From Ignavibacteria bacterium (lineage in GTDB: Bacteria; Bacteroidota; Ignavibacteria; Ignavibacteriales; SURF-24): a stretch of DNA of 64,000 nucleotides. Each line of letters starts with the position of its first letter. Within the stretch, counting starts at the first letter, position 1. The DNA lies in contig JAAXKN010000018.1 of the NCBI GenBank assembly GCA_025612375.1, positions 1 to 64,000 of the forward strand, in the 5' to 3' direction. Below, one piece after another: positions 1-64,000 of this stretch. A program made the position numbers and the translations under genes. A model generated the notes under the pieces. That model did not search any database, had not been told where the DNA came from, and was given only the letters and a program-made list of their open reading frames with translations.

Positions 1-31
1 ACTACGCTTATGTATACTTTTTCAAATCCAT

Positions 32-787
32 TTACACAAAAAGATTTACACTCCCATAAATAGCTGTAGGATCAGTAGCTGTCCAGCTTGTGCTGCCATA
101 ATACACTGTTGGTTCTTCTTCAAAATAATATACAAATCCGTCACCGGGATAAAACCAGATTCTTCTGTAATGATTATCACAACCATTAGTTGGCATATCC
201 GAATTTATTTCAACCTTTGCATAACCGTATTTATCATTGCCATCTTCAACATATAGTCCAACCCATTGATTCTTATCAACATTCCTTAGTGTAGTTTTTG
301 AACCATCCGCCATTAAAATCTGGATAAAATCATAATCATCACTAAACTCTTTTAATCTGTTTGAAAAATGATAGCCAGATACCAGCAGAGGCACATTTTC
401 TCCCTTGGAATCAGGATGGATAAAATTAAAGATCTCAAAATTCAAAGTCTGAAGGGCATATCCCTTATAGCCTAAAATCCATTCCGGGGCATTAACCATA
501 TATCCTGAATAATTGGGATCGCAGTACATAAATGCCCTGTGCTCAACATTGTTGCTGTACATAACGGAAAAGTCGCCACCCATTTCATTGGGCAGACTAA
601 GTTTAGTCTTAAAATTCAATAGGAGATTTCCGTCAAAGTCACTTATTTGCTCTATATTGTTTCCAATATCTTTAACCAGCCCACGCCCATTTCCTTTATC
701 AGCACTGGTTGCTGTTGGTATTGTTTGTGGAAAGATACTGTAATTAAGACCAAGGAAAATAAACAGTGAAATAATCAGGTTTCTCAT
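32..787 (-). CDS. Secreted protein, RHS-like N-terminus, apparently truncated
   Basis: The protein is about 251 residues from the ATG at 787; a TTG 15 bases upstream is less likely. It opens with a hydrophobic signal peptide (MRNLIISLFIFLGLNYSIF). The next part, with the phrases GNGRGLVKDIGNN and LLNFKTKLSLP, resembles the start of large secreted RHS/YD-repeat proteins, which normally run to well over 1000 residues. This one stops after about 250 residues, just past a TATDPTAIY phrase, with no YD repeats and no sorting domain. Another frame is open from that point to the window edge, so a frameshifted or decayed copy is possible. Function is unknown, and the RHS link is a resemblance only. 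Confidence 0.5.
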   Translation of the reverse strand: MRNLIISLFIFLGLNYSIFPQTIPTATSADKGNGRGLVKDIGNNIEQISDFDGNLLLNFKTKLSLPNEMGGDFSVMYSNNVEHRAFMYCDPNYSGYMVNAPEWILGYKGYALQTLNFEIFNFIHPDSKGENVPLLVSGYHFSNRLKEFSDDYDFIQILMADGSKTTLRNVDKNQWVGLYVEDGNDKYGYAKVEINSDMPTNGCDNHYRRIWFYPGDGFVYYFEEEPTVYYGSTSWTATDPTAIYGSVNLFV

Positions 788-802
788 CGTAATTAGATCC
801 AA

Positions 803-1729
803 TTATATTGAAGAATTATTATTAACATTTCTAAATCCCGATGCTAAAAGTGTTTTTTAAGACGTTGTCTCTTGAAAAGAAAATTTCAGAAGAGGTTTTC
901 ATTTATAAGGTTAAAGAACTAATGTAATAAAAACCTCTTGGCTAGCATCTACGCCAAGCATATTTTATTTGTATACTTATATATATGGTGACAAAGAGCG
1001 TTTTCGGAAAATTATTTCAAAAAAAATAAAATATTTTTTAGAGGATCAGTATTTTGTTTTACAAATGTAAGTTCCAGAGATTAACATCTCCAATTACGGG
1101 CATCTGCTGATCTAAAACACATGCATAGTACTATTCTTTATCTTTGCGGGAATTTATTTTTAATGCTCTGATCCGTCTGGGTGTCTTTAATCTATTTATT
1201 GCCTGTAAAGATGAAACACTTTTAATATAAAGGTTTTGTCAAAATGTGAGAAAAAGAAGTAGGGTCTTAAATTGTTCAACTGTTCTTAATATTTTGCTAT
1301 GTAGGTCTTTATAAAATATTGGAGCTTAAAATAGCGATAACACACATTATCGTCAAGAATATTTTATTATTTCGTTTCAATTGTTTGTTTTAGATTATTT
1401 TGCCGGCTAAATTGATTTGCGGTTCGGATATTTTTAATTTAATATTGACTCCAAGATAGAAGAAAATCTAAATAAAAGACCCAATAAGGCTTTTAGTTCC
1501 AATCGGGATCAAATTATTATTTTATAATTCTAAACATTCAGCAAGAACAGTTTCAAAATGGACATCACTAACTTAAAATACAGTAACATCCCGGGTACTG
1601 ACCTATTTTTGAGTTTTTGTAGCAGTATTGTATGAATTGGTAAGGGTTTGAAATTAGGGCATTTCCTTTTTACCTTAAATATATAGGACATTTTTTCAAT
1701 TAAAGCATTTTCTTTTAAGAGGAAGAGAT
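803..1729. other. AT-rich intergenic region without a recognised gene
   Basis: About 930 bases with no convincing coding frame on either strand. It is very AT-rich and holds the divergent promoters of the flanking genes. The only structure seen is a weak hairpin at 937-958 (6-bp arms CTTGGC/GCCAAG, 10-base loop). A purine-rich stretch just before 1730 (AAGAGGAAGAG) is the ribosome binding site of the M48 protease. Confidence 0.5.
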
Positions 1730-2539
1730 ATGAAGCGATTTAAGAAATTTTATTTGTTGTTCCTTTTGCTTGCCGCATTTTCTCTGGAATGCAGTACAGT
1801 TCCGCTTACGGGAAGAAGGCAGCTGGACCTGGTACCGGCTTCGCAGATGCTGTCCATGAGCTTCCAGCAGTACGGGGAATTCTTAAAGCAGAATAAGTTA
1901 AGTACTGACGCCAATGCCACGGCAATGGTAAAGCGTGTAGGTCAGAGGATTCAGCATGCAGTAGAAAAATACATGGCCGATAATAACCTTTCGGATCAGC
2001 TGAAGGGCTATCAGTGGGAGTTTAATCTTGTTGAAAGCAAGGAAGTAAACGCCTGGTGCATGCCGGGAGGAAAGGTTGTTGTTTATACGGGGATACTCCC
2101 TTTGACGCAGGATGAGTCGGGTCTGGCGGTGGTTCTCGGGCACGAGATTTCGCATGCTGTGGCAAAGCATGGCGATGAAAGGATGAGTCAGGGCCTATTA
2201 ACCCAGCTTGGAGGTGTAGCCTTGCAGGTAGCACTTCAGAGCAAGCCGCAGCAGACTCAGCAGCTCTTTATGGCAGCCTTTGGGGTGGGAGCACAGGTAG
2301 GAATACTGCTGCCTTTCAGCCGCACGCAGGAAAGCGAGGCGGATCACCTGGGGCTTATATTCATGTCAATGGCGGGTTACGATCCTAATACGGCATTAAG
2401 TTTCTGGCAGAGAATGGCAGCCCAGAGCAAGGGAGCCCCTCCGGAGTTTTTAAGCGACCATCCTTCGGATCAGAGCAGAATAAATAAGATTAAGGATGAA
2501 ATTCCCGAAGCGATGAAGTATTATAATAAAGGTTCATGA
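1730..2539 (+). CDS. M48 family zinc metalloprotease, lipoprotein
   Basis: A 269-residue M48 peptidase of the LoiP/YcaL/BepA-like group, which takes part in envelope protein quality control. The N-terminus is a lipoprotein signal: a hydrophobic stretch ending FSLEC, then STVPLTGRRQL, a sequence typical of this family directly after the lipidated cysteine. The zinc site is visible as HEISHAVAKH (HExxH, about residues 139-143), with the third ligand in ESEADHLGL (about residues 200-208). The ATG at 1730 follows AAGAGGAAGAG. The gene stands alone and is closed by a hairpin terminator at 2557-2590. The catalytic residues are intact. Confidence 0.9.
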   Translation: MKRFKKFYLLFLLLAAFSLECSTVPLTGRRQLDLVPASQMLSMSFQQYGEFLKQNKLSTDANATAMVKRVGQRIQHAVEKYMADNNLSDQLKGYQWEFNLVESKEVNAWCMPGGKVVVYTGILPLTQDESGLAVVLGHEISHAVAKHGDERMSQGLLTQLGGVALQVALQSKPQQTQQLFMAAFGVGAQVGILLPFSRTQESEADHLGLIFMSMAGYDPNTALSFWQRMAAQSKGAPPEFLSDHPSDQSRINKIKDEIPEAMKYYNKGS

Positions 2540-2556
2540 TTTCGAAAGTTGAAGAA

Positions 2557-2590
2557 AAGCCGCCCGGAAATAAACGAGGCGGCTTTTTTT
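2557..2590 (+). terminator. Rho-independent terminator of the M48 gene
   Basis: Perfect 8-bp stem AAGCCGCC (2557-2564) / GGCGGCTT (2578-2585) with a 13-base loop, followed by a T run. It lies 18 bases after the stop codon. Confidence 0.9.
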
Positions 2591-2644
2591 GTATGGGGCA
2601 AGTTAACCCATGCGTTATATAAAATAACATAAAACTGAGGCTTA

Positions 2645-4099
2645 ATGATCCCTGTTGAATATTACATACTGATATCGTCTATATTGATACTTATAAGTAT
2701 CGGGATCGCAAGATTTTCCCATAATCTTGGAATTCCTACTCTGCTACTTTTTATTGGCATAGGCATGCTTGCAGGCTCTGAGGGAATAGGAGGCATTGAG
2801 TTTGATAACGCATATATTGCCCAGACAGTAGGTATTATTGCGCTTATATTTATACTTTTTTCCGGAGGACTCGGCACCGACTGGACAGAGGTCAGGCCGG
2901 TTTTAAGGGATTCTTTAAGCCTGGCAACCCTGGGAGTATTTCTTACGGCAATAATTACGGGTCTATTGGCTTACATGGTGCTTGACCTTTCATTATTGGC
3001 CTGTATTTTAATCGGTTCAATTGTATCCTCGACCGATGCAGCAGCAGTCTTTGCGGTACTGAGGTCAAAGAATGTTTCGCTGAAGAACAGGCTAAAACCG
3101 CTTCTTGAATTGGAATCGGGCAGTAATGATCCGATGGCGGTTTTTCTTACTCTGGGGCTTATACAGTTAAATCTGAAGCCGGATACTTCCCTTTGGAATC
3201 TGCTTGGATTGTTTTTGATGCAGATGGGGCTGGGATCTGTAATTGGTTTAGCTTCAGGAAGAGGGATTGCATTCCTTATAAATTATCTAAAAGTACCCTA
3301 CCAGGGTGTTTACCCGGTATTACTGCTGGCGTCTGCATGTTTTGTATATTCAGCTACAGCCTTACTTAACGGCAGCGGTTTTCTTGCCGTTTATATTGCG
3401 GGCATTGTAATCGGGAATCAGGAAATAGTTCACAAAAAAGTCCTGAACAGGTTTTTCGACAGCATGGCGTGGTTAAGCCAGATTTGTGTGTTCCTGATAC
3501 TGGGACTTCTTGTATTTCCTTCCAGGCTGATAAAAGTAACTGAAAGCGGGCTTTTATTGTCGTTCTTTCTGATCTTTATTGCCCGGCCGCTGAGTGTGTT
3601 TATTTCGATGATCTTTTCAAAATTCAGCTTCAGGGAAAAGCTCTTTATTTCGTGGGTTGGATTAAGAGGTGCGGTTCCGATCGTATTGGCAACTTTCCCA
3701 TTGATGTATGGCGTTCAGGGAGCAGGTTTTTTCTTTAGTCTTGTTTTCTTTATTGTGCTTACATCGGCACTGCTTCAGGGATGGACAATAAACCCCATGG
3801 CAAGGCTCCTGAAGGTTGATACTCCGGAGGTGAAAGTGCCGCAATCCCCGATTGAGTTTTCGCAGGTTGAAGGGATGGATGCAGACCTGGTGGACTTTTA
3901 TGTTTTTGAGGGCTCGAAGAACGTGGGGAAATCGCTTGTAGAGCTCAGGCTTCCTCACGACAGCCTGGTAGTCCTTATAAACCGCAATGAAAACTATATT
4001 GTGCCATCCGGAGGGACAACAATTGAAAATGGGGATATTTTACTTATATTGGTCTCAAATGAGAACCTGAACAAGGTAAAAGAAATACTTTCCCGCTGA
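2645..4099 (+). CDS. CPA1-type K+(Na+)/H+ antiporter with C-terminal TrkA_C domain
   Basis: A 484-residue inner-membrane antiporter resembling NhaP2/CvrA. It has about 12 hydrophobic segments across residues 5-385. The conserved Asp-containing motif SSTDAAAVF (about 122-130) and the ESGSNDPMAVFLT motif (about 157-169, with the essential ND pair) mark the CPA1 family. The last 75 residues or so form a soluble TrkA_C-like domain (VGKSLVELRLP ... NGDILLIL), which in NhaP2-type proteins senses nucleotides or cations. The expected role is K+/H+ exchange in pH and osmotic homeostasis. It starts 55 bases after the M48 terminator and converges on the lyase gene with only 11 bases between. Confidence 0.88.
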   Translation: MIPVEYYILISSILILISIGIARFSHNLGIPTLLLFIGIGMLAGSEGIGGIEFDNAYIAQTVGIIALIFILFSGGLGTDWTEVRPVLRDSLSLATLGVFLTAIITGLLAYMVLDLSLLACILIGSIVSSTDAAAVFAVLRSKNVSLKNRLKPLLELESGSNDPMAVFLTLGLIQLNLKPDTSLWNLLGLFLMQMGLGSVIGLASGRGIAFLINYLKVPYQGVYPVLLLASACFVYSATALLNGSGFLAVYIAGIVIGNQEIVHKKVLNRFFDSMAWLSQICVFLILGLLVFPSRLIKVTESGLLLSFFLIFIARPLSVFISMIFSKFSFREKLFISWVGLRGAVPIVLATFPLMYGVQGAGFFFSLVFFIVLTSALLQGWTINPMARLLKVDTPEVKVPQSPIEFSQVEGMDADLVDFYVFEGSKNVGKSLVELRLPHDSLVVLINRNENYIVPSGGTTIENGDILLILVSNENLNKVKEILSR

Positions 4100-4110
4100 C
4101 CGCGGTTTAT

Positions 4111-5058
4111 TTATTTCAAACCCAGATATTCCGCTTTATTAAGCAGGGCCTTTGCCAAGCGGATGGTTGCGCGGTCGACCATGCGGCCATCGAGCGATAC
4201 GGCGCCGCGGCCCTGGGATTCCGCCTCCATGTGGGCTTCGACAATTCTCCTGGCGCGTTCAATTTCCTCCGGGGATGGAGAATAAACTTCATTTATGACG
4301 TCAATTTGCGAGGGATGGATTGCCCATTTGCCGTCGCAGCCCAAGGCAAGGGAGAGTTCACAGGATTTCCTGAGGCCTTCGGGGTCATTATAATTTCCGA
4401 AGGGGGCGTCAATTACCTGGAGCCCATTTGCCTTTGCCGCCACAACCATACGGCTTAAGGCGTAATGCCAGCGGTGGCCGGGGTAGATAGCCTCTTCATT
4501 TTCACCGTGACCTGAAATTGATATCAGGCGCGCCCCGATGGAGGCAGAAAAGTCGGCTATTCCGAAGACCAAAGAGACGGCTCTTTCAGTGGAGCGGGCG
4601 ATTTCAGAAATGTTTTCCATGCCTTCGGCAGTTTCGATGCTGAGTTCAAGGGCGATTTTTTTTCTATTCCCGGCGCTGCTTTCAATGCCGTCCAAAAGGC
4701 GGCTTACGAAATGGGAGTCGGCAGTGCTTTCCACCTTAGGGATAACAATTGAATCTATTCTATCTCCTGCTTCCTCTACAAGGCTTATAATATCCTTATA
4801 TGCAAAAGGTGTATCGACCGCGTTTACTCTGACTGAAACGGTTTTATCTGCCCAGTCGGTTTCTTTAAGAGAAGACAGGACCACACTTCTGGCTTCTTCT
4901 TTAGAGTCGACGGGTACGCTGTCCTCCAGGTCGAGCATTATAACGTCGGCGTTGGATTTAGATGCCTTAAGGTGCATTTTTTGTATATGTCCCGGCACCG
5001 ACAAAACGGAGCGGCGGGGTTTTGAAGAAAATTCTTTTGTTTCCAAGATTTTATTCAT
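4111..5058 (-). CDS. HpcH/HpaI (CitE-like) CoA-ester lyase
   Basis: A 315-residue TIM-barrel lyase of the CitE / malyl-CoA lyase family, which cleaves or condenses beta-hydroxyacyl-CoA (or acyl-carrier) esters. Family motifs are present: RSVLSVPGH near the N-terminus, the metal-site MLDLEDSVP, VIPKVES, the catalytic-region LSIETAEGM, FGIADFSASIG, and the C-terminal GKWAIHPSQI. The protein is last in a minus-strand operon, 8 bases after the ribulokinase-like gene. No citrate lyase partners (CitC, CitD, CitF) are nearby, so a true citrate lyase is unlikely. The role beside a sugar kinase and polyol dehydrogenase is unclear; release of glyoxylate or acetyl-CoA from a malyl-CoA-type ester is the family default. 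Confidence 0.82.
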   Translation of the reverse strand: MNKILETKEFSSKPRRSVLSVPGHIQKMHLKASKSNADVIMLDLEDSVPVDSKEEARSVVLSSLKETDWADKTVSVRVNAVDTPFAYKDIISLVEEAGDRIDSIVIPKVESTADSHFVSRLLDGIESSAGNRKKIALELSIETAEGMENISEIARSTERAVSLVFGIADFSASIGARLISISGHGENEEAIYPGHRWHYALSRMVVAAKANGLQVIDAPFGNYNDPEGLRKSCELSLALGCDGKWAIHPSQIDVINEVYSPSPEEIERARRIVEAHMEAESQGRGAVSLDGRMVDRATIRLAKALLNKAEYLGLK

Positions 5059-5066
5059 TATTAATT

Positions 5067-6764
5067 CTATTTTAATTTTCTTTTTTCGTCACGGATTTTA
5101 ATTAAAGTTTTCATGACGTTACTAAGGTTTCCGTGCCATGAGGCTGTTCCGAAGGATTCATAAAGCTGTGTGTATAAGGAAAAGAGCTCTTTGTACGTTT
5201 TACCATTTTCAGCGTCAGGATAATAGGATTTTGCAATTCCTGTCATTTTCCCGCGGGCTTCTTCAAGGCTCATAAAGCCGCCTTTTTCTTTCCCTGCTGC
5301 AACGCTTGAAAGGATTGCGGCACCCAGGGCACCGGTCTGTTCACTTTTTGCCAGGTGAATGGTCTTACCCGTTACATCGGCATAGATCTGCATTAGGAGA
5401 GGGTTATTAAGCGCCAAGCCTCCGCATGCAATAATATCCTTAAAGCCGAGCCCGTTTTCTTCCAGTCTGTTAATGATTGTCAGTGCCCCGAAGGCGGTAG
5501 ATTCGATTAAAGCGCGGTAGATTTCAGGTGCCGAGGTGTAGAGGCTTTGCCCCAGTATGAGGCCGCTTAGCCGGGGATCCATAAAAACCGAGCGGTTGCC
5601 GTTATTCCAGTCGAGTGCCAGGAGACCTGTTTCCCCTGCCGAGAGCTTCATGGCCTCAAGGCCCAGGCTGTTAAACTTCTCCTTTAGAGTATTGCCATAT
5701 TCAGCGGGAGTAAGTTCCTTTACGAACCAGAGGAGCATGTCGCCAACAGCAGGCTGCCCGGCTTCAATGCCGTAGTATCCAGGGACAATTGAATCGGGGA
5801 CGACGCCGCTAATGCCTGGAAGGTAATTAACCGGTTTATCCTTGGGCCATATCATCATGTCGCACGTGCTGGTGCCTATAATTTTAACCAGTTTGCCGGG
5901 TTCAATTCCTGAGCCTACGGCTCCCGCGTGTGCATCAACGCAACCCGTGGAAATTACCACACTTTCAGAAAGCCCAAGTTTTTCTGCCCAGAGCCTGGAA
6001 AGATTTCCTGCGGGGATTATGGATGGGACGGCTTTTTCATAAAGCCTTCCCCTCAGGAGGGCAAGTTCAGGGTGAACGAGAGCAAGGAACTGTTCGTCAG
6101 GAAGTCCTCCCCATTCATCGTTATACATCGCCTTATGGCCTGCAGCAGAGATGCAGCGTTTAATATTACGGGAGTCAGTCTCCCCTGTTAAAACGGCAGG
6201 TATATAGTCCGATATTTCAACAAAGCTGAAAGCCTTGTGGAAAACCTCAGGGTCTTCATTTAAACAGTGCAGGATCTTGCTCCAGAACCATTCGACGGAG
6301 TACACGCCTCCAATTTTCATGAGATAAAGAGGGCGTTTATCCTTTGCCAGGCGGGTTATTTTTTCAGACTCACTAATACTCGAATGATCCTTCCAGAGCC
6401 AGACCATGGCGTTAAGGTTATTCCTAAATTCAGGCTTCATGCATAAAGGGGTCATGTTTTCATCTACGGGAAGAACGCTGCTTGAGGTGGCGTCGACGCC
6501 GATACTGATAATATCCCGGGCATCAAAGTCCTTAGTGCTGCGGGCGGATTCAATTGAGGCTTTAATTATGTACTCCAGGCCTTCAATATAGTCCTGCGGA
6601 TTCTGCCTGGCGACCGAAGGGTTCCCGGGATCTGTAATTATGCCGCTTTGGCCCGATGGGTAGTTAAAAACCGCGGAGGCTATTTCACTTCCGTCAGAAA
6701 GGTCCGCAATAATAGCGCGGCAGGAGTTTGTGCCGAAATCGAGTCCCAGTGAATATTTTTTCAT
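5067..6764 (-). CDS. araB: Ribulokinase-like FGGY carbohydrate kinase
   Basis: A 565-residue FGGY-family kinase of the ribulokinase (AraB) type, close to the family length of about 560. The first ATP/sugar-binding signature GLDFGTNSCRA lies at residues 8-18. Further AraB-like features are IGVDATSSSVLPVD, the insert with VWLWKDH, ISTGCVDAHAGAVGSG and IGTSTCDMMIW, and in the C-terminal half the ATP-site IACGGLALNNPLLMQIYAD. It is expected to phosphorylate L-ribulose or a related ketopentose with ATP in the cytoplasm. It lies 21 bases downstream of the polyol dehydrogenase and 8 bases upstream of the CitE-like lyase. AraA and AraD are not in the window, so the exact sugar is inferred. Confidence 0.85.
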   Translation of the reverse strand: MKKYSLGLDFGTNSCRAIIADLSDGSEIASAVFNYPSGQSGIITDPGNPSVARQNPQDYIEGLEYIIKASIESARSTKDFDARDIISIGVDATSSSVLPVDENMTPLCMKPEFRNNLNAMVWLWKDHSSISESEKITRLAKDKRPLYLMKIGGVYSVEWFWSKILHCLNEDPEVFHKAFSFVEISDYIPAVLTGETDSRNIKRCISAAGHKAMYNDEWGGLPDEQFLALVHPELALLRGRLYEKAVPSIIPAGNLSRLWAEKLGLSESVVISTGCVDAHAGAVGSGIEPGKLVKIIGTSTCDMMIWPKDKPVNYLPGISGVVPDSIVPGYYGIEAGQPAVGDMLLWFVKELTPAEYGNTLKEKFNSLGLEAMKLSAGETGLLALDWNNGNRSVFMDPRLSGLILGQSLYTSAPEIYRALIESTAFGALTIINRLEENGLGFKDIIACGGLALNNPLLMQIYADVTGKTIHLAKSEQTGALGAAILSSVAAGKEKGGFMSLEEARGKMTGIAKSYYPDAENGKTYKELFSLYTQLYESFGTASWHGNLSNVMKTLIKIRDEKRKLK

Positions 6765-6785
6765 TTCCTTTCCCCCGCTGGAAAT

Positions 6786-7826
6786 TTAGTCGCCAAGTTT
6801 AATCATGGCTTTAATAACGCCGTCTTTATATGCGGCAACAGTTTCAAAAGCTTTCTGGGCTTCGTTAAGATTAAAGATGTGAGTAATCATCGTTTCCGCG
6901 GCCTGAGGGTTATCTAAAGCGAGCCTGATAGCATCGGGTATAGAGTTATTCTGGCGTCTGACGTTTTGAATGGTAATTTCCTTGCGCCTGAGTTTACTTA
7001 TGTTGAACTGAATGGTATCCGTCTCCGGAATGCCTACGATCATAAGTTTGCCGCCCGGTTTAAGTATGTCCACTGCCTGGTCCAGCGCCTGCTGCTGTCC
7101 GCAGCATTCAAAGACAATATCCATCTGCAGGGGTTCAATTTGGTTTAAGGATTTTGCGATATCTGTTTGACCGGGGTTGGCAGTCCAGAAGGCGCCGAGC
7201 CTTTTTGCCGCATCCAGGCGGTAGTTAAGTTTATCTGTAACGAATATTTTTCTTCCGGGATTTTTCTCCAAAGCCAGGAGCACGCTTAAGCCAATGGGTC
7301 CTGAGCCCAGTATGGCGATGTTCTTATAATCCCCTTCTCCTGCAAGCTTAACGGCGTAGGCGCCGATTGAAAGGGGTTCAACGAGGGCCGCGTTAAGAGA
7401 GGACATACTCTCGTCAATTACAAAGCAGTTTTCCTCAGGCATTACAACATATTCAGACAAGCATCCTTCATACTGGCCGGGAGCGCCCATGAAGCGGAGA
7501 TTACGGCATGTGTGCGGGCGGCCAGATAGGCACTGGTCGCAGTGTCCGCAGGATATTGCGGGTTCCACGGCAACCTTTTGACCCGGCTTAATTTTTTTCA
7601 CGCCTGTTCCAACTTTTTCAACAATAGCCGAGCATTCATGTCCGATAGAGAACGGAAAAGTAATCACCTGGTCGCCGATGCGGCCTTCGTTAAAGTAGTG
7701 GATATCGGAGCCGCAGACGCCGACGGTGGCAAGTCTGAGGAGGACTTCGTTATCGTGTTTAATTTCGGGCACCGGGGTGTCCTTTAGTTCCAGTTTTTTT
7801 ATTCCTGTAAGGAGGACAGATTTCAT
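6786..7826 (-). CDS. Zinc-dependent polyol dehydrogenase (sorbitol/xylitol DH-like MDR)
   Basis: A 346-residue medium-chain dehydrogenase/reductase. The catalytic zinc region shows GVCGSDIHYF (Cys near residue 38) and GHECSAIVEKVG (His-Glu, about 63-74). The structural zinc loop is CGHCDQCLSGRPHTC (four cysteines). The Rossmann NAD(P) motif is LGSGPIGL (about 170-177). The pattern best fits sorbitol/xylitol/arabitol dehydrogenases, which oxidise a polyol to a ketose. It is first in the operon with a ribulokinase-like kinase and a CitE-like lyase, which suggests polyol to ketopentose to ketopentose phosphate. A small palindrome GGCTTTTAAGCC (7886-7897) sits in the upstream region and could be an operator, though this is only suggestive. 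Confidence 0.85.
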   Translation of the reverse strand: MKSVLLTGIKKLELKDTPVPEIKHDNEVLLRLATVGVCGSDIHYFNEGRIGDQVITFPFSIGHECSAIVEKVGTGVKKIKPGQKVAVEPAISCGHCDQCLSGRPHTCRNLRFMGAPGQYEGCLSEYVVMPEENCFVIDESMSSLNAALVEPLSIGAYAVKLAGEGDYKNIAILGSGPIGLSVLLALEKNPGRKIFVTDKLNYRLDAAKRLGAFWTANPGQTDIAKSLNQIEPLQMDIVFECCGQQQALDQAVDILKPGGKLMIVGIPETDTIQFNISKLRRKEITIQNVRRQNNSIPDAIRLALDNPQAAETMITHIFNLNEAQKAFETVAAYKDGVIKAMIKLGD

Positions 7827-8081
7827 TGGGTATTCTTTCTTTTAATAAGAAGCACACATATAATGAATCAAAATAATAAAAATCGGGCTTTTAAGCCAAA
7901 AGAAAAGACACCAATGAAAATGTCCGTTTCCGTACAGAGATGTCCTTTAGCGCACATATAAAACAACGGATCCCCCTGGATTCAGCTATTTATTTCTTAT
8001 TATGCGTAAGTTTTCCCTTCTGGTATGTTAATTGTACAGAGTTTAATAATTTTCAATTTTTTATTTCAATACCGGTTAAAA

Positions 8082-10457
8082 ATGCTGAAACATTACCTTA
8101 TTATTGCCGCAAGGAACTTAAAGAAAAGGTGGTCTTATTCTTTTATAAGCGTACTGGGCCTTTCAATGGCGCTTACAGCTTTTACTTTCATTATGCTATG
8201 GGTGGAAAATGAAAACAGTTACGACGCATTCAATGAAAAGGCGGACAGGATATACAGGATACACAGCTATGTAAAGCAGGATCCGTCGGATATGGAGATG
8301 GCAATGACGGCTCCTGCCGCAGCTGCGGCACTAAAAAACGTTACCGGTGTAGAAAACGCCGTGAGGCTGAACGGGCCGGGGAAAAATGTTGTTGTTAAAT
8401 ACGGGAACAATCTTTTCAATGAAGATGATTTTTACAGTGCAGACGCATCAGTATTTCAGGTTTTCACTTTACCCCTTGTAAACGGGAACCCGAATGAGGC
8501 TCTAGTAAAGCCTTATTCAATTGTCTTATCCGAATCGATGGCGGCTAAGTATTTCGGAAACTCGAGTCCAATGGGCAAGGTACTGAACATAAAACTTTAC
8601 GGAGCGGAGAACAACTTTACTGTTACAGGTGTAATGAAAGACATGCCGGGGAATTCACATTTTCACGCAAACTTCCTCGCCTCATTTTCAACTATAGAAG
8701 CAAAAAACCCCGGTTACAGCTCTGAATGGGGAGGCGTTCAGGTATATACTTACGTGCTTTTATCGCCCAAAGCACGGGTTAGTGACTTTTATGCCAGGAT
8801 ATCCAGGCTTATAAAGGAATCTGTGCCAAAATCAAATGGCTCATGGACACTTAAGGCCATAAAGCTCAGGGATATTCACCTGAAATCGCATTACATTTTT
8901 GATATTGAGGCGAACGGGAGCATAACAAGCATTTATATTTTCACATCTGTAGGGTTCCTGCTGCTCTTTGTGGCACTGATTAACTTTATTTCTCTTTCAA
9001 ATGCAAGATATACTGAAAGGACCGGAGAAATTGGAATCAGAAAGACTCTTGGAGCCGGACGCAAGGATATTATTTTACAGTTTATGCTTGAAAATACAAT
9101 ACTGCTTTTGACCGCACTGCTGCTGTCTTTTGTTCTGGTGGGACTTTTGCAGCCATCTTTTAACATTCTTACAGGGAAGCTTATCGCCTTAAGCCTCAGC
9201 AATCTTTTTCCGGCCATGCTGACAGGCTTACTTAGTTCGCTGTTTTCAATAGCTTACCCTGCATTTTTTCTTTCATCATTTCTGCCGGCGCAGATTTTTG
9301 GAAAGGCAAAACTGCCGGGCAAAGGCGGAAACGGAATAAGAAAAGGTCTTTTGGTTCTGCAGTTTACAATTACAATTGCGCTTATTATATGCTCACTGAT
9401 AATAAACGAGCAGTTCCGTTTTATTCTAAACAAGGACCTGGGGATCAATATTGATAAGACCATTATTATTCCCTTAAGGCACGATTACCTGACTAATAAA
9501 TACAGTCTTTTAAGGGACGAGTTCATAAAGCTTAAGGGAATTAAGGACGTTACAGCTTCATCAACAAATCCCGTGCACATGAAATTCATGTCTTCACTTG
9601 AACTTCAGGATAAGAGTATTATGGATATTAATTTCATGGGAATAGATTACAATTTCATCAGGACCATGGGGCTGCGTCTAACCTCCGGGCGCGACTTCTC
9701 GGAAAAATACTCCTCAGACACCGTGAGCTCAATTATTGTAAACGAAACGGCCGCAAGGAAGCTGAAGGCCATGAATCTGTTCAGCAAGGAATTTACTTCT
9801 TATTTTGATGCTCCTGCAAGACGCCAGGGACTGCGTATAATAGGCGTTGTAAATGATTTCAATTACTGGCCTCTTTATTCACCCGTTGAACCTCTGGTAT
9901 TATACGTAAGCAGGAGTTACAGGAACAACATGGAAATTAAGATTTCCTCTGAGGACATCCAGGGGACAATCGGCCGCATTAAAAACAAATGGGAAAAGTT
10001 AGCCCCGGGGTATCCTTTTGACTTCAGCTTCCCGCAGGAAACCCTGCAGAAGGAGTATGAGGCAGATAAAAGGATGAAAGACATTTTTGACGTGTTTTCA
10101 TTTCTTTCGATATTCATTGCGTGCATGGGACTTTTTGCATTGGCCTCATTCGGGGCGGAAAAAAGGACAAAAGAGATCGGGATCCGGAAAGTGCTGGGCT
10201 CCACAGTCTTACAGATAATTATTCTCTTATCAAAAGATTTTATGAAGATGATAGCCATTTCATCTGTTCTGGCAATTCCTCCGGCGTACTACTTTATGCA
10301 GAAGTGGTTAGAGCAGTTCTCATTCAGGATTCATTTCCCCTTCTGGATCATACCTGTTTCCATGTTTCTGGTATTTGCAGTAACATTTCTTATTGTAAGC
10401 TTCCATGCCTTTAAGGCGGCAACGGCTAACCCGGCAAATGACCTGAGGTATGAATAA
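8082..10457 (+). CDS. MacB/FtsX-type ABC transporter permease
   Basis: A permease of about 791 residues from the ATG at 8082 (MLKHYLIIAARNLKKR). This opening is typical of the family; an upstream ATG at 8025 would add an atypical hydrophobic leader. The order is one N-terminal membrane helix, a large periplasmic MacB-PCD domain, an FtsX core of three helices with the motif RTGEIGIRKTLG, then a second half with another periplasmic domain and a second FtsX core with RTKEIGIRKVLG. This is the duplicated layout common in Bacteroidetes-group proteins. Such permeases need a separate MacB-like ATPase and move lipoproteins, peptides or drugs. No ATPase gene is adjacent, so the partner must be elsewhere. 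Confidence 0.85.
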   Translation: MLKHYLIIAARNLKKRWSYSFISVLGLSMALTAFTFIMLWVENENSYDAFNEKADRIYRIHSYVKQDPSDMEMAMTAPAAAAALKNVTGVENAVRLNGPGKNVVVKYGNNLFNEDDFYSADASVFQVFTLPLVNGNPNEALVKPYSIVLSESMAAKYFGNSSPMGKVLNIKLYGAENNFTVTGVMKDMPGNSHFHANFLASFSTIEAKNPGYSSEWGGVQVYTYVLLSPKARVSDFYARISRLIKESVPKSNGSWTLKAIKLRDIHLKSHYIFDIEANGSITSIYIFTSVGFLLLFVALINFISLSNARYTERTGEIGIRKTLGAGRKDIILQFMLENTILLLTALLLSFVLVGLLQPSFNILTGKLIALSLSNLFPAMLTGLLSSLFSIAYPAFFLSSFLPAQIFGKAKLPGKGGNGIRKGLLVLQFTITIALIICSLIINEQFRFILNKDLGINIDKTIIIPLRHDYLTNKYSLLRDEFIKLKGIKDVTASSTNPVHMKFMSSLELQDKSIMDINFMGIDYNFIRTMGLRLTSGRDFSEKYSSDTVSSIIVNETAARKLKAMNLFSKEFTSYFDAPARRQGLRIIGVVNDFNYWPLYSPVEPLVLYVSRSYRNNMEIKISSEDIQGTIGRIKNKWEKLAPGYPFDFSFPQETLQKEYEADKRMKDIFDVFSFLSIFIACMGLFALASFGAEKRTKEIGIRKVLGSTVLQIIILLSKDFMKMIAISSVLAIPPAYYFMQKWLEQFSFRIHFPFWIIPVSMFLVFAVTFLIVSFHAFKAATANPANDLRYE

Positions 10458-10495
10458 TAATGCCTTAATGGGAAAAGCAATTTTGATAAATGTTA

Positions 10496-10557
10496 GTAAG
10501 TTAAAATCTGTCAGCAAAAGTGTAGCGGGAAGTTTTTGCTGACAGATTAAAACTTAC
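10496..10557. repeat. Long imperfect inverted repeat between convergent genes
   Basis: Arms of 24 bases at 10496-10519 and 10534-10557 pair at 22 of 24 positions around a 14-base loop. Both arms contain CTGTCAGC or its complement. It lies 39 bases after the permease stop and far longer than the terminator stems seen elsewhere in the window. It could end the permease transcript, or be a small mobile or REP-like palindrome. No second copy was noticed in the window. Confidence 0.75.
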
Positions 10558-10682
10558 CACCCTTAGATTCCCCCATTTTATTTATGAAAAGTCCGGGGCC
10601 CAGATGTGCATTTTTGCGCAGGGAGCTTAAATGCTGGAATATGAAACCAGGTTAATTAAGGTCCGGATGCGGGATTAAGCAT

Positions 10683-10718
10683 AAAAAAACCGCCTTTTTG
10701 ATGAAAAAGAGGCGGTTT
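10683..10718 (-). terminator. Rho-independent terminator of rpoD
   Basis: Arms AAACCGCC (10687-10694) and GGCGGTTT (10711-10718). On the minus strand the hairpin is followed by a run of T. It lies 30 bases beyond the sigma factor stop. Confidence 0.85.
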
Positions 10719-10747
10719 CAATGAATATTATGTAAAAGCAAAAACTT

Positions 10748-11608
10748 TTAGCCTAAATAGACCATAAGGTTTTTGCTGCGGGAAGCGTGTCTGAGTCTGC
10801 GGAGTGCTTTTTCCTTGATCTGGCGGACTCTTTCTCTTGTCAGGTTCAGTTTTTCGCCGAGTTCTTCCAAAGTAAGCGAGTTTTCGGTATCCAGGCCGAA
10901 GTAGTACCTGATTACTATAGCCTCTCTTTCAGTAAGAGTGGAAAGTGCGCTTTCAATTTCGCTTTTGAGTGATTCGCTCATTAAGCTGGTATCTGGTGCA
11001 GCCTCCTGTTCGTTAGGGATAACATCGAGGAGATTGTTGCTGTTGTCTTCACCCTGAGAAAAAGGAGCATCCATAGAGACGTGGCGTCCTGCGATTTCGA
11101 GGGCATAAGTAACCTCACTGACGTCCATATCCAGCTCTTTAGCCAGTTCATCTGCGCTAGGCTGGCGTTCGTATTCCTGTTCGAGTGAGTTGTATGCTTT
11201 ACCAATTTTATTAAGAACGCCTACTCTGTTAAGGGGCAAGCGGACGATACGTGAATGTTCGCCAATAGCCTGAAGGATTGACTGGCGGATCCACCATACA
11301 GCATAAGAGATAAACTTGAAGCCTTTAGTTTCATCAAATCTCTTTGCAGCTTTGATGAGGCCCAAGTTTCCTTCATTTATGAGATCTCCAAGGGAGAGGC
11401 CCTGGTTCTGGTATTGTTTTGCCACGCTGACAACGAACCTTAAGTTGGCTTTAGTTAAAGTTTCAAGAGCGGCCTGATCTCCATTCCTGATCCTCCGGGC
11501 TAACTCAATTTCCTGATCTGCGGTTAAAAGCTCTACCTTGCCAATTTCCTGTAAATACTTATCGAGAGACTGACTTTCCCTGTTAGTAAATTGCTTTGTT
11601 ATTTTCAA
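10748..11608 (-). CDS. rpoD: RNA polymerase primary sigma factor, short RpoD/SigA type
   Basis: A 286-residue sigma-70 factor lacking region 1.1, the usual form of the housekeeping sigma factor in Bacteroidetes-Chlorobi. Visible parts are region 1.2 ([20 protein letters not shown]), region 2 with the -10 recognition and melting segment [20 protein letters not shown] (about residues 95-114), region 3, and region 4 with the helix-turn-helix [20 protein letters not shown]. The start is TTG at 11608: the TAA stop two codons upstream in the same frame leaves no ATG, and AGGAG lies about 10 bases upstream. Many relatives begin MRQLKIT; here the Leu codon of that sequence has become the start. The gene is monocistronic with its own terminator. 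Confidence 0.93.
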
Positions 11609-12164
11609 TAGACCTTAACTCCTGATATTATTACCATTCTAAAAACAATAAATCTGCAAAATCCAAAATAATCAAAACCGATAAATAACACTTTTCCCAG
11701 TAAAAATCAAGATTTTCAGCAATAAAACAACATTTTAACGGCTTTGTTCCCAACTTTATGAGATTTATTTGATATTAATAATACAATTTTACATTCTAAT
11801 TAGTTTCCTTAAGCAATGGTAAAAAAGGACATCCGGAAGATTTGCCATTAATTTTACCTTTTTTTGCCTGATATTATTGCAAATCAATTTTAAGGGACTT
11901 TAGTTCCTGGAATTTTGTAAGTAACACTGAATTCATATTTGATTAATTACGGATGGAAATCAAGGATTTAATATTTATCTCACCTTAGTTAGTTTATGAT
12001 CGCACATAAAATGAAAAACTTAAGCTATCTGCTTTTTTAAGTCTCAGCATAATATCAGGATGCAGCACAATCACGAAGGTTTTTAAGACAGGAAGCCCCC
12101 GTGAATAGCCAAATAGCCATTTCAGAATAAATTTTCGGTGTTTTGTCAGGGCATGCCCCGGACC
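11609..12164. other. Intergenic region upstream of rpoD
   Basis: About 556 bases, AT-rich, with no convincing coding frame. It should contain the rpoD promoter and leader, but no promoter could be assigned with confidence. A 10-base perfect palindrome GGGCATGCCC lies at 12149-12158, just after the stop of the neighbouring unknown gene. Confidence 0.45.
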
Positions 12165-12890
12165 TCAGGCGGCAAGTTTTTTAGCCAGTATGCTTTTGGC
12201 AATCGGGAAAATCGTCTCATCGAACGGGAAATCGAGGTCGGTTTCGCACTTAAAGGCAGCCGGGTTAGGCATTTCGGGGTGGCGGCGTATGAGGTCCATT
12301 TTTAGTTCCGCAAAAGCCTGTGATGTAAGCCTGGAGATGCGAAGTGTTTCAATTAAGCTTGTTTTCATCACATTAAACGAAATATCTCCTGTTGGAAGAA
12401 AAGACATTTCGAAGCGGTAGACCTGCTCCTGGAGCTGTCTGTTATCGGGGACAAAAAAGTAGCCTTCGTTCCTGTAGATAGGGACAATTCCAACCTCTTC
12501 AATTCTGATATTCTGTTTTACGAATTCCAGGATTGCCCTGGCCTCAGTCAGTGTTTCCTCAATTTCCGGGTAAGCCCAGTTGATGAATTCGAACAAGCGT
12601 TCCACGTCGGCGTCTGAATAATCCTCATTGCTGTAGACTATCTTTTTATTTTTGAGGTCCAGCTTTTCGATTTTCTTCGGGAAAAGGCTTTGAAACCGGT
12701 TTTTCTTGCTTGATAACTCCTCCAGCAGGTTCATCAGTTCTATCAGGTCGGTTAAGACCGGGTAAATTTTATGCTGGCGCAGCTGGTCCTTGTACCTTTT
12801 AAGCACGCCCAGCACCTTGTACTGGCTTACCTCCAGGTCGTCAATTGCGGCAATAAAAGTATTTATTGAAAGCTTATCCATTCTAAACAT
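12165..12890 (-). CDS. Conserved-looking protein of unknown function
   Basis: I do not recognise this 241-residue protein. It is predicted soluble and cytoplasmic, with no signal peptide or membrane segment. The N-terminal half is charged and probably helical (DDLEVSQYKVLGVLKRYKDQL ..., then LIELMNLLEELSSKKNRF). The middle is acidic with many aromatics (YSNEDYSDADVERLFEFIN). The C-terminal half looks mixed alpha/beta. Codon use resembles its neighbours. The ATG at 12890 has an in-frame ATG three codons later (MDKLS) as an alternative start. It stands alone between rpoD and a secreted Ig-repeat protein. Confidence 0.7.
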   Translation of the reverse strand: MFRMDKLSINTFIAAIDDLEVSQYKVLGVLKRYKDQLRQHKIYPVLTDLIELMNLLEELSSKKNRFQSLFPKKIEKLDLKNKKIVYSNEDYSDADVERLFEFINWAYPEIEETLTEARAILEFVKQNIRIEEVGIVPIYRNEGYFFVPDNRQLQEQVYRFEMSFLPTGDISFNVMKTSLIETLRISRLTSQAFAELKMDLIRRHPEMPNPAAFKCETDLDFPFDETIFPIAKSILAKKLAA

Positions 12891-13039
12891 TCCTATAGTC
12901 TCCTGCTATAATAATAGACATATTATCGGATTTTTTCCAGAGGCAATTTAACATAAAGGCTCATAACAAGAAAGAGTCTTTTGAATGATTTTTAGAACTG
13001 CAGAAATCAATTAAAAGTTCTTTTTTCCAGGAGAGAATA

Positions 13040-13075
13040 AAAGAAAGACGGGCTGCCAGATAAGCAGCCCGTCTT
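13040..13075 (-). terminator. Rho-independent terminator of the Ig-repeat gene
   Basis: Perfect 12-bp stem AAGACGGGCTGC (13045-13056) / GCAGCCCGTCTT (13064-13075) with a 7-base loop. On the minus strand it is followed by a T-rich tail (TTTCTTTTATT). Confidence 0.92.
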
Positions 13076-13100
13076 GTATCTTAAAGGAATGTGCAGTCTG

Positions 13101-16100
13101 TTATTTTATCAGGAGCATTTTTTTTGTGGAGATCAGGTTTTTGCTGCTGTTAAGGGATTCAGCGGAAATGCGAAGTATGTAGATACCGGAGGCAAAAGAG
13201 CCGTGATCCTGAGAATTCCACACGGCCTGGTGCCTTCCGGCCGGGATTTCGCCATCAGCGATCAGGGATACTTCCTTACCCAGTATATCATAGACAGCAA
13301 TTCTAACCCTGCTATCCTCGGGCAAGTCGTACTGTATTGTAGTACTCGGGTTAAACGGGTTAGGATAATTCTGGAAAAGTGCATATTCTTTGGGGATAAC
13401 CTTCTCCCCTTCGACAGAAGAGAGCACTGCCGAGCCAAGCACTTTAATAGTTCCGCTGCCGTTATTCATATTCAGCCTCTGAGGAAGGGTTTTAGAGCCG
13501 TCCCAGTTATTTGAATAAAGGAGTTCCGAGTTTTCGCCAAGAAGAGTAATTGAGATGGCATTCATCTGCTTATCCGTACTTTCCTCATAGATCCCGATTG
13601 TAAGGCAGAGGTCCCGTCCCAGTGTAACCATGTTAAAAGGGTCAGTAATATCTATCAGTTCAGCCGAGGCGGTGAAACTTGCGGCTTTTCCGGGCATTTT
13701 GTCAATCGTATAAGCTGAGAGTGAATTTACGCTTGTGCTATTGACCTGGTAGATTTTGCCATTCTCGCCGCGGATAATTAAGCTTACCAATCCCGGGACA
13801 TTCTGGCAAGATTTATCGTACTTCATCGTGAAGCCGAAATCGGTTTTTGATCCCAGTTTAGCGCGGTACTTCCCTGCCGGCAAGTCAGGCACAACAAATC
13901 CGCCGCCGGAGATATGGTTATCTCCCGGAATTCCGATAGTGACAAGTGAAGGACTGCTTAGCCTGGTATAATTACCTCTAACCTTTGTATAGACGTCAAA
14001 TATTGTCCCGTTTACTTCCGCCTGGCTTAACGTCCTGCTGAACGGCTGTGTGGTTGAAGAGCCTATAGTATTGTCTGCCGGGTTAGTTAAGAAAACGGGA
14101 AGGTTTGTCGCCTGCACCTCCCAGTCATTATACAAAGCCCCCAAAGCAGCTTCCCTAAATTCGACCCTTGCATTTGAAATGTCCCCACGGCTGCAGTCAT
14201 TAGTATCTATTATGGCTGCAGACAAGGTAACAGCAGCGCTGCCGCAGGAAGGTGCCGAAAAGTATTGCGGGCCGGTATATTCAACCAGGGCGTTCTCGGC
14301 TTCAACCAGCAGGGATCCATAAGGAGCCTTATTGCATGAGCTGTTGAAATTCTCCTGGTCGGAGGGAGTAAATTCCGCAAGTATTTTATAAGTATCGGGA
14401 TCGAGGCCGCAGGCAAATTCAAAGCTGAAGCGGAGATGTCCATCACGAACTTCGGCCTGAGAAGCTGTGCCCAGAGTATTCATGGGCCCATTTTTCAGCT
14501 GGTATTTAAATTCCACGCGGCCGCCCGAACAATTAAGGTTTTCCTGTGCGGCTGAGGTTACAACGGCTGTAACTGTAACCAGGTCGGAATACTGCACCTC
14601 TGCATCCCCGACTGAAACCCAGGTGCATGCCTTGGTAATTTCGATATCTGCATAACTGCTGCACCCTTTATAAGGATCGGCTTCAACAAAAGTCGCGCAG
14701 AAGGCACCGGGATGGATGCCTGCACTAAGTCCCGTCAGATCGATGCAGTTTTTGACGGCCTTACCATCGGCACCGGTTATGGCAGCCCCAACGAACTGGC
14801 CATTTATACGAAATTCAATGGGTTTACCCGGCAGAGGAGCGTCATAGGCAGTAAGAGTAGCCTCAAGGTCGACTTTGCTGCCGTAGACAGCCGTAATTTT
14901 ATTAACAGTAATACAGGTTGCAGCCATGCTGACTTCCAAGCGGCCTTTTCCAGAAGCCGGGGCATAATTTCCGTCCAAAGGTGTAAAAGCTGCCTCTATG
15001 TAGTCGTCATACGTTCCAACAGGAATGCCTGCAATGGAGACTTCAGGCAAAGCTGCCAGGCCGTCGTCGCCCGTAACAGCGCTGCCTTTATCCGTACCAT
15101 TAAGCTTAAAATAGAGTGTTCTTCCGGAAAGAGGGGTATTAGATGAAGCGGCAGTAAGCCGGGCGCTAAGAGTAACTTTCCCGTCGTATGTTCCCGTTGC
15201 ATTAAGAACAACGACTGAAGAGGGAGCCTGCTGGACTATAAGGTCGCCCGAGGCGGAGCTGGGTGCATAGTTCTCGGCAGCAAATTCTGCCTTAATGGCC
15301 CCGGGATAGGATCCTGCATCGATACCGGCCAGGCTGAACTGAAGGGATGCTGTACCATCAGAAAGAGTTTGTGACGTTCCCACAGGGTTTCCGTTTACGC
15401 TAAAGGTGACCGTCCTGTTTTCAAGCGGGAGGCCCAGTGAAGAAAGAGCAGCCCTGAGGGTTACAGTGTCGCCGTAAATACCGGCTGCATTCTCCACTGC
15501 CAGGCTGGTCGGGCGTTCCCCGATCCTGAGAGTTGCCGTGGCTGTATTTGGAGAATAATTTCCTATTACCTGAAGGAAGGTTACTAAAATGGGGTAAGTT
15601 CCAACACTCATGCTGCCCAGGTCAATATCCATAACGGCAACGCCATCTGCGTCAGTTGCGGTCATGCCTTTAATCTCATCGTTGATCAGGACAGTAATCA
15701 CCTTATCCTTAAGCCCCTTACCCGTAAAAGATGATATAAGAGTTGACCTTACGGTTACGGTAGAGCCGAAAGGAGCAGTTATATTATCAACCCTAAGTTC
15801 TGTAGGGGCGTATGTGACAGTGAGGACTCCAATGCCTGAACTTTTCTTATAGCTCCCATCGCCTGCAAATTCGGCGTGTATGGCGTCCAGATGAATGCCA
15901 ACATTCAGATTATCCGGCAGGCGGACATCAGGAAGAGTAGCAACACCATCCTTATCGGTAACTGCGCTGCCTACAGTCCTGTCATCCAGTTTGAAGATGA
16001 TTGTCCTGCCGCTTACAGTTGCAGTCGGGGGGATTAGTTTTCTTAAGGTTGCAGACAGGGTAACCGTCCCGGTGTAGGCACCTGAGGCTGGAGAGACGAA

Positions 16101-16418
16101 GATCCAGGTATTGGCAGCAAAAAGAGCCATCTGGCTCCCCTCCCTGCCTATTGGGGCACCGGCCTCAGTAGAATCCTTAAGAGTTAAAGTATCCTCGGGA
16201 GAATTAGTGTTTGTAAAGAGAGTTCCAATGGAACTTTCATCCTGCAATGGGTCATTAGCTGCATTCATTCCGGCAGTCAATACCGTGTTGTCACCGGGAA
16301 GAGATCCGCGGGTAAAAGAGAAAACAGAACCATGGGCGCTTTCGGCATAAATAGTAACAGATAATAAATCAAGCAACATCGCTGCAATAATAACAAATCG
16401 TACCTTTGCTTTAATCAT
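13101..16418 (-). CDS. Large secreted Ig-like repeat protein with T9SS sorting domain
   Basis: A 1105-residue secreted protein. A signal peptide covers about residues 1-25 (hydrophobic, ending IYAES). From about residue 100 to 700 there are some six Ig-like repeats of 95-105 residues. Each has a phrase like YGxxVTLxATL, then a strand such as RTxxFxLNG, then a DGxA turn and GxY. Residues about 700-1010 are less regular and include several cysteines. The last 85 residues are a T9SS type A sorting domain opening QNYPNPFNPSTTIQYDLPE and ending KKMLLIK. It is expected to be exported through T9SS and anchored or released at the cell surface, probably in adhesion. A strong ribosome site (GGAGGG) precedes the ATG. 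Confidence 0.85.
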   Translation of the reverse strand: MIKAKVRFVIIAAMLLDLLSVTIYAESAHGSVFSFTRGSLPGDNTVLTAGMNAANDPLQDESSIGTLFTNTNSPEDTLTLKDSTEAGAPIGREGSQMALFAANTWIFVSPASGAYTGTVTLSATLRKLIPPTATVSGRTIIFKLDDRTVGSAVTDKDGVATLPDVRLPDNLNVGIHLDAIHAEFAGDGSYKKSSGIGVLTVTYAPTELRVDNITAPFGSTVTVRSTLISSFTGKGLKDKVITVLINDEIKGMTATDADGVAVMDIDLGSMSVGTYPILVTFLQVIGNYSPNTATATLRIGERPTSLAVENAAGIYGDTVTLRAALSSLGLPLENRTVTFSVNGNPVGTSQTLSDGTASLQFSLAGIDAGSYPGAIKAEFAAENYAPSSASGDLIVQQAPSSVVVLNATGTYDGKVTLSARLTAASSNTPLSGRTLYFKLNGTDKGSAVTGDDGLAALPEVSIAGIPVGTYDDYIEAAFTPLDGNYAPASGKGRLEVSMAATCITVNKITAVYGSKVDLEATLTAYDAPLPGKPIEFRINGQFVGAAITGADGKAVKNCIDLTGLSAGIHPGAFCATFVEADPYKGCSSYADIEITKACTWVSVGDAEVQYSDLVTVTAVVTSAAQENLNCSGGRVEFKYQLKNGPMNTLGTASQAEVRDGHLRFSFEFACGLDPDTYKILAEFTPSDQENFNSSCNKAPYGSLLVEAENALVEYTGPQYFSAPSCGSAAVTLSAAIIDTNDCSRGDISNARVEFREAALGALYNDWEVQATNLPVFLTNPADNTIGSSTTQPFSRTLSQAEVNGTIFDVYTKVRGNYTRLSSPSLVTIGIPGDNHISGGGFVVPDLPAGKYRAKLGSKTDFGFTMKYDKSCQNVPGLVSLIIRGENGKIYQVNSTSVNSLSAYTIDKMPGKAASFTASAELIDITDPFNMVTLGRDLCLTIGIYEESTDKQMNAISITLLGENSELLYSNNWDGSKTLPQRLNMNNGSGTIKVLGSAVLSSVEGEKVIPKEYALFQNYPNPFNPSTTIQYDLPEDSRVRIAVYDILGKEVSLIADGEIPAGRHQAVWNSQDHGSFASGIYILRISAESLNSSKNLISTKKMLLIK

Positions 16419-16744
16419 AATTGCCCTCCAAACATAAATGTATATTGTGAAAGAAAGCGTTTTTTCAAAGGGCTGAAAAATCTTTTTTAAGAAAGATTAA
16501 ATTTCAAAGAACATACACGTGACCAGTTTATTAAAAAGGCACAAAACAAGCCTGATTAACTTCAGCAGTTTCAGACTTTAGTCAGTGAATAATATGATTT
16601 ACTTAAAAACGGAGTTACAAACAAAGAAGATTTGACCCTTTAGAATTAAAGAAGAATTGCATTGACGTGCGTCACAAAAAATCATTTATATTATTTTAAG
16701 CTGCCAGCGATTTTTGCCGTTGTGTGATGAAAGCATGGTAAGCA
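16419..16744. other. Intergenic leader of the Ig-repeat gene
   Basis: About 325 bases with no coding frame on either strand. It is AT-rich upstream DNA of the Ig-repeat gene; no repeat or RNA gene was recognised in it. Confidence 0.4.
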
Positions 16745-16784
16745 AATAAAAAAGGCGCCGCGGGTAGAGCCCAGGGCGCCTTTT
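16745..16784 (-). terminator. Rho-independent terminator of the second T9SS cargo gene
   Basis: Arms AAAAGGCGCC (16750-16759) and GGCGCCTTTT (16775-16784). On the minus strand the hairpin is followed by TTTTTTATTT. It lies 11 bases beyond the stop codon. Confidence 0.9.
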
Positions 16785-16795
16785 AATTCATTTAA

Positions 16796-17911
16796 TCATT
16801 TGATGAGAGCCATTTTGCGGACGGCGCTGAAATTTCCAGCTTTCATGTGCAGGAAATAGATTCCGCCGGGCAGAAGACTCCCGTTAAAGCTGATTTTGTA
16901 GGAGCCCGGTTTTTCAGTTTTGCTTACAAGCCGGGAGATTTCCTTGCCCAGGGCGTCATAAACTTTTATATCCACAAAAGTCTCTTCAGGCAGTGAATAT
17001 TCCAGTATTGTTTCCGGGTTAAAAGGGTTTGGGTAGTTAGGGCTCAAAGAAAAATTATTTACTACAGGGACTTTTCCCTGTACGTCAGTAGCCCTGCTCT
17101 GCGTCCAGACAATTTCCCCTGTTCTCAATATTCCGCCGGGAGGAGGCGTAAGGTCCGGCGCAGCGATGTTTACCATATCACCATTTTTCCCCTGGAAAAC
17201 GTATTCCATAACCCTTCTTCTTGACTGCTGGCCGTACTGTGAGTTAAGGTAGCCGTCGATATCCCTTTTAATTCTTATAGCCTCCACGCTATAGCCGCCC
17301 GGCATCTTCATTACTCCGTAGGCATCAACCGTGGTATTAACCGTTGAGCTGCCGGTGCTATAAGTACTAATTCCGCCGGCCTTGCTCACGGTGCTGTCGG
17401 AATAATTCTGCGTCCAGGTTTGTCCATATGCAGCAGGCAGTTTCATCAGGATATAGGCAGGTTTGTTGTACGTAGTGCTGTTAACTTCAAGTCCCATTAC
17501 CTTTCCCCTGCCGCCGTTACCCAGTGTGCCAAGGTCATCCCCCAGAAGGTTATAGACCCAGACGTCGGGGAAAAAGTCTTCAGAATTACTATCCTCACCC
17601 AGAGAGGTAACATAAAACACGAGGTTAGAGTTGGGGAAATTGCTCAAGAAAGGAGTTGAAGCCGGGTTTTGGACAGTTAAAGTAGTACTGACTAAATTTG
17701 ATTCCAGGAATGAAAAGTCCCAGGAATTTCCTCCCCCGGTTTTACCGATGTTAACGTCCACGGTTTTAGTATACATGTAGCTGGTAATAACCTTACCCGT
17801 GGAGTAATACCTGGCGAGGTCATCCTTTGTAATTGTCACCTGTGAGTAGTTTGAGGAACAGGCGAAAACAACAGTCAGCAGAACAAGGCATAAAAGCAGG
17901 TTTCTTTTCAT
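16796..17911 (-). CDS. Secreted protein with T9SS type A sorting domain
   Basis: A 371-residue protein with an N-terminal secretion signal (MKRNLLLCLVLLTVVFACSS). The cysteine near residue 18 could also be lipidated. The body of about 270 residues is rich in Ser, Thr, Gly and Tyr and looks like a beta-structured extracellular domain; I do not recognise its family. The last 85 residues are a type IX sorting domain beginning SPNYPNPFNPETILEYSLPE and ending VRKMALIK. GAGGATG precedes the ATG. It lies next to another T9SS cargo gene, but each has its own terminator and no T9SS machinery gene is in the window. Confidence 0.8.
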   Translation of the reverse strand: MKRNLLLCLVLLTVVFACSSNYSQVTITKDDLARYYSTGKVITSYMYTKTVDVNIGKTGGGNSWDFSFLESNLVSTTLTVQNPASTPFLSNFPNSNLVFYVTSLGEDSNSEDFFPDVWVYNLLGDDLGTLGNGGRGKVMGLEVNSTTYNKPAYILMKLPAAYGQTWTQNYSDSTVSKAGGISTYSTGSSTVNTTVDAYGVMKMPGGYSVEAIRIKRDIDGYLNSQYGQQSRRRVMEYVFQGKNGDMVNIAAPDLTPPPGGILRTGEIVWTQSRATDVQGKVPVVNNFSLSPNYPNPFNPETILEYSLPEETFVDIKVYDALGKEISRLVSKTEKPGSYKISFNGSLLPGGIYFLHMKAGNFSAVRKMALIK

Positions 17912-18104
17912 AAAGCATCCTCACATATATTTATTATTACGAATCAGATCAAATCAAAAAGCATAAGGACGCAGCTCCGGGCCACATAAACAATGTGTAA
18001 TATTGTAATCACATAAAAAGGAATTGTCAAATTTAAATCAGGTTAATTTTAAATTCCCATTTTTAACTTTACTCTTCTCCCGGGCTGCTTTTGTGAGGGA
18101 TGCC

Positions 18105-18128
18105 AAAGCCGGTTTTGCACCGGCTTTT
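18105..18128. terminator. Hairpin after the Rho-N-like gene
   Basis: Perfect 9-bp stem AAAGCCGGT (18105-18113) / ACCGGCTTT (18119-18127) with a 5-base loop. It sits 12 bases beyond the stop of the minus-strand gene. The T tract is better on the plus strand (TTTTATTTT) than on the minus strand, so it may be bidirectional or weak for the minus-strand transcript. Confidence 0.6.
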
Positions 18129-18139
18129 ATTTTACAGAA

Positions 18140-18433
18140 TCACTTACTTTCTATTGCATCAATCAGCTCATCTTTTGTCATTTTGCTGCGGCCGCGTATA
18201 TTCATTTTTTTTGCCCTGTTATAGAGTTCATCTCTTGTGCGGCTGTGCAGGCTGTGGCGCGGGTTGCCAGTACCCTCCGTTTTTTTATTCGGGGTGCGCC
18301 CTTCGATGCGTCTAGACTTGTTGACAGTCCGCGCAGCTATTTCCTCAGCCCGTTTTTCTTTTGTTCCCCGTTTTTCCTGACTTTCCTTTATGTGCTTATA
18401 TTTTCTTTCATCTTTACTGCTCCAGGACGGCAT
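18140..18433 (-). CDS. Small basic protein with Rho N-terminal-like (SAP-like) C-terminus
   Basis: A 97-residue, very basic protein. The N-terminal half (MPSWSSKDERKYKHIKES, then EKRAEEIAARTVNKSRR) matches a widespread small family often labelled Rho termination factor-like or plasmid stabilisation protein. The C-terminal 35 residues (TRDELYNRAKKMNIRGRSKM, then TKDELIDAIE) form a Rho-N/SAP-like helix-extended-helix expected to bind nucleic acid. The cellular role of this family is not established. A near-perfect AGGAGG precedes the ATG. It follows the PPTase gene by 64 bases on the same strand with no clear terminator between, so it could be read through from the NRPS operon, but it is not a usual biosynthesis gene. 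Confidence 0.7.
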   Translation of the reverse strand: MPSWSSKDERKYKHIKESQEKRGTKEKRAEEIAARTVNKSRRIEGRTPNKKTEGTGNPRHSLHSRTRDELYNRAKKMNIRGRSKMTKDELIDAIESK

Positions 18434-18497
18434 ATGAACCTCCTATTCTTTTCTATGTATTAATATGTTAACAATATATTTAATACATTTAGTCCGA

Positions 18498-19286
18498 TTA
18501 TTGCAATCTAATAAATGACGGACAAAGTAAAGATGAGTTGTTAGTGATTTCACCAGACCATTTAAGCTGTATTATTTCTCCGGGATTTCCTTTAACAGCA
18601 AGAGCGGCGCAGTAATCCCGCGGGACATTCAGATTAAACAATTTCCATTTTCCCGCCTCTTCCGGTGCGTCATGGTCGCGAAGTAATTCCGGAGGATCAC
18701 CCGGGCAGAGGGATACGTCAAAGGAGTCGAGCGGGATTGAAAGCCCCATTCCTTTTGCCTTAATATAGGCCTCCTTGCGTGTCCAGCAGTTAAAAAAAGC
18801 GATCCTCCTTAATTCATCGGGCAGAACGGAAAGGGCAAGCATTTCATTTTTTGAGAAAAAGCGTTCTGCAATCTCCATTTCAGCGAAGTCAGGGCGAATG
18901 AGTTCTATGTCGATTCCGAGCTCATAATTCCAGGCAAATGCAAAGAGCAGTATCCCGTTTGAATGAGAAACATTAAACTTCAAAGTCTTTTCCCCCTTTA
19001 AGAAAGGTTTACCGTACTCGTTAAAAAGAAGGTTTACCCTTTCAGGAGAGGTATTTAAGTAGCGGGCAATAAGAACTCTAAGCACCCCGCGGGAGATTAT
19101 AAAGTTCTCGCGGTCCTTTGCGAAATAGTACCCGCATGCCCTTTTAATTTCCTGATCTGTAAGGACATTCTGAAGTCCCGAAGGCAAGGCAGAACCGGCA
19201 AAGACATGCCATACATGGATCTCATTTTCCTTTAAGAGACATTTATTTCTGCCTGAGAGGAGGTCATGTCCGGGCATAGTTCTCAT
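18498..19286 (-). CDS. Sfp-type 4'-phosphopantetheinyl transferase
   Basis: A PPTase of about 262 residues that moves the phosphopantetheine arm of CoA onto the conserved Ser of each NRPS carrier domain. Family motifs: LKFNVSHS (about residues 101-108), the metal-binding GIDIELI (about 126-132) and FNCWTRKEAYIKAKGMGL (about 167-184, the WxxKEAxxK signature). I prefer the ATG at 19286 because GAAAGGA lies 5 bases upstream; an ATG at 19316 would add ten residues. It is the last biosynthetic gene of the cluster, downstream of the MbtH gene, so the cluster carries its own activating enzyme. Length is slightly longer than Sfp (about 224). Confidence 0.92.
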   Translation of the reverse strand: MRTMPGHDLLSGRNKCLLKENEIHVWHVFAGSALPSGLQNVLTDQEIKRACGYYFAKDRENFIISRGVLRVLIARYLNTSPERVNLLFNEYGKPFLKGEKTLKFNVSHSNGILLFAFAWNYELGIDIELIRPDFAEMEIAERFFSKNEMLALSVLPDELRRIAFFNCWTRKEAYIKAKGMGLSIPLDSFDVSLCPGDPPELLRDHDAPEEAGKWKLFNLNVPRDYCAALAVKGNPGEIIQLKWSGEITNNSSLLCPSFIRLQ

Positions 19287-19339
19287 AATTCCTTTCGTAG
19301 GAGCACAATTTTGCATCCTCTGCTAAAGCCTTCCATAAA

Positions 19340-19367
19340 GCGGCGCAACCCAAACGGGACACGCCGC
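19340..19367. other. Hairpin between the MbtH and PPTase genes
   Basis: GCGGCG (19340-19345) pairs with CGCCGC (19362-19367), and inside them CCC pairs with GGG around an AAAC loop. There is no T tract, so it is not a standard terminator. It could tune or protect the mRNA at this junction. Confidence 0.5.
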
Positions 19368-19392
19368 CAAATGATAGGCGTTACATTTGATT

Positions 19393-19629
19393 TCAGTTGT
19401 CAGCTGTTTTTTTAGACTGCGCCTCTTCCATTTTTTTCCTCAGGCTTAAGGGGCGCATATCTGTCCATACTTCCTTGATATAGGACAGGCATTCAGGCTT
19501 CGGGCCCACCTTGCCCACGTCTTTCCAGCCGAGTGGATTTTCCCTGTCAGCCGGCCATATTGAATACTGTTCCTCATGGTTTACGACCACCTTATAAACA
19601 GTGGTATCTTCCTTCTCGTCCTCTCTCAT
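19393..19629 (-). CDS. MbtH-like NRPS chaperone
   Basis: A 78-residue MbtH-like protein, the small partner that binds adenylation domains and is needed for folding or activity of many of them. Signature residues are present: [12 protein letters not shown] (residues about 14-25), [15 protein letters not shown] (about 34-48) and [15 protein letters not shown] (about 50-64), including the conserved tryptophans of the family pattern. A GAGGG ribosome site precedes the ATG. The gene lies between the MFS transporter and the PPTase on the operon strand. It is the only MbtH homologue seen and probably serves several of the twelve A domains; which ones need it cannot be read from sequence. Confidence 0.95.
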
Positions 19630-19699
19630 ATTGCCCTCACTATTTTTTGTGAATAATAATTAAATAAGTGTTAAGTGTTAATTATTGAAAATAAGGATT

Positions 19700-20995
19700 C
19701 TATTTAACTGTGCTTTCTATTTCACTCCCAATTTTAATTTCATCCGGCTCATTGTCGTTGGCAAGGAAGTTCCGGATATCGCGGCTGAACAAAGACGTAA
19801 GGGCCATTAGGAACATTATTATTCCGCAGCTGACATAAATGAGCTGGATGTTCTTGCCAGTATAGTCAAAAATAAAGCCCGAAAGGCCCATGCTAAGCGG
19901 GATCATAGCCCCGCCAAGAGAGGAAATGAATCCGAAAACTCTTCCCCTTAAAGAGCTAGGAGAGGTCAGCTGCAGAGCCGTAATCATGTACACCCCCACA
20001 AACCCGTTCAGTGTTCCTGCGATAACTGCCAGCACGAGGGCCGTGGAAGTTGAACTTATGAGTCCCAGAAATCCAAAGCCCGAGGATTCTACCAGAAAGA
20101 AAGAAAGGACGGTAAAGGACCTGAGTTTTCCTTTGAGTTTAATCAAGCCGGCAAGTATATAGCCGAACATGGATCCGACGCCGTACATTGCAAGCAGGAA
20201 GCCGTACCAGTCGGAAGTAGCCTTCAGGAAGTCCTCCACATAAAATGGGAGCAGTACTATTACAGGCACCGTCATAAAGTTGATAAAAGTAAACAGCAAT
20301 ACCATTTTTTTCAGGCCGCGGTTATTCCACACGTATCTGAAGCCTTCAATTACGTCGCTCTTAAAGTGTGCCAACTGGTCTTTCCAGTTCTTCCCTTTTT
20401 CAGGAATTTTCTGTGGTATCTCAATAAATATTTCGCAAACAGCAGCGAATAGGAAAGAAACCGCGTTAAACAAGATCAGCAATGGGGCTCCCAGCATTCT
20501 GAAGAGGACCCCGCCTATACCCTGCCCCAGGAAAGTCATAACCTGTTCTGAAGCCTGGTCGAGTGAATTGGCCCCTGTAATCTTATCCCTTGGTACAAGG
20601 TCCGGAACCGCGGCGCTGATAGCAGGCTGGAAGAAAGAATTAATAATGGATATAAGAAGAGAAATTGCAAAGAATGAGGCCAGCACCAGGTCCGACTGAT
20701 CGGGTTTGAAATAAAGCACAGCGGCTAAGATAAGGACGCCGATGCCGTTTAAGGCATCGCAGAATATGAGGATTTTCCTGCGGGAATACCTGTCCGCAAC
20801 GGCCCCGCCCACTGAAGAAAGCAGTATAGCCGGGATACTGGAGACCATCCCGATGAGGCCGATCAGGCTGGCGGAATCTGTCAAATGCTTAATCCAAAAT
20901 ATTGCAGCGATATTGAACACCTGATTGCCCAGGAGGCTTATCGATTGACCCTGCATGAGCAATATAAAATTCTTATTTAATAATTTTTTCGGCAT
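19700..20995 (-). CDS. MFS efflux transporter of the NRPS cluster
   Basis: A 431-residue major facilitator protein with about 12 hydrophobic segments. The loop 2-3 motif reads GGAVADRYSRRKIL (about residues 62-75), the usual MFS motif A. Overall it resembles the enterobactin/macrolide exporter (MFS_3) type often found in peptide clusters. It starts 37 bases after the terminal NRPS gene with AAGGAG upstream, so it is co-transcribed. The likely job is export of the finished peptide and self-protection; this is inferred from position. The C-terminus is a short charged cytoplasmic tail (NDNEPDEIKIGSEIE). Confidence 0.85.
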   Translation of the reverse strand: MPKKLLNKNFILLMQGQSISLLGNQVFNIAAIFWIKHLTDSASLIGLIGMVSSIPAILLSSVGGAVADRYSRRKILIFCDALNGIGVLILAAVLYFKPDQSDLVLASFFAISLLISIINSFFQPAISAAVPDLVPRDKITGANSLDQASEQVMTFLGQGIGGVLFRMLGAPLLILFNAVSFLFAAVCEIFIEIPQKIPEKGKNWKDQLAHFKSDVIEGFRYVWNNRGLKKMVLLFTFINFMTVPVIVLLPFYVEDFLKATSDWYGFLLAMYGVGSMFGYILAGLIKLKGKLRSFTVLSFFLVESSGFGFLGLISSTSTALVLAVIAGTLNGFVGVYMITALQLTSPSSLRGRVFGFISSLGGAMIPLSMGLSGFIFDYTGKNIQLIYVSCGIIMFLMALTSLFSRDIRNFLANDNEPDEIKIGSEIESTVK

Positions 20996-21032
20996 TACTT
21001 TTTACTCCTTGTACTTTCATCTGATTGAACAT

Positions 21033-24000
21033 TCAGGGCATCGGTTCACTCAGGCGTTCATAGTCCCGGTTTTCCCTGAGGTTTCTGATTAAAGAATTAA
21101 GTTTACCAGCCAGCGTTCTGACCTCCGGGGGCTGCATCATGCTGATATGGCTGCCCGGGACGTCAATAACATTAACGGGTTTGGAGGAATACTTTCCCCA
21201 GCCCATATCGGGCGCCAGTGAGGGATCGGCTCTGCTTTCCTCCGAGCGGAAAAAGGTGATCTGGCCGGGATATGTTTTTATCTTATAGCTGCGCCACGCC
21301 AGCTGATTAGTTTTAAGAATTTGTATATAAAAAGAGAATTCAGGCAGCCTTATGAAAAAAGGTATTATGCCATTTTTTTTAGCCAGCTTAAATACGTATG
21401 CAAAACGCTCCTGCTCGTCCATTTGTCTTAAAAAGTCAGGATCCACCTGGAAATGTTTTTGGAACATAACGGCCAGCTGTTCCGCGCTGTCTCCGGGCTC
21501 TTCATAAGGGATAGTTGGACCGCAGTCAAGCAAAGCCAGCATGTTTACCTGAGCCCCGAGCGCCATGAGCTGGCAGGCGACTTCAAAGGCCGGGATTACG
21601 CCAAAGGACCAGCCCCCGATGTAATAAGGGCCGCGCGGCTGCCTCTGAAGAATATCTCCGACGTATCTGGAAGCCATAACTTCAATTGAATCATCAAGTT
21701 TGTTCTTACCGTCTATGCCGATGGCCTGTATGCCAAAGAAAGGGATCTCAGTATCTATTTGTTTTGCCAGGTCAGAGTACCAGTGGACGCTTCCTCCTGA
21801 AGGATGCACAAAGAAAAGGGGTTCCATGGAGCCGTTTTTTTTCATATCGATGATAAGAGATTGCTTCCTCTCGTCATCAAGCCTCAGGAAAGGAGCCAGG
21901 CTCTCAATTGCCGGGTTCTGATAGATGGTAACAAGAGGGATAGTTCTATGGAGTCTTTCCTGTATGAGATCCATCAGTCTTATTGCCAGTAGTGAATGCC
22001 CACCCAGCTCAAAGAAGCTGTCCTTTATTCCTACCGGATGAACGTCCAGGATTTCCTCATAAAGCCTGACGAGGCTGCACTCCCAGGTATCATTTGGAGC
22101 AACATAGGTCAGTTTTTTATCTGTCAGTTCACCCTCAGGCTCAGGGAGTGCCTTCTGGTCAATTTTCCCGCTACCGTTAAGAGGGAATTCCTTAAGAAAA
22201 GTAAACCTGGAGGGCGTCATATAGTCTGGCAGAACAAGAGAGCAGGATTTTTTTAATTCCGGGATGTCAAGTTCCGCCTCTTCATCCGGGATAATATATG
22301 CTACAATTTTCCTATCCTGAGAATTATTTCCTCTGGCCAGGACAACCGCGTCACACACCCCGGGGAAGCTGCGTATTACAGATTCAATCTCACCCAATTC
22401 AACCCTGAAGCCCCTGATTTTCACCTGCTGGTCAATTCTGTCTATGTACTCAATGTTCCCTTCAGGCAGCAGTCTTACAAGGTCGCCGGTCCTATAAATC
22501 CGCTCGCCCGGGCAACAGGCATACGGATTTGGAATAAATTTTTCAGCCGTAAGGCCCGGCATATTCAGATAACCGCGCGCCAGGCCGGGACCTCCGATAT
22601 ATAATTCTCCGACGCAGCCCGCAGGCACGAGCCGGTATTCATCATCAAGAATAAAGAGCTTTGTATTTATTAAAGCGCTGCCTATTGGAACCGACGGGTG
22701 ATAGTTTTTGGAGCCGTCAATGCTGTACATTGTTACGCCGACTGAAGTTTCTGTAGGGCCGTAAGCATTGAAGAATTTTCTTCCGGAGGAAAATCTTTGT
22801 GCCATGTCATTAGTTAATATTTCCCCTGCCGAAATTATGGTTCTCAGCCCGGGAATCTTGTTCTCATCCAGTAAAGACAGGATTGAAGGAGTAGCGACCA
22901 TATAGGTAATTGAATTTTCGCGAATGAACTCCTCGGTTTTTCTGTTATCGAGCAAAGTCTCCCTTTCAGGTATGTATAAAGCGGCGCCTGAGGTGAGGAC
23001 CGGGAAGATATCTGCAACCGAGCCGTCAAAGCTAAGAGAGAAGAACTGCAATCCCCTTTCATTAGAATTCATGCCGGGAGGGATTGAAAAACCTTTAACG
23101 AAGTTGCTGGCGCCGGAATGGCTAATGAGCACTCCCTTTGGTTTGCCGGTGGAGCCGGAAGTATAAATAACGTAGGCAAGGTTGTCAGGAGTACAAGTCT
23201 CATTGGGATTATGGCTGCTTTCGCGGGCAATTGTCCCCCATTCCTGATCGATAAGAATCAGCTTCTGATGGTTCTTAAGAAGTTTTTCCCCGTTGTCACT
23301 TTGGGTAACAATAACATTAAGCCCGGCATCCTTAATAATAAATTCTATTCTTTCAGATGGTGAGTTAGGATCAAAAGGAACATAGGCGGCTCCTGCTTTC
23401 ATAACCGCAAGAATTGCAATTATCATTTCTTCTGAGCGGCTGGCAAGCACCCCGACCAGGGAGTCTCTTTTAACACCAAGGCTTATCAGGTAATGAGCCA
23501 GCTTATTAGCTTTTTTATTAAGTTCCGAGTAGGAAAGTTTTTTCCCGTTGAACACGATGGCGGTGTTGGAAGGAGTTTTTTCAGCCTGGAGTTCAAAGAG
23601 TCTGTGGAGGCAATGTGTTTCATCTCCGGCAGGATTCAGAGAATATCTCAGGATTTCCTGTTTTTCCCTTTCGCAAAGGATTTCCACATCTGAAAGCCTG
23701 CCATCTGAAAATTTAACAAAAGAGCCGATTATGGTTTTAAGGTTCTCCAGCATATTCCGGGCAATAGCAGGTTTAATGCTTTCTTCGTCAGCAATCAGGC
23801 GGAACTCCAGAGTATTGCTCAAAAGAGCAACAAGGACAAGGGGGAAATTTGTTTTTTCCGCCGCCAGAACGTTACTGATCCGGATCCCTTTTACTTCGGC
23901 ATTTTTAAGTGCATCCACGGGGAAATTTTCAAAAACCAGCAGTGTATCAAACAGGGGCAGAGAATTCGGGATACCGGTATACTTCTGGATTTGGCTTAAG

Positions 24001-24995
24001 GGAGTGTATTCATACTGTCTCATTTCCAGCTGGTGAATCTGCAGTTCACTTAACCACCCGGCAATCTTCTTTTCCGGGAGGATACCGGTTCTTACCGGCA
24101 GAGTATTTATTAATAAACCGATAATTGTTTCTGCACCCGGTAAATCCACGGGCCTGCCTGAAACAGCGGCACCAAAGACAACGTCCTTCTGCCGGGTATA
24201 TATACTCAGCAGAATTGCCCAGGCACCCTGGACAATAGTATTCATGGTCAGATGGTTTGCAGATGCAAATTCCTGAAGATGATTCATTAACTCTTCCGGC
24301 AGGCTGTCTTTTATGTCCAGGAAGACGTTTTCATTTTTGTTTTCGTTATGATTATTTGAGATAAGTGAAGGGGCTTCCAGGTCTTTAAGTGCATTACGCC
24401 AGAAATTTTCGGCTTCATTAAGGTTTTGTTTTTTCAGCCAGACAATATAGTCCCTGTAAGTTGTAACGGGTTTATATGAATACTGCCTGCCATTTGAGAG
24501 TGCCTCGTATATAAGCATCACCTCGCGGAAGAGCAAAGGCATTGACCACCCGTCCAAGAGTATGTGGTGGTAAGTCCAGATAAAATAATAAGAGTCCTTT
24601 CCAGCACGGGCAAGAGTAAACCTGAGTAACGGGGCTCTGGAAAGGTCAAAGCCTTTCATCTGCTCAGCGAGGCAGTAATTTTGAAATTCAATTTCCCTTT
24701 TATTGTCAGTCAAAGGCTCCCAGTCAACAATTTCAAAAGGGACTTCAACTTTTCTAAAAACAATCTGCAGGGGTTCCTTCAAGCCTTTACTCAGGAATGA
24801 GGTTCTGAGAACGGCATGTTCATCCATGAGATGCTGCCAGGCCAGGCGGAAGGCCGGGACGTCAAGATTGCCCGTAATGAGGCAGCTCAGCTGTTCGACA
24901 TACATTCCCGACTCAGGGGTAAGGAGGCTATGGAACATCATTCCCTGCTGCATTGGTGAAAGCGGATAGATATCTTCAACTTCTTTGTTATTCAT
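21033..24995 (-). CDS. NRPS-7: C-A-T-TE, final module M12 and chain release
   Basis: 1320 residues. C domain at about 1-440 opens IYPLSPMQQGMMFHSLL, the style of condensation domains that accept a D-residue donor (DCL), with an intact HHILLDG (about 142). A domain at about 450-945 has A3 YTSGSTGKPKG (about 617), A4 FDGSVAD and A5 NAYGPTETSVG; the pocket reads D-G-A-V-I-A-A-V-G-K, which I cannot assign. Carrier Ser is in FFELGGHSLLA (about 1000). The thioesterase (about 1055-1300) has GWSFG with the catalytic Ser, a downstream LLDCG Asp and His in PGSHISMM. It starts 3 bases after the upstream gene, whose product ends in an E domain, matching the DCL type. TE can hydrolyse or cyclise; which is unknown. 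Confidence 0.95.
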   Translation of the reverse strand: MNNKEVEDIYPLSPMQQGMMFHSLLTPESGMYVEQLSCLITGNLDVPAFRLAWQHLMDEHAVLRTSFLSKGLKEPLQIVFRKVEVPFEIVDWEPLTDNKREIEFQNYCLAEQMKGFDLSRAPLLRFTLARAGKDSYYFIWTYHHILLDGWSMPLLFREVMLIYEALSNGRQYSYKPVTTYRDYIVWLKKQNLNEAENFWRNALKDLEAPSLISNNHNENKNENVFLDIKDSLPEELMNHLQEFASANHLTMNTIVQGAWAILLSIYTRQKDVVFGAAVSGRPVDLPGAETIIGLLINTLPVRTGILPEKKIAGWLSELQIHQLEMRQYEYTPLSQIQKYTGIPNSLPLFDTLLVFENFPVDALKNAEVKGIRISNVLAAEKTNFPLVLVALLSNTLEFRLIADEESIKPAIARNMLENLKTIIGSFVKFSDGRLSDVEILCEREKQEILRYSLNPAGDETHCLHRLFELQAEKTPSNTAIVFNGKKLSYSELNKKANKLAHYLISLGVKRDSLVGVLASRSEEMIIAILAVMKAGAAYVPFDPNSPSERIEFIIKDAGLNVIVTQSDNGEKLLKNHQKLILIDQEWGTIARESSHNPNETCTPDNLAYVIYTSGSTGKPKGVLISHSGASNFVKGFSIPPGMNSNERGLQFFSLSFDGSVADIFPVLTSGAALYIPERETLLDNRKTEEFIRENSITYMVATPSILSLLDENKIPGLRTIISAGEILTNDMAQRFSSGRKFFNAYGPTETSVGVTMYSIDGSKNYHPSVPIGSALINTKLFILDDEYRLVPAGCVGELYIGGPGLARGYLNMPGLTAEKFIPNPYACCPGERIYRTGDLVRLLPEGNIEYIDRIDQQVKIRGFRVELGEIESVIRSFPGVCDAVVLARGNNSQDRKIVAYIIPDEEAELDIPELKKSCSLVLPDYMTPSRFTFLKEFPLNGSGKIDQKALPEPEGELTDKKLTYVAPNDTWECSLVRLYEEILDVHPVGIKDSFFELGGHSLLAIRLMDLIQERLHRTIPLVTIYQNPAIESLAPFLRLDDERKQSLIIDMKKNGSMEPLFFVHPSGGSVHWYSDLAKQIDTEIPFFGIQAIGIDGKNKLDDSIEVMASRYVGDILQRQPRGPYYIGGWSFGVIPAFEVACQLMALGAQVNMLALLDCGPTIPYEEPGDSAEQLAVMFQKHFQVDPDFLRQMDEQERFAYVFKLAKKNGIIPFFIRLPEFSFYIQILKTNQLAWRSYKIKTYPGQITFFRSEESRADPSLAPDMGWGKYSSKPVNVIDVPGSHISMMQPPEVRTLAGKLNSLIRNLRENRDYERLSEPMP

Positions 24996-24998
24996 ATT

Positions 24999-27900
24999 CT
25001 ATTCCTTCATGCGGTTTATCACCGAGAGTATATCATCGACTTCCTGAGTGTTCCAGCCTAAATCAGAATAATCTTTGGCTCTGAGATCTATCTTCTGTGA
25101 TCTCACCAGATTTACTATTGCCCTAATCTCTTCCAGATAAGCGTTTGCAAGAAGAAGCATTGTATTTTCCTTATATATTTTACTGTTGTAGGTCCATTCC
25201 AGGTTAAGCCTGCCGTTTACCACAGCAGCAGTAATTTCAATAAGGTAGGAGCGTTTATTATGCGGGCTTCTTTCTTCTCCCTTAGTGGGCTGCGCCGGGA
25301 GGATTGAAGACTCGGCAGAAGTCCTGTCATCAAATTGCCCCAGGTAGTTAAAGGCAATTTCAGGCTTTGGGAGCCTCTGCATCTCTGAAATGAGAGATTT
25401 ATCCTTTGAGAGGTATTTAAGCATTCCGAAGCCGATGCCGTTATTCGGGATGGCATTCATCTGCTCTTTCACCTTTTCAACTGACTCCTTCAGGCTCTCA
25501 GAATTCCCGAGCTCAAGGTAGACAGGATAGATACTGGTAAACCATCCTATAGTGCGGGAGACATCCAGGTCCGGGAACAAATCCACCCTTCCGTGGCTTT
25601 CAAGTTCAATTAAGAGGCCGGTTTTTCCCGTTTTACTATTGAATGCCCTTACGAGGGCTGTCAGCAATGGGTGCATAATTTCCGCATTCAGCACTTTAGG
25701 CAATTCCTTAAGCAAAGTTCCTGTATCCTCTGCTTCAAGGGAGTTGCGGAGGGTTCCGGCTGTTTGTTCAAGGTTCCCGTCATTGGACTTATAGTCGGCT
25801 GGAATTGCAGACGCCTCAGAATTCTTCAGTTTTTGCCAGAAATCGAATTCTGCAGCAACTTCAGGCGTTTGTGCATACTCATTTAGTCTCTTTGACCAAT
25901 CCATAAAGGAACTGGTCTTAAGGGGCAGTCTGATCTTTTTTAGCTGAGAGGCCTCTGTGTACGCAGTCTGGAAGTCATCCAGCAATATTCTCCATGAAAC
26001 GGCGTCAATTAAAAGGTGGTGTACGGCAATGAATAAATAATTCTTCCTGTTTTTCCCCGTGTCAAAGTACGCCATTTTCAAAGGTTCACTGCTGATATCG
26101 AGGCTTGCCTGAAATTCAGACGAGAGTTTTTCAATCTGGCGGGGCAGCTCTTCCTCAGGCTGAGCCGAAAGATCCACTCTTATAAGAGGTGCAATTTTGT
26201 CAATTCCCCTGTTAAACTGCTCCCACGTTTCTTCATTTTTATTAAAACATATTCTTAAAGCGTCGTGGTGAATTAAAATTTCTTTCAGCACCGTTTCCAG
26301 CAGAGTGATGTCCAGAGTATGTTCCACTTCAAAGAGCAATGACTGGTTATAATGATGGATATTATACAGCGACTGTTCAAAGAACCAGTGCTGCACCGGA
26401 GAAAGCGGGATCTGGCCCGATACAATTCCCTGCGGGGCTTTTATGACGCGGCCGCCATTTGCAGCAAGGGCAAGGCTTTTAACAGTAGGGTTCTGGAAAA
26501 TGTCCCTTGGTGTCAGGCGGAAGCCCGCCTGGTTAGCCCTTGAGACGAGCTGGATTGAGATAATTGAATCCCCGCCAAGCTCAAAAAAGTTGTCTGTTAT
26601 ACCGACCTTGTCGACATTCAGTACGCTCTGCCAGATACCTGCCATAAGGAGTTCGGCTTCTGTTACGGGAGCAATATAGCCTTCAGTTATTTCTGCACGT
26701 TCAAGCCTGGGTTCAGGAAGTTTTTTCCTGTCAATTTTCCCGTTTACGGTAAGCGGGAACTGTTCAATGAACATAAATACTGAAGGCACCATATAAGAAG
26801 GGACTTTTTTCTCAAGGTATTCCCTAATTTCTTTTGTTTCGGGGATGTGTTCATTTCGCGGGATGCAGTAGGCTACAAGTTTTTCTTCAGTAGTATGTTT
26901 TAAGACAAGTGCCTCTTTTACCGCTGAATGCTGCATTAAGGCAGCCTCAATTTCACCGGGCTCAATTCTGTATCCGTGCAGTTTCAGCTGTTCGTCAAGT
27001 CTGCCGAGGAATTCAATGCTGCCGTTTCTTAAGAGCTTTACCTTGTCACCTGTCTTATAGAGCCTCATGCCCGGTGCAGAGGAAAAGGGATCGGGTATGA
27101 ACTTTTCTGCCGTAAGGTCAGGTCTTTCCAGGTAGCCTCTGGAAAGTCCAAGTCCGCCGATATATAGTTCTGCCGGAGTATTCACCGGGGCAATATTCAT
27201 GTTTTCATCCAGGAGGCATACATAAACGCCCGGTATTACCCTGCCGATGGGGACAGAGCCTTCGGTCTTTAGTCCAGAAGCTTCATAGACGATGCAGCCG
27301 ACTGCAGCCTCAGTAGGCCCATACTCGTTATAGATCAGAGTTTCAGGGTATTTATCCTGGTAGTAAGATATTTGTTTTCGGGTAAGGTTCTCCCCTCCCA
27401 CTACAAAAGCCTTTAGGCGTAAAGAGGCATTTCCGTCATTATTGGCTTCTGCATTTTTCAGCTGTTCCTGAAGAACGTCCATATGTGCAGGTGTAAGCTT
27501 AAGTGTACCAACTGTTCCACTTTCAAAGAGCTCCTGCCCCAGGCGGTAGATATCCGTGCCGTCAGGGATTATTTTAACCGGGCTGCCTGAAAGAAGCGCA
27601 GGATATATGGAGGTAACAGCAGCGTCAAAAGATATGCTCAGGTGGAATACCGATCCGGTTTCTTCATTAAGAGGATATGTGGAAATGCACCAGGAGAGGT
27701 AATTCATAAGGTTCCTGTGTGTAATCATGGTACCCTTGGGCCTGCCCGTTGAACCAGAGGTATAGATTATGTATGCCAGGTTGTCTTCAAGAGGCCTGTT
27801 GAGCGCCGGGTTCAAGGCGCTTTCTTTTTCAATTTCATCCCACAGGGTGTCTATAAGTATGGTTTCTACTACATCGCCGCTGAACTTTGAAGCCAGTTCT

Positions 27901-30900
27901 TTTTCTGTTATAAGGAGTTTTAATTTTGAATCCTGTACTATATAGTCCAGTCTTTCCAAGGGATAATTCATATCGAGGGGGATATAGCATCCGCCGGACT
28001 TCAGTACGGCAAGGAGGCTTATAATGAGTTCAGGGGATTTCTTAAGTGCAATACCCACTGCAGTCTCCGGGCCCGCGCCTTTTTTCATGAGGTAGTGGGC
28101 AAGCTTATTGCTTCGGCTGTTCAGTTCGCCATATGTCATTGCGCGCCCCATGAAAATGAGCGCCGGACTATTCATTTTTAACGATGCAGTTGTTTCAAAG
28201 GCTTCATGGACCAACTGGCTGAGGCTGACATTTGCGGAGTGACCTTCAGCTAATTTTTCAGTAACCGCAATTTCCTCCTCACGGCTTAAAAGAGGTATAT
28301 CTGAAATTGCCAGATCGTTATTTATCAGCACGCATTCAATTATAGACTTATAGTGCCGGAAGAACATTTCAATTGTCTCTTTTTCAAAGAGGTCCGTGTT
28401 GTATTCAAAAGCCATGGAAATGCTCTCGTCCGACTTTTCAGCGATAAAAAGAGTGAGGTCAAATTCTGAAGTATTTAATTTAATTTCATGCGGAATAATT
28501 CTTATGCCGGGTGCAAGTTCATAATCTGTTAAAGGCATATTCTGCATTGCAAACATGACCTGGAACAGGGGTGAATGGCTGAGTGTCCTTTCGGGCTGAA
28601 GAGCATCAACGAGCATTTCAAATGGGAGCTCCTGGTATGTAAAGGCCTCGAGGGATGATTCTGTTGTTTCTTTTAAGAGATCAAGGAACTTCATATTCCT
28701 GCTAATTCTGCATCTTAAGACGAGTGTATTGACAAAAAATCCAATGAGAGCCTCAAGTTCCTCTTTACTCCTATTTGCTACGGGTGTGCCGATTACGATG
28801 TCCATTTGCCCACTCAGCCTGTAGAGCAGCACCTGGAAGCATGAGAGCATGGTCATAAACAGTGTCACACCACTTTGCCTGTTGAAGTCTCTTAGGGCTT
28901 TTACCAGTTCAGGATTTAGGTCCAGACTTATGTAGTCTCCCCTGTATGTCTGAATTGGGGGTCTCGGGTGGTCAAATGGGAGTTCAAGTGAAAGCGGGAT
29001 GCCTGAGAGCTTATCTTTCCAGTATGAAAGCTGACGCTCAAGGTTTTCACCCCTTAAGTACTCCCTCTGCCAGAAGGCATAATCTGTGTACTGAATATTA
29101 AGCTCAGGAAGAGAGGGTTTAGTGTTTAATAACAGCGCATTATACATAAGTGCAATTTCCCTCAGCATTATGCCCGAAGACCACTCATCTGTAATGATGT
29201 GGTGGAGTATCACTTTAATAATATAATCTTCTTCTGAAACTTTCAGGAGCGTGGTTCTGAACAACGGAGCCTCGGTAAGCGGGATATATCTTTGTGCTTC
29301 ACGAAGAGATATGTTCTCAATTATTTTATCCTGTTCTTCTGAAGGATATATAGACAGGTCTGTAAAGCCGATCATAATTTTCAGTTCAGGCGATATTACT
29401 GCCGAAGGCTTACCGTCTACTGTTAAAAACGAAGTTCTCAGAATTTCATGGCGCCTTACAACTTCGTTCAGGCTTTCTTCAAGAATATACTTATCCAGTT
29501 TTCCCTTTATTCTGTAAGTTTCAGGCATATTATAAAAAGAATTGCCCGGCTCAAGCTGATCCAAGAACCAGAGTCTTTCCTGGGCAAAGGACAGAGGTAT
29601 TAAGGCCTCACGCGGGGCAGGAAGAACAGGACGGCTTATGAGACCATTTTTCTTCATTTCTTCTTTTTCTACTATCTGCCCCATTCGGGCTACAGTAGGA
29701 TTTTCAAAAATGCTGCGCAAGGGAATTTCAATGTTAAAGGCAGTTCTTATTCTTGAGATCACCTGTGTAGCCAGAAGCGAGTGGCCCCCGAGCTCAAAAA
29801 AGTTATCGTTTATGCCGATCTTAGGGACTTTCAGGACGCCGGACCATATAGAGGCAATCACCCCCTCGGCTACAGATCGCGGCGCCACGTAATTTGATTC
29901 CATTTCCTTCATAATTTCATTTACGTCGGGAGCGGGCAAGGCGCGCCTGTCGACTTTCCCGTTCGGAGTCACGGGCAATTTCTCCAATGTGACAAAAGCC
30001 GAAGGGATCATGTATTCAGGAAGACGGTCCGCCAGGAAGTGCTTCAGTTCAGGCGCCGGGATAGGATTGCCGTCGCGTGTTACGATGTATGCAACTATTT
30101 TTTTATCCCCCGGAGTGTCCTCTCTTGCAATTACAACAGAGTCCCTGACGCTATCAAATTCCGAGACTGCGGTTTCAATTTCTCCAAGTTCAACTCTCAG
30201 TCCCCTGAGCTTAATCTGGTTATCCATTCTACCCAGGAACTCGACGTTACCGTCAGGGAGGAATCTTGCCATGTCGCCCGTTTTATAAAGCCTTTGTCCC
30301 GGAATTTTTGAAAACGGATCAGGGATAAACTTCTCCGCAGTTACGTCCGGGCGTTTAAGGTATCCTCTTGCCAGTCCTTTTCCCCCCACATAAAGCTCCC
30401 CTGTAAGTCCCGGTGCCAGGGGCTCAAGATTCCGATCGAGCACATAGAGAGTCATATTTGAAAACGGGCGTCCTATCGGGACCAGGCGGTCGTTAGGGAT
30501 GTCGAGGTTTGTGCTTTCAAAATAGGAGCTGTCAATTGTAGCTTCTGTAAGGCCGAAGGAATTAATGAGCCGGGTATTTTCCCCGCAGTATTTTAGGAAT
30601 TTCCTGTATTCACCCGCGTACCAGACGTCGGAGCCTGCAATCAAGAGGTGAAAGAAGTTCAGGTTATTGCCGCTAGTATCCAGGTACTGGATTAAATTCC
30701 TGAGGACCGCAGGGACGAATTCCGCAATGTTTACTCCCTCCTGCCTCATAAGGTTATAGAGTTTTTCGCCTTCGAGGAGTATTTCCCTGGGGGCAATTAC
30801 AAGTTTTCCGCCCGAGCACAGGGCGCGTGTCCAGTCCCCTGCAAAGACGTCAAAAGAAAAGCTGGCCATCTGGAGGTGGGAGCGGGCGCGTGTAGTAAGT

Positions 30901-32885
30901 TCATAAGCCATTTCCCAGGACTGATATGCATTAATGAGACTTGCGTGCTGAATCATAGTCCCCTTGGGCCTGCCGGTAGAGCCGGAGGTATAGATGACGT
31001 AAGCCAGATTGTTTTTATCTGATGGACAGACCGGGTTCATTATGCTTTCACGTGATATCTCATCCCACTCAGTGTCGATCAGGATAACGCTTCCATCATA
31101 CTCAGGCAGGATATTTCGTAAGTTACTTTGCGTAACAAGCGTCTTTACACCCGCATCCTCGAGCATAAAGCTCAGGCGGTCTACCGGGTATGAGGCATCC
31201 AGGGGGAGGTATGCCGCGCCTGACTTCAAGACCCCCAGGACACCAGTCATCATATCCAGTGAGCGCTCAAGCAGGATTCCAACTATGTCTTCAGGACCGA
31301 CGCCCTGTCTTATGAGCCTGTGGGCAAACTGGTTTGACCTTTCATTCAGCTCTCTGTAGGACAATGAACTCCCCTCAAAAGTAAGTGCAGTCTCATCAGG
31401 ACATAGTTCAGCCTGCTTTTCAAAGAGGCTTTGTATTACCTCATACTCTTCAAATTCCACTTCTGAATGATTCCACTCATAGAGCAGCATATTCCGTTCA
31501 CTTTCATCCATCATACTGAGGCTACTGATGCTTTCTTCGGGCTTAAGGAGTATGTGGTTTATCAGGTTTTCATAGTGCCTCAGCATACGGCTTATTGTAC
31601 TTTCATCAAAAAGGTCCGTATTGTATTCTATCGTGGCATCCAGCCCCTCATATGTCTCGGCCACAGTAAGCGTGATGTCAAATGTAGAGGTCCCCATATC
31701 AACGTCCAGCATCCTGAAGTCCAGGCCATGAAAGGGCTGTGAGTTCAAGGGGAGGTTCTGGAGTATGAACATGACCTGGAACATAGGCTGGTAGCTCATG
31801 TCACGCCCGGGCTGGAGCTTTTCGACCAGGAACTCAAATGGGAGGTCCTGGTTTTCATAGCCTTCCAGCGTCACTGTCCTTACTTTCTTAAGGTAGTCAC
31901 GGAAGGACACAGCTTCATCTATTTCTGTTCTGATTACAATTGTGTTGATAAAAAGGCCTATTATCCCCTCAAGCTCCCTCCTTGTACGGTTTGCAATCGG
32001 TGTACCTACACTGATGTCGTGCTGAGAGGAGTACTTATAAAGCAGTATCTGGAAAGAGGCCATGAGCGTCATGAAAAGAGTGACCTTCTCTTTCCGGCAC
32101 AGTTCCATTAAGCCATCCAGTGCAGACTGTGGAATTGTTCTGGACAAAGTTGCTCCGTTATTGGTCCAGACCGAAGGCCTCGGCCTGTCTGTTGGAAGCC
32201 TCAGGACCTGAGATGACCCCTCAAGCTTACGTTTCCAGTAGGAGAGCTCTTTTTCGAGCCTTTCTCCCTGCATGAACTCCTTCTGCCACATGGAGAAGTC
32301 GGCGTACTGAATGGTGAGCTCCGGCATGGGGGACGGGATCCCCAGGGAGAAAGCGTTGTAAAGCGTGGATATTTCCTGCACGAACAGGCCCATTGACCAG
32401 CCGTCCGAGATAATGTGGTGCATGACTACTATGACCACGTGATCCACAGGGCCTAATTCAAGAACCGTGACCTTAAGAAGCGGGTCTTTTAAGAGGTCGA
32501 AGGAGCACCTGGCTTTCTCCTTTAATATACGCTTAATTTCCAGTTCCTTTTCCTCTTCAGGCATCTTCTTAAGGTCCAGGACCAGGAAAGGGACATCCAC
32601 ACTTTTTGAGATCACCTGGACGGGCTTTCCCTCCAGGGATAGGAAGTTTGTCCTTAAGGCCTCGTGGCGTCTTACGATTTCACCCAGCACCTTCTTAAAT
32701 ACTGGTATGTCGAACTTCCCTTTTATCCTCATTGCCGAAGGTATGTTGTAGTACGGGCTTCCAGGCTCAAACTGATCCAGGAACCACAGCCTCTGCTGCG
32801 CGTAGGAAGCAGGGAAAACATAAACCTCCTCACTATTTCCAGGAGATTCTTCAGTATGCATATTGGTATCGGTATCATCAGTCAT
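24999..32885 (-). CDS. NRPS-6: C-A-T-C-A-T-E, modules M10 and M11
   Basis: 2628 residues. M10: C with HHIISDG (about 158), A with A3 GSTGRPKG (about 637), A4 FDVFAGD and A5 NSFGLTEATID; the pocket D-V-G-E-L-A-S-I-D-K is close to ornithine codes. T has GGHS (about 1033). M11: C with HHIITDE (about 1231, Glu in place of Gly), A with FDAAVTS and NEYGPTEAAVG; pocket D-A-T-K-V-G-E-V-G-K is close to Asn. T has GGDSI (about 2105). E domain has HHLLIDAVSW (about 2291) and ESHGR, then GWFTSIYPV. The first 1.8 kb is identical to NRPS-4, and 678 bp of the second C domain is identical to NRPS-2. The N-terminus (MTDDTDTNMHTEESPGNSEE) is acidic and unlike those of NRPS-2 and NRPS-4. Confidence 0.95.
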   Translation of the reverse strand: MTDDTDTNMHTEESPGNSEEVYVFPASYAQQRLWFLDQFEPGSPYYNIPSAMRIKGKFDIPVFKKVLGEIVRRHEALRTNFLSLEGKPVQVISKSVDVPFLVLDLKKMPEEEKELEIKRILKEKARCSFDLLKDPLLKVTVLELGPVDHVVIVVMHHIISDGWSMGLFVQEISTLYNAFSLGIPSPMPELTIQYADFSMWQKEFMQGERLEKELSYWKRKLEGSSQVLRLPTDRPRPSVWTNNGATLSRTIPQSALDGLMELCRKEKVTLFMTLMASFQILLYKYSSQHDISVGTPIANRTRRELEGIIGLFINTIVIRTEIDEAVSFRDYLKKVRTVTLEGYENQDLPFEFLVEKLQPGRDMSYQPMFQVMFILQNLPLNSQPFHGLDFRMLDVDMGTSTFDITLTVAETYEGLDATIEYNTDLFDESTISRMLRHYENLINHILLKPEESISSLSMMDESERNMLLYEWNHSEVEFEEYEVIQSLFEKQAELCPDETALTFEGSSLSYRELNERSNQFAHRLIRQGVGPEDIVGILLERSLDMMTGVLGVLKSGAAYLPLDASYPVDRLSFMLEDAGVKTLVTQSNLRNILPEYDGSVILIDTEWDEISRESIMNPVCPSDKNNLAYVIYTSGSTGRPKGTMIQHASLINAYQSWEMAYELTTRARSHLQMASFSFDVFAGDWTRALCSGGKLVIAPREILLEGEKLYNLMRQEGVNIAEFVPAVLRNLIQYLDTSGNNLNFFHLLIAGSDVWYAGEYRKFLKYCGENTRLINSFGLTEATIDSSYFESTNLDIPNDRLVPIGRPFSNMTLYVLDRNLEPLAPGLTGELYVGGKGLARGYLKRPDVTAEKFIPDPFSKIPGQRLYKTGDMARFLPDGNVEFLGRMDNQIKLRGLRVELGEIETAVSEFDSVRDSVVIAREDTPGDKKIVAYIVTRDGNPIPAPELKHFLADRLPEYMIPSAFVTLEKLPVTPNGKVDRRALPAPDVNEIMKEMESNYVAPRSVAEGVIASIWSGVLKVPKIGINDNFFELGGHSLLATQVISRIRTAFNIEIPLRSIFENPTVARMGQIVEKEEMKKNGLISRPVLPAPREALIPLSFAQERLWFLDQLEPGNSFYNMPETYRIKGKLDKYILEESLNEVVRRHEILRTSFLTVDGKPSAVISPELKIMIGFTDLSIYPSEEQDKIIENISLREAQRYIPLTEAPLFRTTLLKVSEEDYIIKVILHHIITDEWSSGIMLREIALMYNALLLNTKPSLPELNIQYTDYAFWQREYLRGENLERQLSYWKDKLSGIPLSLELPFDHPRPPIQTYRGDYISLDLNPELVKALRDFNRQSGVTLFMTMLSCFQVLLYRLSGQMDIVIGTPVANRSKEELEALIGFFVNTLVLRCRISRNMKFLDLLKETTESSLEAFTYQELPFEMLVDALQPERTLSHSPLFQVMFAMQNMPLTDYELAPGIRIIPHEIKLNTSEFDLTLFIAEKSDESISMAFEYNTDLFEKETIEMFFRHYKSIIECVLINNDLAISDIPLLSREEEIAVTEKLAEGHSANVSLSQLVHEAFETTASLKMNSPALIFMGRAMTYGELNSRSNKLAHYLMKKGAGPETAVGIALKKSPELIISLLAVLKSGGCYIPLDMNYPLERLDYIVQDSKLKLLITEKELASKFSGDVVETILIDTLWDEIEKESALNPALNRPLEDNLAYIIYTSGSTGRPKGTMITHRNLMNYLSWCISTYPLNEETGSVFHLSISFDAAVTSIYPALLSGSPVKIIPDGTDIYRLGQELFESGTVGTLKLTPAHMDVLQEQLKNAEANNDGNASLRLKAFVVGGENLTRKQISYYQDKYPETLIYNEYGPTEAAVGCIVYEASGLKTEGSVPIGRVIPGVYVCLLDENMNIAPVNTPAELYIGGLGLSRGYLERPDLTAEKFIPDPFSSAPGMRLYKTGDKVKLLRNGSIEFLGRLDEQLKLHGYRIEPGEIEAALMQHSAVKEALVLKHTTEEKLVAYCIPRNEHIPETKEIREYLEKKVPSYMVPSVFMFIEQFPLTVNGKIDRKKLPEPRLERAEITEGYIAPVTEAELLMAGIWQSVLNVDKVGITDNFFELGGDSIISIQLVSRANQAGFRLTPRDIFQNPTVKSLALAANGGRVIKAPQGIVSGQIPLSPVQHWFFEQSLYNIHHYNQSLLFEVEHTLDITLLETVLKEILIHHDALRICFNKNEETWEQFNRGIDKIAPLIRVDLSAQPEEELPRQIEKLSSEFQASLDISSEPLKMAYFDTGKNRKNYLFIAVHHLLIDAVSWRILLDDFQTAYTEASQLKKIRLPLKTSSFMDWSKRLNEYAQTPEVAAEFDFWQKLKNSEASAIPADYKSNDGNLEQTAGTLRNSLEAEDTGTLLKELPKVLNAEIMHPLLTALVRAFNSKTGKTGLLIELESHGRVDLFPDLDVSRTIGWFTSIYPVYLELGNSESLKESVEKVKEQMNAIPNNGIGFGMLKYLSKDKSLISEMQRLPKPEIAFNYLGQFDDRTSAESSILPAQPTKGEERSPHNKRSYLIEITAAVVNGRLNLEWTYNSKIYKENTMLLLANAYLEEIRAIVNLVRSQKIDLRAKDYSDLGWNTQEVDDILSVINRMKE
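28356..29033. repeat. Repeat C1 copy a (M11 condensation domain)
   Basis: 678 bases with no difference found against 57380-58057, same orientation, offset 29,024. It codes for about 226 residues of the C-terminal half of the C domain and stops at the C-A linker (EMFFR). Near-identity continues about 60 bases beyond the right edge. Confidence 0.9.
31009..32807. repeat. Repeat CA copy a (M10 C domain plus A-domain N-terminus)
   Basis: About 1.8 kb with no difference found against 45446-47244, same orientation, offset 14,437. Three mismatches appear in the 55 bases left of 31009, after which the copies diverge. It covers the whole C domain and the A domain up to motif A3. Confidence 0.9.
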
Positions 32886-32963
32886 TCGGCCATCTCCTAT
32901 TTCTTATTTTGCCAGGCTACATTCATTATCAAAAACTTATAAAATTCTGACTTATGTGTTCCA

Positions 32964-35900
32964 CTATTTAATTAAGTCTGACTTCACGGCGCGGTAAGAA
33001 TCCCTGGAGACGCGTTTAATCGTTTCATCTTTCCTTTCGTCATTTCCTTTTTCCAGCAGTTCAATTTCCAGGGCTAAATCCGCAAATACAGGTTTTTCAA
33101 ACACCAGTCTTAAAGGAATTTCAATTCCCACAGCCTCTCTAATACGGCTTACAAGCTGGGATGCCAATAATGAGTGGCCGCCAAGCTCAAAGAAGTTATC
33201 ATAGATCCCGGCTTTTTCGAGGTTTAAGAGTCCGGAGGCAATATCCGTAACTGCTTTTTCAGTGCGGGTTCTTGGTGCAGTATATTCCACTTTTTTAGCC
33301 GCATGCCCCGGATCCATTGCGGCAAGGCCATTCCTGTCAATTTTACCGCTGGTGTTAAGTGGCATTTTCTCAAGCCTTATGATGAACTTTGGCAGCATGT
33401 ACTCGGGGAGCTTGGTCTTAAGGTATGCCTGAAGGCCCGAAGTGTCAAAGTCCTCTTCTTCAGCTACAATGTATGCAACAAGGCGGCTGCCGCCAATGTT
33501 GTCTTCCCTTAAGACTACCACGGCTTCTTTTACACCGGCATAGCTCCTTATCTGCGACTCAATTTCCTGGAGCTCTATTCTAAATCCCCTGAGCTTTATC
33601 TGGCTGTCCATCCTTCCTAAGAATTCAATCTTCCCGTCTTTTAAGTATCTTACCATGTCTCCTGTTCTATAAAGGCGGCTTCCCTTTTCACCCGAGAAAG
33701 GATCGGGCAGGAACTTCTCTGCCGTAAGTTCCGGCTTTCCGAGGTATCCCCTTGCCAGCCCTACTCCTGCAATGAAGAGTTCTCCAGGGGCACCAACAGG
33801 TACCGGGTGCATTGACCTATCCAGTATGTATGTCCTGAGGTTTGATATTGCCCTTCCGATCGGAGGCGTCTGTGAGAGATCCATGTCCTCTAAGGAGCAC
33901 TCATGGAGTGTAGTGCAGACCGTTGCCTCCGTGGGACCGTATGCGTTGAAGTACTTCCTCCCCTTTGACCACTTTTCGATCAGGCTCCAGGCTGCGGCCT
34001 CACCTGCCGTTACAAGTACGTCCAGCTCCGATAAGATGTCATAAGGAATAAATGACAGTACGGAAGGAGGCAGAGTAAGCACATTTATGCCGTTATTTTT
34101 CAGATAGTCCCTTAGTTTTTCACCTGAAAGCGTGGTATCCCTACGGCACAGATACAAAGTGGAACCGCTTAAAAGCGCCATGAATATTTCCCAGACAGAG
34201 GCATCAAAGCTGAGTGAGGAGAACTGCATTACCCTTTCGCCCGGAGAAAGACTGAAGGATTCCTTCTGTACATAAGACAAATTAACAACACCCTTATGGC
34301 TGAGCATGGTACCTTTGGGTTTGCCGGTAGAGCCTGAAGTGTAGATCACGTATGCAAGGTTTTCAGGATGTATTTTTACTTCAGTATGGTTCCCCCCTGA
34401 TGAATATAATTCCTCTTCAGAATCCATCAGGATTACCTTCTTTGACGTCACAGGTATTTTATCCAATAGGTGTTTCTGTGTAAGTATCAGCTTTACATCG
34501 GAATCTTCTATCATGTAGCTTATTCGGTCCACAGGGTACGAGGGGTCTATGGGAAGGAAGGCTCCTCCTGACCTAAGTACAGCCATTATGCTTACTATCA
34601 TATCAACTGACCTTTCGGATACAATTGCCACTATGTCCTCACGGCCGATCTGGTTACGCATAAGAAGCGAAGCCAGTCTTTCTGAGCGGATATTTAAGCC
34701 TGAATAACTTAGTTCCTCCAGGATTGTGCCGTCAGAGGCTGCCATAACAACTGAATTACAGGCAGGGTTTTCATTTACTACCTCATTAAACCTTTCGACA
34801 ACAGACACAGGAGGGTACTGCATGGCTGTACTGTTCCAGCCGCGGAGGATTTTATCCTCTTCAGCGGGCAGGAGTATGTTCAAATCTTCAATTGTTACGT
34901 CAGGATCCAGAAGGACAGATTTAATAATATTTTTATAATGCCTGAGCATCAATTCAATTGTTTCGGGCTTAAAAAGGTCGGAATTATATTCCAATGCCAT
35001 CATTAAACCTTCTTCCGACTCATTTAATACCATTGACAGGTCAAAATTGGAAGTAGTGCTTCTAATGGGGTAAGAAGAAATCTGCAGGTCCTCAAGGTCA
35101 AATCCGTTTGTCCGGAAGTTCTGGAAAACGAACATCACCTGAAACAAAGGAGACCGGCTCAGATCCCTCAGAGGGGCAACGGCCTCGACAACCTTTTCAA
35201 AAGGCACGTCCTGATTTGCGTAAGCCTCCAAAGAAGTTGTCCTTACTTTCTTCAGGAGTTCTTTAAATGTGAGCCCCCGTTCTAATTCAGTCAGCAGTAC
35301 GACGTTGTTTACAAAGAAGCCAATGAGGTTTTCAATTTCAGTTCTGACCCTGCCTGCAACCGGGGCCCCGATGGAAATATTATACTGTCCCGAATACTTG
35401 TGCAGAAGTATATTAAATGCGGCAAGGAGGCTCATAAAAAGAGTAGCGCCTTCTTTCCGGCTAAGCTCAAGGAGTTCTTTAAGGGTATCTGTGTCCAGAA
35501 TATCCGAGGCAGAATTTCCGTTAACTGAGAGGATAGGTTTCCTGGGAAAATCTGTATAGAGCCCGCTTACCTGCGGGATATTACTTAATTTATCTTTCCA
35601 GTAATTAAGCTGCTGAGAAAATTTTCCTGCCTCATACATACGGTTCTGCCAGATGGAGTAATCTGTGTACTGCAGGTTCAGTTCAGGAAGCGCAAGGTTT
35701 TTATTTTTAATGAGGGCTTCATAAGCCGAGGCCACTTCATTAACTAATATTGACATAGACCATCCGTCTGCAATTATGTGGTGTATGACAAAAAGGATAA
35801 TGCATTCATCCTTTGACAGGAGGAGGATATGGATCCTAAAAAGGGGGCCTTCCTGCAGGTTAAATGGTCTGGACGTTTCCGTGTCCATGATCCGGTCAAC

Positions 35901-38900
35901 TTCCTTTAGCCGGTTTTCACCCGCAGTGTCCTTTAAGTCGGTGATTTTTATATCCGCCCTAAAGTCATGGTTAATAACCTGGACCGGCTGCCCGTCAATT
36001 TCCCTGAACAGAGTTTTAAGCACCTGATGGCGTCCCGCAACGGTGTTAACAGCCTCCGTAAGGAGGCTAAGATTTATTTCCCCGATAATTTTTACAGCAG
36101 CAGGGATATTGTAGGAGGTCATACCGGGCTGGAGTTTATCCAGGAACCAAAGTCTCTGCTGAGGGAAAGACAAAGGAATTTTCTCCGCCACGTCATATTT
36201 AACCGGTTTATCCGGGACTTCCATGTCAGACCTGACAATACGGTCAATTCTTTCAGCCAAGGCAGAAAGTGTTTTTTCTTCAAAGAGGATGTTAAAAGGA
36301 ATTTCAATACTAAAAGCGTCACGGATTCTGGAGATAAGCTGAGTTGCAAGGAGTGAATGCCCGCCAAGTTCAAAGAAGTTATCTCCAGCAGCCACTTTGT
36401 CAAGCTTAAGAATATCCGCCCAGATGTTGGCAAGAATTTCCTCAGTAACTGTTTTCTGTTTTTCGTGTCCGGAATTATCCTGTTTTACTTCAGGCTCAGG
36501 AAGGCCGCTTCTGTCAATTTTCCCGCTGGTGTTAAGTGGCATTTTCTCAAGCCTTATGATGAACTTTGGCAGCATGTACTCGGGGAGCTTGGTCTTAAGG
36601 TATGCCTGAAGGCCCGAAGTGTCAAAGTCCTCTTCTTCAGCTACAATGTATGCAACAAGGCGGCTGCCGCCAATGTTGTCTTCCCTTAAGACTACCACGG
36701 CTTCTTTTACACCGGCATAGCTCCTTATCTGCGACTCAATTTCCTGGAGCTCTATTCTAAATCCCCTGAGCTTTATCTGGCTGTCCATCCTTCCTAAGAA
36801 TTCAATCTTCCCGTCTTTTAAGTATCTTACCATGTCTCCTGTTCTATAAAGGCGGCTTCCCTTTTCACCCGAGAAAGGATCGGGCAGGAACTTCTCTGCC
36901 GTAAGTTCCGGCTTTCCGAGGTATCCCCTTGCCAGCCCTACTCCTGCAATGAAGAGTTCTCCAGGGGCACCAACAGGTACCGGGTGCATTGACCTATCCA
37001 GTATGTATGTCCTGAGGTTTGATATTGCCCTTCCGATCGGAGGCGTCTGTGAGAGATCCATGTCCTCTAAGGAGCACTCATGGAGTGTAGTGCAGACCGT
37101 TGCCTCCGTGGGACCGTATGCGTTGAAGTACTTCCTCCCCTTTGACCACTTTTCGATCAGGCTCCAGGTTGCGGCCTCGCCGCCCGTAACAAGCACCTCC
37201 AGATCAGGCAGATCCTTATCAGGCAGTACAGATAAATATGAAGGAGGCAGAAGGAGAAAATTAATTTTTTGTTCCGACATTAGATTCATCAATCTCCCGC
37301 CTGAGAGGATGTCTTCTTTATCGCACAGGCAGAGTGTACTGCCGGTAAGAAGCGACATAAAAATCTCACAAATTGAGGCATCAAAGCTGAAGGATGAGAA
37401 CTGCAATACCCTTTTGCCCGATGAGAGCCGGAGTATTTCTTTTTTAACGCGGGCAAGGTTAATCACCCCTTTGTGGCTGAGCATGGTACCTTTGGGTTTG
37501 CCGGTAGAGCCTGAAGTGTAGATCACGTATGCAAGGTTTTCAGGATGTATTTTTACTTCAGTATGGTTCCCCCCTGATGAATATAATTCCTCTTCAGAAT
37601 CCATCAGGATTACCTTCTTTGACGTCACAGGTATTTTATCCAATAGGTGTTTCTGTGTAAGTATCAGCTTTACATCGGAATCTTCTATCATGTAGCTTAT
37701 TCGGTCCACAGGGTACGAGGGGTCTATGGGAAGGAAGGCTCCTCCTGACCTAAGTACAGCCATTATGCTTACTATCATATCAACTGACCTTTCGGACACA
37801 ATTGCAACTATGTCCTCCAGGACAAGGCCGTTACTAATAAGGTTATGGGCCAGCCGGTCTGCCTTTTCATCCAACTCCCTATAGCTTATCTTTGAGTCAT
37901 TTTTGCAGCATGCAGTCATATTCCCATAAATGGCGGCAACGGACTTAAAGCATTCAGGGATAGAGATGTCCTCAAGCGCCAAGGCATCGGCACCATGGCT
38001 GAACTCTCTTAAAATTCTGTTACTTTCTTCATCTGACAGAATACTTATTTCGTTAAGTTTCTTTTCAGCGTTCAGCGAGACACTGGAAAGCAGGGCCTTA
38101 AAGTGAGAAAACAGGGCTTCAATTTCCTCACTGTCAAAAAAGGATTCATCATAAGCCATTTCAATTGAAATTTCCTCTCCGACCCCGAGAGCTATAGTCA
38201 GAGGATAATTGGTCCTGGTATGGGACCTTACTTCATCGATTGAAATTTTCTCTTTCAGGCGGCTTAAGGCCGCAGAAGCAGGATAGTTTTCAAAGACAAT
38301 AATGCTGTCGAAAAGCGGGACCTCACGGGGTATCCGGCTCCAGCCCTGTATATCTGTTAAGGCGCAGTACTCATATTTTCTCTGCTCGGCCTGCTGGAAC
38401 TGAATATTTCTAAGCCAGGCGGCAAGAGTAATTTCCGGTTCAATTTTAATCCTGACGGGCAGAGTATTTATAAACAGCCCCACTGTGGAATCTATATTCA
38501 GCAAGTCTGTGGGTCTTCCCGAGACAGTAGAGCCGAAGACTATGTCGTCATGACCGGTGTAAGATGCGAGGATCAAGGCCCAGAAACCCTGGAAAAGAGT
38601 ATTTATTGTCAGCCTGTTTTTCCTGCAGAATGCATTAACCAGTGAGGAAATTTCACTGTTTATTTCCACATTCCTCCTCATGTATCCCCCTTCCCTTTTA
38701 CGGAAGGCGCGGGGTCTAAAAGAAGTATTATTGCTCAAGTCTTCAAGAGTAATTCTCCAGAACGCTTCGGCTTTTTTAATATCCTGCCTCTGCAGCCAGG
38801 AAATATAGTCCCGGAACGGGCGGACTACATTAAGCCGGGCGGTACTGTTATTTATCAGCGCATTATAGACTTCAAAGACCTCCTTAATAATTATCTGTGC

Positions 38901-39344
38901 GCTCCAGCCGTCGAAAAGGATGTGGTGCTGAGTCCATATGAAGTAGTGAAGATCAGTATCTGCTTTAATGATAACCAGTTTCATCAGAGGAGCGTTTTCC
39001 AGGGCGAAACCTTCTTCTACTTCCAGTCTCAGCAATTCTTCAAGTTTTTCTTCTTTTCCGGCCTCATTCTGCCAGTCTAGAATCTTAAAAGGGAGTTCAA
39101 CATCTTTATAGACTATCTGGAGGGGCTCATCCACATCTTCCCACATAAAAGCGCTTCTGAGGACCTGATGACGTTCGGCAACTTTTTCCCAGGCGCACTT
39201 AAAGGAGTAAATATCCATAGGACCATGAAAAGTACAGCTCGTCTGCTCTATATAAACGCCGGTTTCAGAAGACAACAGGCTGTGGAAGAGCATACCCCTC
39301 TGCATCGGGGAAAGAGGATAAATGTCTTCAATATTAGTATTCAT
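32964..39344 (-). CDS. NRPS-5: C-A-T-C-A-T, modules M8 and M9
   Basis: 2126 residues. M8: DCL-type C opening IYPLSPMQRGMLFHSLL with HHILFDG (about 140); A with A3 GSTGKPKG (about 616), A4 FDASICE, A5 NAYGPTEATVC; pocket D-A-C-L-V-G-A-V-C-K, not assigned. T has GGHS (about 995). M9: C with HHIIADG (about 1190); A with FDASVWE and the same A5; pocket D-A-W-T-V-A-A-V-C-K, a Phe-like code. T has GGHS (about 2055). The two A domains are identical over two blocks and differ almost only between A3 and A5. The ATG lies one base after the NRPS-4 stop (TAAAATG), with AAAGG upstream, so translation is coupled to the gene that ends in E. The C-terminal tail is basic (RVSRDSYRAVKSDLIK). Confidence 0.95.
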   Translation of the reverse strand: MNTNIEDIYPLSPMQRGMLFHSLLSSETGVYIEQTSCTFHGPMDIYSFKCAWEKVAERHQVLRSAFMWEDVDEPLQIVYKDVELPFKILDWQNEAGKEEKLEELLRLEVEEGFALENAPLMKLVIIKADTDLHYFIWTQHHILFDGWSAQIIIKEVFEVYNALINNSTARLNVVRPFRDYISWLQRQDIKKAEAFWRITLEDLSNNTSFRPRAFRKREGGYMRRNVEINSEISSLVNAFCRKNRLTINTLFQGFWALILASYTGHDDIVFGSTVSGRPTDLLNIDSTVGLFINTLPVRIKIEPEITLAAWLRNIQFQQAEQRKYEYCALTDIQGWSRIPREVPLFDSIIVFENYPASAALSRLKEKISIDEVRSHTRTNYPLTIALGVGEEISIEMAYDESFFDSEEIEALFSHFKALLSSVSLNAEKKLNEISILSDEESNRILREFSHGADALALEDISIPECFKSVAAIYGNMTACCKNDSKISYRELDEKADRLAHNLISNGLVLEDIVAIVSERSVDMIVSIMAVLRSGGAFLPIDPSYPVDRISYMIEDSDVKLILTQKHLLDKIPVTSKKVILMDSEEELYSSGGNHTEVKIHPENLAYVIYTSGSTGKPKGTMLSHKGVINLARVKKEILRLSSGKRVLQFSSFSFDASICEIFMSLLTGSTLCLCDKEDILSGGRLMNLMSEQKINFLLLPPSYLSVLPDKDLPDLEVLVTGGEAATWSLIEKWSKGRKYFNAYGPTEATVCTTLHECSLEDMDLSQTPPIGRAISNLRTYILDRSMHPVPVGAPGELFIAGVGLARGYLGKPELTAEKFLPDPFSGEKGSRLYRTGDMVRYLKDGKIEFLGRMDSQIKLRGFRIELQEIESQIRSYAGVKEAVVVLREDNIGGSRLVAYIVAEEEDFDTSGLQAYLKTKLPEYMLPKFIIRLEKMPLNTSGKIDRSGLPEPEVKQDNSGHEKQKTVTEEILANIWADILKLDKVAAGDNFFELGGHSLLATQLISRIRDAFSIEIPFNILFEEKTLSALAERIDRIVRSDMEVPDKPVKYDVAEKIPLSFPQQRLWFLDKLQPGMTSYNIPAAVKIIGEINLSLLTEAVNTVAGRHQVLKTLFREIDGQPVQVINHDFRADIKITDLKDTAGENRLKEVDRIMDTETSRPFNLQEGPLFRIHILLLSKDECIILFVIHHIIADGWSMSILVNEVASAYEALIKNKNLALPELNLQYTDYSIWQNRMYEAGKFSQQLNYWKDKLSNIPQVSGLYTDFPRKPILSVNGNSASDILDTDTLKELLELSRKEGATLFMSLLAAFNILLHKYSGQYNISIGAPVAGRVRTEIENLIGFFVNNVVLLTELERGLTFKELLKKVRTTSLEAYANQDVPFEKVVEAVAPLRDLSRSPLFQVMFVFQNFRTNGFDLEDLQISSYPIRSTTSNFDLSMVLNESEEGLMMALEYNSDLFKPETIELMLRHYKNIIKSVLLDPDVTIEDLNILLPAEEDKILRGWNSTAMQYPPVSVVERFNEVVNENPACNSVVMAASDGTILEELSYSGLNIRSERLASLLMRNQIGREDIVAIVSERSVDMIVSIMAVLRSGGAFLPIDPSYPVDRISYMIEDSDVKLILTQKHLLDKIPVTSKKVILMDSEEELYSSGGNHTEVKIHPENLAYVIYTSGSTGKPKGTMLSHKGVVNLSYVQKESFSLSPGERVMQFSSLSFDASVWEIFMALLSGSTLYLCRRDTTLSGEKLRDYLKNNGINVLTLPPSVLSFIPYDILSELDVLVTAGEAAAWSLIEKWSKGRKYFNAYGPTEATVCTTLHECSLEDMDLSQTPPIGRAISNLRTYILDRSMHPVPVGAPGELFIAGVGLARGYLGKPELTAEKFLPDPFSGEKGSRLYRTGDMVRYLKDGKIEFLGRMDSQIKLRGFRIELQEIESQIRSYAGVKEAVVVLREDNIGGSRLVAYIVAEEEDFDTSGLQAYLKTKLPEYMLPKFIIRLEKMPLNTSGKIDRNGLAAMDPGHAAKKVEYTAPRTRTEKAVTDIASGLLNLEKAGIYDNFFELGGHSLLASQLVSRIREAVGIEIPLRLVFEKPVFADLALEIELLEKGNDERKDETIKRVSRDSYRAVKSDLIK
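33346..33991. repeat. Repeat A-Cterm copy a (M9 A domain)
   Basis: 646 bases identical to 36523-37168, offset 3,177. One mismatch at 33345/36522, then 11 more identical bases to the left. It covers A5 to just before A10. Confidence 0.92.
34297..34619. repeat. Repeat A-Nterm copy a (M9 A domain)
   Basis: 323 bases identical to 37474-37796, offset 3,177. It covers A2 to A3 and ends just past GSTGKPKGTMLSH. Two mismatches and then divergence follow beyond 34619. Confidence 0.92.
36523..37168. repeat. Repeat A-Cterm copy b (M8 A domain)
   Basis: Identical partner of 33346-33991. Confidence 0.92.
37474..37796. repeat. Repeat A-Nterm copy b (M8 A domain)
   Basis: Identical partner of 34297-34619. 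Confidence 0.92.
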
Positions 39345-39345
39345 T

Positions 39346-42300
39346 TTATGCCTTTGATGTTCTATTATTTATCCGGTTAAGCACCTTGTCAAATTTCTCA
39401 CGGTTTAAGTGAGCCAGAGGGAAATCGGAGCCTGACAGTTCCACCTGGCCATGTTCAGAATGTTCAACAATAAGCCTCAGTTCGTCCATGAACAGGTCCG
39501 AGAATCTTTTAATTTTACTCAGGCTGAAAACTTTGGAGCAGTATCTCATCTGCATATAGAAGCTGCCCCCGGAAACAAAGCATACTATGTCTATCAGGTA
39601 TCTTGAGTAGTTTAATAAACCTCTTTCAGGCCCCCTGTTATAGACTGAGGGGGCAAAAAGGATGTTTTCTTCCTGAGGCAGTTCATTAAGCTGTCCCAGA
39701 TAGTTAAATGAAATTTCGCTTTGCGGCAGTGAGTTAAATTTTCTTTTTACTTCATCGTCCAAAGACAAATATTTTAATATTCCGTAACCTATACCATGAC
39801 GCGGGACACTCCGGAGCTGTTCTTTTATCTCCTTTAAGGATTCCAGGGGATAGACTGAGGACTTCAGGTCCAGCAGAACAGGATATAAACAGGTAAACCA
39901 GCCGAGAGTTCTGGAGAGGTCAATACTTTCATCAAAGGTTTCTCTTCCGTGCCCTTCGAGGTCAATCATGAGAATTCTCTTTTCAGACCAAAGAGAATAC
40001 GCCCTTGTAAGTGCCGTAAGGAGCACTTCGACTACATTGCAGTTAAGCCTCTTCAGAGCCTCATGAATTAAGGATTGTGTTACCCCGCCGCTTGAATTAA
40101 CCTCGCTGTAATCCTTTTCGGCGTATTTCACTTCAGGAGGCACGCCTTTAAGAGGAGTAATCTTGTTATAAGGCTGTTTAAGCCAGAATATGATCTCCTG
40201 CCTCAGCTCTTCAGAAGAGGCATGGCGTATTAAATACTCACTCCATTTTCTGTATGAGGCCGATTTAGGGGGCAGCAAAACGGGCTTCTGCTTTTTTATC
40301 TGGCTGTAGGCGCTTAATATGTCTTCGAGCAGTATACGCCACGAGACCACGTCAATAACCAGGTGGTGTGCCGCAATTAATAAATTATCCTTCTTACCCT
40401 CCCCCAGTTTGAAGTACGCAAATCTTATTACTGGGCCTTTTTCAATATCAAGGCTGCTTTGAATTTCTGAGGCATGAGCTTCAATTTTGTCTTTCAGTCT
40501 TTCTTCAGGAAGAGACGACAAGTCAAAAACCCTCAGCGGGAGCTCTTTAATGTCCGGCATAACCTGCATTATCCAGCGGCCATCTTCCTGAATAAAAACC
40601 GAGCGCAGGACATCGTGGTGCTTAAGGATGGCTCTAACTACCTCTTCAAGCATATTAAGTTCAACCCTGTCGTTTATTTCGAAGAAGACCGACTGGTTCC
40701 AGTGGTCTTTTTGGACAAGGTTCTGCTCAAAAAATGAGCTCTGCACGGGAAGAAGGTTTATTTTTCCTCCTCTAAATTCCTCTTCAGCATTATCTTCACC
40801 TGACTCTTCGTTTATGAGAAGAGCCATCTGAGCTATTGTCTGGTGTTTGAAAAGGTGTGAAGGCTGAATTTTTAACCCCCTTTCCCTTGCCTTAGCCACC
40901 ACCTGGATGGCCAGGATGGAGTCGCCGCCAATTTCAAAGAAGTTGTCGTTAAGGCCTACTTCTTCAAGACCCAGGACATTCTTCCAGACTTCAGAGAGAA
41001 TTCTTTCACTTTCAGTCTCAGGGCTCTTATTCTCATCCTGGAGCTTATCTGCCGCGGGCTCGGGCAGAGATCTGCGGTCAATTTTACCGCTTGGGGCGAG
41101 GGGCATCCTGTCCAGTTTGACAATTGAAGGAGGCACCATATAGTCCGGGAGCTGATGTCTTAAGAATTCCTTTACCTCAGCCGGTGTAAATTCAGGGAGG
41201 CTGCCCTCCGGGCTCGGCTTAAGTGTAATGTATGCCGCAAGGGAGGCCTGCCCTTTTTTCCCTTCCCTTAGAATGACAACTGCATCCTTAACTTTTTCAT
41301 GCTGAAGGAGCACCTGTTCAATTTCGCCAAGCTCAATTCTAAAGCCTCTGAGTTTAATCTGGCTGTCGATTCTTCCCAGGAATTCAATTGTTCCGTTTTC
41401 ATTATACCGTGCCAGGTCGCCTGTCCTGTATAGCCTTCCGCCCACTCTTCTTCCGTAGGCATCAGGAATGAACTTCTCTGCCGTAAGCTCCGGGCGCTTC
41501 AGGTATCCGCGGCCCACGGAAAGACCCCCTATACATAGTTCCCCTTGGGCTCCAACAGGAGCAAGGTTAAGGCTTGCGTCAAGGATGTAGAGTTCAACAT
41601 TCAAAATAGGCCTGCCTATGGTCGGCCTCTCAGGAAAGTCCTTTACTACTGCAGCTGAAGCCGCAACCGTGGTCTCAGTAGGGCCGTATTCATTAAAGAA
41701 ATCGCACCTGTCAACTTTAAGCATCTCTTTCCAGGCAGCCTCATCCAGGGCTTCCCCGCCTGCAAGCACAAGTGAAGGCCTCCAGGTGTCTTTATTAAAA
41801 AGTCCAGTAGATAGAAACACTTTCAGCAAGGTCGGGACGCAGTCTAGTATGTCTATTTTATTTTCCACTATGTATTCCGAAAGCGCCAGTGCGTCGCGCC
41901 TAAGGTCTTCCGGCGTAAGATAAATTGTATTGCCATAGAGCATAAATGTAAGCTGGCGAATGGAAGCGTCAAACATGATGGTTGAGTTAAGGGTTACCCT
42001 TGCCGGGCCCGGGCTGAAATACGAGGTATACATTGCACCTGTTGAGGCGTACAAATTGTAAAAATTTTCATGCTGGACGATGGAGCCCTTGGGTTTACCC
42101 GTGGAGCCTGAGGTATAGATCACGTAGGCGATATTTTCAGGGCATGCTTCAGTTATTGGATCGTCGCCTGATTCATTTGAAATTTCAGGCCACGCGCTGT
42201 CCATCAATATAACTTCAAAACCTTTTCCAATAAGTTCATCCTTAAGCCCCTCTTCTGAAATGAGGAGTCTGACGCCCGCATCCTTCAGTATATAGTCTAT

Positions 42301-45300
42301 TCTCCCCTTTGGATAAACGGGGTCCAGCGGCAGGTACGCCGCACCGGACTTCAGAATGCCTAGTATAGCGGTAAAAAGGTCTGTACTCCTGCCTGTAAGC
42401 ACTCCAACTATTTCGTCTTCTCCGGCTCCTTTTTTCCTCAGGTAGTAAGAAAGCATATTAGCCCTTCGGTTCAGTTCGCCAAAAGTAATGCTTCCATTTT
42501 GCGCTACAACGGCTGTTCTTTCAGGATTTATTAATGCCTGCTCCTCAAAGATTCTATTGATCAGCCTGACCGGAGAGACTGTTTCGGCCTCTTTATCCCT
42601 CCTGTTCCACTTCCAGAGGACCTCTCCTTTTGACTTCCGGCTTAGGAGCAAGGGAAGATGATTATTGTTTTTACCGGAGGAGGCACTTTTATCATGGGCG
42701 CCATTTATTAAATTACGTAGAGTTTCTTCTTCTTCCTTAGCACTAAGCAGCGGTATCTCTTTAATTTTTACCTCGGGGTTTAATGCCACGCATTCAAGGA
42801 TCCTGCCGTATTGGCGGAGCATCATTTCCATGGTTTCTTTGTCAAAGAGGTCCGTGCTGTATTCGAATGCCAGCCTCAGGCCGTCTTTAGTCTCAACAGC
42901 TGAAAGAGTAATGTCGTACTTTGAAGTATTTACCGGGATATCGATCTGGCGCACATCTATGCCGCTATTGGAGGAGCTGTTATCCGTCTGAAGGTTCTCC
43001 GAGAAAAACATAACCTGGAAAAGCGGAGAGAAGCTCATGGAGCGTTCCAGATGAAGAGCGTCTATTATCATTTCAAATGGCAAGTCCTGGTAAGTATAAG
43101 CTTCAAGAGCACATTCCTTTGTCTGCCTCAGGAGGTCAGAGAATTTCATCTTGTCTGAGATATTTACCCTGAGGACCAGTATATTGACAAAGAATCCGAT
43201 CAGGTCCTCAATGTCAGCCCTGTTTCTGTTGGCAATTGGTGTTCCGACCAGGATATCAGACTCTCCGGAGTACCTGTAGAGCAGGACCTGAAAAACAGAC
43301 AGCAAGGACATGAACAAAGTAACGCCGTAGTTTCTGTTTATTTTATTTACCTCAAGGCCGAGTTTTCCGGGTAATTCGAGGCTGATAAAACCGCCTTTAT
43401 AGCTTTGGACGGCAGGCCGGGGCCTGTCGGTTGGGAGTTCAAGGATCTGAGGGCTGTCCTTTAGTTTTGCTGTCCAATATTCTATATGCCTGCTCAGGTT
43501 TTCTCCCGAAAAATATTTTCTTTGCCAGGCGGCATAGTCGGCATATTGAACCGGGAGCTTAAGGACTGCCGGGTGTTCCCCATTTTCAAGTTGGTGGTAA
43601 TAATTCAGCAATTCACTGAACATTTTCCGGGAGGACCATCCGTCGGTTATGATATGGTGGAATATGAGGATCAGTACAGATTCATCCTCAGACAATCTTA
43701 TTAAGAGCGCCCGGAATAAGGGCAGAGTATCCAGCACGAACGGTTTTTGAGCTTCTTTGCTGATATAATCCTTTATTAAAACCTCCTGTTCTTCCCTGCT
43801 TAATCCACCGGCTTCAATTACACGCACAGCAACATTATATTCCGGAATAATTTTCTGATAAGGTTTACCTTCGCGGGACAGGAAAACCGTCCTTAGGATT
43901 TCATGGCGACTGGTGATAATGTTCAGGCTTTCCTCAAGCATTTCAACATTCATTTTCCCATATATTCTCAGGGCTTCCGGAACGTTATAAGCTATATTTC
44001 CAGGCTCAAGCTGATCTAAAAACCAGAGCCTTTCCTGGGCAAAGGACAGAGGAATAACCGTGCCGCGCGAAACAGGCAGTATTGCACTTCCTGCAAGGCC
44101 GTTTTTTTCCATTTCCGCAGCTTCAACTATATGGCTTAAGCGGGCCACAGTCGGATTTTCAAAAATGCTGCGCAAAGGAATTTCCATGTTAAATTCTTTT
44201 TTAATTCTGGAGATCACCTGTGTAGCCAGGAGCGAGTGGCCCCCGAGCTCAAAAAAGTTATCGTTTATTCCGACCTTCGGCAGATTCAGTACGCCAGCCC
44301 ATATTGCAGATACTACCTCTTCAACCACAGTGCGCGGAGCAGCGTAATTAGATTCCATTTCCTTCATAATTTCATTTATGTCGGGAGCGGGCAAGGCTCG
44401 CCTGTCGACTTTTCCGTTCGGAGTTACCGGAAGCTTCTGAAGAATTACAAAAGCCGAAGGGATCATGTATTCAGGAAGGCGTTCACTAAGATAACGCATG
44501 AGCTGAGGCTTTTGAAAGGCATTGCCGTCGCGTATTACTATGTATGCCACGATTCTTTTTTCTCCCGGAATGTCCTCTCTTGCAACGACAACAGAGTCCT
44601 TTATGTCGTCAAATTCTAAAACGGCATTTTCAATTTCACCCAGTTCAATGCGCAGTCCCCTGAGTTTAATCTGGCTGTCGATTCTTCCCAGGAATTCAAT
44701 TGTTCCGTTTTCATTATACCGTGCCAGGTCGCCTGTCCTGTATAGCCTTCCGCCCACTCTTCTTCCGTAGGCATCAGGAATGAACTTCTCTGCCGTAAGC
44801 TCCGGGCGCTTCAGGTATCCGCGGCCCACGGAAAGACCCCCTATACATAGTTCACCGGGCACTCCAACGGGAGCGAGGTTAAGGCTGTTGTCAAGAATGT
44901 ACGCCTCCACATTAAGAGGAGGCTTTCCGATTACAGGTTTTTCAGGGGAGTCTTTTACACTGCAGATTGCGGCATCTACTGTAGTTTCTGTGGGTCCGTA
45001 GGTGTTGAAGAAATCGCAACCTTCAATTTTAAGCATTTCTTTCCACGCGGCCTCATCCAGGGCCTCCCCGCCTGCAAGAACAAGTGAAGGCTTCCAGGTG
45101 TTTTTATTAAAAAGCCCATTGGAAAGAAACATTTTCAGCAAAGTAGGGACGCAGTCAAGTATATCAATTTTATTTTCCACTATGTATTCCGAAAGCGCTA
45201 CCGGGTCGTGCCTTACATCATCTTTCGGGATGTAAAGCCTATTGCCGTAGAGCATGAGCATAATCTGCTGAATTGAGGCGTCGAACATTATTGTTGTGGT

Positions 45301-47349
45301 CATGATTACGCGTACGGGCCCTGAAGCAAAATAGCGGGAGTACATACTGCCTATTATTCTGTAGTAGTTAAAAAGGTTTCCGTGGGAGATCATAGTCCCT
45401 TTGGGTCTGCCGGTAGAGCCGGAGGTATAGATGACGTAAGCCAGGTTGTTTTTATCTGATGGACAGACCGGGTTCATTATGCTTTCACGTGATATCTCAT
45501 CCCACTCAGTGTCGATCAGGATAACGCTTCCATCATACTCAGGCAGGATATTTCGTAAGTTACTTTGCGTAACAAGCGTCTTTACACCCGCATCCTCGAG
45601 CATAAAGCTCAGGCGGTCTACCGGGTATGAGGCATCCAGGGGGAGGTATGCCGCGCCTGACTTCAAGACCCCCAGGACACCAGTCATCATATCCAGTGAG
45701 CGCTCAAGCAGGATTCCAACTATGTCTTCAGGACCGACGCCCTGTCTTATGAGCCTGTGGGCAAACTGGTTTGACCTTTCATTCAGCTCTCTGTAGGACA
45801 ATGAACTCCCCTCAAAAGTAAGTGCAGTCTCATCAGGACATAGTTCAGCCTGCTTTTCAAAGAGGCTTTGTATTACCTCATACTCTTCAAATTCCACTTC
45901 TGAATGATTCCACTCATAGAGCAGCATATTCCGTTCACTTTCATCCATCATACTGAGGCTACTGATGCTTTCTTCGGGCTTAAGGAGTATGTGGTTTATC
46001 AGGTTTTCATAGTGCCTCAGCATACGGCTTATTGTACTTTCATCAAAAAGGTCCGTATTGTATTCTATCGTGGCATCCAGCCCCTCATATGTCTCGGCCA
46101 CAGTAAGCGTGATGTCAAATGTAGAGGTCCCCATATCAACGTCCAGCATCCTGAAGTCCAGGCCATGAAAGGGCTGTGAGTTCAAGGGGAGGTTCTGGAG
46201 TATGAACATGACCTGGAACATAGGCTGGTAGCTCATGTCACGCCCGGGCTGGAGCTTTTCGACCAGGAACTCAAATGGGAGGTCCTGGTTTTCATAGCCT
46301 TCCAGCGTCACTGTCCTTACTTTCTTAAGGTAGTCACGGAAGGACACAGCTTCATCTATTTCTGTTCTGATTACAATTGTGTTGATAAAAAGGCCTATTA
46401 TCCCCTCAAGCTCCCTCCTTGTACGGTTTGCAATCGGTGTACCTACACTGATGTCGTGCTGAGAGGAGTACTTATAAAGCAGTATCTGGAAAGAGGCCAT
46501 GAGCGTCATGAAAAGAGTGACCTTCTCTTTCCGGCACAGTTCCATTAAGCCATCCAGTGCAGACTGTGGAATTGTTCTGGACAAAGTTGCTCCGTTATTG
46601 GTCCAGACCGAAGGCCTCGGCCTGTCTGTTGGAAGCCTCAGGACCTGAGATGACCCCTCAAGCTTACGTTTCCAGTAGGAGAGCTCTTTTTCGAGCCTTT
46701 CTCCCTGCATGAACTCCTTCTGCCACATGGAGAAGTCGGCGTACTGAATGGTGAGCTCCGGCATGGGGGACGGGATCCCCAGGGAGAAAGCGTTGTAAAG
46801 CGTGGATATTTCCTGCACGAACAGGCCCATTGACCAGCCGTCCGAGATAATGTGGTGCATGACTACTATGACCACGTGATCCACAGGGCCTAATTCAAGA
46901 ACCGTGACCTTAAGAAGCGGGTCTTTTAAGAGGTCGAAGGAGCACCTGGCTTTCTCCTTTAATATACGCTTAATTTCCAGTTCCTTTTCCTCTTCAGGCA
47001 TCTTCTTAAGGTCCAGGACCAGGAAAGGGACATCCACACTTTTTGAGATCACCTGGACGGGCTTTCCCTCCAGGGATAGGAAGTTTGTCCTTAAGGCCTC
47101 GTGGCGTCTTACGATTTCACCCAGCACCTTCTTAAATACTGGTATGTCGAACTTCCCTTTTATCCTCATTGCCGAAGGTATGTTGTAGTACGGGCTTCCA
47201 GGCTCAAACTGATCCAGGAACCACAGCCTCTGCTGCGCGTAGGACAGGGGGAATATGTTATACTTGCTGCCGTTTTCCCTAAGCTTTTTCTCAAACAATA
47301 CCCTCTTCTCAGGAGAAAGAGAATTTAAGATGTTCAAAATGTCTGACAT
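39346..47349 (-). CDS. NRPS-4: C-A-T-C-A-T-E, modules M6 and M7
   Basis: 2667 residues from the ATG at 47349, which has GGAGGAA upstream; a TTG at 47364 is unlikely. A helical N-terminus (SLSPEKRVLFEKKLREN) resembles that of NRPS-2. M6: C with HHIISDG (about 166); A with FDASIQQ and NTYGPTETTVD; pocket D-A-Q-D-L-G-T-V-D-K, very close to Gln codes. T has GGHS (about 1037). M7: C with HHIITDG (about 1236); A with FDASIRQ and NEYGPTETTVA; pocket D-A-R-D-L-G-E-V-A-K, Gln/Glu-like. T has GGDSI (about 2141). E domain has HHLVIDVVSW (about 2331, Val in place of Gly), EGHGRE and GWFTCLYPV. The E domain predicts a D-residue at M7, taken up by the DCL domain of NRPS-5. Confidence 0.95.
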   Translation of the reverse strand: MSDILNILNSLSPEKRVLFEKKLRENGSKYNIFPLSYAQQRLWFLDQFEPGSPYYNIPSAMRIKGKFDIPVFKKVLGEIVRRHEALRTNFLSLEGKPVQVISKSVDVPFLVLDLKKMPEEEKELEIKRILKEKARCSFDLLKDPLLKVTVLELGPVDHVVIVVMHHIISDGWSMGLFVQEISTLYNAFSLGIPSPMPELTIQYADFSMWQKEFMQGERLEKELSYWKRKLEGSSQVLRLPTDRPRPSVWTNNGATLSRTIPQSALDGLMELCRKEKVTLFMTLMASFQILLYKYSSQHDISVGTPIANRTRRELEGIIGLFINTIVIRTEIDEAVSFRDYLKKVRTVTLEGYENQDLPFEFLVEKLQPGRDMSYQPMFQVMFILQNLPLNSQPFHGLDFRMLDVDMGTSTFDITLTVAETYEGLDATIEYNTDLFDESTISRMLRHYENLINHILLKPEESISSLSMMDESERNMLLYEWNHSEVEFEEYEVIQSLFEKQAELCPDETALTFEGSSLSYRELNERSNQFAHRLIRQGVGPEDIVGILLERSLDMMTGVLGVLKSGAAYLPLDASYPVDRLSFMLEDAGVKTLVTQSNLRNILPEYDGSVILIDTEWDEISRESIMNPVCPSDKNNLAYVIYTSGSTGRPKGTMISHGNLFNYYRIIGSMYSRYFASGPVRVIMTTTIMFDASIQQIMLMLYGNRLYIPKDDVRHDPVALSEYIVENKIDILDCVPTLLKMFLSNGLFNKNTWKPSLVLAGGEALDEAAWKEMLKIEGCDFFNTYGPTETTVDAAICSVKDSPEKPVIGKPPLNVEAYILDNSLNLAPVGVPGELCIGGLSVGRGYLKRPELTAEKFIPDAYGRRVGGRLYRTGDLARYNENGTIEFLGRIDSQIKLRGLRIELGEIENAVLEFDDIKDSVVVAREDIPGEKRIVAYIVIRDGNAFQKPQLMRYLSERLPEYMIPSAFVILQKLPVTPNGKVDRRALPAPDINEIMKEMESNYAAPRTVVEEVVSAIWAGVLNLPKVGINDNFFELGGHSLLATQVISRIKKEFNMEIPLRSIFENPTVARLSHIVEAAEMEKNGLAGSAILPVSRGTVIPLSFAQERLWFLDQLEPGNIAYNVPEALRIYGKMNVEMLEESLNIITSRHEILRTVFLSREGKPYQKIIPEYNVAVRVIEAGGLSREEQEVLIKDYISKEAQKPFVLDTLPLFRALLIRLSEDESVLILIFHHIITDGWSSRKMFSELLNYYHQLENGEHPAVLKLPVQYADYAAWQRKYFSGENLSRHIEYWTAKLKDSPQILELPTDRPRPAVQSYKGGFISLELPGKLGLEVNKINRNYGVTLFMSLLSVFQVLLYRYSGESDILVGTPIANRNRADIEDLIGFFVNILVLRVNISDKMKFSDLLRQTKECALEAYTYQDLPFEMIIDALHLERSMSFSPLFQVMFFSENLQTDNSSSNSGIDVRQIDIPVNTSKYDITLSAVETKDGLRLAFEYSTDLFDKETMEMMLRQYGRILECVALNPEVKIKEIPLLSAKEEEETLRNLINGAHDKSASSGKNNNHLPLLLSRKSKGEVLWKWNRRDKEAETVSPVRLINRIFEEQALINPERTAVVAQNGSITFGELNRRANMLSYYLRKKGAGEDEIVGVLTGRSTDLFTAILGILKSGAAYLPLDPVYPKGRIDYILKDAGVRLLISEEGLKDELIGKGFEVILMDSAWPEISNESGDDPITEACPENIAYVIYTSGSTGKPKGSIVQHENFYNLYASTGAMYTSYFSPGPARVTLNSTIMFDASIRQLTFMLYGNTIYLTPEDLRRDALALSEYIVENKIDILDCVPTLLKVFLSTGLFNKDTWRPSLVLAGGEALDEAAWKEMLKVDRCDFFNEYGPTETTVAASAAVVKDFPERPTIGRPILNVELYILDASLNLAPVGAQGELCIGGLSVGRGYLKRPELTAEKFIPDAYGRRVGGRLYRTGDLARYNENGTIEFLGRIDSQIKLRGFRIELGEIEQVLLQHEKVKDAVVILREGKKGQASLAAYITLKPSPEGSLPEFTPAEVKEFLRHQLPDYMVPPSIVKLDRMPLAPSGKIDRRSLPEPAADKLQDENKSPETESERILSEVWKNVLGLEEVGLNDNFFEIGGDSILAIQVVAKARERGLKIQPSHLFKHQTIAQMALLINEESGEDNAEEEFRGGKINLLPVQSSFFEQNLVQKDHWNQSVFFEINDRVELNMLEEVVRAILKHHDVLRSVFIQEDGRWIMQVMPDIKELPLRVFDLSSLPEERLKDKIEAHASEIQSSLDIEKGPVIRFAYFKLGEGKKDNLLIAAHHLVIDVVSWRILLEDILSAYSQIKKQKPVLLPPKSASYRKWSEYLIRHASSEELRQEIIFWLKQPYNKITPLKGVPPEVKYAEKDYSEVNSSGGVTQSLIHEALKRLNCNVVEVLLTALTRAYSLWSEKRILMIDLEGHGRETFDESIDLSRTLGWFTCLYPVLLDLKSSVYPLESLKEIKEQLRSVPRHGIGYGILKYLSLDDEVKRKFNSLPQSEISFNYLGQLNELPQEENILFAPSVYNRGPERGLLNYSRYLIDIVCFVSGGSFYMQMRYCSKVFSLSKIKRFSDLFMDELRLIVEHSEHGQVELSGSDFPLAHLNREKFDKVLNRINNRTSKA
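41349..41541. repeat. Repeat A7-A8 copy a (M7)
   Basis: 193 bases identical to 44661-44853, offset 3,312. It codes the A7-A8 part of the A domain (YRTGDLARYNENGTIEFLGR region). Confidence 0.85.
44661..44853. repeat. Repeat A7-A8 copy b (M6)
   Basis: Identical partner of 41349-41541, in the preceding module of the same protein. Confidence 0.85.
45446..47244. repeat. Repeat CA copy b (M6 C domain plus A-domain N-terminus)
   Basis: Identical partner of 31009-32807. Its right edge (47244) lies just inside the C domain start, so the N-terminal linkers of the two genes differ. Confidence 0.9.
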
Positions 47350-47412
47350 ACAGCTTTCCTCCAATCGCGTTCATTTAAGCTCAAAGTGGTCCTTTTCCAG
47401 TTAAAATGAATT

Positions 47413-50400
47413 CTACTCCCTTTCACCCAGCAGTTCCTCTCCATTATTTTCCGGCAGATTTTCAATTTCCCTGATAAGATCCAGGATTGACTCTTCTCCT
47501 CTGGAAGTTTTCTGCACTTTTTCATGTGCTTCATTTATATTCTGCTGAGAAATAAGCGTGGAGATTTCCGAAATCGTAGGATTTTCAAAAATTGCGCGCA
47601 ATGGGATATCGGCATTTAATTCATCCCTGATCATTGAAACGAATCTGGTAACAAGGAGTGAATGCCCGCCACGTTCGAAGAAGTTGTCGTGGATGCCGAT
47701 CCTGTCGATATTAAGAAGCTGCACGGCAATTTCAGCAAGTTTCCTTTCAGTTTCTGTCTGAGGCCCGACGTATGTGTCCTCACACGTTATGTTTGCCGAA
47801 TCAGGTGAAGGCAGTGCCCTGTAATCTATTTTCCTGCTTTTAGTAAGGGGGAATTCAGGCAAGGCAATAAATATTGAGGGGACCATATATTCGGGCAGTT
47901 TTCTCCTCAAGAATTTTCTTAATTCATTTGCCGGGACAGCCTCTTTGTTCCTGGGGACGAGGTAGCCTGCAAGCTGGCCCTCGCTGGAGTTATTTTCAAA
48001 CAGCCTTACAGCCGCCTGGAGAATATTTGGATGTTCAAGCATAACAGCCTCAATTTCCCCCAGTTCAATTCTGAGGCCATGGATTTTAACCTGGGAGTCA
48101 ATTCTGCCAATAAATTCCAGGATGCCGTTTTCATTATATTTTACGAGGTCGCCGCTTTTATAGAGCCGTGCGCCAGTTTTGGATGGGGAAAAAGGATTCG
48201 GTACAAACTTAGCGGCAGTAAGTCCGGGATTAAAAATATAGCCCCGGCTCAAGCCTACTCCGCCTATATAGAGTTCGCCCGGGACGCCGACGGGAACGGG
48301 GTTCATATGGCTATCGAGGACATACACTTCACAGTTATAGATCGGGCGCCCGATAGGGACGATATAGTTATATTTTTCGTTGCAGTGATGAAGTGTGGAG
48401 CATACGGTTGTTTCTGTAGGCCCGTAGCCATTGATCAGTCTGACGCGCCCTGAGAAGTAGTTGGCGAGTTCCACGGGAATTTTTTCGCCTGCCGTAATTA
48501 GTGTTTTAATGCCTGAGAGCAGATTCTCCCCTTTTTCATTTTTCTCAGGGAGCCTGGCCATTATTGAGGGAGGCAAGGTGACAATTGTGGTACCAATTGT
48601 TTTTATTACTTTTGCAATATCTTCCGGTGAGGAAACCAGTGCCTGCGGAATCAAATCCAATCTTGCCCCGCTTAAGAGGGCCATTACAAGTTCCCATATA
48701 GAGGCATCGAAGCTGGAAGAAGCGAACTGAAGTACCCTGGAATAGCGGTTAACTCCCAGTACATGCTGAAAGATCCAAAGGTTGCAGAGCCCCTTATGTG
48801 AGAGCATTGCGCCTTTAGGCCTGCCCGTGGAGCCTGAGGTATAGATTATATAGACCAGGTTATCGGGGAACAGTTTAGTCCCGGGGTTTTTAGTGTTTTC
48901 GGAACTGATTAAGGCTTCTTCTCTGTCCGGTTCAATTATGTTTCCTTTGAACGCGGTGTATTGTTCCAGTGCAATTTCTTCTGTTGTAATCAGGTATTTT
49001 GTTCTTGAGTCCTCAAGCATAAAGGCAAGGCGCTCTTTGGGGTAAGTCGGGTCAAGAGGAATAAACACGCCGCCCGCCTTAAGCACAGCCAGGATTGCAA
49101 CTACCAGGCTGACAGAGCGCGGCAAAGAAATAGCCACGTTGTCTTCAATTTTCAGCCCTTTTCTTCTGAGATAGTTTGCCAGGCGGTTTGCCCTTTCATT
49201 TAGTTCCTTATATGTAATTCCGGCTGTAGTGATGCGGGAATCCACAATGTCTGAATAAGTAACAGCAATTTTTTCAGCGTACTTTGAAGCAGTTTTTTCA
49301 AATACGTGGTTTATGCAGCAGTCGTATGGAATGCTGTTCTTGTTTGAGTTCCATTCCTTGAGCATATAGTAGGATTCTACAGCAGAAAGGATGGGGATAT
49401 CCCAAATGCTTTTCTCCGGGTTTTCGAGCAGGTTTTCAAGAAGTGTATTAAAATACCCTATCATTCTAAGTGCTGTACTTTTCTTAAAAAGACCGGTATT
49501 ATATTCCCAGTATGCAGTGAGTTCACCGTCGTACTCTTCAGAAATTGTCAGCGTCAGATCATATTCGGTTCTGGCGCTTTCGATTTCGAGCAATTCAGCC
49601 TTAAGTCCGGGCAGTTCATACTTTGAGGATGCAAAATTCTGGAATACGAAGGCAGCCTGGAATACCGGGGCATAGCTCAGGCTGCGCCCGGGCTGCAGCT
49701 TTTCGACAAGCTGTTCAAAAGGCAGGTCCTGATGAGCAAAGGCACCCAGAACCTTCGTTCTGTTATTGCTTACCGCGTCCCGGAAGCCAGTTTTGCCATT
49801 AAAAGCAGCCCTCATGACCACGGTGTTCACGAAGAAACCGATCAGCTTTTCAGTTTCATGCCTTGTTCTGTTGGCAACGGGAGAACCCACCACAATATCT
49901 GTTGAATCGCAAAGGCGTGCAAGCAGAATCTGGAAAACCGAAAGGAGTGCAATATAGGGAGTGACAGATTCTCTCATGCAGAAGTCACGCAATTTTTGTT
50001 CCAGTCTTCTATTGATAATGAACTTTTCAGCCGCCCCGTTAAAAGACTGGACCTTAGCTCTGGGAAAATCCGTCGGCAGTTCCAGGAGAGGTTTTATTCC
50101 TTCGAGCTCATTTTTCCAGTACTCTAGCTGCCCGCGTGCCACTTCATCTGTAAACCATTCCCTTTGCCATTCTGCATAGTCGGCATACTGAAGGGGCAGT
50201 TCAGGCAAAGGCAAGACGTTTTGCCCGGTAAAGGATTTATAGAAATGAATGAGCTCCTGTATAAAAATGGTCATGGACCATCCGTCGGTAATAATATGGT
50301 GCATTATAGTCAAGAGAACGTTTTCTTTCCCAGCAATTTTTACCAGAATGAACCTGAAAGAAAACTCTTCTGAGATCATAAATCTCTTATTCAGTTCAGT

Positions 50401-53400
50401 TGAGGCAATTTTCTGCAGTTCAAGTTCTGCCAGAGATTTTTCCATATGTGAAAGGTCCATGTACTTAAGGCCGATATCTTCCACGTCTCTTACCATCTGG
50501 AACGGCTGACCATTGGCCGAGAGGAAAACTGTTCTAAGGGATTCATGGCGTTTTACAATTTCCAGCAGGCTTGCCTTAAATGCCTCTATGTTTATTTCTC
50601 CTTCAAGGCGAAGAGCAAGAGGAAGGTTGAAAATGACCTCGCCGGGAGCCATCTCTTCAAGGAACCACAATCTTTTCTGTGCAAAGGAAAGCTCGAACTT
50701 TTTACTGTTAGTTTTCCTCTTCTTTGACTTTTCTATTTGTGCTTCCTGGTGGTTTTTTACTGCGGCATCACTGCTTTTTTCAATGACCTCTGCCAGCAGG
50801 CTGATAGTAGGATTATTGAACAGCTCCCTAAGTGATATGTCAGCTCCAATTACTTTCCTTATGCGTGAAATGATCCTGGCAGCTTTCAGTGAATGTCCCC
50901 CAAGGTCGAAGAAGTTACTTTCGGTATCCACATCCGGCAGGTCCAGAACCTCAGCCCAGATCATTCTAAGCAGTTCTTCGAGACGGTTCAGCGGTTTTTT
51001 CCGTGCTTCAAAAGTTTTGTTGTCAGGAGATACCTTAAGTAACCCCTGCCTGTCGATCTTTCCATTTGCCGTAAGCGGGAATGCATCCAGGAAGTTATAT
51101 TCGGAAGGAAGCATATAGTCAGGCAGCTTTTGGGAGAGGAGTGCCCTGATCCCGGAATTGGTATAACGATTTTCTTCCCGGCATATCAGGTACGCCGAGA
51201 GAAATTTTTCGCCGGACCTACTTTCCTTTGCGAGGACAACGGCATTCCGGATTTCATCCAGGCTCATTAAAGCCGCTTCAATTTCATGGAGTTCTATTCT
51301 AAAGCCCCTGATTTTAACCTGGCTGTCGTTTCTTCCTAAAAATTCAATCTTCCCGTCAGGGAGGTATCTACCCATATCCCCTGTTTTATAAAGGCGCATA
51401 CCTTGCTGCGAGGAATAAGGGTCGGGGACAAACTTTTCCGCCGTCATATCAGGCCGCCCCAGGTACCCTCTTGCCAGGCCGGGACCAGAGACAAAAATTT
51501 CACCCATAACGCCCTGAGGAACGGGGTTCATAAAGCGGTCGAGTATATAAATCCTGACATTTGGAAAAGGTTTTCCGACCGGGAAAGTTAATGATTGGGA
51601 ATTTGAGGCTGAACCTGCAGCTTCCGGATTATTATACTCATTCCAGCAGCAGCATACTGTAACTTCAGTAGGGCCATAAGCATTAAAGAATTTCTCCCTA
51701 TTAGAGAATTTTTCTGCAATATCCCACGGGCATGCTTCACCGGCCGAGACTACTGTTGCCTCAGGCGGGAGGCTTTCTTTCGGGAGAATTGACAGGAGTG
51801 ACGGGGGCAATGTAACAAGGCTTATCCTGTTGTCAGAAATAAATTCCGTAATTTTTTCTACTGAAGACAAGGCCTCCTGAGGAGCAATAAATAGCTGTGC
51901 CCCGCTTGTCAGTGCGAGGAAGATCTCAGGCAAGGAGGCATCAAAACCTATGGAGGCGAACTGCATAATTCTGCTGTTGGAATTTATTCCCCAGCTTTGC
52001 TTCATGTTCTCCAGGAGGTTGAAGGTTCCAAAGTGTGTTACAACAACGCCTTTAGGTTTTCCGGTTGAGCCTGAAGTATAGATAACGTATGCCGCGTTTT
52101 CATATGAGGCAGGAGTGTCAGGGTTTTCACGGCTAAAAGCCGAGATTACGCTTTTATCTTTATCGAGGCAGACTACGTTTTCAGGAGCTAAAGCAAGTTT
52201 ATTCAGCAGCTCTTCTTTTGTAACGAGGAATTTAACACCGGCATCATGGAGGATATAATTTATCCGGTCTACCGGATAATTGGGATCGAGCGGCACGTAA
52301 GCCGCCCCTGTTTTAAGTATTCCCAATATTCCAATTATCATTTCGGGGGATCTGTCCATGTAGAGTCCAATAAAGTCTTCTATGTGAACACCCTTTTGAA
52401 TAAGGTAATTTGCCAGCCTGTTTGCTTCTTCGTTTAGTTCAATATAGCTGAGTGTTCTTTTTTCAAAAGTAAGAGCAGGGTTTTGAGGCGCAAGTAAAGC
52501 CTGGCGTTCAAACATTCCGTGCAGTAAGCGGGCTTCTGCTCCGGGATTGTAACCGGGATTAAGGCCCGTTATAATTTTCTTCTGTTCTTCTTCACTGAGG
52601 ATAGAAAGGCTGCTTACTTTCCTCTCCGGGTTTTTGAGGACTGAATGGAGGATATTTATCATGTAGCCCAGAATGGTTTTTATTGCCTCAGCCGTAAATA
52701 AATTTGTATTGTAGGCAAAGCCCACTGAGATTTTCTCACCCGGCAGGGCAACAAGGACGAGAGGAAAATTTGTTTTTGAGCTGGTTGTGATATCTGAAAT
52801 TTTCAGAGAACCGATCTGTTCTGTAAACTTTTTTTCCTGGGGGACATTTTCGAACACAAAGATGCTTCTGAACAATGGGGTATCCCCCGGGAGTTCACTT
52901 GAGGCATGGATACGGACCAGTGAGGAATGCTCAAATTCTCTGGATTCCAGGAATTCGGACTGGATTCTCCTGAGCAATTCACGCACGGTTTCATCCGTCT
53001 TAAAGCGGATGCGGACGGGGATTGTATTTATAAACAGGCCAATAATTGACTCTATTTTTTCGAATTCAGGCGGCCTGCCGGCTGTAGTCATACCAAAGAC
53101 AACATCATCGTCCTCATTAAACCTGTTCAGGAGCAGAGCCCAGGCACATTGCAATACGGTGCTGAGGGTAACGCCCAGGCTGCGGGCAAATTCATTCAGC
53201 CTAAGGGTAAATTCCGGGGGCAGAAAAGAAAATTCATGTTCATATCTGCCGTCACCTGAAGGATTTTGTTCCTCAAAAGGAAGCGATGCCGGATGGTGAA
53301 AGCCTTTTAGATATCTTCTCCAGTATTCCTCACTTTTATTATCCTTTTTATTCCTGAGCCACATCACGAAATCGCGGAACGGTCTTGGGGCCTCCAGGCG

Positions 53401-53928
53401 GATGTTTTCGGACCTGCAAAATCCCTCATAGAATTGAAACAGCTCTTTAAGGAGTATAGACTGGGACCAGGCATCGATGATCAGATGGTGATGGTTAAAG
53501 ATGAACTGAGATTCCCATTCAGAGAGCTTTATTACGGTTACGTTCAGCAAGGGAGCGGAATGCAGCTTAAAGCCGTGTTTTTTATACTCACGAAGGAGGT
53601 TTTTTAATTTATTATGCTGCTCATCCTTTGAAAGCGCGGCCCAATCCAGGAGCCGGAAAGGGAGTGAAACAGTTTTAAGCACCACCTGCATCATCTGCTC
53701 AGTATTTTTCCATACAAAAGATGTTCTTAAAATTGCGTGGCGCCTTACCACTTCCTGCCAGGCGGCCTTAAATGCGTCAATGTTTAGGAGGCCTTTAAGG
53801 CGGCATGTAGTCTGTTCAAAATATAATTCAGGGTCAGAATTAAAGATGCAATGGTAGAGCATTCCTTCCTGAAGATAAGTCAGCGGGTATATTGCTTCAA
53901 TTTCTTTTTGTTCATTTTCGTTATTCAT
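47413..53928 (-). CDS. NRPS-3: C-A-T-C-A-T, modules M4 and M5
   Basis: 2171 residues from the ATG at 53928; a TTG at 53934 is possible but less likely. The start overlaps the NRPS-2 stop (ATGAATAA). M4: DCL-type C opening IYPLTYLQEGMLYHCIF with HHLIIDA (about 149, Ala in place of Gly); A with FDASLPE and NAYGPTEVTVC; pocket D-A-P-T-V-A-A-V-C-K, aromatic-like. T is FFDLGGHSLKA (about 1011). M5: C with HHIITDG (about 1214); A with FDASIWE and NGYGPTETTVC; pocket D-A-W-T-I-A-G-V-C-K, Phe-like. Its A10 motif reads SRKIDYRALP, with Arg where Gly is usual, but the Lys is kept. T is FFERGGHSLLV (about 2088). The tail DLIREIENLPENNGEELL resembles that of NRPS-1. Confidence 0.95.
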   Translation of the reverse strand: MNNENEQKEIEAIYPLTYLQEGMLYHCIFNSDPELYFEQTTCRLKGLLNIDAFKAAWQEVVRRHAILRTSFVWKNTEQMMQVVLKTVSLPFRLLDWAALSKDEQHNKLKNLLREYKKHGFKLHSAPLLNVTVIKLSEWESQFIFNHHHLIIDAWSQSILLKELFQFYEGFCRSENIRLEAPRPFRDFVMWLRNKKDNKSEEYWRRYLKGFHHPASLPFEEQNPSGDGRYEHEFSFLPPEFTLRLNEFARSLGVTLSTVLQCAWALLLNRFNEDDDVVFGMTTAGRPPEFEKIESIIGLFINTIPVRIRFKTDETVRELLRRIQSEFLESREFEHSSLVRIHASSELPGDTPLFRSIFVFENVPQEKKFTEQIGSLKISDITTSSKTNFPLVLVALPGEKISVGFAYNTNLFTAEAIKTILGYMINILHSVLKNPERKVSSLSILSEEEQKKIITGLNPGYNPGAEARLLHGMFERQALLAPQNPALTFEKRTLSYIELNEEANRLANYLIQKGVHIEDFIGLYMDRSPEMIIGILGILKTGAAYVPLDPNYPVDRINYILHDAGVKFLVTKEELLNKLALAPENVVCLDKDKSVISAFSRENPDTPASYENAAYVIYTSGSTGKPKGVVVTHFGTFNLLENMKQSWGINSNSRIMQFASIGFDASLPEIFLALTSGAQLFIAPQEALSSVEKITEFISDNRISLVTLPPSLLSILPKESLPPEATVVSAGEACPWDIAEKFSNREKFFNAYGPTEVTVCCCWNEYNNPEAAGSASNSQSLTFPVGKPFPNVRIYILDRFMNPVPQGVMGEIFVSGPGLARGYLGRPDMTAEKFVPDPYSSQQGMRLYKTGDMGRYLPDGKIEFLGRNDSQVKIRGFRIELHEIEAALMSLDEIRNAVVLAKESRSGEKFLSAYLICREENRYTNSGIRALLSQKLPDYMLPSEYNFLDAFPLTANGKIDRQGLLKVSPDNKTFEARKKPLNRLEELLRMIWAEVLDLPDVDTESNFFDLGGHSLKAARIISRIRKVIGADISLRELFNNPTISLLAEVIEKSSDAAVKNHQEAQIEKSKKRKTNSKKFELSFAQKRLWFLEEMAPGEVIFNLPLALRLEGEINIEAFKASLLEIVKRHESLRTVFLSANGQPFQMVRDVEDIGLKYMDLSHMEKSLAELELQKIASTELNKRFMISEEFSFRFILVKIAGKENVLLTIMHHIITDGWSMTIFIQELIHFYKSFTGQNVLPLPELPLQYADYAEWQREWFTDEVARGQLEYWKNELEGIKPLLELPTDFPRAKVQSFNGAAEKFIINRRLEQKLRDFCMRESVTPYIALLSVFQILLARLCDSTDIVVGSPVANRTRHETEKLIGFFVNTVVMRAAFNGKTGFRDAVSNNRTKVLGAFAHQDLPFEQLVEKLQPGRSLSYAPVFQAAFVFQNFASSKYELPGLKAELLEIESARTEYDLTLTISEEYDGELTAYWEYNTGLFKKSTALRMIGYFNTLLENLLENPEKSIWDIPILSAVESYYMLKEWNSNKNSIPYDCCINHVFEKTASKYAEKIAVTYSDIVDSRITTAGITYKELNERANRLANYLRRKGLKIEDNVAISLPRSVSLVVAILAVLKAGGVFIPLDPTYPKERLAFMLEDSRTKYLITTEEIALEQYTAFKGNIIEPDREEALISSENTKNPGTKLFPDNLVYIIYTSGSTGRPKGAMLSHKGLCNLWIFQHVLGVNRYSRVLQFASSSFDASIWELVMALLSGARLDLIPQALVSSPEDIAKVIKTIGTTIVTLPPSIMARLPEKNEKGENLLSGIKTLITAGEKIPVELANYFSGRVRLINGYGPTETTVCSTLHHCNEKYNYIVPIGRPIYNCEVYVLDSHMNPVPVGVPGELYIGGVGLSRGYIFNPGLTAAKFVPNPFSPSKTGARLYKSGDLVKYNENGILEFIGRIDSQVKIHGLRIELGEIEAVMLEHPNILQAAVRLFENNSSEGQLAGYLVPRNKEAVPANELRKFLRRKLPEYMVPSIFIALPEFPLTKSRKIDYRALPSPDSANITCEDTYVGPQTETERKLAEIAVQLLNIDRIGIHDNFFERGGHSLLVTRFVSMIRDELNADIPLRAIFENPTISEISTLISQQNINEAHEKVQKTSRGEESILDLIREIENLPENNGEELLGERE

Positions 53929-56900
53929 CGCCAATTCCGTTTATTTCTGACAATATGTCTTTAAGCTCACCGGTGTTAAGTTTAACGTCCTGGAAGTCAG
54001 AAGGGGTATATGTGCCGTTTTCCTTTGAGAGGCAATGGCTGATTATTCTGGTGACAGAGGACAGAAAAATTCCGGAGAGAGTTTGAATTGTTTCTTTTCT
54101 ATGGTGTTTTCCGGAGTAATTCCACTGCACATTAAGGGATCCGTCCACAATAAGGGCAGAAATTTCCAACAGATGGGAGCGTTTATTTTTTAATCCTCTT
54201 TCAATTCCCTTGTCCTCCGCGGCAATTTCAAAAATGGTGCTCTGGCTTTTCAGCTGGTCAAATTGTCCCAGGTAGTTAAATATTATCTCCGGGGCTTGAA
54301 GTATTTTGTTTTCTGAAGACAGTTCCCTTTCAACGTCATTTTGAAGGAGCTGACAGCTGAAGCCGTTTTGGGGAATATTCCGGAGCTCTTCTTTTACGCT
54401 GCAGATTGTAAGGCCTATGTCGCCGGGGTTCATAGTTTCGAGGCATACCGGGAACACACTGGTAAACCAGCCCACGGTATAGGAGACGTCGAGGTTATTT
54501 CCAGTGTCCTCCCTTCCGTGCCCTTCCAGGTCAAGCAGCAGGCTGTTTTGTCCGCTCCATTCTGCAAAAGTCAGCAGGAGTGCCGAAAGGAGGATCTCAT
54601 TGGTTTTAGTGTGGTACTTTGCATTTATTTCATTGAGGAGCTGTGAGGTTTGGGATTTATCGTATATAGTTGTAAGTGCATCAGAACTGGCTTCCAGGTT
54701 CTCATTATGCTTAAAATCAAGAGGCAGCTTACGAAGAGGCTTTTTTCTTATAGCCGTCCAATAGTCAAGATCCTTTCTGACTTTGGGATCCGCGGCATAT
54801 TCCTGAAGCCCCAGGCTCCATTCCTGGTATGAGGCGGTTTTTTCAGGAAGTTTCATTTCCAGTCCAGCCTTCAGCTGTCCAAAGAGTGTTTCCAGGTCTT
54901 TAAGTATAATGCGCCAGGAGATGCCGTCAATTATGAGGTGGTGGACTACAATAAGGAGTCTAGCATTCCTGTTTTCCCCCAGGTCAAAATATGCAATTCT
55001 TGTGAGCGGGCCCGATTCTATATTCAGTTCAGACTGAAGGGATGAAGAAATCTTCCTGATGGCAGAAGGGATTTCAGGAGTAAGAATTTCACCAAGATTA
55101 AACTTGTGGACTTCAGGCTCATTGAGGTTTTCCGGGTAATACTGTGTCCAGCCCGGGGTTCCGTCACCTGAGGGGGTGAATTTTAAGCCAAAGGCATCGT
55201 GATGGTGTATTAAAACACTGAAAATCTTATTCAGGTCATCAATTTCCAGCTTTGCATTTACTTCCAAAAGGACAGACTGATTCCAGTGGTTTTTCTGCGG
55301 GAAATTCTGTTCAAAGAACCACCTTTGAATTGGTGTCAGGGGGAAATCTTTCCCTTTAACAATTTCTTTACCCGGGAGAGCATTTTCCAGGGCAGCACGG
55401 CTCAGCTGAAAGATATCAGGGTACTGAAAGATATGTTTTGTCAGGATTTTTAGTCCTTTCTGGTTTGCCTTAGCCACTACCTGGATAGCGAGTATGGAGT
55501 CGCCGCCAATTTCAAAGAAGTTATCACGCAGTGAAATTGTTTTAAGTCCCAGGACCTCCTTCCAGACCTCAAGCAGTATTTGCTCATTTTGAGTTTTGGG
55601 AGCGGTTTCCTCCTCTGGGAGGCTTTCAATTTCTGGTTCAGGCAATGCCCTGCGGTCTATTTTGCCGTTAGGTCCAAGCGGCATCTCCTTCAGGATGACA
55701 ATTGAAGGAGGGATCATATAGTCCGGGAGCTGGCCTTTTAAGAATTCCTTAATTTCACCGCTACTGGTTTTACCTGACAGCTCATGCTGATAATCCCTGA
55801 GTGTAATGTAAGAAATGAGGCATCCGGGGCCTTCCTTTCTTTCCTTCAGGAGGACGACCGCATCCTTTACATCCGGGTGCTGCATGAGGACCTGTTCAAT
55901 TTCACCGAGTTCGATTCTGAAGCCCCTGAGCTTAACCTGGTTGTCGAGCCTTCCGAGGAATTCAATTGTACCATCAGGATTAAACCTTGCCATGTCCCCG
56001 GTCCTGTAGAGTCTTTCTCCGGGAGTCATGCTCATGGGCGCGGGGACAAATTTTTCCGCCGTAAGCCCGGGGTTATTAAGGTATCCCCTTCCGACGGAAA
56101 TTCCTCCAATGCATAGTTCCCCTACGGCTCCAATGGGTATGAGGTTTAAGCTGCCGTCGAGAATGCAGGCTTCCACGTTAAGCGGAGGTTTTCCGATTGT
56201 GGGTTTATTGGGATAGTCGCGGACACGGCAAATTGATGAATCCACAGTGCACTCTGTAGGGCCATAGCAGTTGAAGAAATCGCATTTATCTATAAGGCAC
56301 AGTTCTTTCCATGTGGATTCATCCAATGCCTCACCTCCTGAAATTACAAGAGATGGACTCCACTCTGTTCTACTAAAAAGTCCTCCTGAGATAAATGCTT
56401 TCAGCTGTACGGGGACAGAGTCGAGTACGCTTATTTTATTTTTTATAATGTAATCAATAAGCGCAATGCTGTCGTGTCTCAGGCTCTCAGGCGGTATATA
56501 GAGAGTATTTCCATAGAGCATAAAAATCATCTGCGCTATGGAGGCATCGAACATTACAGTTGTATTCATAATTACATTTACAGGTCCAGTAGCGAAGTAT
56601 GAGGAATAAGCCTCAGCTATAAGCCTGCAATAATTAGACAGGGATGAATGCTGGACAATTGATCCCTTGGGTTTACCGGTGGATCCCGAGGTATAGATGA
56701 CATACGCAATGTTTTCCGGCAACAGTCTGACCTCAGGAGAGCCGGCGTTTTCCTTTGATATCTCATTCCACTGTTTATCGATGCAAATAATCTCAGAGCG
56801 CAGGCCTTGGAGCCCTTCTGTCAGTTCTTCCTCAGTAATAAGGAATCTGACGCCTGCATCCTTAAGTATGTATTCTATTCTGCCTTTGGGGTACACTGGG

Positions 56901-59900
56901 TCGAGCGGCAGGTATCCTGCTCCTGACTTCATGACAGCAAGGATTGAAGTAATAAGGTCTGTTTTCCTTCCAAGCAGGATTCCAATTATATCATCTGGAG
57001 AGGCTCCTTTTTTAATCAGATAGCGGGCAAGCAGGTTGGCTCTTCTGTTGAGTCCACCGAAAGTAAGGCTTTCATTTTCTGAGACCACGGCAATTCTATC
57101 TGGAGAACTGAGGGCCTGCTCTTCAAAGAGCCTGTGGAAGAACTGTGCTGTGCCATCTAATTCCTTTTTGTCGAGCCTGTTCCAAAGGCTCAGGACTTTT
57201 TTAGTTGACTCCTCTTTAAGGAGCAAGGAAGAGAGCTCAGTGTACTTACTTTTCTTTGGGGTATTCCCATCTATCAGGCACTCTAAAGTTTCTTTCTCCT
57301 CTTCCGCGCTTAAGAGCAAGATGTCTTTGATCTTAGTTTCAGGACTATCTGTTACGCTCTTCAATATGTTTTCAAAATTCCGGAAGAACATTTCAATTGT
57401 CTCTTTTTCAAAGAGGTCCGTGTTGTATTCAAAAGCCATGGAAATGCTCTCGTCCGACTTTTCAGCGATAAAAAGAGTGAGGTCAAATTCTGAAGTATTT
57501 AATTTAATTTCATGCGGAATAATTCTTATGCCGGGTGCAAGTTCATAATCTGTTAAAGGCATATTCTGCATTGCAAACATGACCTGGAACAGGGGTGAAT
57601 GGCTGAGTGTCCTTTCGGGCTGAAGAGCATCAACGAGCATTTCAAATGGGAGCTCCTGGTATGTAAAGGCCTCGAGGGATGATTCTGTTGTTTCTTTTAA
57701 GAGATCAAGGAACTTCATATTCCTGCTAATTCTGCATCTTAAGACGAGTGTATTGACAAAAAATCCAATGAGAGCCTCAAGTTCCTCTTTACTCCTATTT
57801 GCTACGGGTGTGCCGATTACGATGTCCATTTGCCCACTCAGCCTGTAGAGCAGCACCTGGAAGCATGAGAGCATGGTCATAAACAGTGTCACACCACTTT
57901 GCCTGTTGAAGTCTCTTAGGGCTTTTACCAGTTCAGGATTTAGGTCCAGACTTATGTAGTCTCCCCTGTATGTCTGAATTGGGGGTCTCGGGTGGTCAAA
58001 TGGGAGTTCAAGTGAAAGCGGGATGCCTGAGAGCTTATCTTTCCAGTATGAAAGCTGTCTATGGAGGTTTTCACCCTTTAGGTACTCCCTCTGCCAGAAG
58101 GCATAATCTGTGTACTGTATCTTAAGTTTAGGCAGAGCGGGTTTTCTTCCGGAATTAAGCGAATTATAAATCTCCGACAATTCTCTTAGAAGCAGCCTGG
58201 AAGACCACTCGTCCATAATAATATGGTGAAAGACGGCAATAAGTATGTATTCTTTTACCGACAAAGCCAATAGACGGATCCTAAAAAGAGGTGCCTTGTT
58301 TAGTGGGATAGCCTGCACAGATTCTTCTTCAGAAATTTTTCCGATTAAGTCATTCTGCTTATCCTCTGGCAGCCTGCTTATGTCCGTAATGCCGCATTTA
58401 ATTTTTATTTCCGGAGTCACACTGGCTCTTGCTTTCCCGTCAATATTTGAAAAGGAGAGTCTTAGCACTTCATGGCGGCTGATAATTTTGTCAAGGCTTT
58501 TTTCAAGCAGGTATGTATCGAGTTCTCCTTCGATCCTGAACATTACAGGGAGGTTATAAACTGCCTTACCCGGTTCCAGCTCTTCCAGGAACCACATCCT
58601 TTCCTGTGTATATGACAGAGGAGTCATCCCCCTGCGGGGTGCCTTTTTAATTGAAGAAGGTGAAGAGCCCCCTTTGTTTAAAAATTTACCGGGATAGGAT
58701 TTTAAGAGATAAGAAGACAGTTCAAGCAGCGAAGGATTCTCAAAGACAGCCTTAACAGGAATATTTTCCCTGAATCCGGAGCGGATCCTGTTTATAAATA
58801 TTGCGGCTTTAACCGAATCGCCTCCAAGTTCAAAGAAATTATCCTTCATTCCTATATTTTTTATGCTGAGGACATTTTCGCATATCTTAACCAGTTCACA
58901 CTCCAGGGGATTTGAAGGGGCAATGAACTCATGGACAAACGCAGAGTGCTCAGGCTTGGGAGCGGGAAGCATTTTCTTATCAATTTTTCCTGAAGGCATG
59001 AGAGGGAACTCATCGAGAGTAATGAGATAAGACGGGATCATATATTCCGGAAGTTTCCCCCTCAGCATCTGTTTTATTGACTCTGGAGAAAAGACCTCTT
59101 TATTTTTTGGGATCAGGTAAGCCGTAAGCCTCCTGTCGTTTATTGCATCCTCGCGGACAATTACAAGAGATTCCTTAACGCCCGGGAGCTCATTTATTGC
59201 AGATTCAATTTCACCCAGTTCAATTCTAAAGCCCCTGATTTTAACCTGTGTATCGGTGCGCCCCATATATTCCAGGTCCCCTGTATGCGTAAAGCGCACA
59301 AGGTCGCCTGTTCTGTAGATCCTTTCACCCGGTGTATTTGCGAAGGGATCGGGTATAAATTTTTCAGCCGTGATTTCAGGCCTGTTAAGGTATCCTCTTC
59401 CCAAGCATTCACCCGCAATAAAGAGCTCCCCTGTTACGCCTATTGGCTGCGGATTAAAATACTGATCGAGGACATAAAGGCGGACGTTATTTAATGGTCT
59501 TCCGATTAAGGGCTGGCTTTCCGAACGGTTGACGTGGGCTGCAGTTACTTCAACTGTAGTTTCAGTAGGGCCGTACATATTGAAGATTTCAGTTTTACGG
59601 GCTTTTGCAAGCTCTTTCCAGACATTGGAGCTGATCGCTTCCCCGCCCGGGAGGATTAGGAAAGGACAATATTTATTTTCTTCCAGAAGTCCGCTTTCAA
59701 GCAGCATTGTAAGCTGTGAAGGGACGCAGTCGAGGACATCGATTCTATGTTTTCTTATATAGCTTACAAATGCACGCCCGTCGCGTCTTATTTCATCCGG
59801 GAGAATATATATGCAGTGTCCTTTTGTAATCAAGATCATCTGCTGAATAGATGCATCGAATATCAGGGAGGAATTCATCATGAGTTTCAGAGGTTTCTTT

Positions 59901-62014
59901 GCCCGCCTCCCGGGATTCATGACTCCTGACATTATTTTGTTCTCGATTCTTAAGTCCAGGGCCTTTAAGTATATATTTTTTTCAAGAGCATGCACAAGGT
60001 TTACTATTGACCGGTGCGTAATCATTGCTCCTTTAGGCCTGCCGGTTGAGCCTGAAGTATAGATTACGTAGGCGAGATTCTGAGGGGATGCTTTTGGAGC
60101 AGGGTTAGAGTAATCAGCCTCATCAGGGTCCTCATCTATTTCATCTATGCAGAGGAGATTTGCCTCCTCATTTTCAAGCCTTCCCTTCAGGCTTTTCTGT
60201 GTCAGTATTATGGGATCCTTTACATCGTCCAGAATCATTCTGATGCGCTGGATAGGAGAGTTGATGTCCAGAGGAAGGTATGCTCCCCCGGCCTTTAGGA
60301 TTGCGAAAATTGCGACCATAATATCTACCGATCTTTCCATAAAGAGGCAGACAAGGCTTTCGGGTCCGACTCCCCTGGAAATGAGGATGTGTGCCAGGCG
60401 GTTGGCCCTGCGGTTTAATTCCCCGAATGTGAGCCTGTTATTTTCAAAAACCACTGCCGTTCTTTTAGGTGTCTTTGCGGCCTGGAGTTCAAACATATGG
60501 TGGAAAGTTTCTTCCCTGGGATAGGGATTACCCGTTTTGTTCCACTCACAGAGTATGCGGTTTAATTCATGCTCCGGGAGCATCTGAAAATCGCAGGCGG
60601 ATTTGCTTACGTTTTCCGTCATATACTTCAGGATGTTCAGATAATTTCCGGACATTCCTTTTATGCTATCTTCCAGGAAGAGATCCGTAGAATATTCAAA
60701 TATGCATTTATAGTTATCCGTCCCCTCTTCAATTGAAAGCGTGAGGTCGTATTTTGAGGTACCCCTTTCAAAGTCAATCATTTGGACATCAAGATCTGGC
60801 AGCCCGAGAGAATAGAGAGGGCGGTTCTGGAAATCGAAGACCGCCTGGAACAAAGGGCTAATGCCGGAGTTGTGTTCAGGCTGAAGGGCATTTACAACCC
60901 TTTCAAATGGGCATTCCTGATATTCAAAAGCATCCAGGACAGTGCTTTTTGTCCTTTGAAGGAGGTCCAGAACAGTTGGGCTTTTTGAGAGCTCCGCCTT
61001 TATAACCACTGTATTGGTAAACAGGCCAATAGATTCCTGCGTCCGGAGTTTCGATCTGTTGGCTACAGGGACTCCGATGCCGAATTCCTGCTGGTTTGAA
61101 TATCTATGCAGGAGGATCTCATAGGCAGTTAAAAAGAATACGAACGGGTTAATGTTATGCGCCCGGCACTCCTGACTGATGAGGCTTTGAAGTTCTGAGC
61201 TAACGAAAAATGTATAGTGCAGGCCTGAAAAGCTTTGTTCCTGCGGCCGCTTTTTGTCCAGAGGCAGGCTGATTTCAGCCGGCATACTATTTAATTGTTC
61301 CTTCCAGTATAAAAGTGCCTTTTCATGCCTTGAGCTTTTTAGGTAATCCTGCTGCCAGCAGGCATAATCTGAATACTGGATGGGCAATTCCTCCAATTCC
61401 GGCTCTTTATTCAAAGAGTATGACCTGTAGAGCAGTGAAAGCTCTTTTATAAAAATGCCTATAGACCAGCCGTCGGAGATGATGTGGTGGAATGTCAGTA
61501 ACAGCACGTGATCATCTTTTTGGATACTGAGCAGTTTTATACGGAAGAGGCTGTCTTCCGCCAAATTAAATTTTCTGTTCTTTTCTTCTGAAATGGCTTC
61601 ATCAATTAGTGCCTGAGGTGCTAAATTGCCTGAGTATTCCAGGAGCGGAATTTCAAGTGTGTTATGATCAAAGTTACGGATTTTCTGTCGGGGTTCATCG
61701 TCGCGAAGAATAAAATTTGCACGCAGCACTTCATGGCGCTGAATTATTGTTTTCAAGGCTCCAAGCAGGGCCTGAGTGTTCAGGCGGCCTTTAATTCTTA
61801 CTGCAGCCGGTATATTGTAGAAAGTACTCTCAGGATTCAGCTGCTGAAGAAACCAGATCCCCTTTTGTTCAGAAGACATTGGATATTCATCATCGATACT
61901 TCTTCTATGAGTAATCGCGTCGTCGGAAGGAGATTTGTCCTTCTTTAATTTTTTTATAAGGAGAGCCAGTTTTTCAGGAGAAAGTTCAGTAATTCTTTCT
62001 TTTATATTATCCAT
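53921..62014 (-). CDS. NRPS-2: C-A-T-C-A-T-E, modules M2 and M3
   Basis: 2697 residues. A helical N-terminus (ITELSPEKLALLIKKLKKDK) precedes the first C domain. M2: C with HHIISDG (about 180); A with A3 GSTGRPKG (about 660), FDASIQQ and NMYGPTETTVE; pocket D-A-Q-D-L-G-M-V-E-K, Gln-like. T is FFELGGDSVKA (about 1065), a GGDS form usually found before an E domain. M3: C with HHIIMDE (about 1266, Glu for Gly); A with FDASIAQ and NCYGPTECTVD; pocket D-A-A-D-I-G-C-V-D-K, probably Gln/Glu-like. T is FFEIGGDSILA (about 2171). E domain has HHLIIDGISW (about 2363), EGHGRE and GWFTSVFPV. The short C-terminal helix after E (LKDILSEINGIGDE) is a likely docking donor for NRPS-3. Confidence 0.95.
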   Translation of the reverse strand: MDNIKERITELSPEKLALLIKKLKKDKSPSDDAITHRRSIDDEYPMSSEQKGIWFLQQLNPESTFYNIPAAVRIKGRLNTQALLGALKTIIQRHEVLRANFILRDDEPRQKIRNFDHNTLEIPLLEYSGNLAPQALIDEAISEEKNRKFNLAEDSLFRIKLLSIQKDDHVLLLTFHHIISDGWSIGIFIKELSLLYRSYSLNKEPELEELPIQYSDYACWQQDYLKSSRHEKALLYWKEQLNSMPAEISLPLDKKRPQEQSFSGLHYTFFVSSELQSLISQECRAHNINPFVFFLTAYEILLHRYSNQQEFGIGVPVANRSKLRTQESIGLFTNTVVIKAELSKSPTVLDLLQRTKSTVLDAFEYQECPFERVVNALQPEHNSGISPLFQAVFDFQNRPLYSLGLPDLDVQMIDFERGTSKYDLTLSIEEGTDNYKCIFEYSTDLFLEDSIKGMSGNYLNILKYMTENVSKSACDFQMLPEHELNRILCEWNKTGNPYPREETFHHMFELQAAKTPKRTAVVFENNRLTFGELNRRANRLAHILISRGVGPESLVCLFMERSVDIMVAIFAILKAGGAYLPLDINSPIQRIRMILDDVKDPIILTQKSLKGRLENEEANLLCIDEIDEDPDEADYSNPAPKASPQNLAYVIYTSGSTGRPKGAMITHRSIVNLVHALEKNIYLKALDLRIENKIMSGVMNPGRRAKKPLKLMMNSSLIFDASIQQMILITKGHCIYILPDEIRRDGRAFVSYIRKHRIDVLDCVPSQLTMLLESGLLEENKYCPFLILPGGEAISSNVWKELAKARKTEIFNMYGPTETTVEVTAAHVNRSESQPLIGRPLNNVRLYVLDQYFNPQPIGVTGELFIAGECLGRGYLNRPEITAEKFIPDPFANTPGERIYRTGDLVRFTHTGDLEYMGRTDTQVKIRGFRIELGEIESAINELPGVKESLVIVREDAINDRRLTAYLIPKNKEVFSPESIKQMLRGKLPEYMIPSYLITLDEFPLMPSGKIDKKMLPAPKPEHSAFVHEFIAPSNPLECELVKICENVLSIKNIGMKDNFFELGGDSVKAAIFINRIRSGFRENIPVKAVFENPSLLELSSYLLKSYPGKFLNKGGSSPSSIKKAPRRGMTPLSYTQERMWFLEELEPGKAVYNLPVMFRIEGELDTYLLEKSLDKIISRHEVLRLSFSNIDGKARASVTPEIKIKCGITDISRLPEDKQNDLIGKISEEESVQAIPLNKAPLFRIRLLALSVKEYILIAVFHHIIMDEWSSRLLLRELSEIYNSLNSGRKPALPKLKIQYTDYAFWQREYLKGENLHRQLSYWKDKLSGIPLSLELPFDHPRPPIQTYRGDYISLDLNPELVKALRDFNRQSGVTLFMTMLSCFQVLLYRLSGQMDIVIGTPVANRSKEELEALIGFFVNTLVLRCRISRNMKFLDLLKETTESSLEAFTYQELPFEMLVDALQPERTLSHSPLFQVMFAMQNMPLTDYELAPGIRIIPHEIKLNTSEFDLTLFIAEKSDESISMAFEYNTDLFEKETIEMFFRNFENILKSVTDSPETKIKDILLLSAEEEKETLECLIDGNTPKKSKYTELSSLLLKEESTKKVLSLWNRLDKKELDGTAQFFHRLFEEQALSSPDRIAVVSENESLTFGGLNRRANLLARYLIKKGASPDDIIGILLGRKTDLITSILAVMKSGAGYLPLDPVYPKGRIEYILKDAGVRFLITEEELTEGLQGLRSEIICIDKQWNEISKENAGSPEVRLLPENIAYVIYTSGSTGKPKGSIVQHSSLSNYCRLIAEAYSSYFATGPVNVIMNTTVMFDASIAQMIFMLYGNTLYIPPESLRHDSIALIDYIIKNKISVLDSVPVQLKAFISGGLFSRTEWSPSLVISGGEALDESTWKELCLIDKCDFFNCYGPTECTVDSSICRVRDYPNKPTIGKPPLNVEACILDGSLNLIPIGAVGELCIGGISVGRGYLNNPGLTAEKFVPAPMSMTPGERLYRTGDMARFNPDGTIEFLGRLDNQVKLRGFRIELGEIEQVLMQHPDVKDAVVLLKERKEGPGCLISYITLRDYQHELSGKTSSGEIKEFLKGQLPDYMIPPSIVILKEMPLGPNGKIDRRALPEPEIESLPEEETAPKTQNEQILLEVWKEVLGLKTISLRDNFFEIGGDSILAIQVVAKANQKGLKILTKHIFQYPDIFQLSRAALENALPGKEIVKGKDFPLTPIQRWFFEQNFPQKNHWNQSVLLEVNAKLEIDDLNKIFSVLIHHHDAFGLKFTPSGDGTPGWTQYYPENLNEPEVHKFNLGEILTPEIPSAIRKISSSLQSELNIESGPLTRIAYFDLGENRNARLLIVVHHLIIDGISWRIILKDLETLFGQLKAGLEMKLPEKTASYQEWSLGLQEYAADPKVRKDLDYWTAIRKKPLRKLPLDFKHNENLEASSDALTTIYDKSQTSQLLNEINAKYHTKTNEILLSALLLTFAEWSGQNSLLLDLEGHGREDTGNNLDVSYTVGWFTSVFPVCLETMNPGDIGLTICSVKEELRNIPQNGFSCQLLQNDVERELSSENKILQAPEIIFNYLGQFDQLKSQSTIFEIAAEDKGIERGLKNKRSHLLEISALIVDGSLNVQWNYSGKHHRKETIQTLSGIFLSSVTRIISHCLSKENGTYTPSDFQDVKLNTGELKDILSEINGIGDE
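57380..58057. repeat. Repeat C1 copy b (M3 condensation domain)
   Basis: Identical partner of 28356-29033. Confidence 0.9.
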
Positions 62015-62104
62015 CGCATCTGTTAAATAATTATTTTACAAACGAAAACATTATTCACCGTGTCGTATTTTTATTCAGCTTAACTTCTTTTCCTGCAGAT
62101 TGTC

Positions 62105-64000
62105 TTATTCATCGAGCAATTTTCTTACCTCATCATCCGAAAGGTTTTCAATAGTTGAGAGCATTTCATTTAATTCTTTCTGGTCCGTTTCAAGCTGGCT
62201 GCCGACAATTGCCTCAGCCAGGCCGGCCACGGTCGGGTTTTCAAACATTTGTCTTACAGTCAGTTCAGTCTGATAGGATGAATTTATCCTTGACAGTGTT
62301 TTAATAGCCAGGAGTGAATGCCCCCCCATTTCAAAAAAGTTATCATAAAGGCCGACGCTGCTATGGCCGAGCACTTCTGAAATAATGCCTGCGATATTCT
62401 TTTCAATAGGTGTCCGTGGGGCCACAAACGATTCGCCCTTATTTAAGAAATCCTTTTGCAAAGCGGGCAGAGCGGCCCTGTCAATTTTTCCCGCCGGAGT
62501 TAAAGGCAGCTTATCCATTTTCACAAAAAATGCAGGGATAAGGAAATCCGGTAATTGCTGGCGCAGGTAATTTTTCAGTTCATTTACGTCATATTTTTCT
62601 TCGGTGACTATATAAGCGGCAATGCTCTTATCCCCCCCGGCGCTCTGATGCAATACAGCAACAGCTTCTTCAACTGACGGGTGTGAGCGCAGAACCGATT
62701 CAACTTCGCCCAGTTCAACCCTGAAGCCGCGGATTTTAACCTGGTGATCCACCCTGCCGATGAATTCAAGATTTCCGTCGCCCAGGTATCTTGCCAGGTC
62801 GCCTGTTCTGTACAAACGCTGTCCCTCTATTTTGCTGAACGGATCGGGTATAAATCTTTCGGCCGTAAGGTCAGGTTTTCCGAGGTATCCCCGGGCCAGG
62901 CAGCCGCCGCCGATATGGAGTTCGCCGACAACGCCCCTGGGGGCTAAATTCCCCTGCTGATCCAGGATATAGGCGGTTCTGTTAGCCTGGGGTTTACCAA
63001 TTGGAATACTTCTTTCACGGTCCCGTATAATTTCAGGTTCTATTTCGCATGTAACGGAAGTAATTGTAGTTTCAGTAGGCCCGTATGCATTAAGTAATCT
63101 TATTCCCGTGGTATTGAGGCTGAACCATTTCTTTACCGTGTCAAAATAAGCAACGTCTCCTCCGATTATCACAAGGCGCAGGTGGTGGAAGTTCAGGTGT
63201 TCAAATTTAGTCCATTCGTTTACGAGCTGCTCAAAATATGACGGGGGGAGATTAAGAACCGTAACTGCGCTGGAGTTCAGCATTTCCAGGAATTTATGAG
63301 GACTTAAGAGCTCCTCATCTTTCAGGATGAGAGCGGCTCCTGAAATCAGGGTTGTAAATATCTGTTCTAAAGAGGCATCGAAATTCATGGAAGAGAATTC
63401 AAGGACGCGGTCCTTTTCGGATGTCTTGTAGCTGTTTATTATGTTCAGGCAGTGGTTAGCCAGGGCCTGGTGCGAGACCATGACGCCCTTTGGCCTGCCG
63501 GTGGAGCCGGAAGTATAGATGACGTAGGCGGTACTTTCAGGTTTAACCGCTCTAACTGGCCCGGAGGTGCAGTCATCATTTATTTCATCCATTATAACAG
63601 CTTTAAGGTTCTTTTCGGCAATGCGGCCTGCCAGGTCTGCCTGAGTCAGGGCCACAGATACACGGGCATTACGGATCATATAATTTATTCTTTCATCCGG
63701 GTATTCCGGATCCAGCGGTATATATGAACAGCCTGCCTTAAAGATTCCTAGTATTCCAGCAATTACGTCTATTGATCTTCTGCTGTAAATTCCGACAGGA
63801 GTTTCCGCAGGAAGATTTATCATCTCTAGCCGGCGTTTAATTTTGTCGGCAAGGCAGTTGAGCCGGCTGTAAGTAATTTCCTTGCCGTTAATTGCGACAG
63901 CTACAGCCCCGGGGTTTATCTTTACGCGTTCTTCAAATAATTCATGTATAAGAAGCTTCTCATGGAAGTTATTATTTGCTGAATTCCACATATTTACAAG
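62105..64000 (-). CDS. NRPS-1 (partial, 5' end outside window): A-T, module M1
   Basis: The frame is open to the window edge, so the start lies outside or at the ATG at 63991. The first residues (LVNMWNSANNN) resemble the C-A linker phrase with WN seen at the end of C domains in this cluster, so a C domain upstream is likely. The A domain has A3 YTSGSTGRPKG (about 167 counted from 63991), A4 FDASLEQ and A5 NAYGPTETTIT; pocket D-A-E-N-I-G-A-I-T-K, which shares 6 of 10 positions with a Lys code from bacitracin synthetase, a weak hint only. T is FFEMGGHSLLA (about 558). The C-terminal tail MLSTIENLSDDEVRKLLDE is a probable docking element for NRPS-2, whose gene starts 90 bases later. Confidence 0.92.
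   Translation of the reverse strand, partial: LVNMWNSANNNFHEKLLIHELFEERVKINPGAVAVAINGKEITYSRLNCLADKIKRRLEMINLPAETPVGIYSRRSIDVIAGILGIFKAGCSYIPLDPEYPDERINYMIRNARVSVALTQADLAGRIAEKNLKAVIMDEINDDCTSGPVRAVKPESTAYVIYTSGSTGRPKGVMVSHQALANHCLNIINSYKTSEKDRVLEFSSMNFDASLEQIFTTLISGAALILKDEELLSPHKFLEMLNSSAVTVLNLPPSYFEQLVNEWTKFEHLNFHHLRLVIIGGDVAYFDTVKKWFSLNTTGIRLLNAYGPTETTITSVTCEIEPEIIRDRERSIPIGKPQANRTAYILDQQGNLAPRGVVGELHIGGGCLARGYLGKPDLTAERFIPDPFSKIEGQRLYRTGDLARYLGDGNLEFIGRVDHQVKIRGFRVELGEVESVLRSHPSVEEAVAVLHQSAGGDKSIAAYIVTEEKYDVNELKNYLRQQLPDFLIPAFFVKMDKLPLTPAGKIDRAALPALQKDFLNKGESFVAPRTPIEKNIAGIISEVLGHSSVGLYDNFFEMGGHSLLAIKTLSRINSSYQTELTVRQMFENPTVAGLAEAIVGSQLETDQKELNEMLSTIENLSDDEVRKLLDE

Follow-up and report, generated by a model that had tools for sequence, protein, structure and literature searches.

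Module D1 of an NRPS cluster in an Ignavibacteria bacterium is probably a mosaic produced by gene conversion within the cluster

The analysed window, 64,000 nt of contig JAAXKN010000018.1 of an Ignavibacteria bacterium (assembly GCA_025612375.1), harbours a non-ribosomal peptide synthetase (NRPS) cluster. Every NRPS gene lies on the minus strand. The order of transcription is A (62105-67549, reaching beyond the window), B (53921-62014), C (47413-53934), D (39346-47364), E (32964-39344), F (24999-32885) and G (21033-24995, which also encodes a thioesterase). Gene D encodes the modules D1 and D2 and an extra C-family domain which is probably an epimerisation domain, and gene F encodes the modules F1 and F2 and a third C-family domain. 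When the amino-acid modules are counted from A2, D1 corresponds to M6 and F1 to M10. The first module of gene A has no FDxS core. It looks like a starter of the fatty-acyl-AMP ligase type, which would make an acylated 12-residue peptide the probable product, as judged from module order and motifs. A search of the PDB retrieved general NRPS relatives only.

Among the few near-identical direct repeats of the window, the longest is located at the 5’ ends of genes F and D. The regions 31009-32807 (-) in F1 and 45446-47244 (-) in D1 differ at 0 of 1799 nt, in agreement with the preliminary description, and the exact match does not extend further at either end. On the coding strand the block starts at the condensation motif C1 (SYAQQRLWFL) and comprises the condensation (C) domain and the N-terminal part of the adenylation (A) domain. 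Its exact identity stops 20 nt ahead of motif A3 (TSGSTGRPK), the first base of which is at 30989 in F1 and at 45426 in D1. An extra exact run of 38 nt is found at 30970-31007, and when three mismatches are allowed, the match reaches 30952 in F1 and 45389 in D1. These near-identical 3’ edges (30952-31008 (-) in F1 and 45389-45445 (-) in D1, with 3 of 57 nt mismatched) include A3 (30989-30963 and 45426-45400, respectively). Relatedness between D1 and F1 breaks just past A3, between GRPKG and TMISH, and thus the limit originally placed at the GSTGRPKG loop was confirmed as well. The full-length block is present in two copies in the whole assembly of 140 contigs, in which a third full copy was not found.

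As a reference we used G001, the only genome of the same genus in the comparison, with one assembly per species; the prefixes O_ and R_ denote modules of the studied genome and of G001, respectively. Gene G has matches in 12 of 164 genomes of the order, these two included, and four of the other ten (G060, G092, G093 and G003) were also compared. In a search of five genomes of the family, long DNA matches to the D1/F1 front were absent outside the studied genome and G001. The orthologous cluster of G001 is located on contigs C14 and C30 and shows approximately 70% protein identity. Genes C, E, F and G are 66-71% identical (aa) to their G001 orthologues over nearly the full length, and the C domains of orthologous modules differ at 28-31% of the nucleotides (69-72% identity). 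Gene D reaches only 55%, mainly through its non-matching module D1: O_D1 and R_D1 are at most about half identical in all segments. Gene D encodes 2672 aa as compared to 2663 aa in G001, with two modules in both. The first 60 aa of genes D and F are 72% and 79% identical to R_D and R_F, respectively, and D2 and F2 are still in place beside D1 and F1, as in G001. Since the flanks of both copies are still orthologous to those of the sister genome, the sequences were replaced in place, as is typical for gene conversion. Simple insertion and tandem or segmental duplication were rejected in view of the equal gene lengths and the orthologous flanks; an extra copy was not seen.

Along its length, D1 is composed of parts with different affinities. 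From C1 to A3 it is of the F1 type, being 100% identical to O_F1 and, depending on the segment, 58-73% (aa) to R_F1; compared to the F1 module of G060, this front is 48-49% identical (aa) over the C domain and 38% over the N-terminal part of the A domain. From A3 to A8 (44667-45388 (-), approximate ends) the nearest module is D2 (74% aa), and from A8 through the carrier domain D1 is again of the F1 type (76-80% aa). This tail (43980-44666 (-), approximate lower limit) comprises A8, the C-terminal subdomain of the A domain, the carrier domain and a linker, and it ends at motif C1 of D2, where orthology of gene D resumes. A two-parent scan placed the breaks at alignment columns 732 (GRPKG/TMISH) and 1045 (QIK/LRG). 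F1-like informative sites amount to 45 of 318 inside A3-A8 and to 1066 of 1103 outside, a distribution matched by none of 100 shuffles. D1 thus contains a discrete A3-A8 segment (columns 732-1045) of other ancestry between native flanks. The earlier proposal that one of the two modules received a new A core joined at A3 holds for the foreign origin of the core, and the module in question is M6. The proposed common front part is shared, but it belongs to a larger F1-type block, which spans D1 from C1 to the next C1 minus the A3-A8 core. The core belongs to the D2/B2 group, and D2 appears to be its nearest candidate donor. The assignment depends partly on an exact tract of 194 nt around A7-A8 (44660-44853 (-) in D1, 41348-41541 (-) in D2), which seems to be a converted patch; in the pocket segment the D1 core is 67% identical (aa) to D2 and 64% to R_B2.

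The aligned core codes of the two modules differ. F1 (M10) has DVGEIGSID, which we take to be an Orn-type code, and D1 (M6) has DAQDLGTVD, which is presumably Gln-like. The codes thus differ in line with the specificities suggested by the first inspection, and the substrate meanings, like the code positions, are putative readings by general rules.

Phylogenetic trees comprised 60-61 modules, with the starters O_A1 and R_A1, modules shorter than 900 aa and contig C213 of G003 excluded. The front tree has 60 taxa, the missing module likely being R_B2, which has no front due to a contig break. In this tree O_D1 and O_F1 group with R_F1 (support 1.0) in a clade consisting of F1 modules only (support 1.0), to which each of the outgroup genomes G060, G092, G093 and G003 contributes one member. 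In the core tree O_D1 groups with O_D2 (support 0.997). In the tail tree O_F1, O_D1 and R_F1 form a clade with a support of 0.998, and the pairing of O_F1 with O_D1 alone has a support of 0.714. Since each of five relatives has a single module of the F1 type and D1 is nested inside the F1 clade, F1 (M10) is, judging from the trees, the old module and D1 (M6) the rebuilt newcomer. The front of R_D1 is unplaced (support 0.0), and the pattern could, though less probably, reflect loss in the sister as opposed to gain here.

The synonymous differences suggest an order of events. D1 and F1 differ at 0 of 396 synonymous sites in the front, as opposed to a pS of 0.49 in the C-terminal part of the A domain and of 0.43 in the carrier domain. 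For O_F1 and R_F1, the pS values in the front, the C-terminal part of the A domain and the carrier domain are 0.72, 0.64 and 0.64, respectively. Chance or purifying selection as the cause of the D1/F1 identity was rejected, because the orthologues differ with a pS of 0.72. For the D1 and D2 cores the pS is 0.505 (lowered by the exact 194-nt patch) versus 0.71 for the D2 orthologues. The upper 95% bound of the synonymous divergence of the front is 0.75% if the assembly is taken at face value. We read this as a rebuilding of D1 after the species split; later, in recent time, only the front was homogenised again. The data thus support the idea that a shared front was regained recently, and the absence even of silent changes, on which this idea was based, was indeed observed, with its exactness limited by the draft assembly.

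Most probably, gene conversion within the cluster rebuilt D1 from F1 and a D2-type core and then homogenised the front again. Homologous recombination within the cluster would overwrite blocks of one module with those of another, nothing being inserted or lost. In a first step, after the split from G001, a copy of F1 would have overwritten D1 from C1 to the next C1, with A3-A8 originating from a D2-type core, nearest to D2. The outcome would be a Gln-like module on an F1 chassis. In a second step, the F1-type fronts of D1 and F1 would have been homogenised anew in recent time. Similar conversion probably acted on E1/E2 and F2/B2 in both genomes, and additionally on D1/D2 here and on B2/D2 in G001. 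Past both motifs D1 and F1 are unalike, with unrelated N-terminal segments on one side and different cores on the other, and the tract presumably ends at C1 and A3 because of this dissimilarity. Thus, similarity does end at A3, where the breakpoint had been suspected, but a hotspot need not be invoked. Baunach et al. (PMC8097286) argue similarly for breaks near A motifs.

The quality of the assembly has to be considered here. Since the last 55 nt of contig C18 and the first 55 nt of C68 are the same, exactly 55 nt being shared, the assembly looks like a short-read de Bruijn draft with k=55; contigs of G001 show similar shared ends of 55 nt. De Bruijn graphs can smooth out sparse differences between the copies of a repeat, and short-read drafts can understate differences within such repeats. 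Isolated SNPs with at least 54 matching nt on both flanks were not found in the near-identical tracts of either genome. Such SNP-free interiors are expected from bubble collapse too, and thus the exactness of the match is an upper claim: a complete lack of differences may go slightly too far, whereas near-identity and junctions are not in doubt. A full artefact would mean that a collapsed 1.8-kb sequence was placed twice, the true D1 front being different or the copies differing at scattered sites. This would be in line with the 55-nt overlap of C18 and C68, with the breaks of G001 contigs at the F2/B2 repeat and with tracts that all lack isolated SNPs, and is nevertheless very improbable, since the junctions (47244/47245 and the A3 end) would have to occur in reads to enter the graph. 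Moreover, direct repeats allow one linear solution, the order of the flanks is that of the sister genome, and collapse could hide scattered SNPs only, never a diverged D1 front.

The very different ages of front and tail could also be explained by a single recent event, in which the F1 front was pasted onto an existing Gln-like D1, the F1-like tail being due to an older, unrelated exchange. We regard this as possible but rather doubtful, because the front as well as the tail is placed with F1 and F1 similarity stops at the next C1, and the copying of a module with later re-conversion accounts for both ends. As to the direction of the last conversion, either copy could have served as template once an F1-type front was present in D1, and identical copies cannot tell. 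It is unlikely, though, that the D1 front was copied over the F1 front: the C domains of O_F1 and R_F1 (71-73% aa, dN 0.19) are as similar as other orthologous C domains, and F1 shows no excess of amino-acid change. That both fronts were acquired horizontally from some other organism found no support in our analysis and is extremely improbable, given the presence of the F1 type once per genome in the five relatives and the low identity of the best named matches to the front (41% in Aquimarina longa and 34% in Chryseobacterium pennipullorum).

Further tracts, between E1 and E2, F2 and B2, and D1 and D2, were found in the studied genome. As in the D1/F1 front, paralogues are closer than orthologues within the bounded E1/E2 and F2/B2 tracts. 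In E1/E2, tract 1 extends from the pocket end to A10 (33334-34001 (-) in E2, 36511-37178 (-) in E1) and begins after the first pocket residues, and tract 2 extends from A2 to A3 (34297-34640 (-) in E2, 37474-37817 (-) in E1). They are separated by a gap of 295 nt, a spared pocket segment (34002-34296 (-) in E2, 37179-37473 (-) in E1) with 56% aa identity between the modules. The gap contains the A4 region and what we take to be positions 235-301, and the codes, with positions assigned by general rules, would be DACLVGAVC in E1 and DAWTVAAVC in E2. In G001, by contrast, one exact tract of 1382 nt covers the whole stretch, pocket included, and both modules read DAWTVAAVC by the same presumed rules. 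The outer limits of E1/E2 are at alignment columns 585-1142 here and 576-1143 in G001. The condensation-domain tract of F2/B2 (28356-29120 (-) in F2, 57380-58144 (-) in B2) has 765 nt with 98.3% identity, the modules being 29 kb apart. It seems to correspond to an exact 754-nt repeat in G001, deduced from the 55-nt contig ends where that assembly broke, and its limits are at columns 171-444 here and 177-447 in G001. The latter genome also has a B2/D2 tract of 556 nt (99.6%). E1/E2 tract 1 and the F2/B2 tract have two copies each in the genome. Two of the three converted pairs in the sister are among the four found here, with 66 pairs possible (P = 0.008, calculated as if all pairs were equally likely, which they are not, and with pairs picked post hoc). 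Tracts of at least 100 nt were not found in G093, G092 and the partial cluster of G060, and therefore the pattern is not general in the order. In G003, which belongs to the same family, two exact shared contig ends of 141 nt exist in NRPS genes (end of L077 and start of L078; starts of L080 and L081), and they may mark collapsed repeats of a similar sort.

Published work already describes A cores that recombine, domains that evolve in concert and a module pair that is overwritten repeatedly (PMC8097286, PMC4256081, PMC2174460, PMC9205934, PMC3640908), and the D1/F1 case is, by its sequence pattern, an unusually readable instance of this known intra-cluster gene conversion (concerted evolution). 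In Baunach et al. 2021 (PMC8097286), the core is likewise swapped between A motifs: one parent supplies the C-A linker, Asub and the carrier domain, the breaks lie close to conserved A motifs, and the donors are intragenomic. Here, in contrast, the chassis itself would stem from another module of the cluster by copying, and its front would have been homogenised again. Medema et al. 2014 (PMC4256081) also describe NRPS/PKS domains of the same cluster that are closer than orthologues, and internal recombination, while our data concern single tracts with limits at the base level, two of them nearly the same in two species. The microcystin synthetase pair mcyB1/mcyC, repeatedly overwritten and homogenised across lineages (Fewer et al. 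2007, PMC2174460), is close to E1/E2. There, however, adenylation domains alone move, whereas the D1/F1 tract includes a whole condensation domain. An Orn-specific module of the wollamide cluster (Booth et al. 2022, PMC9205934) similarly has a new core, with breakpoints from A2 to A5/A6, but its donor was another NRPS locus, and that exchange was tested biochemically. Conservation of tract limits across species, or a pocket spared between converted flanks, was not found in the literature accessible to us, which included PMC2533009, subscription papers being mostly outside this scope.

We tentatively propose that some NRPS module pairs may be conserved conversion units, the outer limits of which survive the splitting of species although each species rewrites what lies between them, and that selection could decide whether a pocket is overwritten, as in E1 of the sister, or spared, as in E1 here. 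The pair E1/E2 in the sister clusters offers a natural experiment, in which similar conversion apparently erased a code in one species and left it in the other. If the proposal is true, the same long direct repeats would enable the assembly line to lose modules while staying in frame; if D1 and F1 recombined at their fronts, for example, 14,437 bp would be removed, leading to an 8- instead of a 12-residue product. Under the gene-conversion reading, D1 itself is a clean and roughly dated natural module rebuild, with chassis, foreign core, joins at C1, A3 and A8, and re-homogenisation. How chassis and core are joined in nature is also the design question of NRPS engineering. Finally, the adenylation domain of G1 (21033-24995) is 50-56% identical (aa) to its orthologue and the C and carrier domains of this module 63-76%, which probably reflects another replacement of an adenylation domain in one lineage.

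Follow-up and report, generated by a model that had tools for sequence, protein, structure and literature searches.

When two neighbouring adenylation (A) domains are identical on both sides of a diverged specificity core, was it the core that moved or the frame around it? The question is raised by modules 8 and 9 (M8 and M9) of a 12-module NRPS line in an Ignavibacteria bacterium; the window analysed is the whole stretch of 64,000 nucleotides at the start of contig JAAXKN010000018.1. Both modules are coded by one minus-strand gene (32964-39344), the 2126-residue product of which has the order C-A-T-C-A-T (two Pfam Condensation, two AMP-binding, and two PP-binding domains in the translation). 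The M8 copy of the A-domain unit lies at 36.5-37.8 kb and the M9 copy at 33.3-34.6 kb. The order of the C, AMP-binding (PF00501), AMP-binding_C (PF13193), and PP-binding domains, the presence of the A3, A4, A5, A7, A8, and A10 motifs in the translation of M8 and M9, and a match to GrsA (1AMU, E = 1.9e-124) identify these as NRPS adenylation domains.

Exact alignment at an offset of 3177 gives two uninterrupted runs, bearing out the identical blocks described in an earlier note on this DNA. Because both modules are coded on the minus strand, the 323-bp block comes first in the protein and forms the N-terminal frame, A2 to A3 (37474-37796 in M8, 34297-34619 in M9), and the 646-bp block comes last and forms the C-terminal frame, A5 to A10 (36523-37168 in M8, 33346-33991 in M9). 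The 1274-bp unit has 119 mismatches, every one of them in the 305 bp between these blocks (37169-37473 in M8, 33992-34296 in M9), a clustering with a log10 probability of at most -80 by chance, so that the diverged segment of equal length in the earlier note is also as described. The two cores align without gaps, at 61.4% identity by codon and 57.4% by amino acid, and beyond the 1274-bp unit M8/M9 identity goes down to background. The segment, said to run from just after A3 to about 20 residues before A5, is found to start 50 nt past the first base of IYTSGSTG and to end 16 residues ahead of AYGPTE, which by motif offset is about GrsA residues 204-306 (about 102 residues). Equal divergence along the whole A domain, which the earlier note named as the case against itself, is not what one finds, as 0 of the 969 bp in the flanks differ. 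The pocket codes read by motif alignment, DACLVGAVCK for M8 (residues 1-6 of the code inside the core) and DAWTVAAVCK for M9, likewise differ only at positions 239, 278, and 301, all inside the segment, as that note had it; positions 322, 330, 331, and 517 belong to the identical frame, which rules out any M8/M9 difference there.

The M9 code is of the Phe type (DAWT[IV]AA[IV]CK), which we take to be that of Phe-activating domains such as GrsA. This type is found in both M8 and M9 of a second genome of the genus (G001) and not in M8 here. A difference in substrate choice between M8 and M9 is thus predicted, by code only. In two more distant relatives, G004 and G360, where module equivalence was inferred from the neighbouring codes DVGEIGSIDK and DATKVGEVGK, the code of M9 is again DAWT[VI]AAVCK. 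Position 8 has DAATI[IV]GVGK in these two genomes, the Phe type in G001, and DACLVGAVCK here; by these codes, it is the changeable one of the pair.

The line as a whole has 12 A domains, an initial FAAL-like ligase, and a terminal thioesterase, and genes for a phosphopantetheinyl transferase and an MFS exporter border the cluster. It is a lipopeptide assembly line, and its product is expected to be a fatty-acylated 12-residue peptide. A FAAL-type loading module at the line start is seen in locus L105 (1-3549) with 62105-63991 of the window (minus strand). The protein at 10748 is presumably RpoD-like, and T9SS sorting domains occur among the encoded proteins, both of which point to Bacteroidota.

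The flanks and the core of M8 and M9 contrast sharply at silent sites. The flanks have no differences (95% upper bound 0.31%), whereas the core has pS 0.71, dS about 2.3, and dN 0.35, with 18 of 33 comparable fourfold sites differing (none in the flanks) and 60 of 117 mismatches of the codon-aligned core at third positions. Judging by these sites, the divergence of the core is old and near synonymous saturation. Between the species, the M9 core has diverged (pS 0.64 against its ortholog in G001) no more than the flanks (pS 0.69-0.74), so the core is no mutation hot spot. Hence, recombination separated the histories of core and flanks, and recombination of some kind almost certainly produced the mosaic. 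In the tree of the C-terminal flank, M8 groups with M9 within this genome and within G001; in the tree of the core, M9 groups with the identical M8 and M9 of G001 (support 99/97), and M8 of this genome falls outside the group. A pocket-bearing internal segment with a history unlike that of its flanks, in silent sites and in trees, is what one finds in A-core subdomain recombinants. Built from about 100 residues, two trees disagree on the deeper position of the M8 core, and a group of M8 and M9 of this genome alone is not rejected (AU test, p = 0.32). The M8 core comes closest to the M9-type cores of its own genus (57% amino acid identity). As the M9 cores of the two species are more alike (75%), the M8 core lineage is probably older than the species split.

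The genome G001 has a syntenic cluster (M3 to M12 on contig C14) and provides a control for the flanks, within a genus sample of two species with draft assemblies. There, M8 and M9 are identical over 1382 consecutive bp, from upstream of A2 to A10 and including the core. Orthologs of the two genomes are saturated at silent sites (dS above 1), with 66-73% amino acid identity in the flanks. Just outside the tract, M8 pairs with M8 of G001 and M9 with M9 of G001, whereas inside the flanks each module pairs with the neighbour in its own genome. Homogenisation was therefore recent and separate in each lineage, and by this pairing the M8 and M9 A domains are recently and independently homogenised in both. 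The motif GKIDR is the right edge of the homogenised stretch in both species. Paralogous tracts that are closer within a genome than to their orthologs, in more than one lineage, are the mark of concerted evolution by gene conversion.

The probable order of events, in our view, is that an older M8 core was retained while gene conversion recently replaced the frame on either side of it. M8 and M9, which are 3.2 kb apart, would undergo recurrent conversion of their A domains, from about A2 to A10, each event travelling along shared sequence and halting where homology fails. The last event in this genome would have rendered the two A domains identical on either side of the 305-bp core and left the core itself unconverted, its prior divergence (61% DNA identity) giving a poor heteroduplex and its loss altering the residue at peptide position 8. 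M8 would thus keep its own specificity core within a frame common to M9. In the sister species, conversion would have passed through the core and left a pair of Phe-type modules. If conversion halts at the loss of homology, the edges near A3 are explained without any donor. We infer that conversion is the mechanism, that the core was retained and not imported, that selection or heterology spared it, and that the substrate changed. The other core type (DAATI[IV]GVGK) in M8 of the more distant relatives counts against retention, as it implies that the present M8 core entered or changed earlier.

A second recent tract of the cluster has a similar edge. A stretch of 1863 bp, covering the C domain and the A domain up to A3, is 99.7% identical between M10 (30952-32814) and M6 (45389-47249), both on the minus strand. 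Compared with G001, each copy matches its M10 rather than its M6, so M10 overwrote M6 in this lineage. This tract stops 44 nt after the A3 start and spares the M6 core, and the left edge of the M8/M9 core lies 50 nt after it. It is possible, and we suggest it tentatively, that conversion routinely rewrites frames throughout the cluster up to a fixed edge after A3, with heterology of the cores, rather than imports, keeping the peptide positions distinct. The M3 C domain (57380-58621, minus strand) is partly replaced by M11 C-domain sequence (28356-29597, minus strand), the two tracts agreeing at 84% and including 300 identical bp; the M3 tract is a mosaic of its own ortholog and the M11 type. 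Over 300 bp, the C-terminal parts of the A domains of M7 (41317-41616) and M6 (44629-44928), both on the minus strand, agree at 90%; M6 has a core and C-terminal part that look M7-like and a front derived from M10.

A true core swap, in which M8 first became a full copy of M9 and an outside 305-bp core then replaced its own, is a possible but rather doubtful account. The required full-copy state exists in G001, this is the usual form of the A-core recombination published so far (PMC8097286, PMC7486941, PMC9205934), and the M8 core groups loosely with cores of two other loci (G004_C48 and L024_11834). However, one would expect so recent an import to have left a close donor somewhere, and the search for one with the core segment, which the earlier note proposed, gave none. 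The genome itself has no second NRPS locus, all its NRPS A domains belonging to this cluster, and no donor of the M8 core was found in it, nor among 164 genomes of the order, 391 of the class, and 395 of the phylum, nor among 484 A-domain stretches from 79 other loci; matches to plasmids are all below 60%. An identifiable core donor, usual for A-core recombinants though not strictly required, is thus missing from these collections, where the best relatives are the M8/M9-type cores of the genus itself, at 57%. Of the claim that the core was "swapped," the recombination mosaic is supported, its edges framing the specificity core and all three pocket differences lying inside; the import of the core is placed in doubt by the lack of a donor in these searches, by the old kinship of the M8 and M9 cores, and by the sister species, which shows that recent and repeated events in this cluster are copyings from one of the two modules to the other. 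A frame copied around a core that stayed in place accounts for the observations no less well.

An assembly artefact, with repeats collapsed or cores put in the wrong module, is very improbable. In its favour, the genome is a draft of 140 contigs known from assembly alone, and the repeat is exact over 646 bp; against this, the copies of a 1.86-kb repeat on this contig have stayed distinct (3 mismatches and a 2-base indel in 1863 bp), and the independent genome G001 has the same two modules homogenised. The assignment of cores to modules in the present assembly also agrees with the variability of position 8 and with the Phe-type M9 of G004 and G360, and the same pattern occurs in a Rickettsiales chromosome recorded as complete (see below). 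A recent duplication of the A domain, after which only the core diverged fast by adaptation, is rejected as next to impossible even though the three differing pocket residues are all in the core, because selection on the protein would not saturate silent sites in the core (the third-position and fourfold differences given above) and leave none in the flanks.

A-core recombination is described as the chief way in which NRPS diversify (PMC8097286, PMC7486941). The kind of event seen here is already known, and M8/M9 adds a clean new example. The cases of Baunach et al. 2021 (PMC8097286) and Calcott et al. 2020 (PMC7486941) are similar in having tracts inside the A-core, often between modules of one cluster, with the C-A linker and A-sub untouched. 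Unlike these, the DNA that moved recently in M8/M9 may be the frame, which takes in A-sub up to A10; the identity on both sides is 100%, and the same pair is independently homogenised in a sister species. In the part of PMC8097286 that deals with microcystin synthetase, McyB-A1 and McyC also show A-domain copying within a cluster with a left edge at A3, but there the replaced tract runs from A3 to A9 and takes in the specificity region, whereas the M8 and M9 units are identical except in the core. The A domains of hormaomycin (Cruesemann et al. 2013, as related in PMC8097286) recombined within one line and are a model for subdomain exchange. The duplicated A domains of wollamide wolG1/wolG2 share with M8/M9 a drop of identity over the specificity region and an intragenomic recombination (PMC9205934), but have their donor in the same genome, where none was found here; that study also warns that gene conversion blurs such histories.

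What is new here is a clean pair, a short segment, a control in a sister species, and the argument that it may be the frame, and not the core, that moved. Flanks that are identical around unlike cores need not imply movement of the core, since the frame may have been copied, and recent copying between neighbours keeps rewriting the assembly line. A natural pair of A domains differing in only about 102 residues, with an identical pair in a sister species, allows a test of whether this segment alone sets specificity. This region also serves in engineered subdomain exchanges (PMC11355689), and the pair opens to testing a narrower swap boundary, at about GrsA 204-306.

The pattern was surveyed in 373 A domains (772 within-locus pairs, full-length scoring), with both flanks at least 85% and the core below 75% identical. 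Only the M8/M9 pair and modules of one other NRPS match, among loci chosen by similarity, which makes this no census. The other NRPS is that of the Ca. Megaira endosymbiont of Mesostigma viride (CP084576.1), which appears to be a strong parallel case. Its identical N-terminal frames of 561-1550 bp end 43-50 nt after the A3 start, as in M8/M9, and its cores share 51-54%; unlike M8/M9, the diverged segment extends beyond A5, and the organism (Rickettsiales) belongs to an unrelated phylum. The modules at 2293, 7066, 11860, 18674, and 23468 of this locus (L073) have identical frames and three different cores, and some of them are wholly identical.
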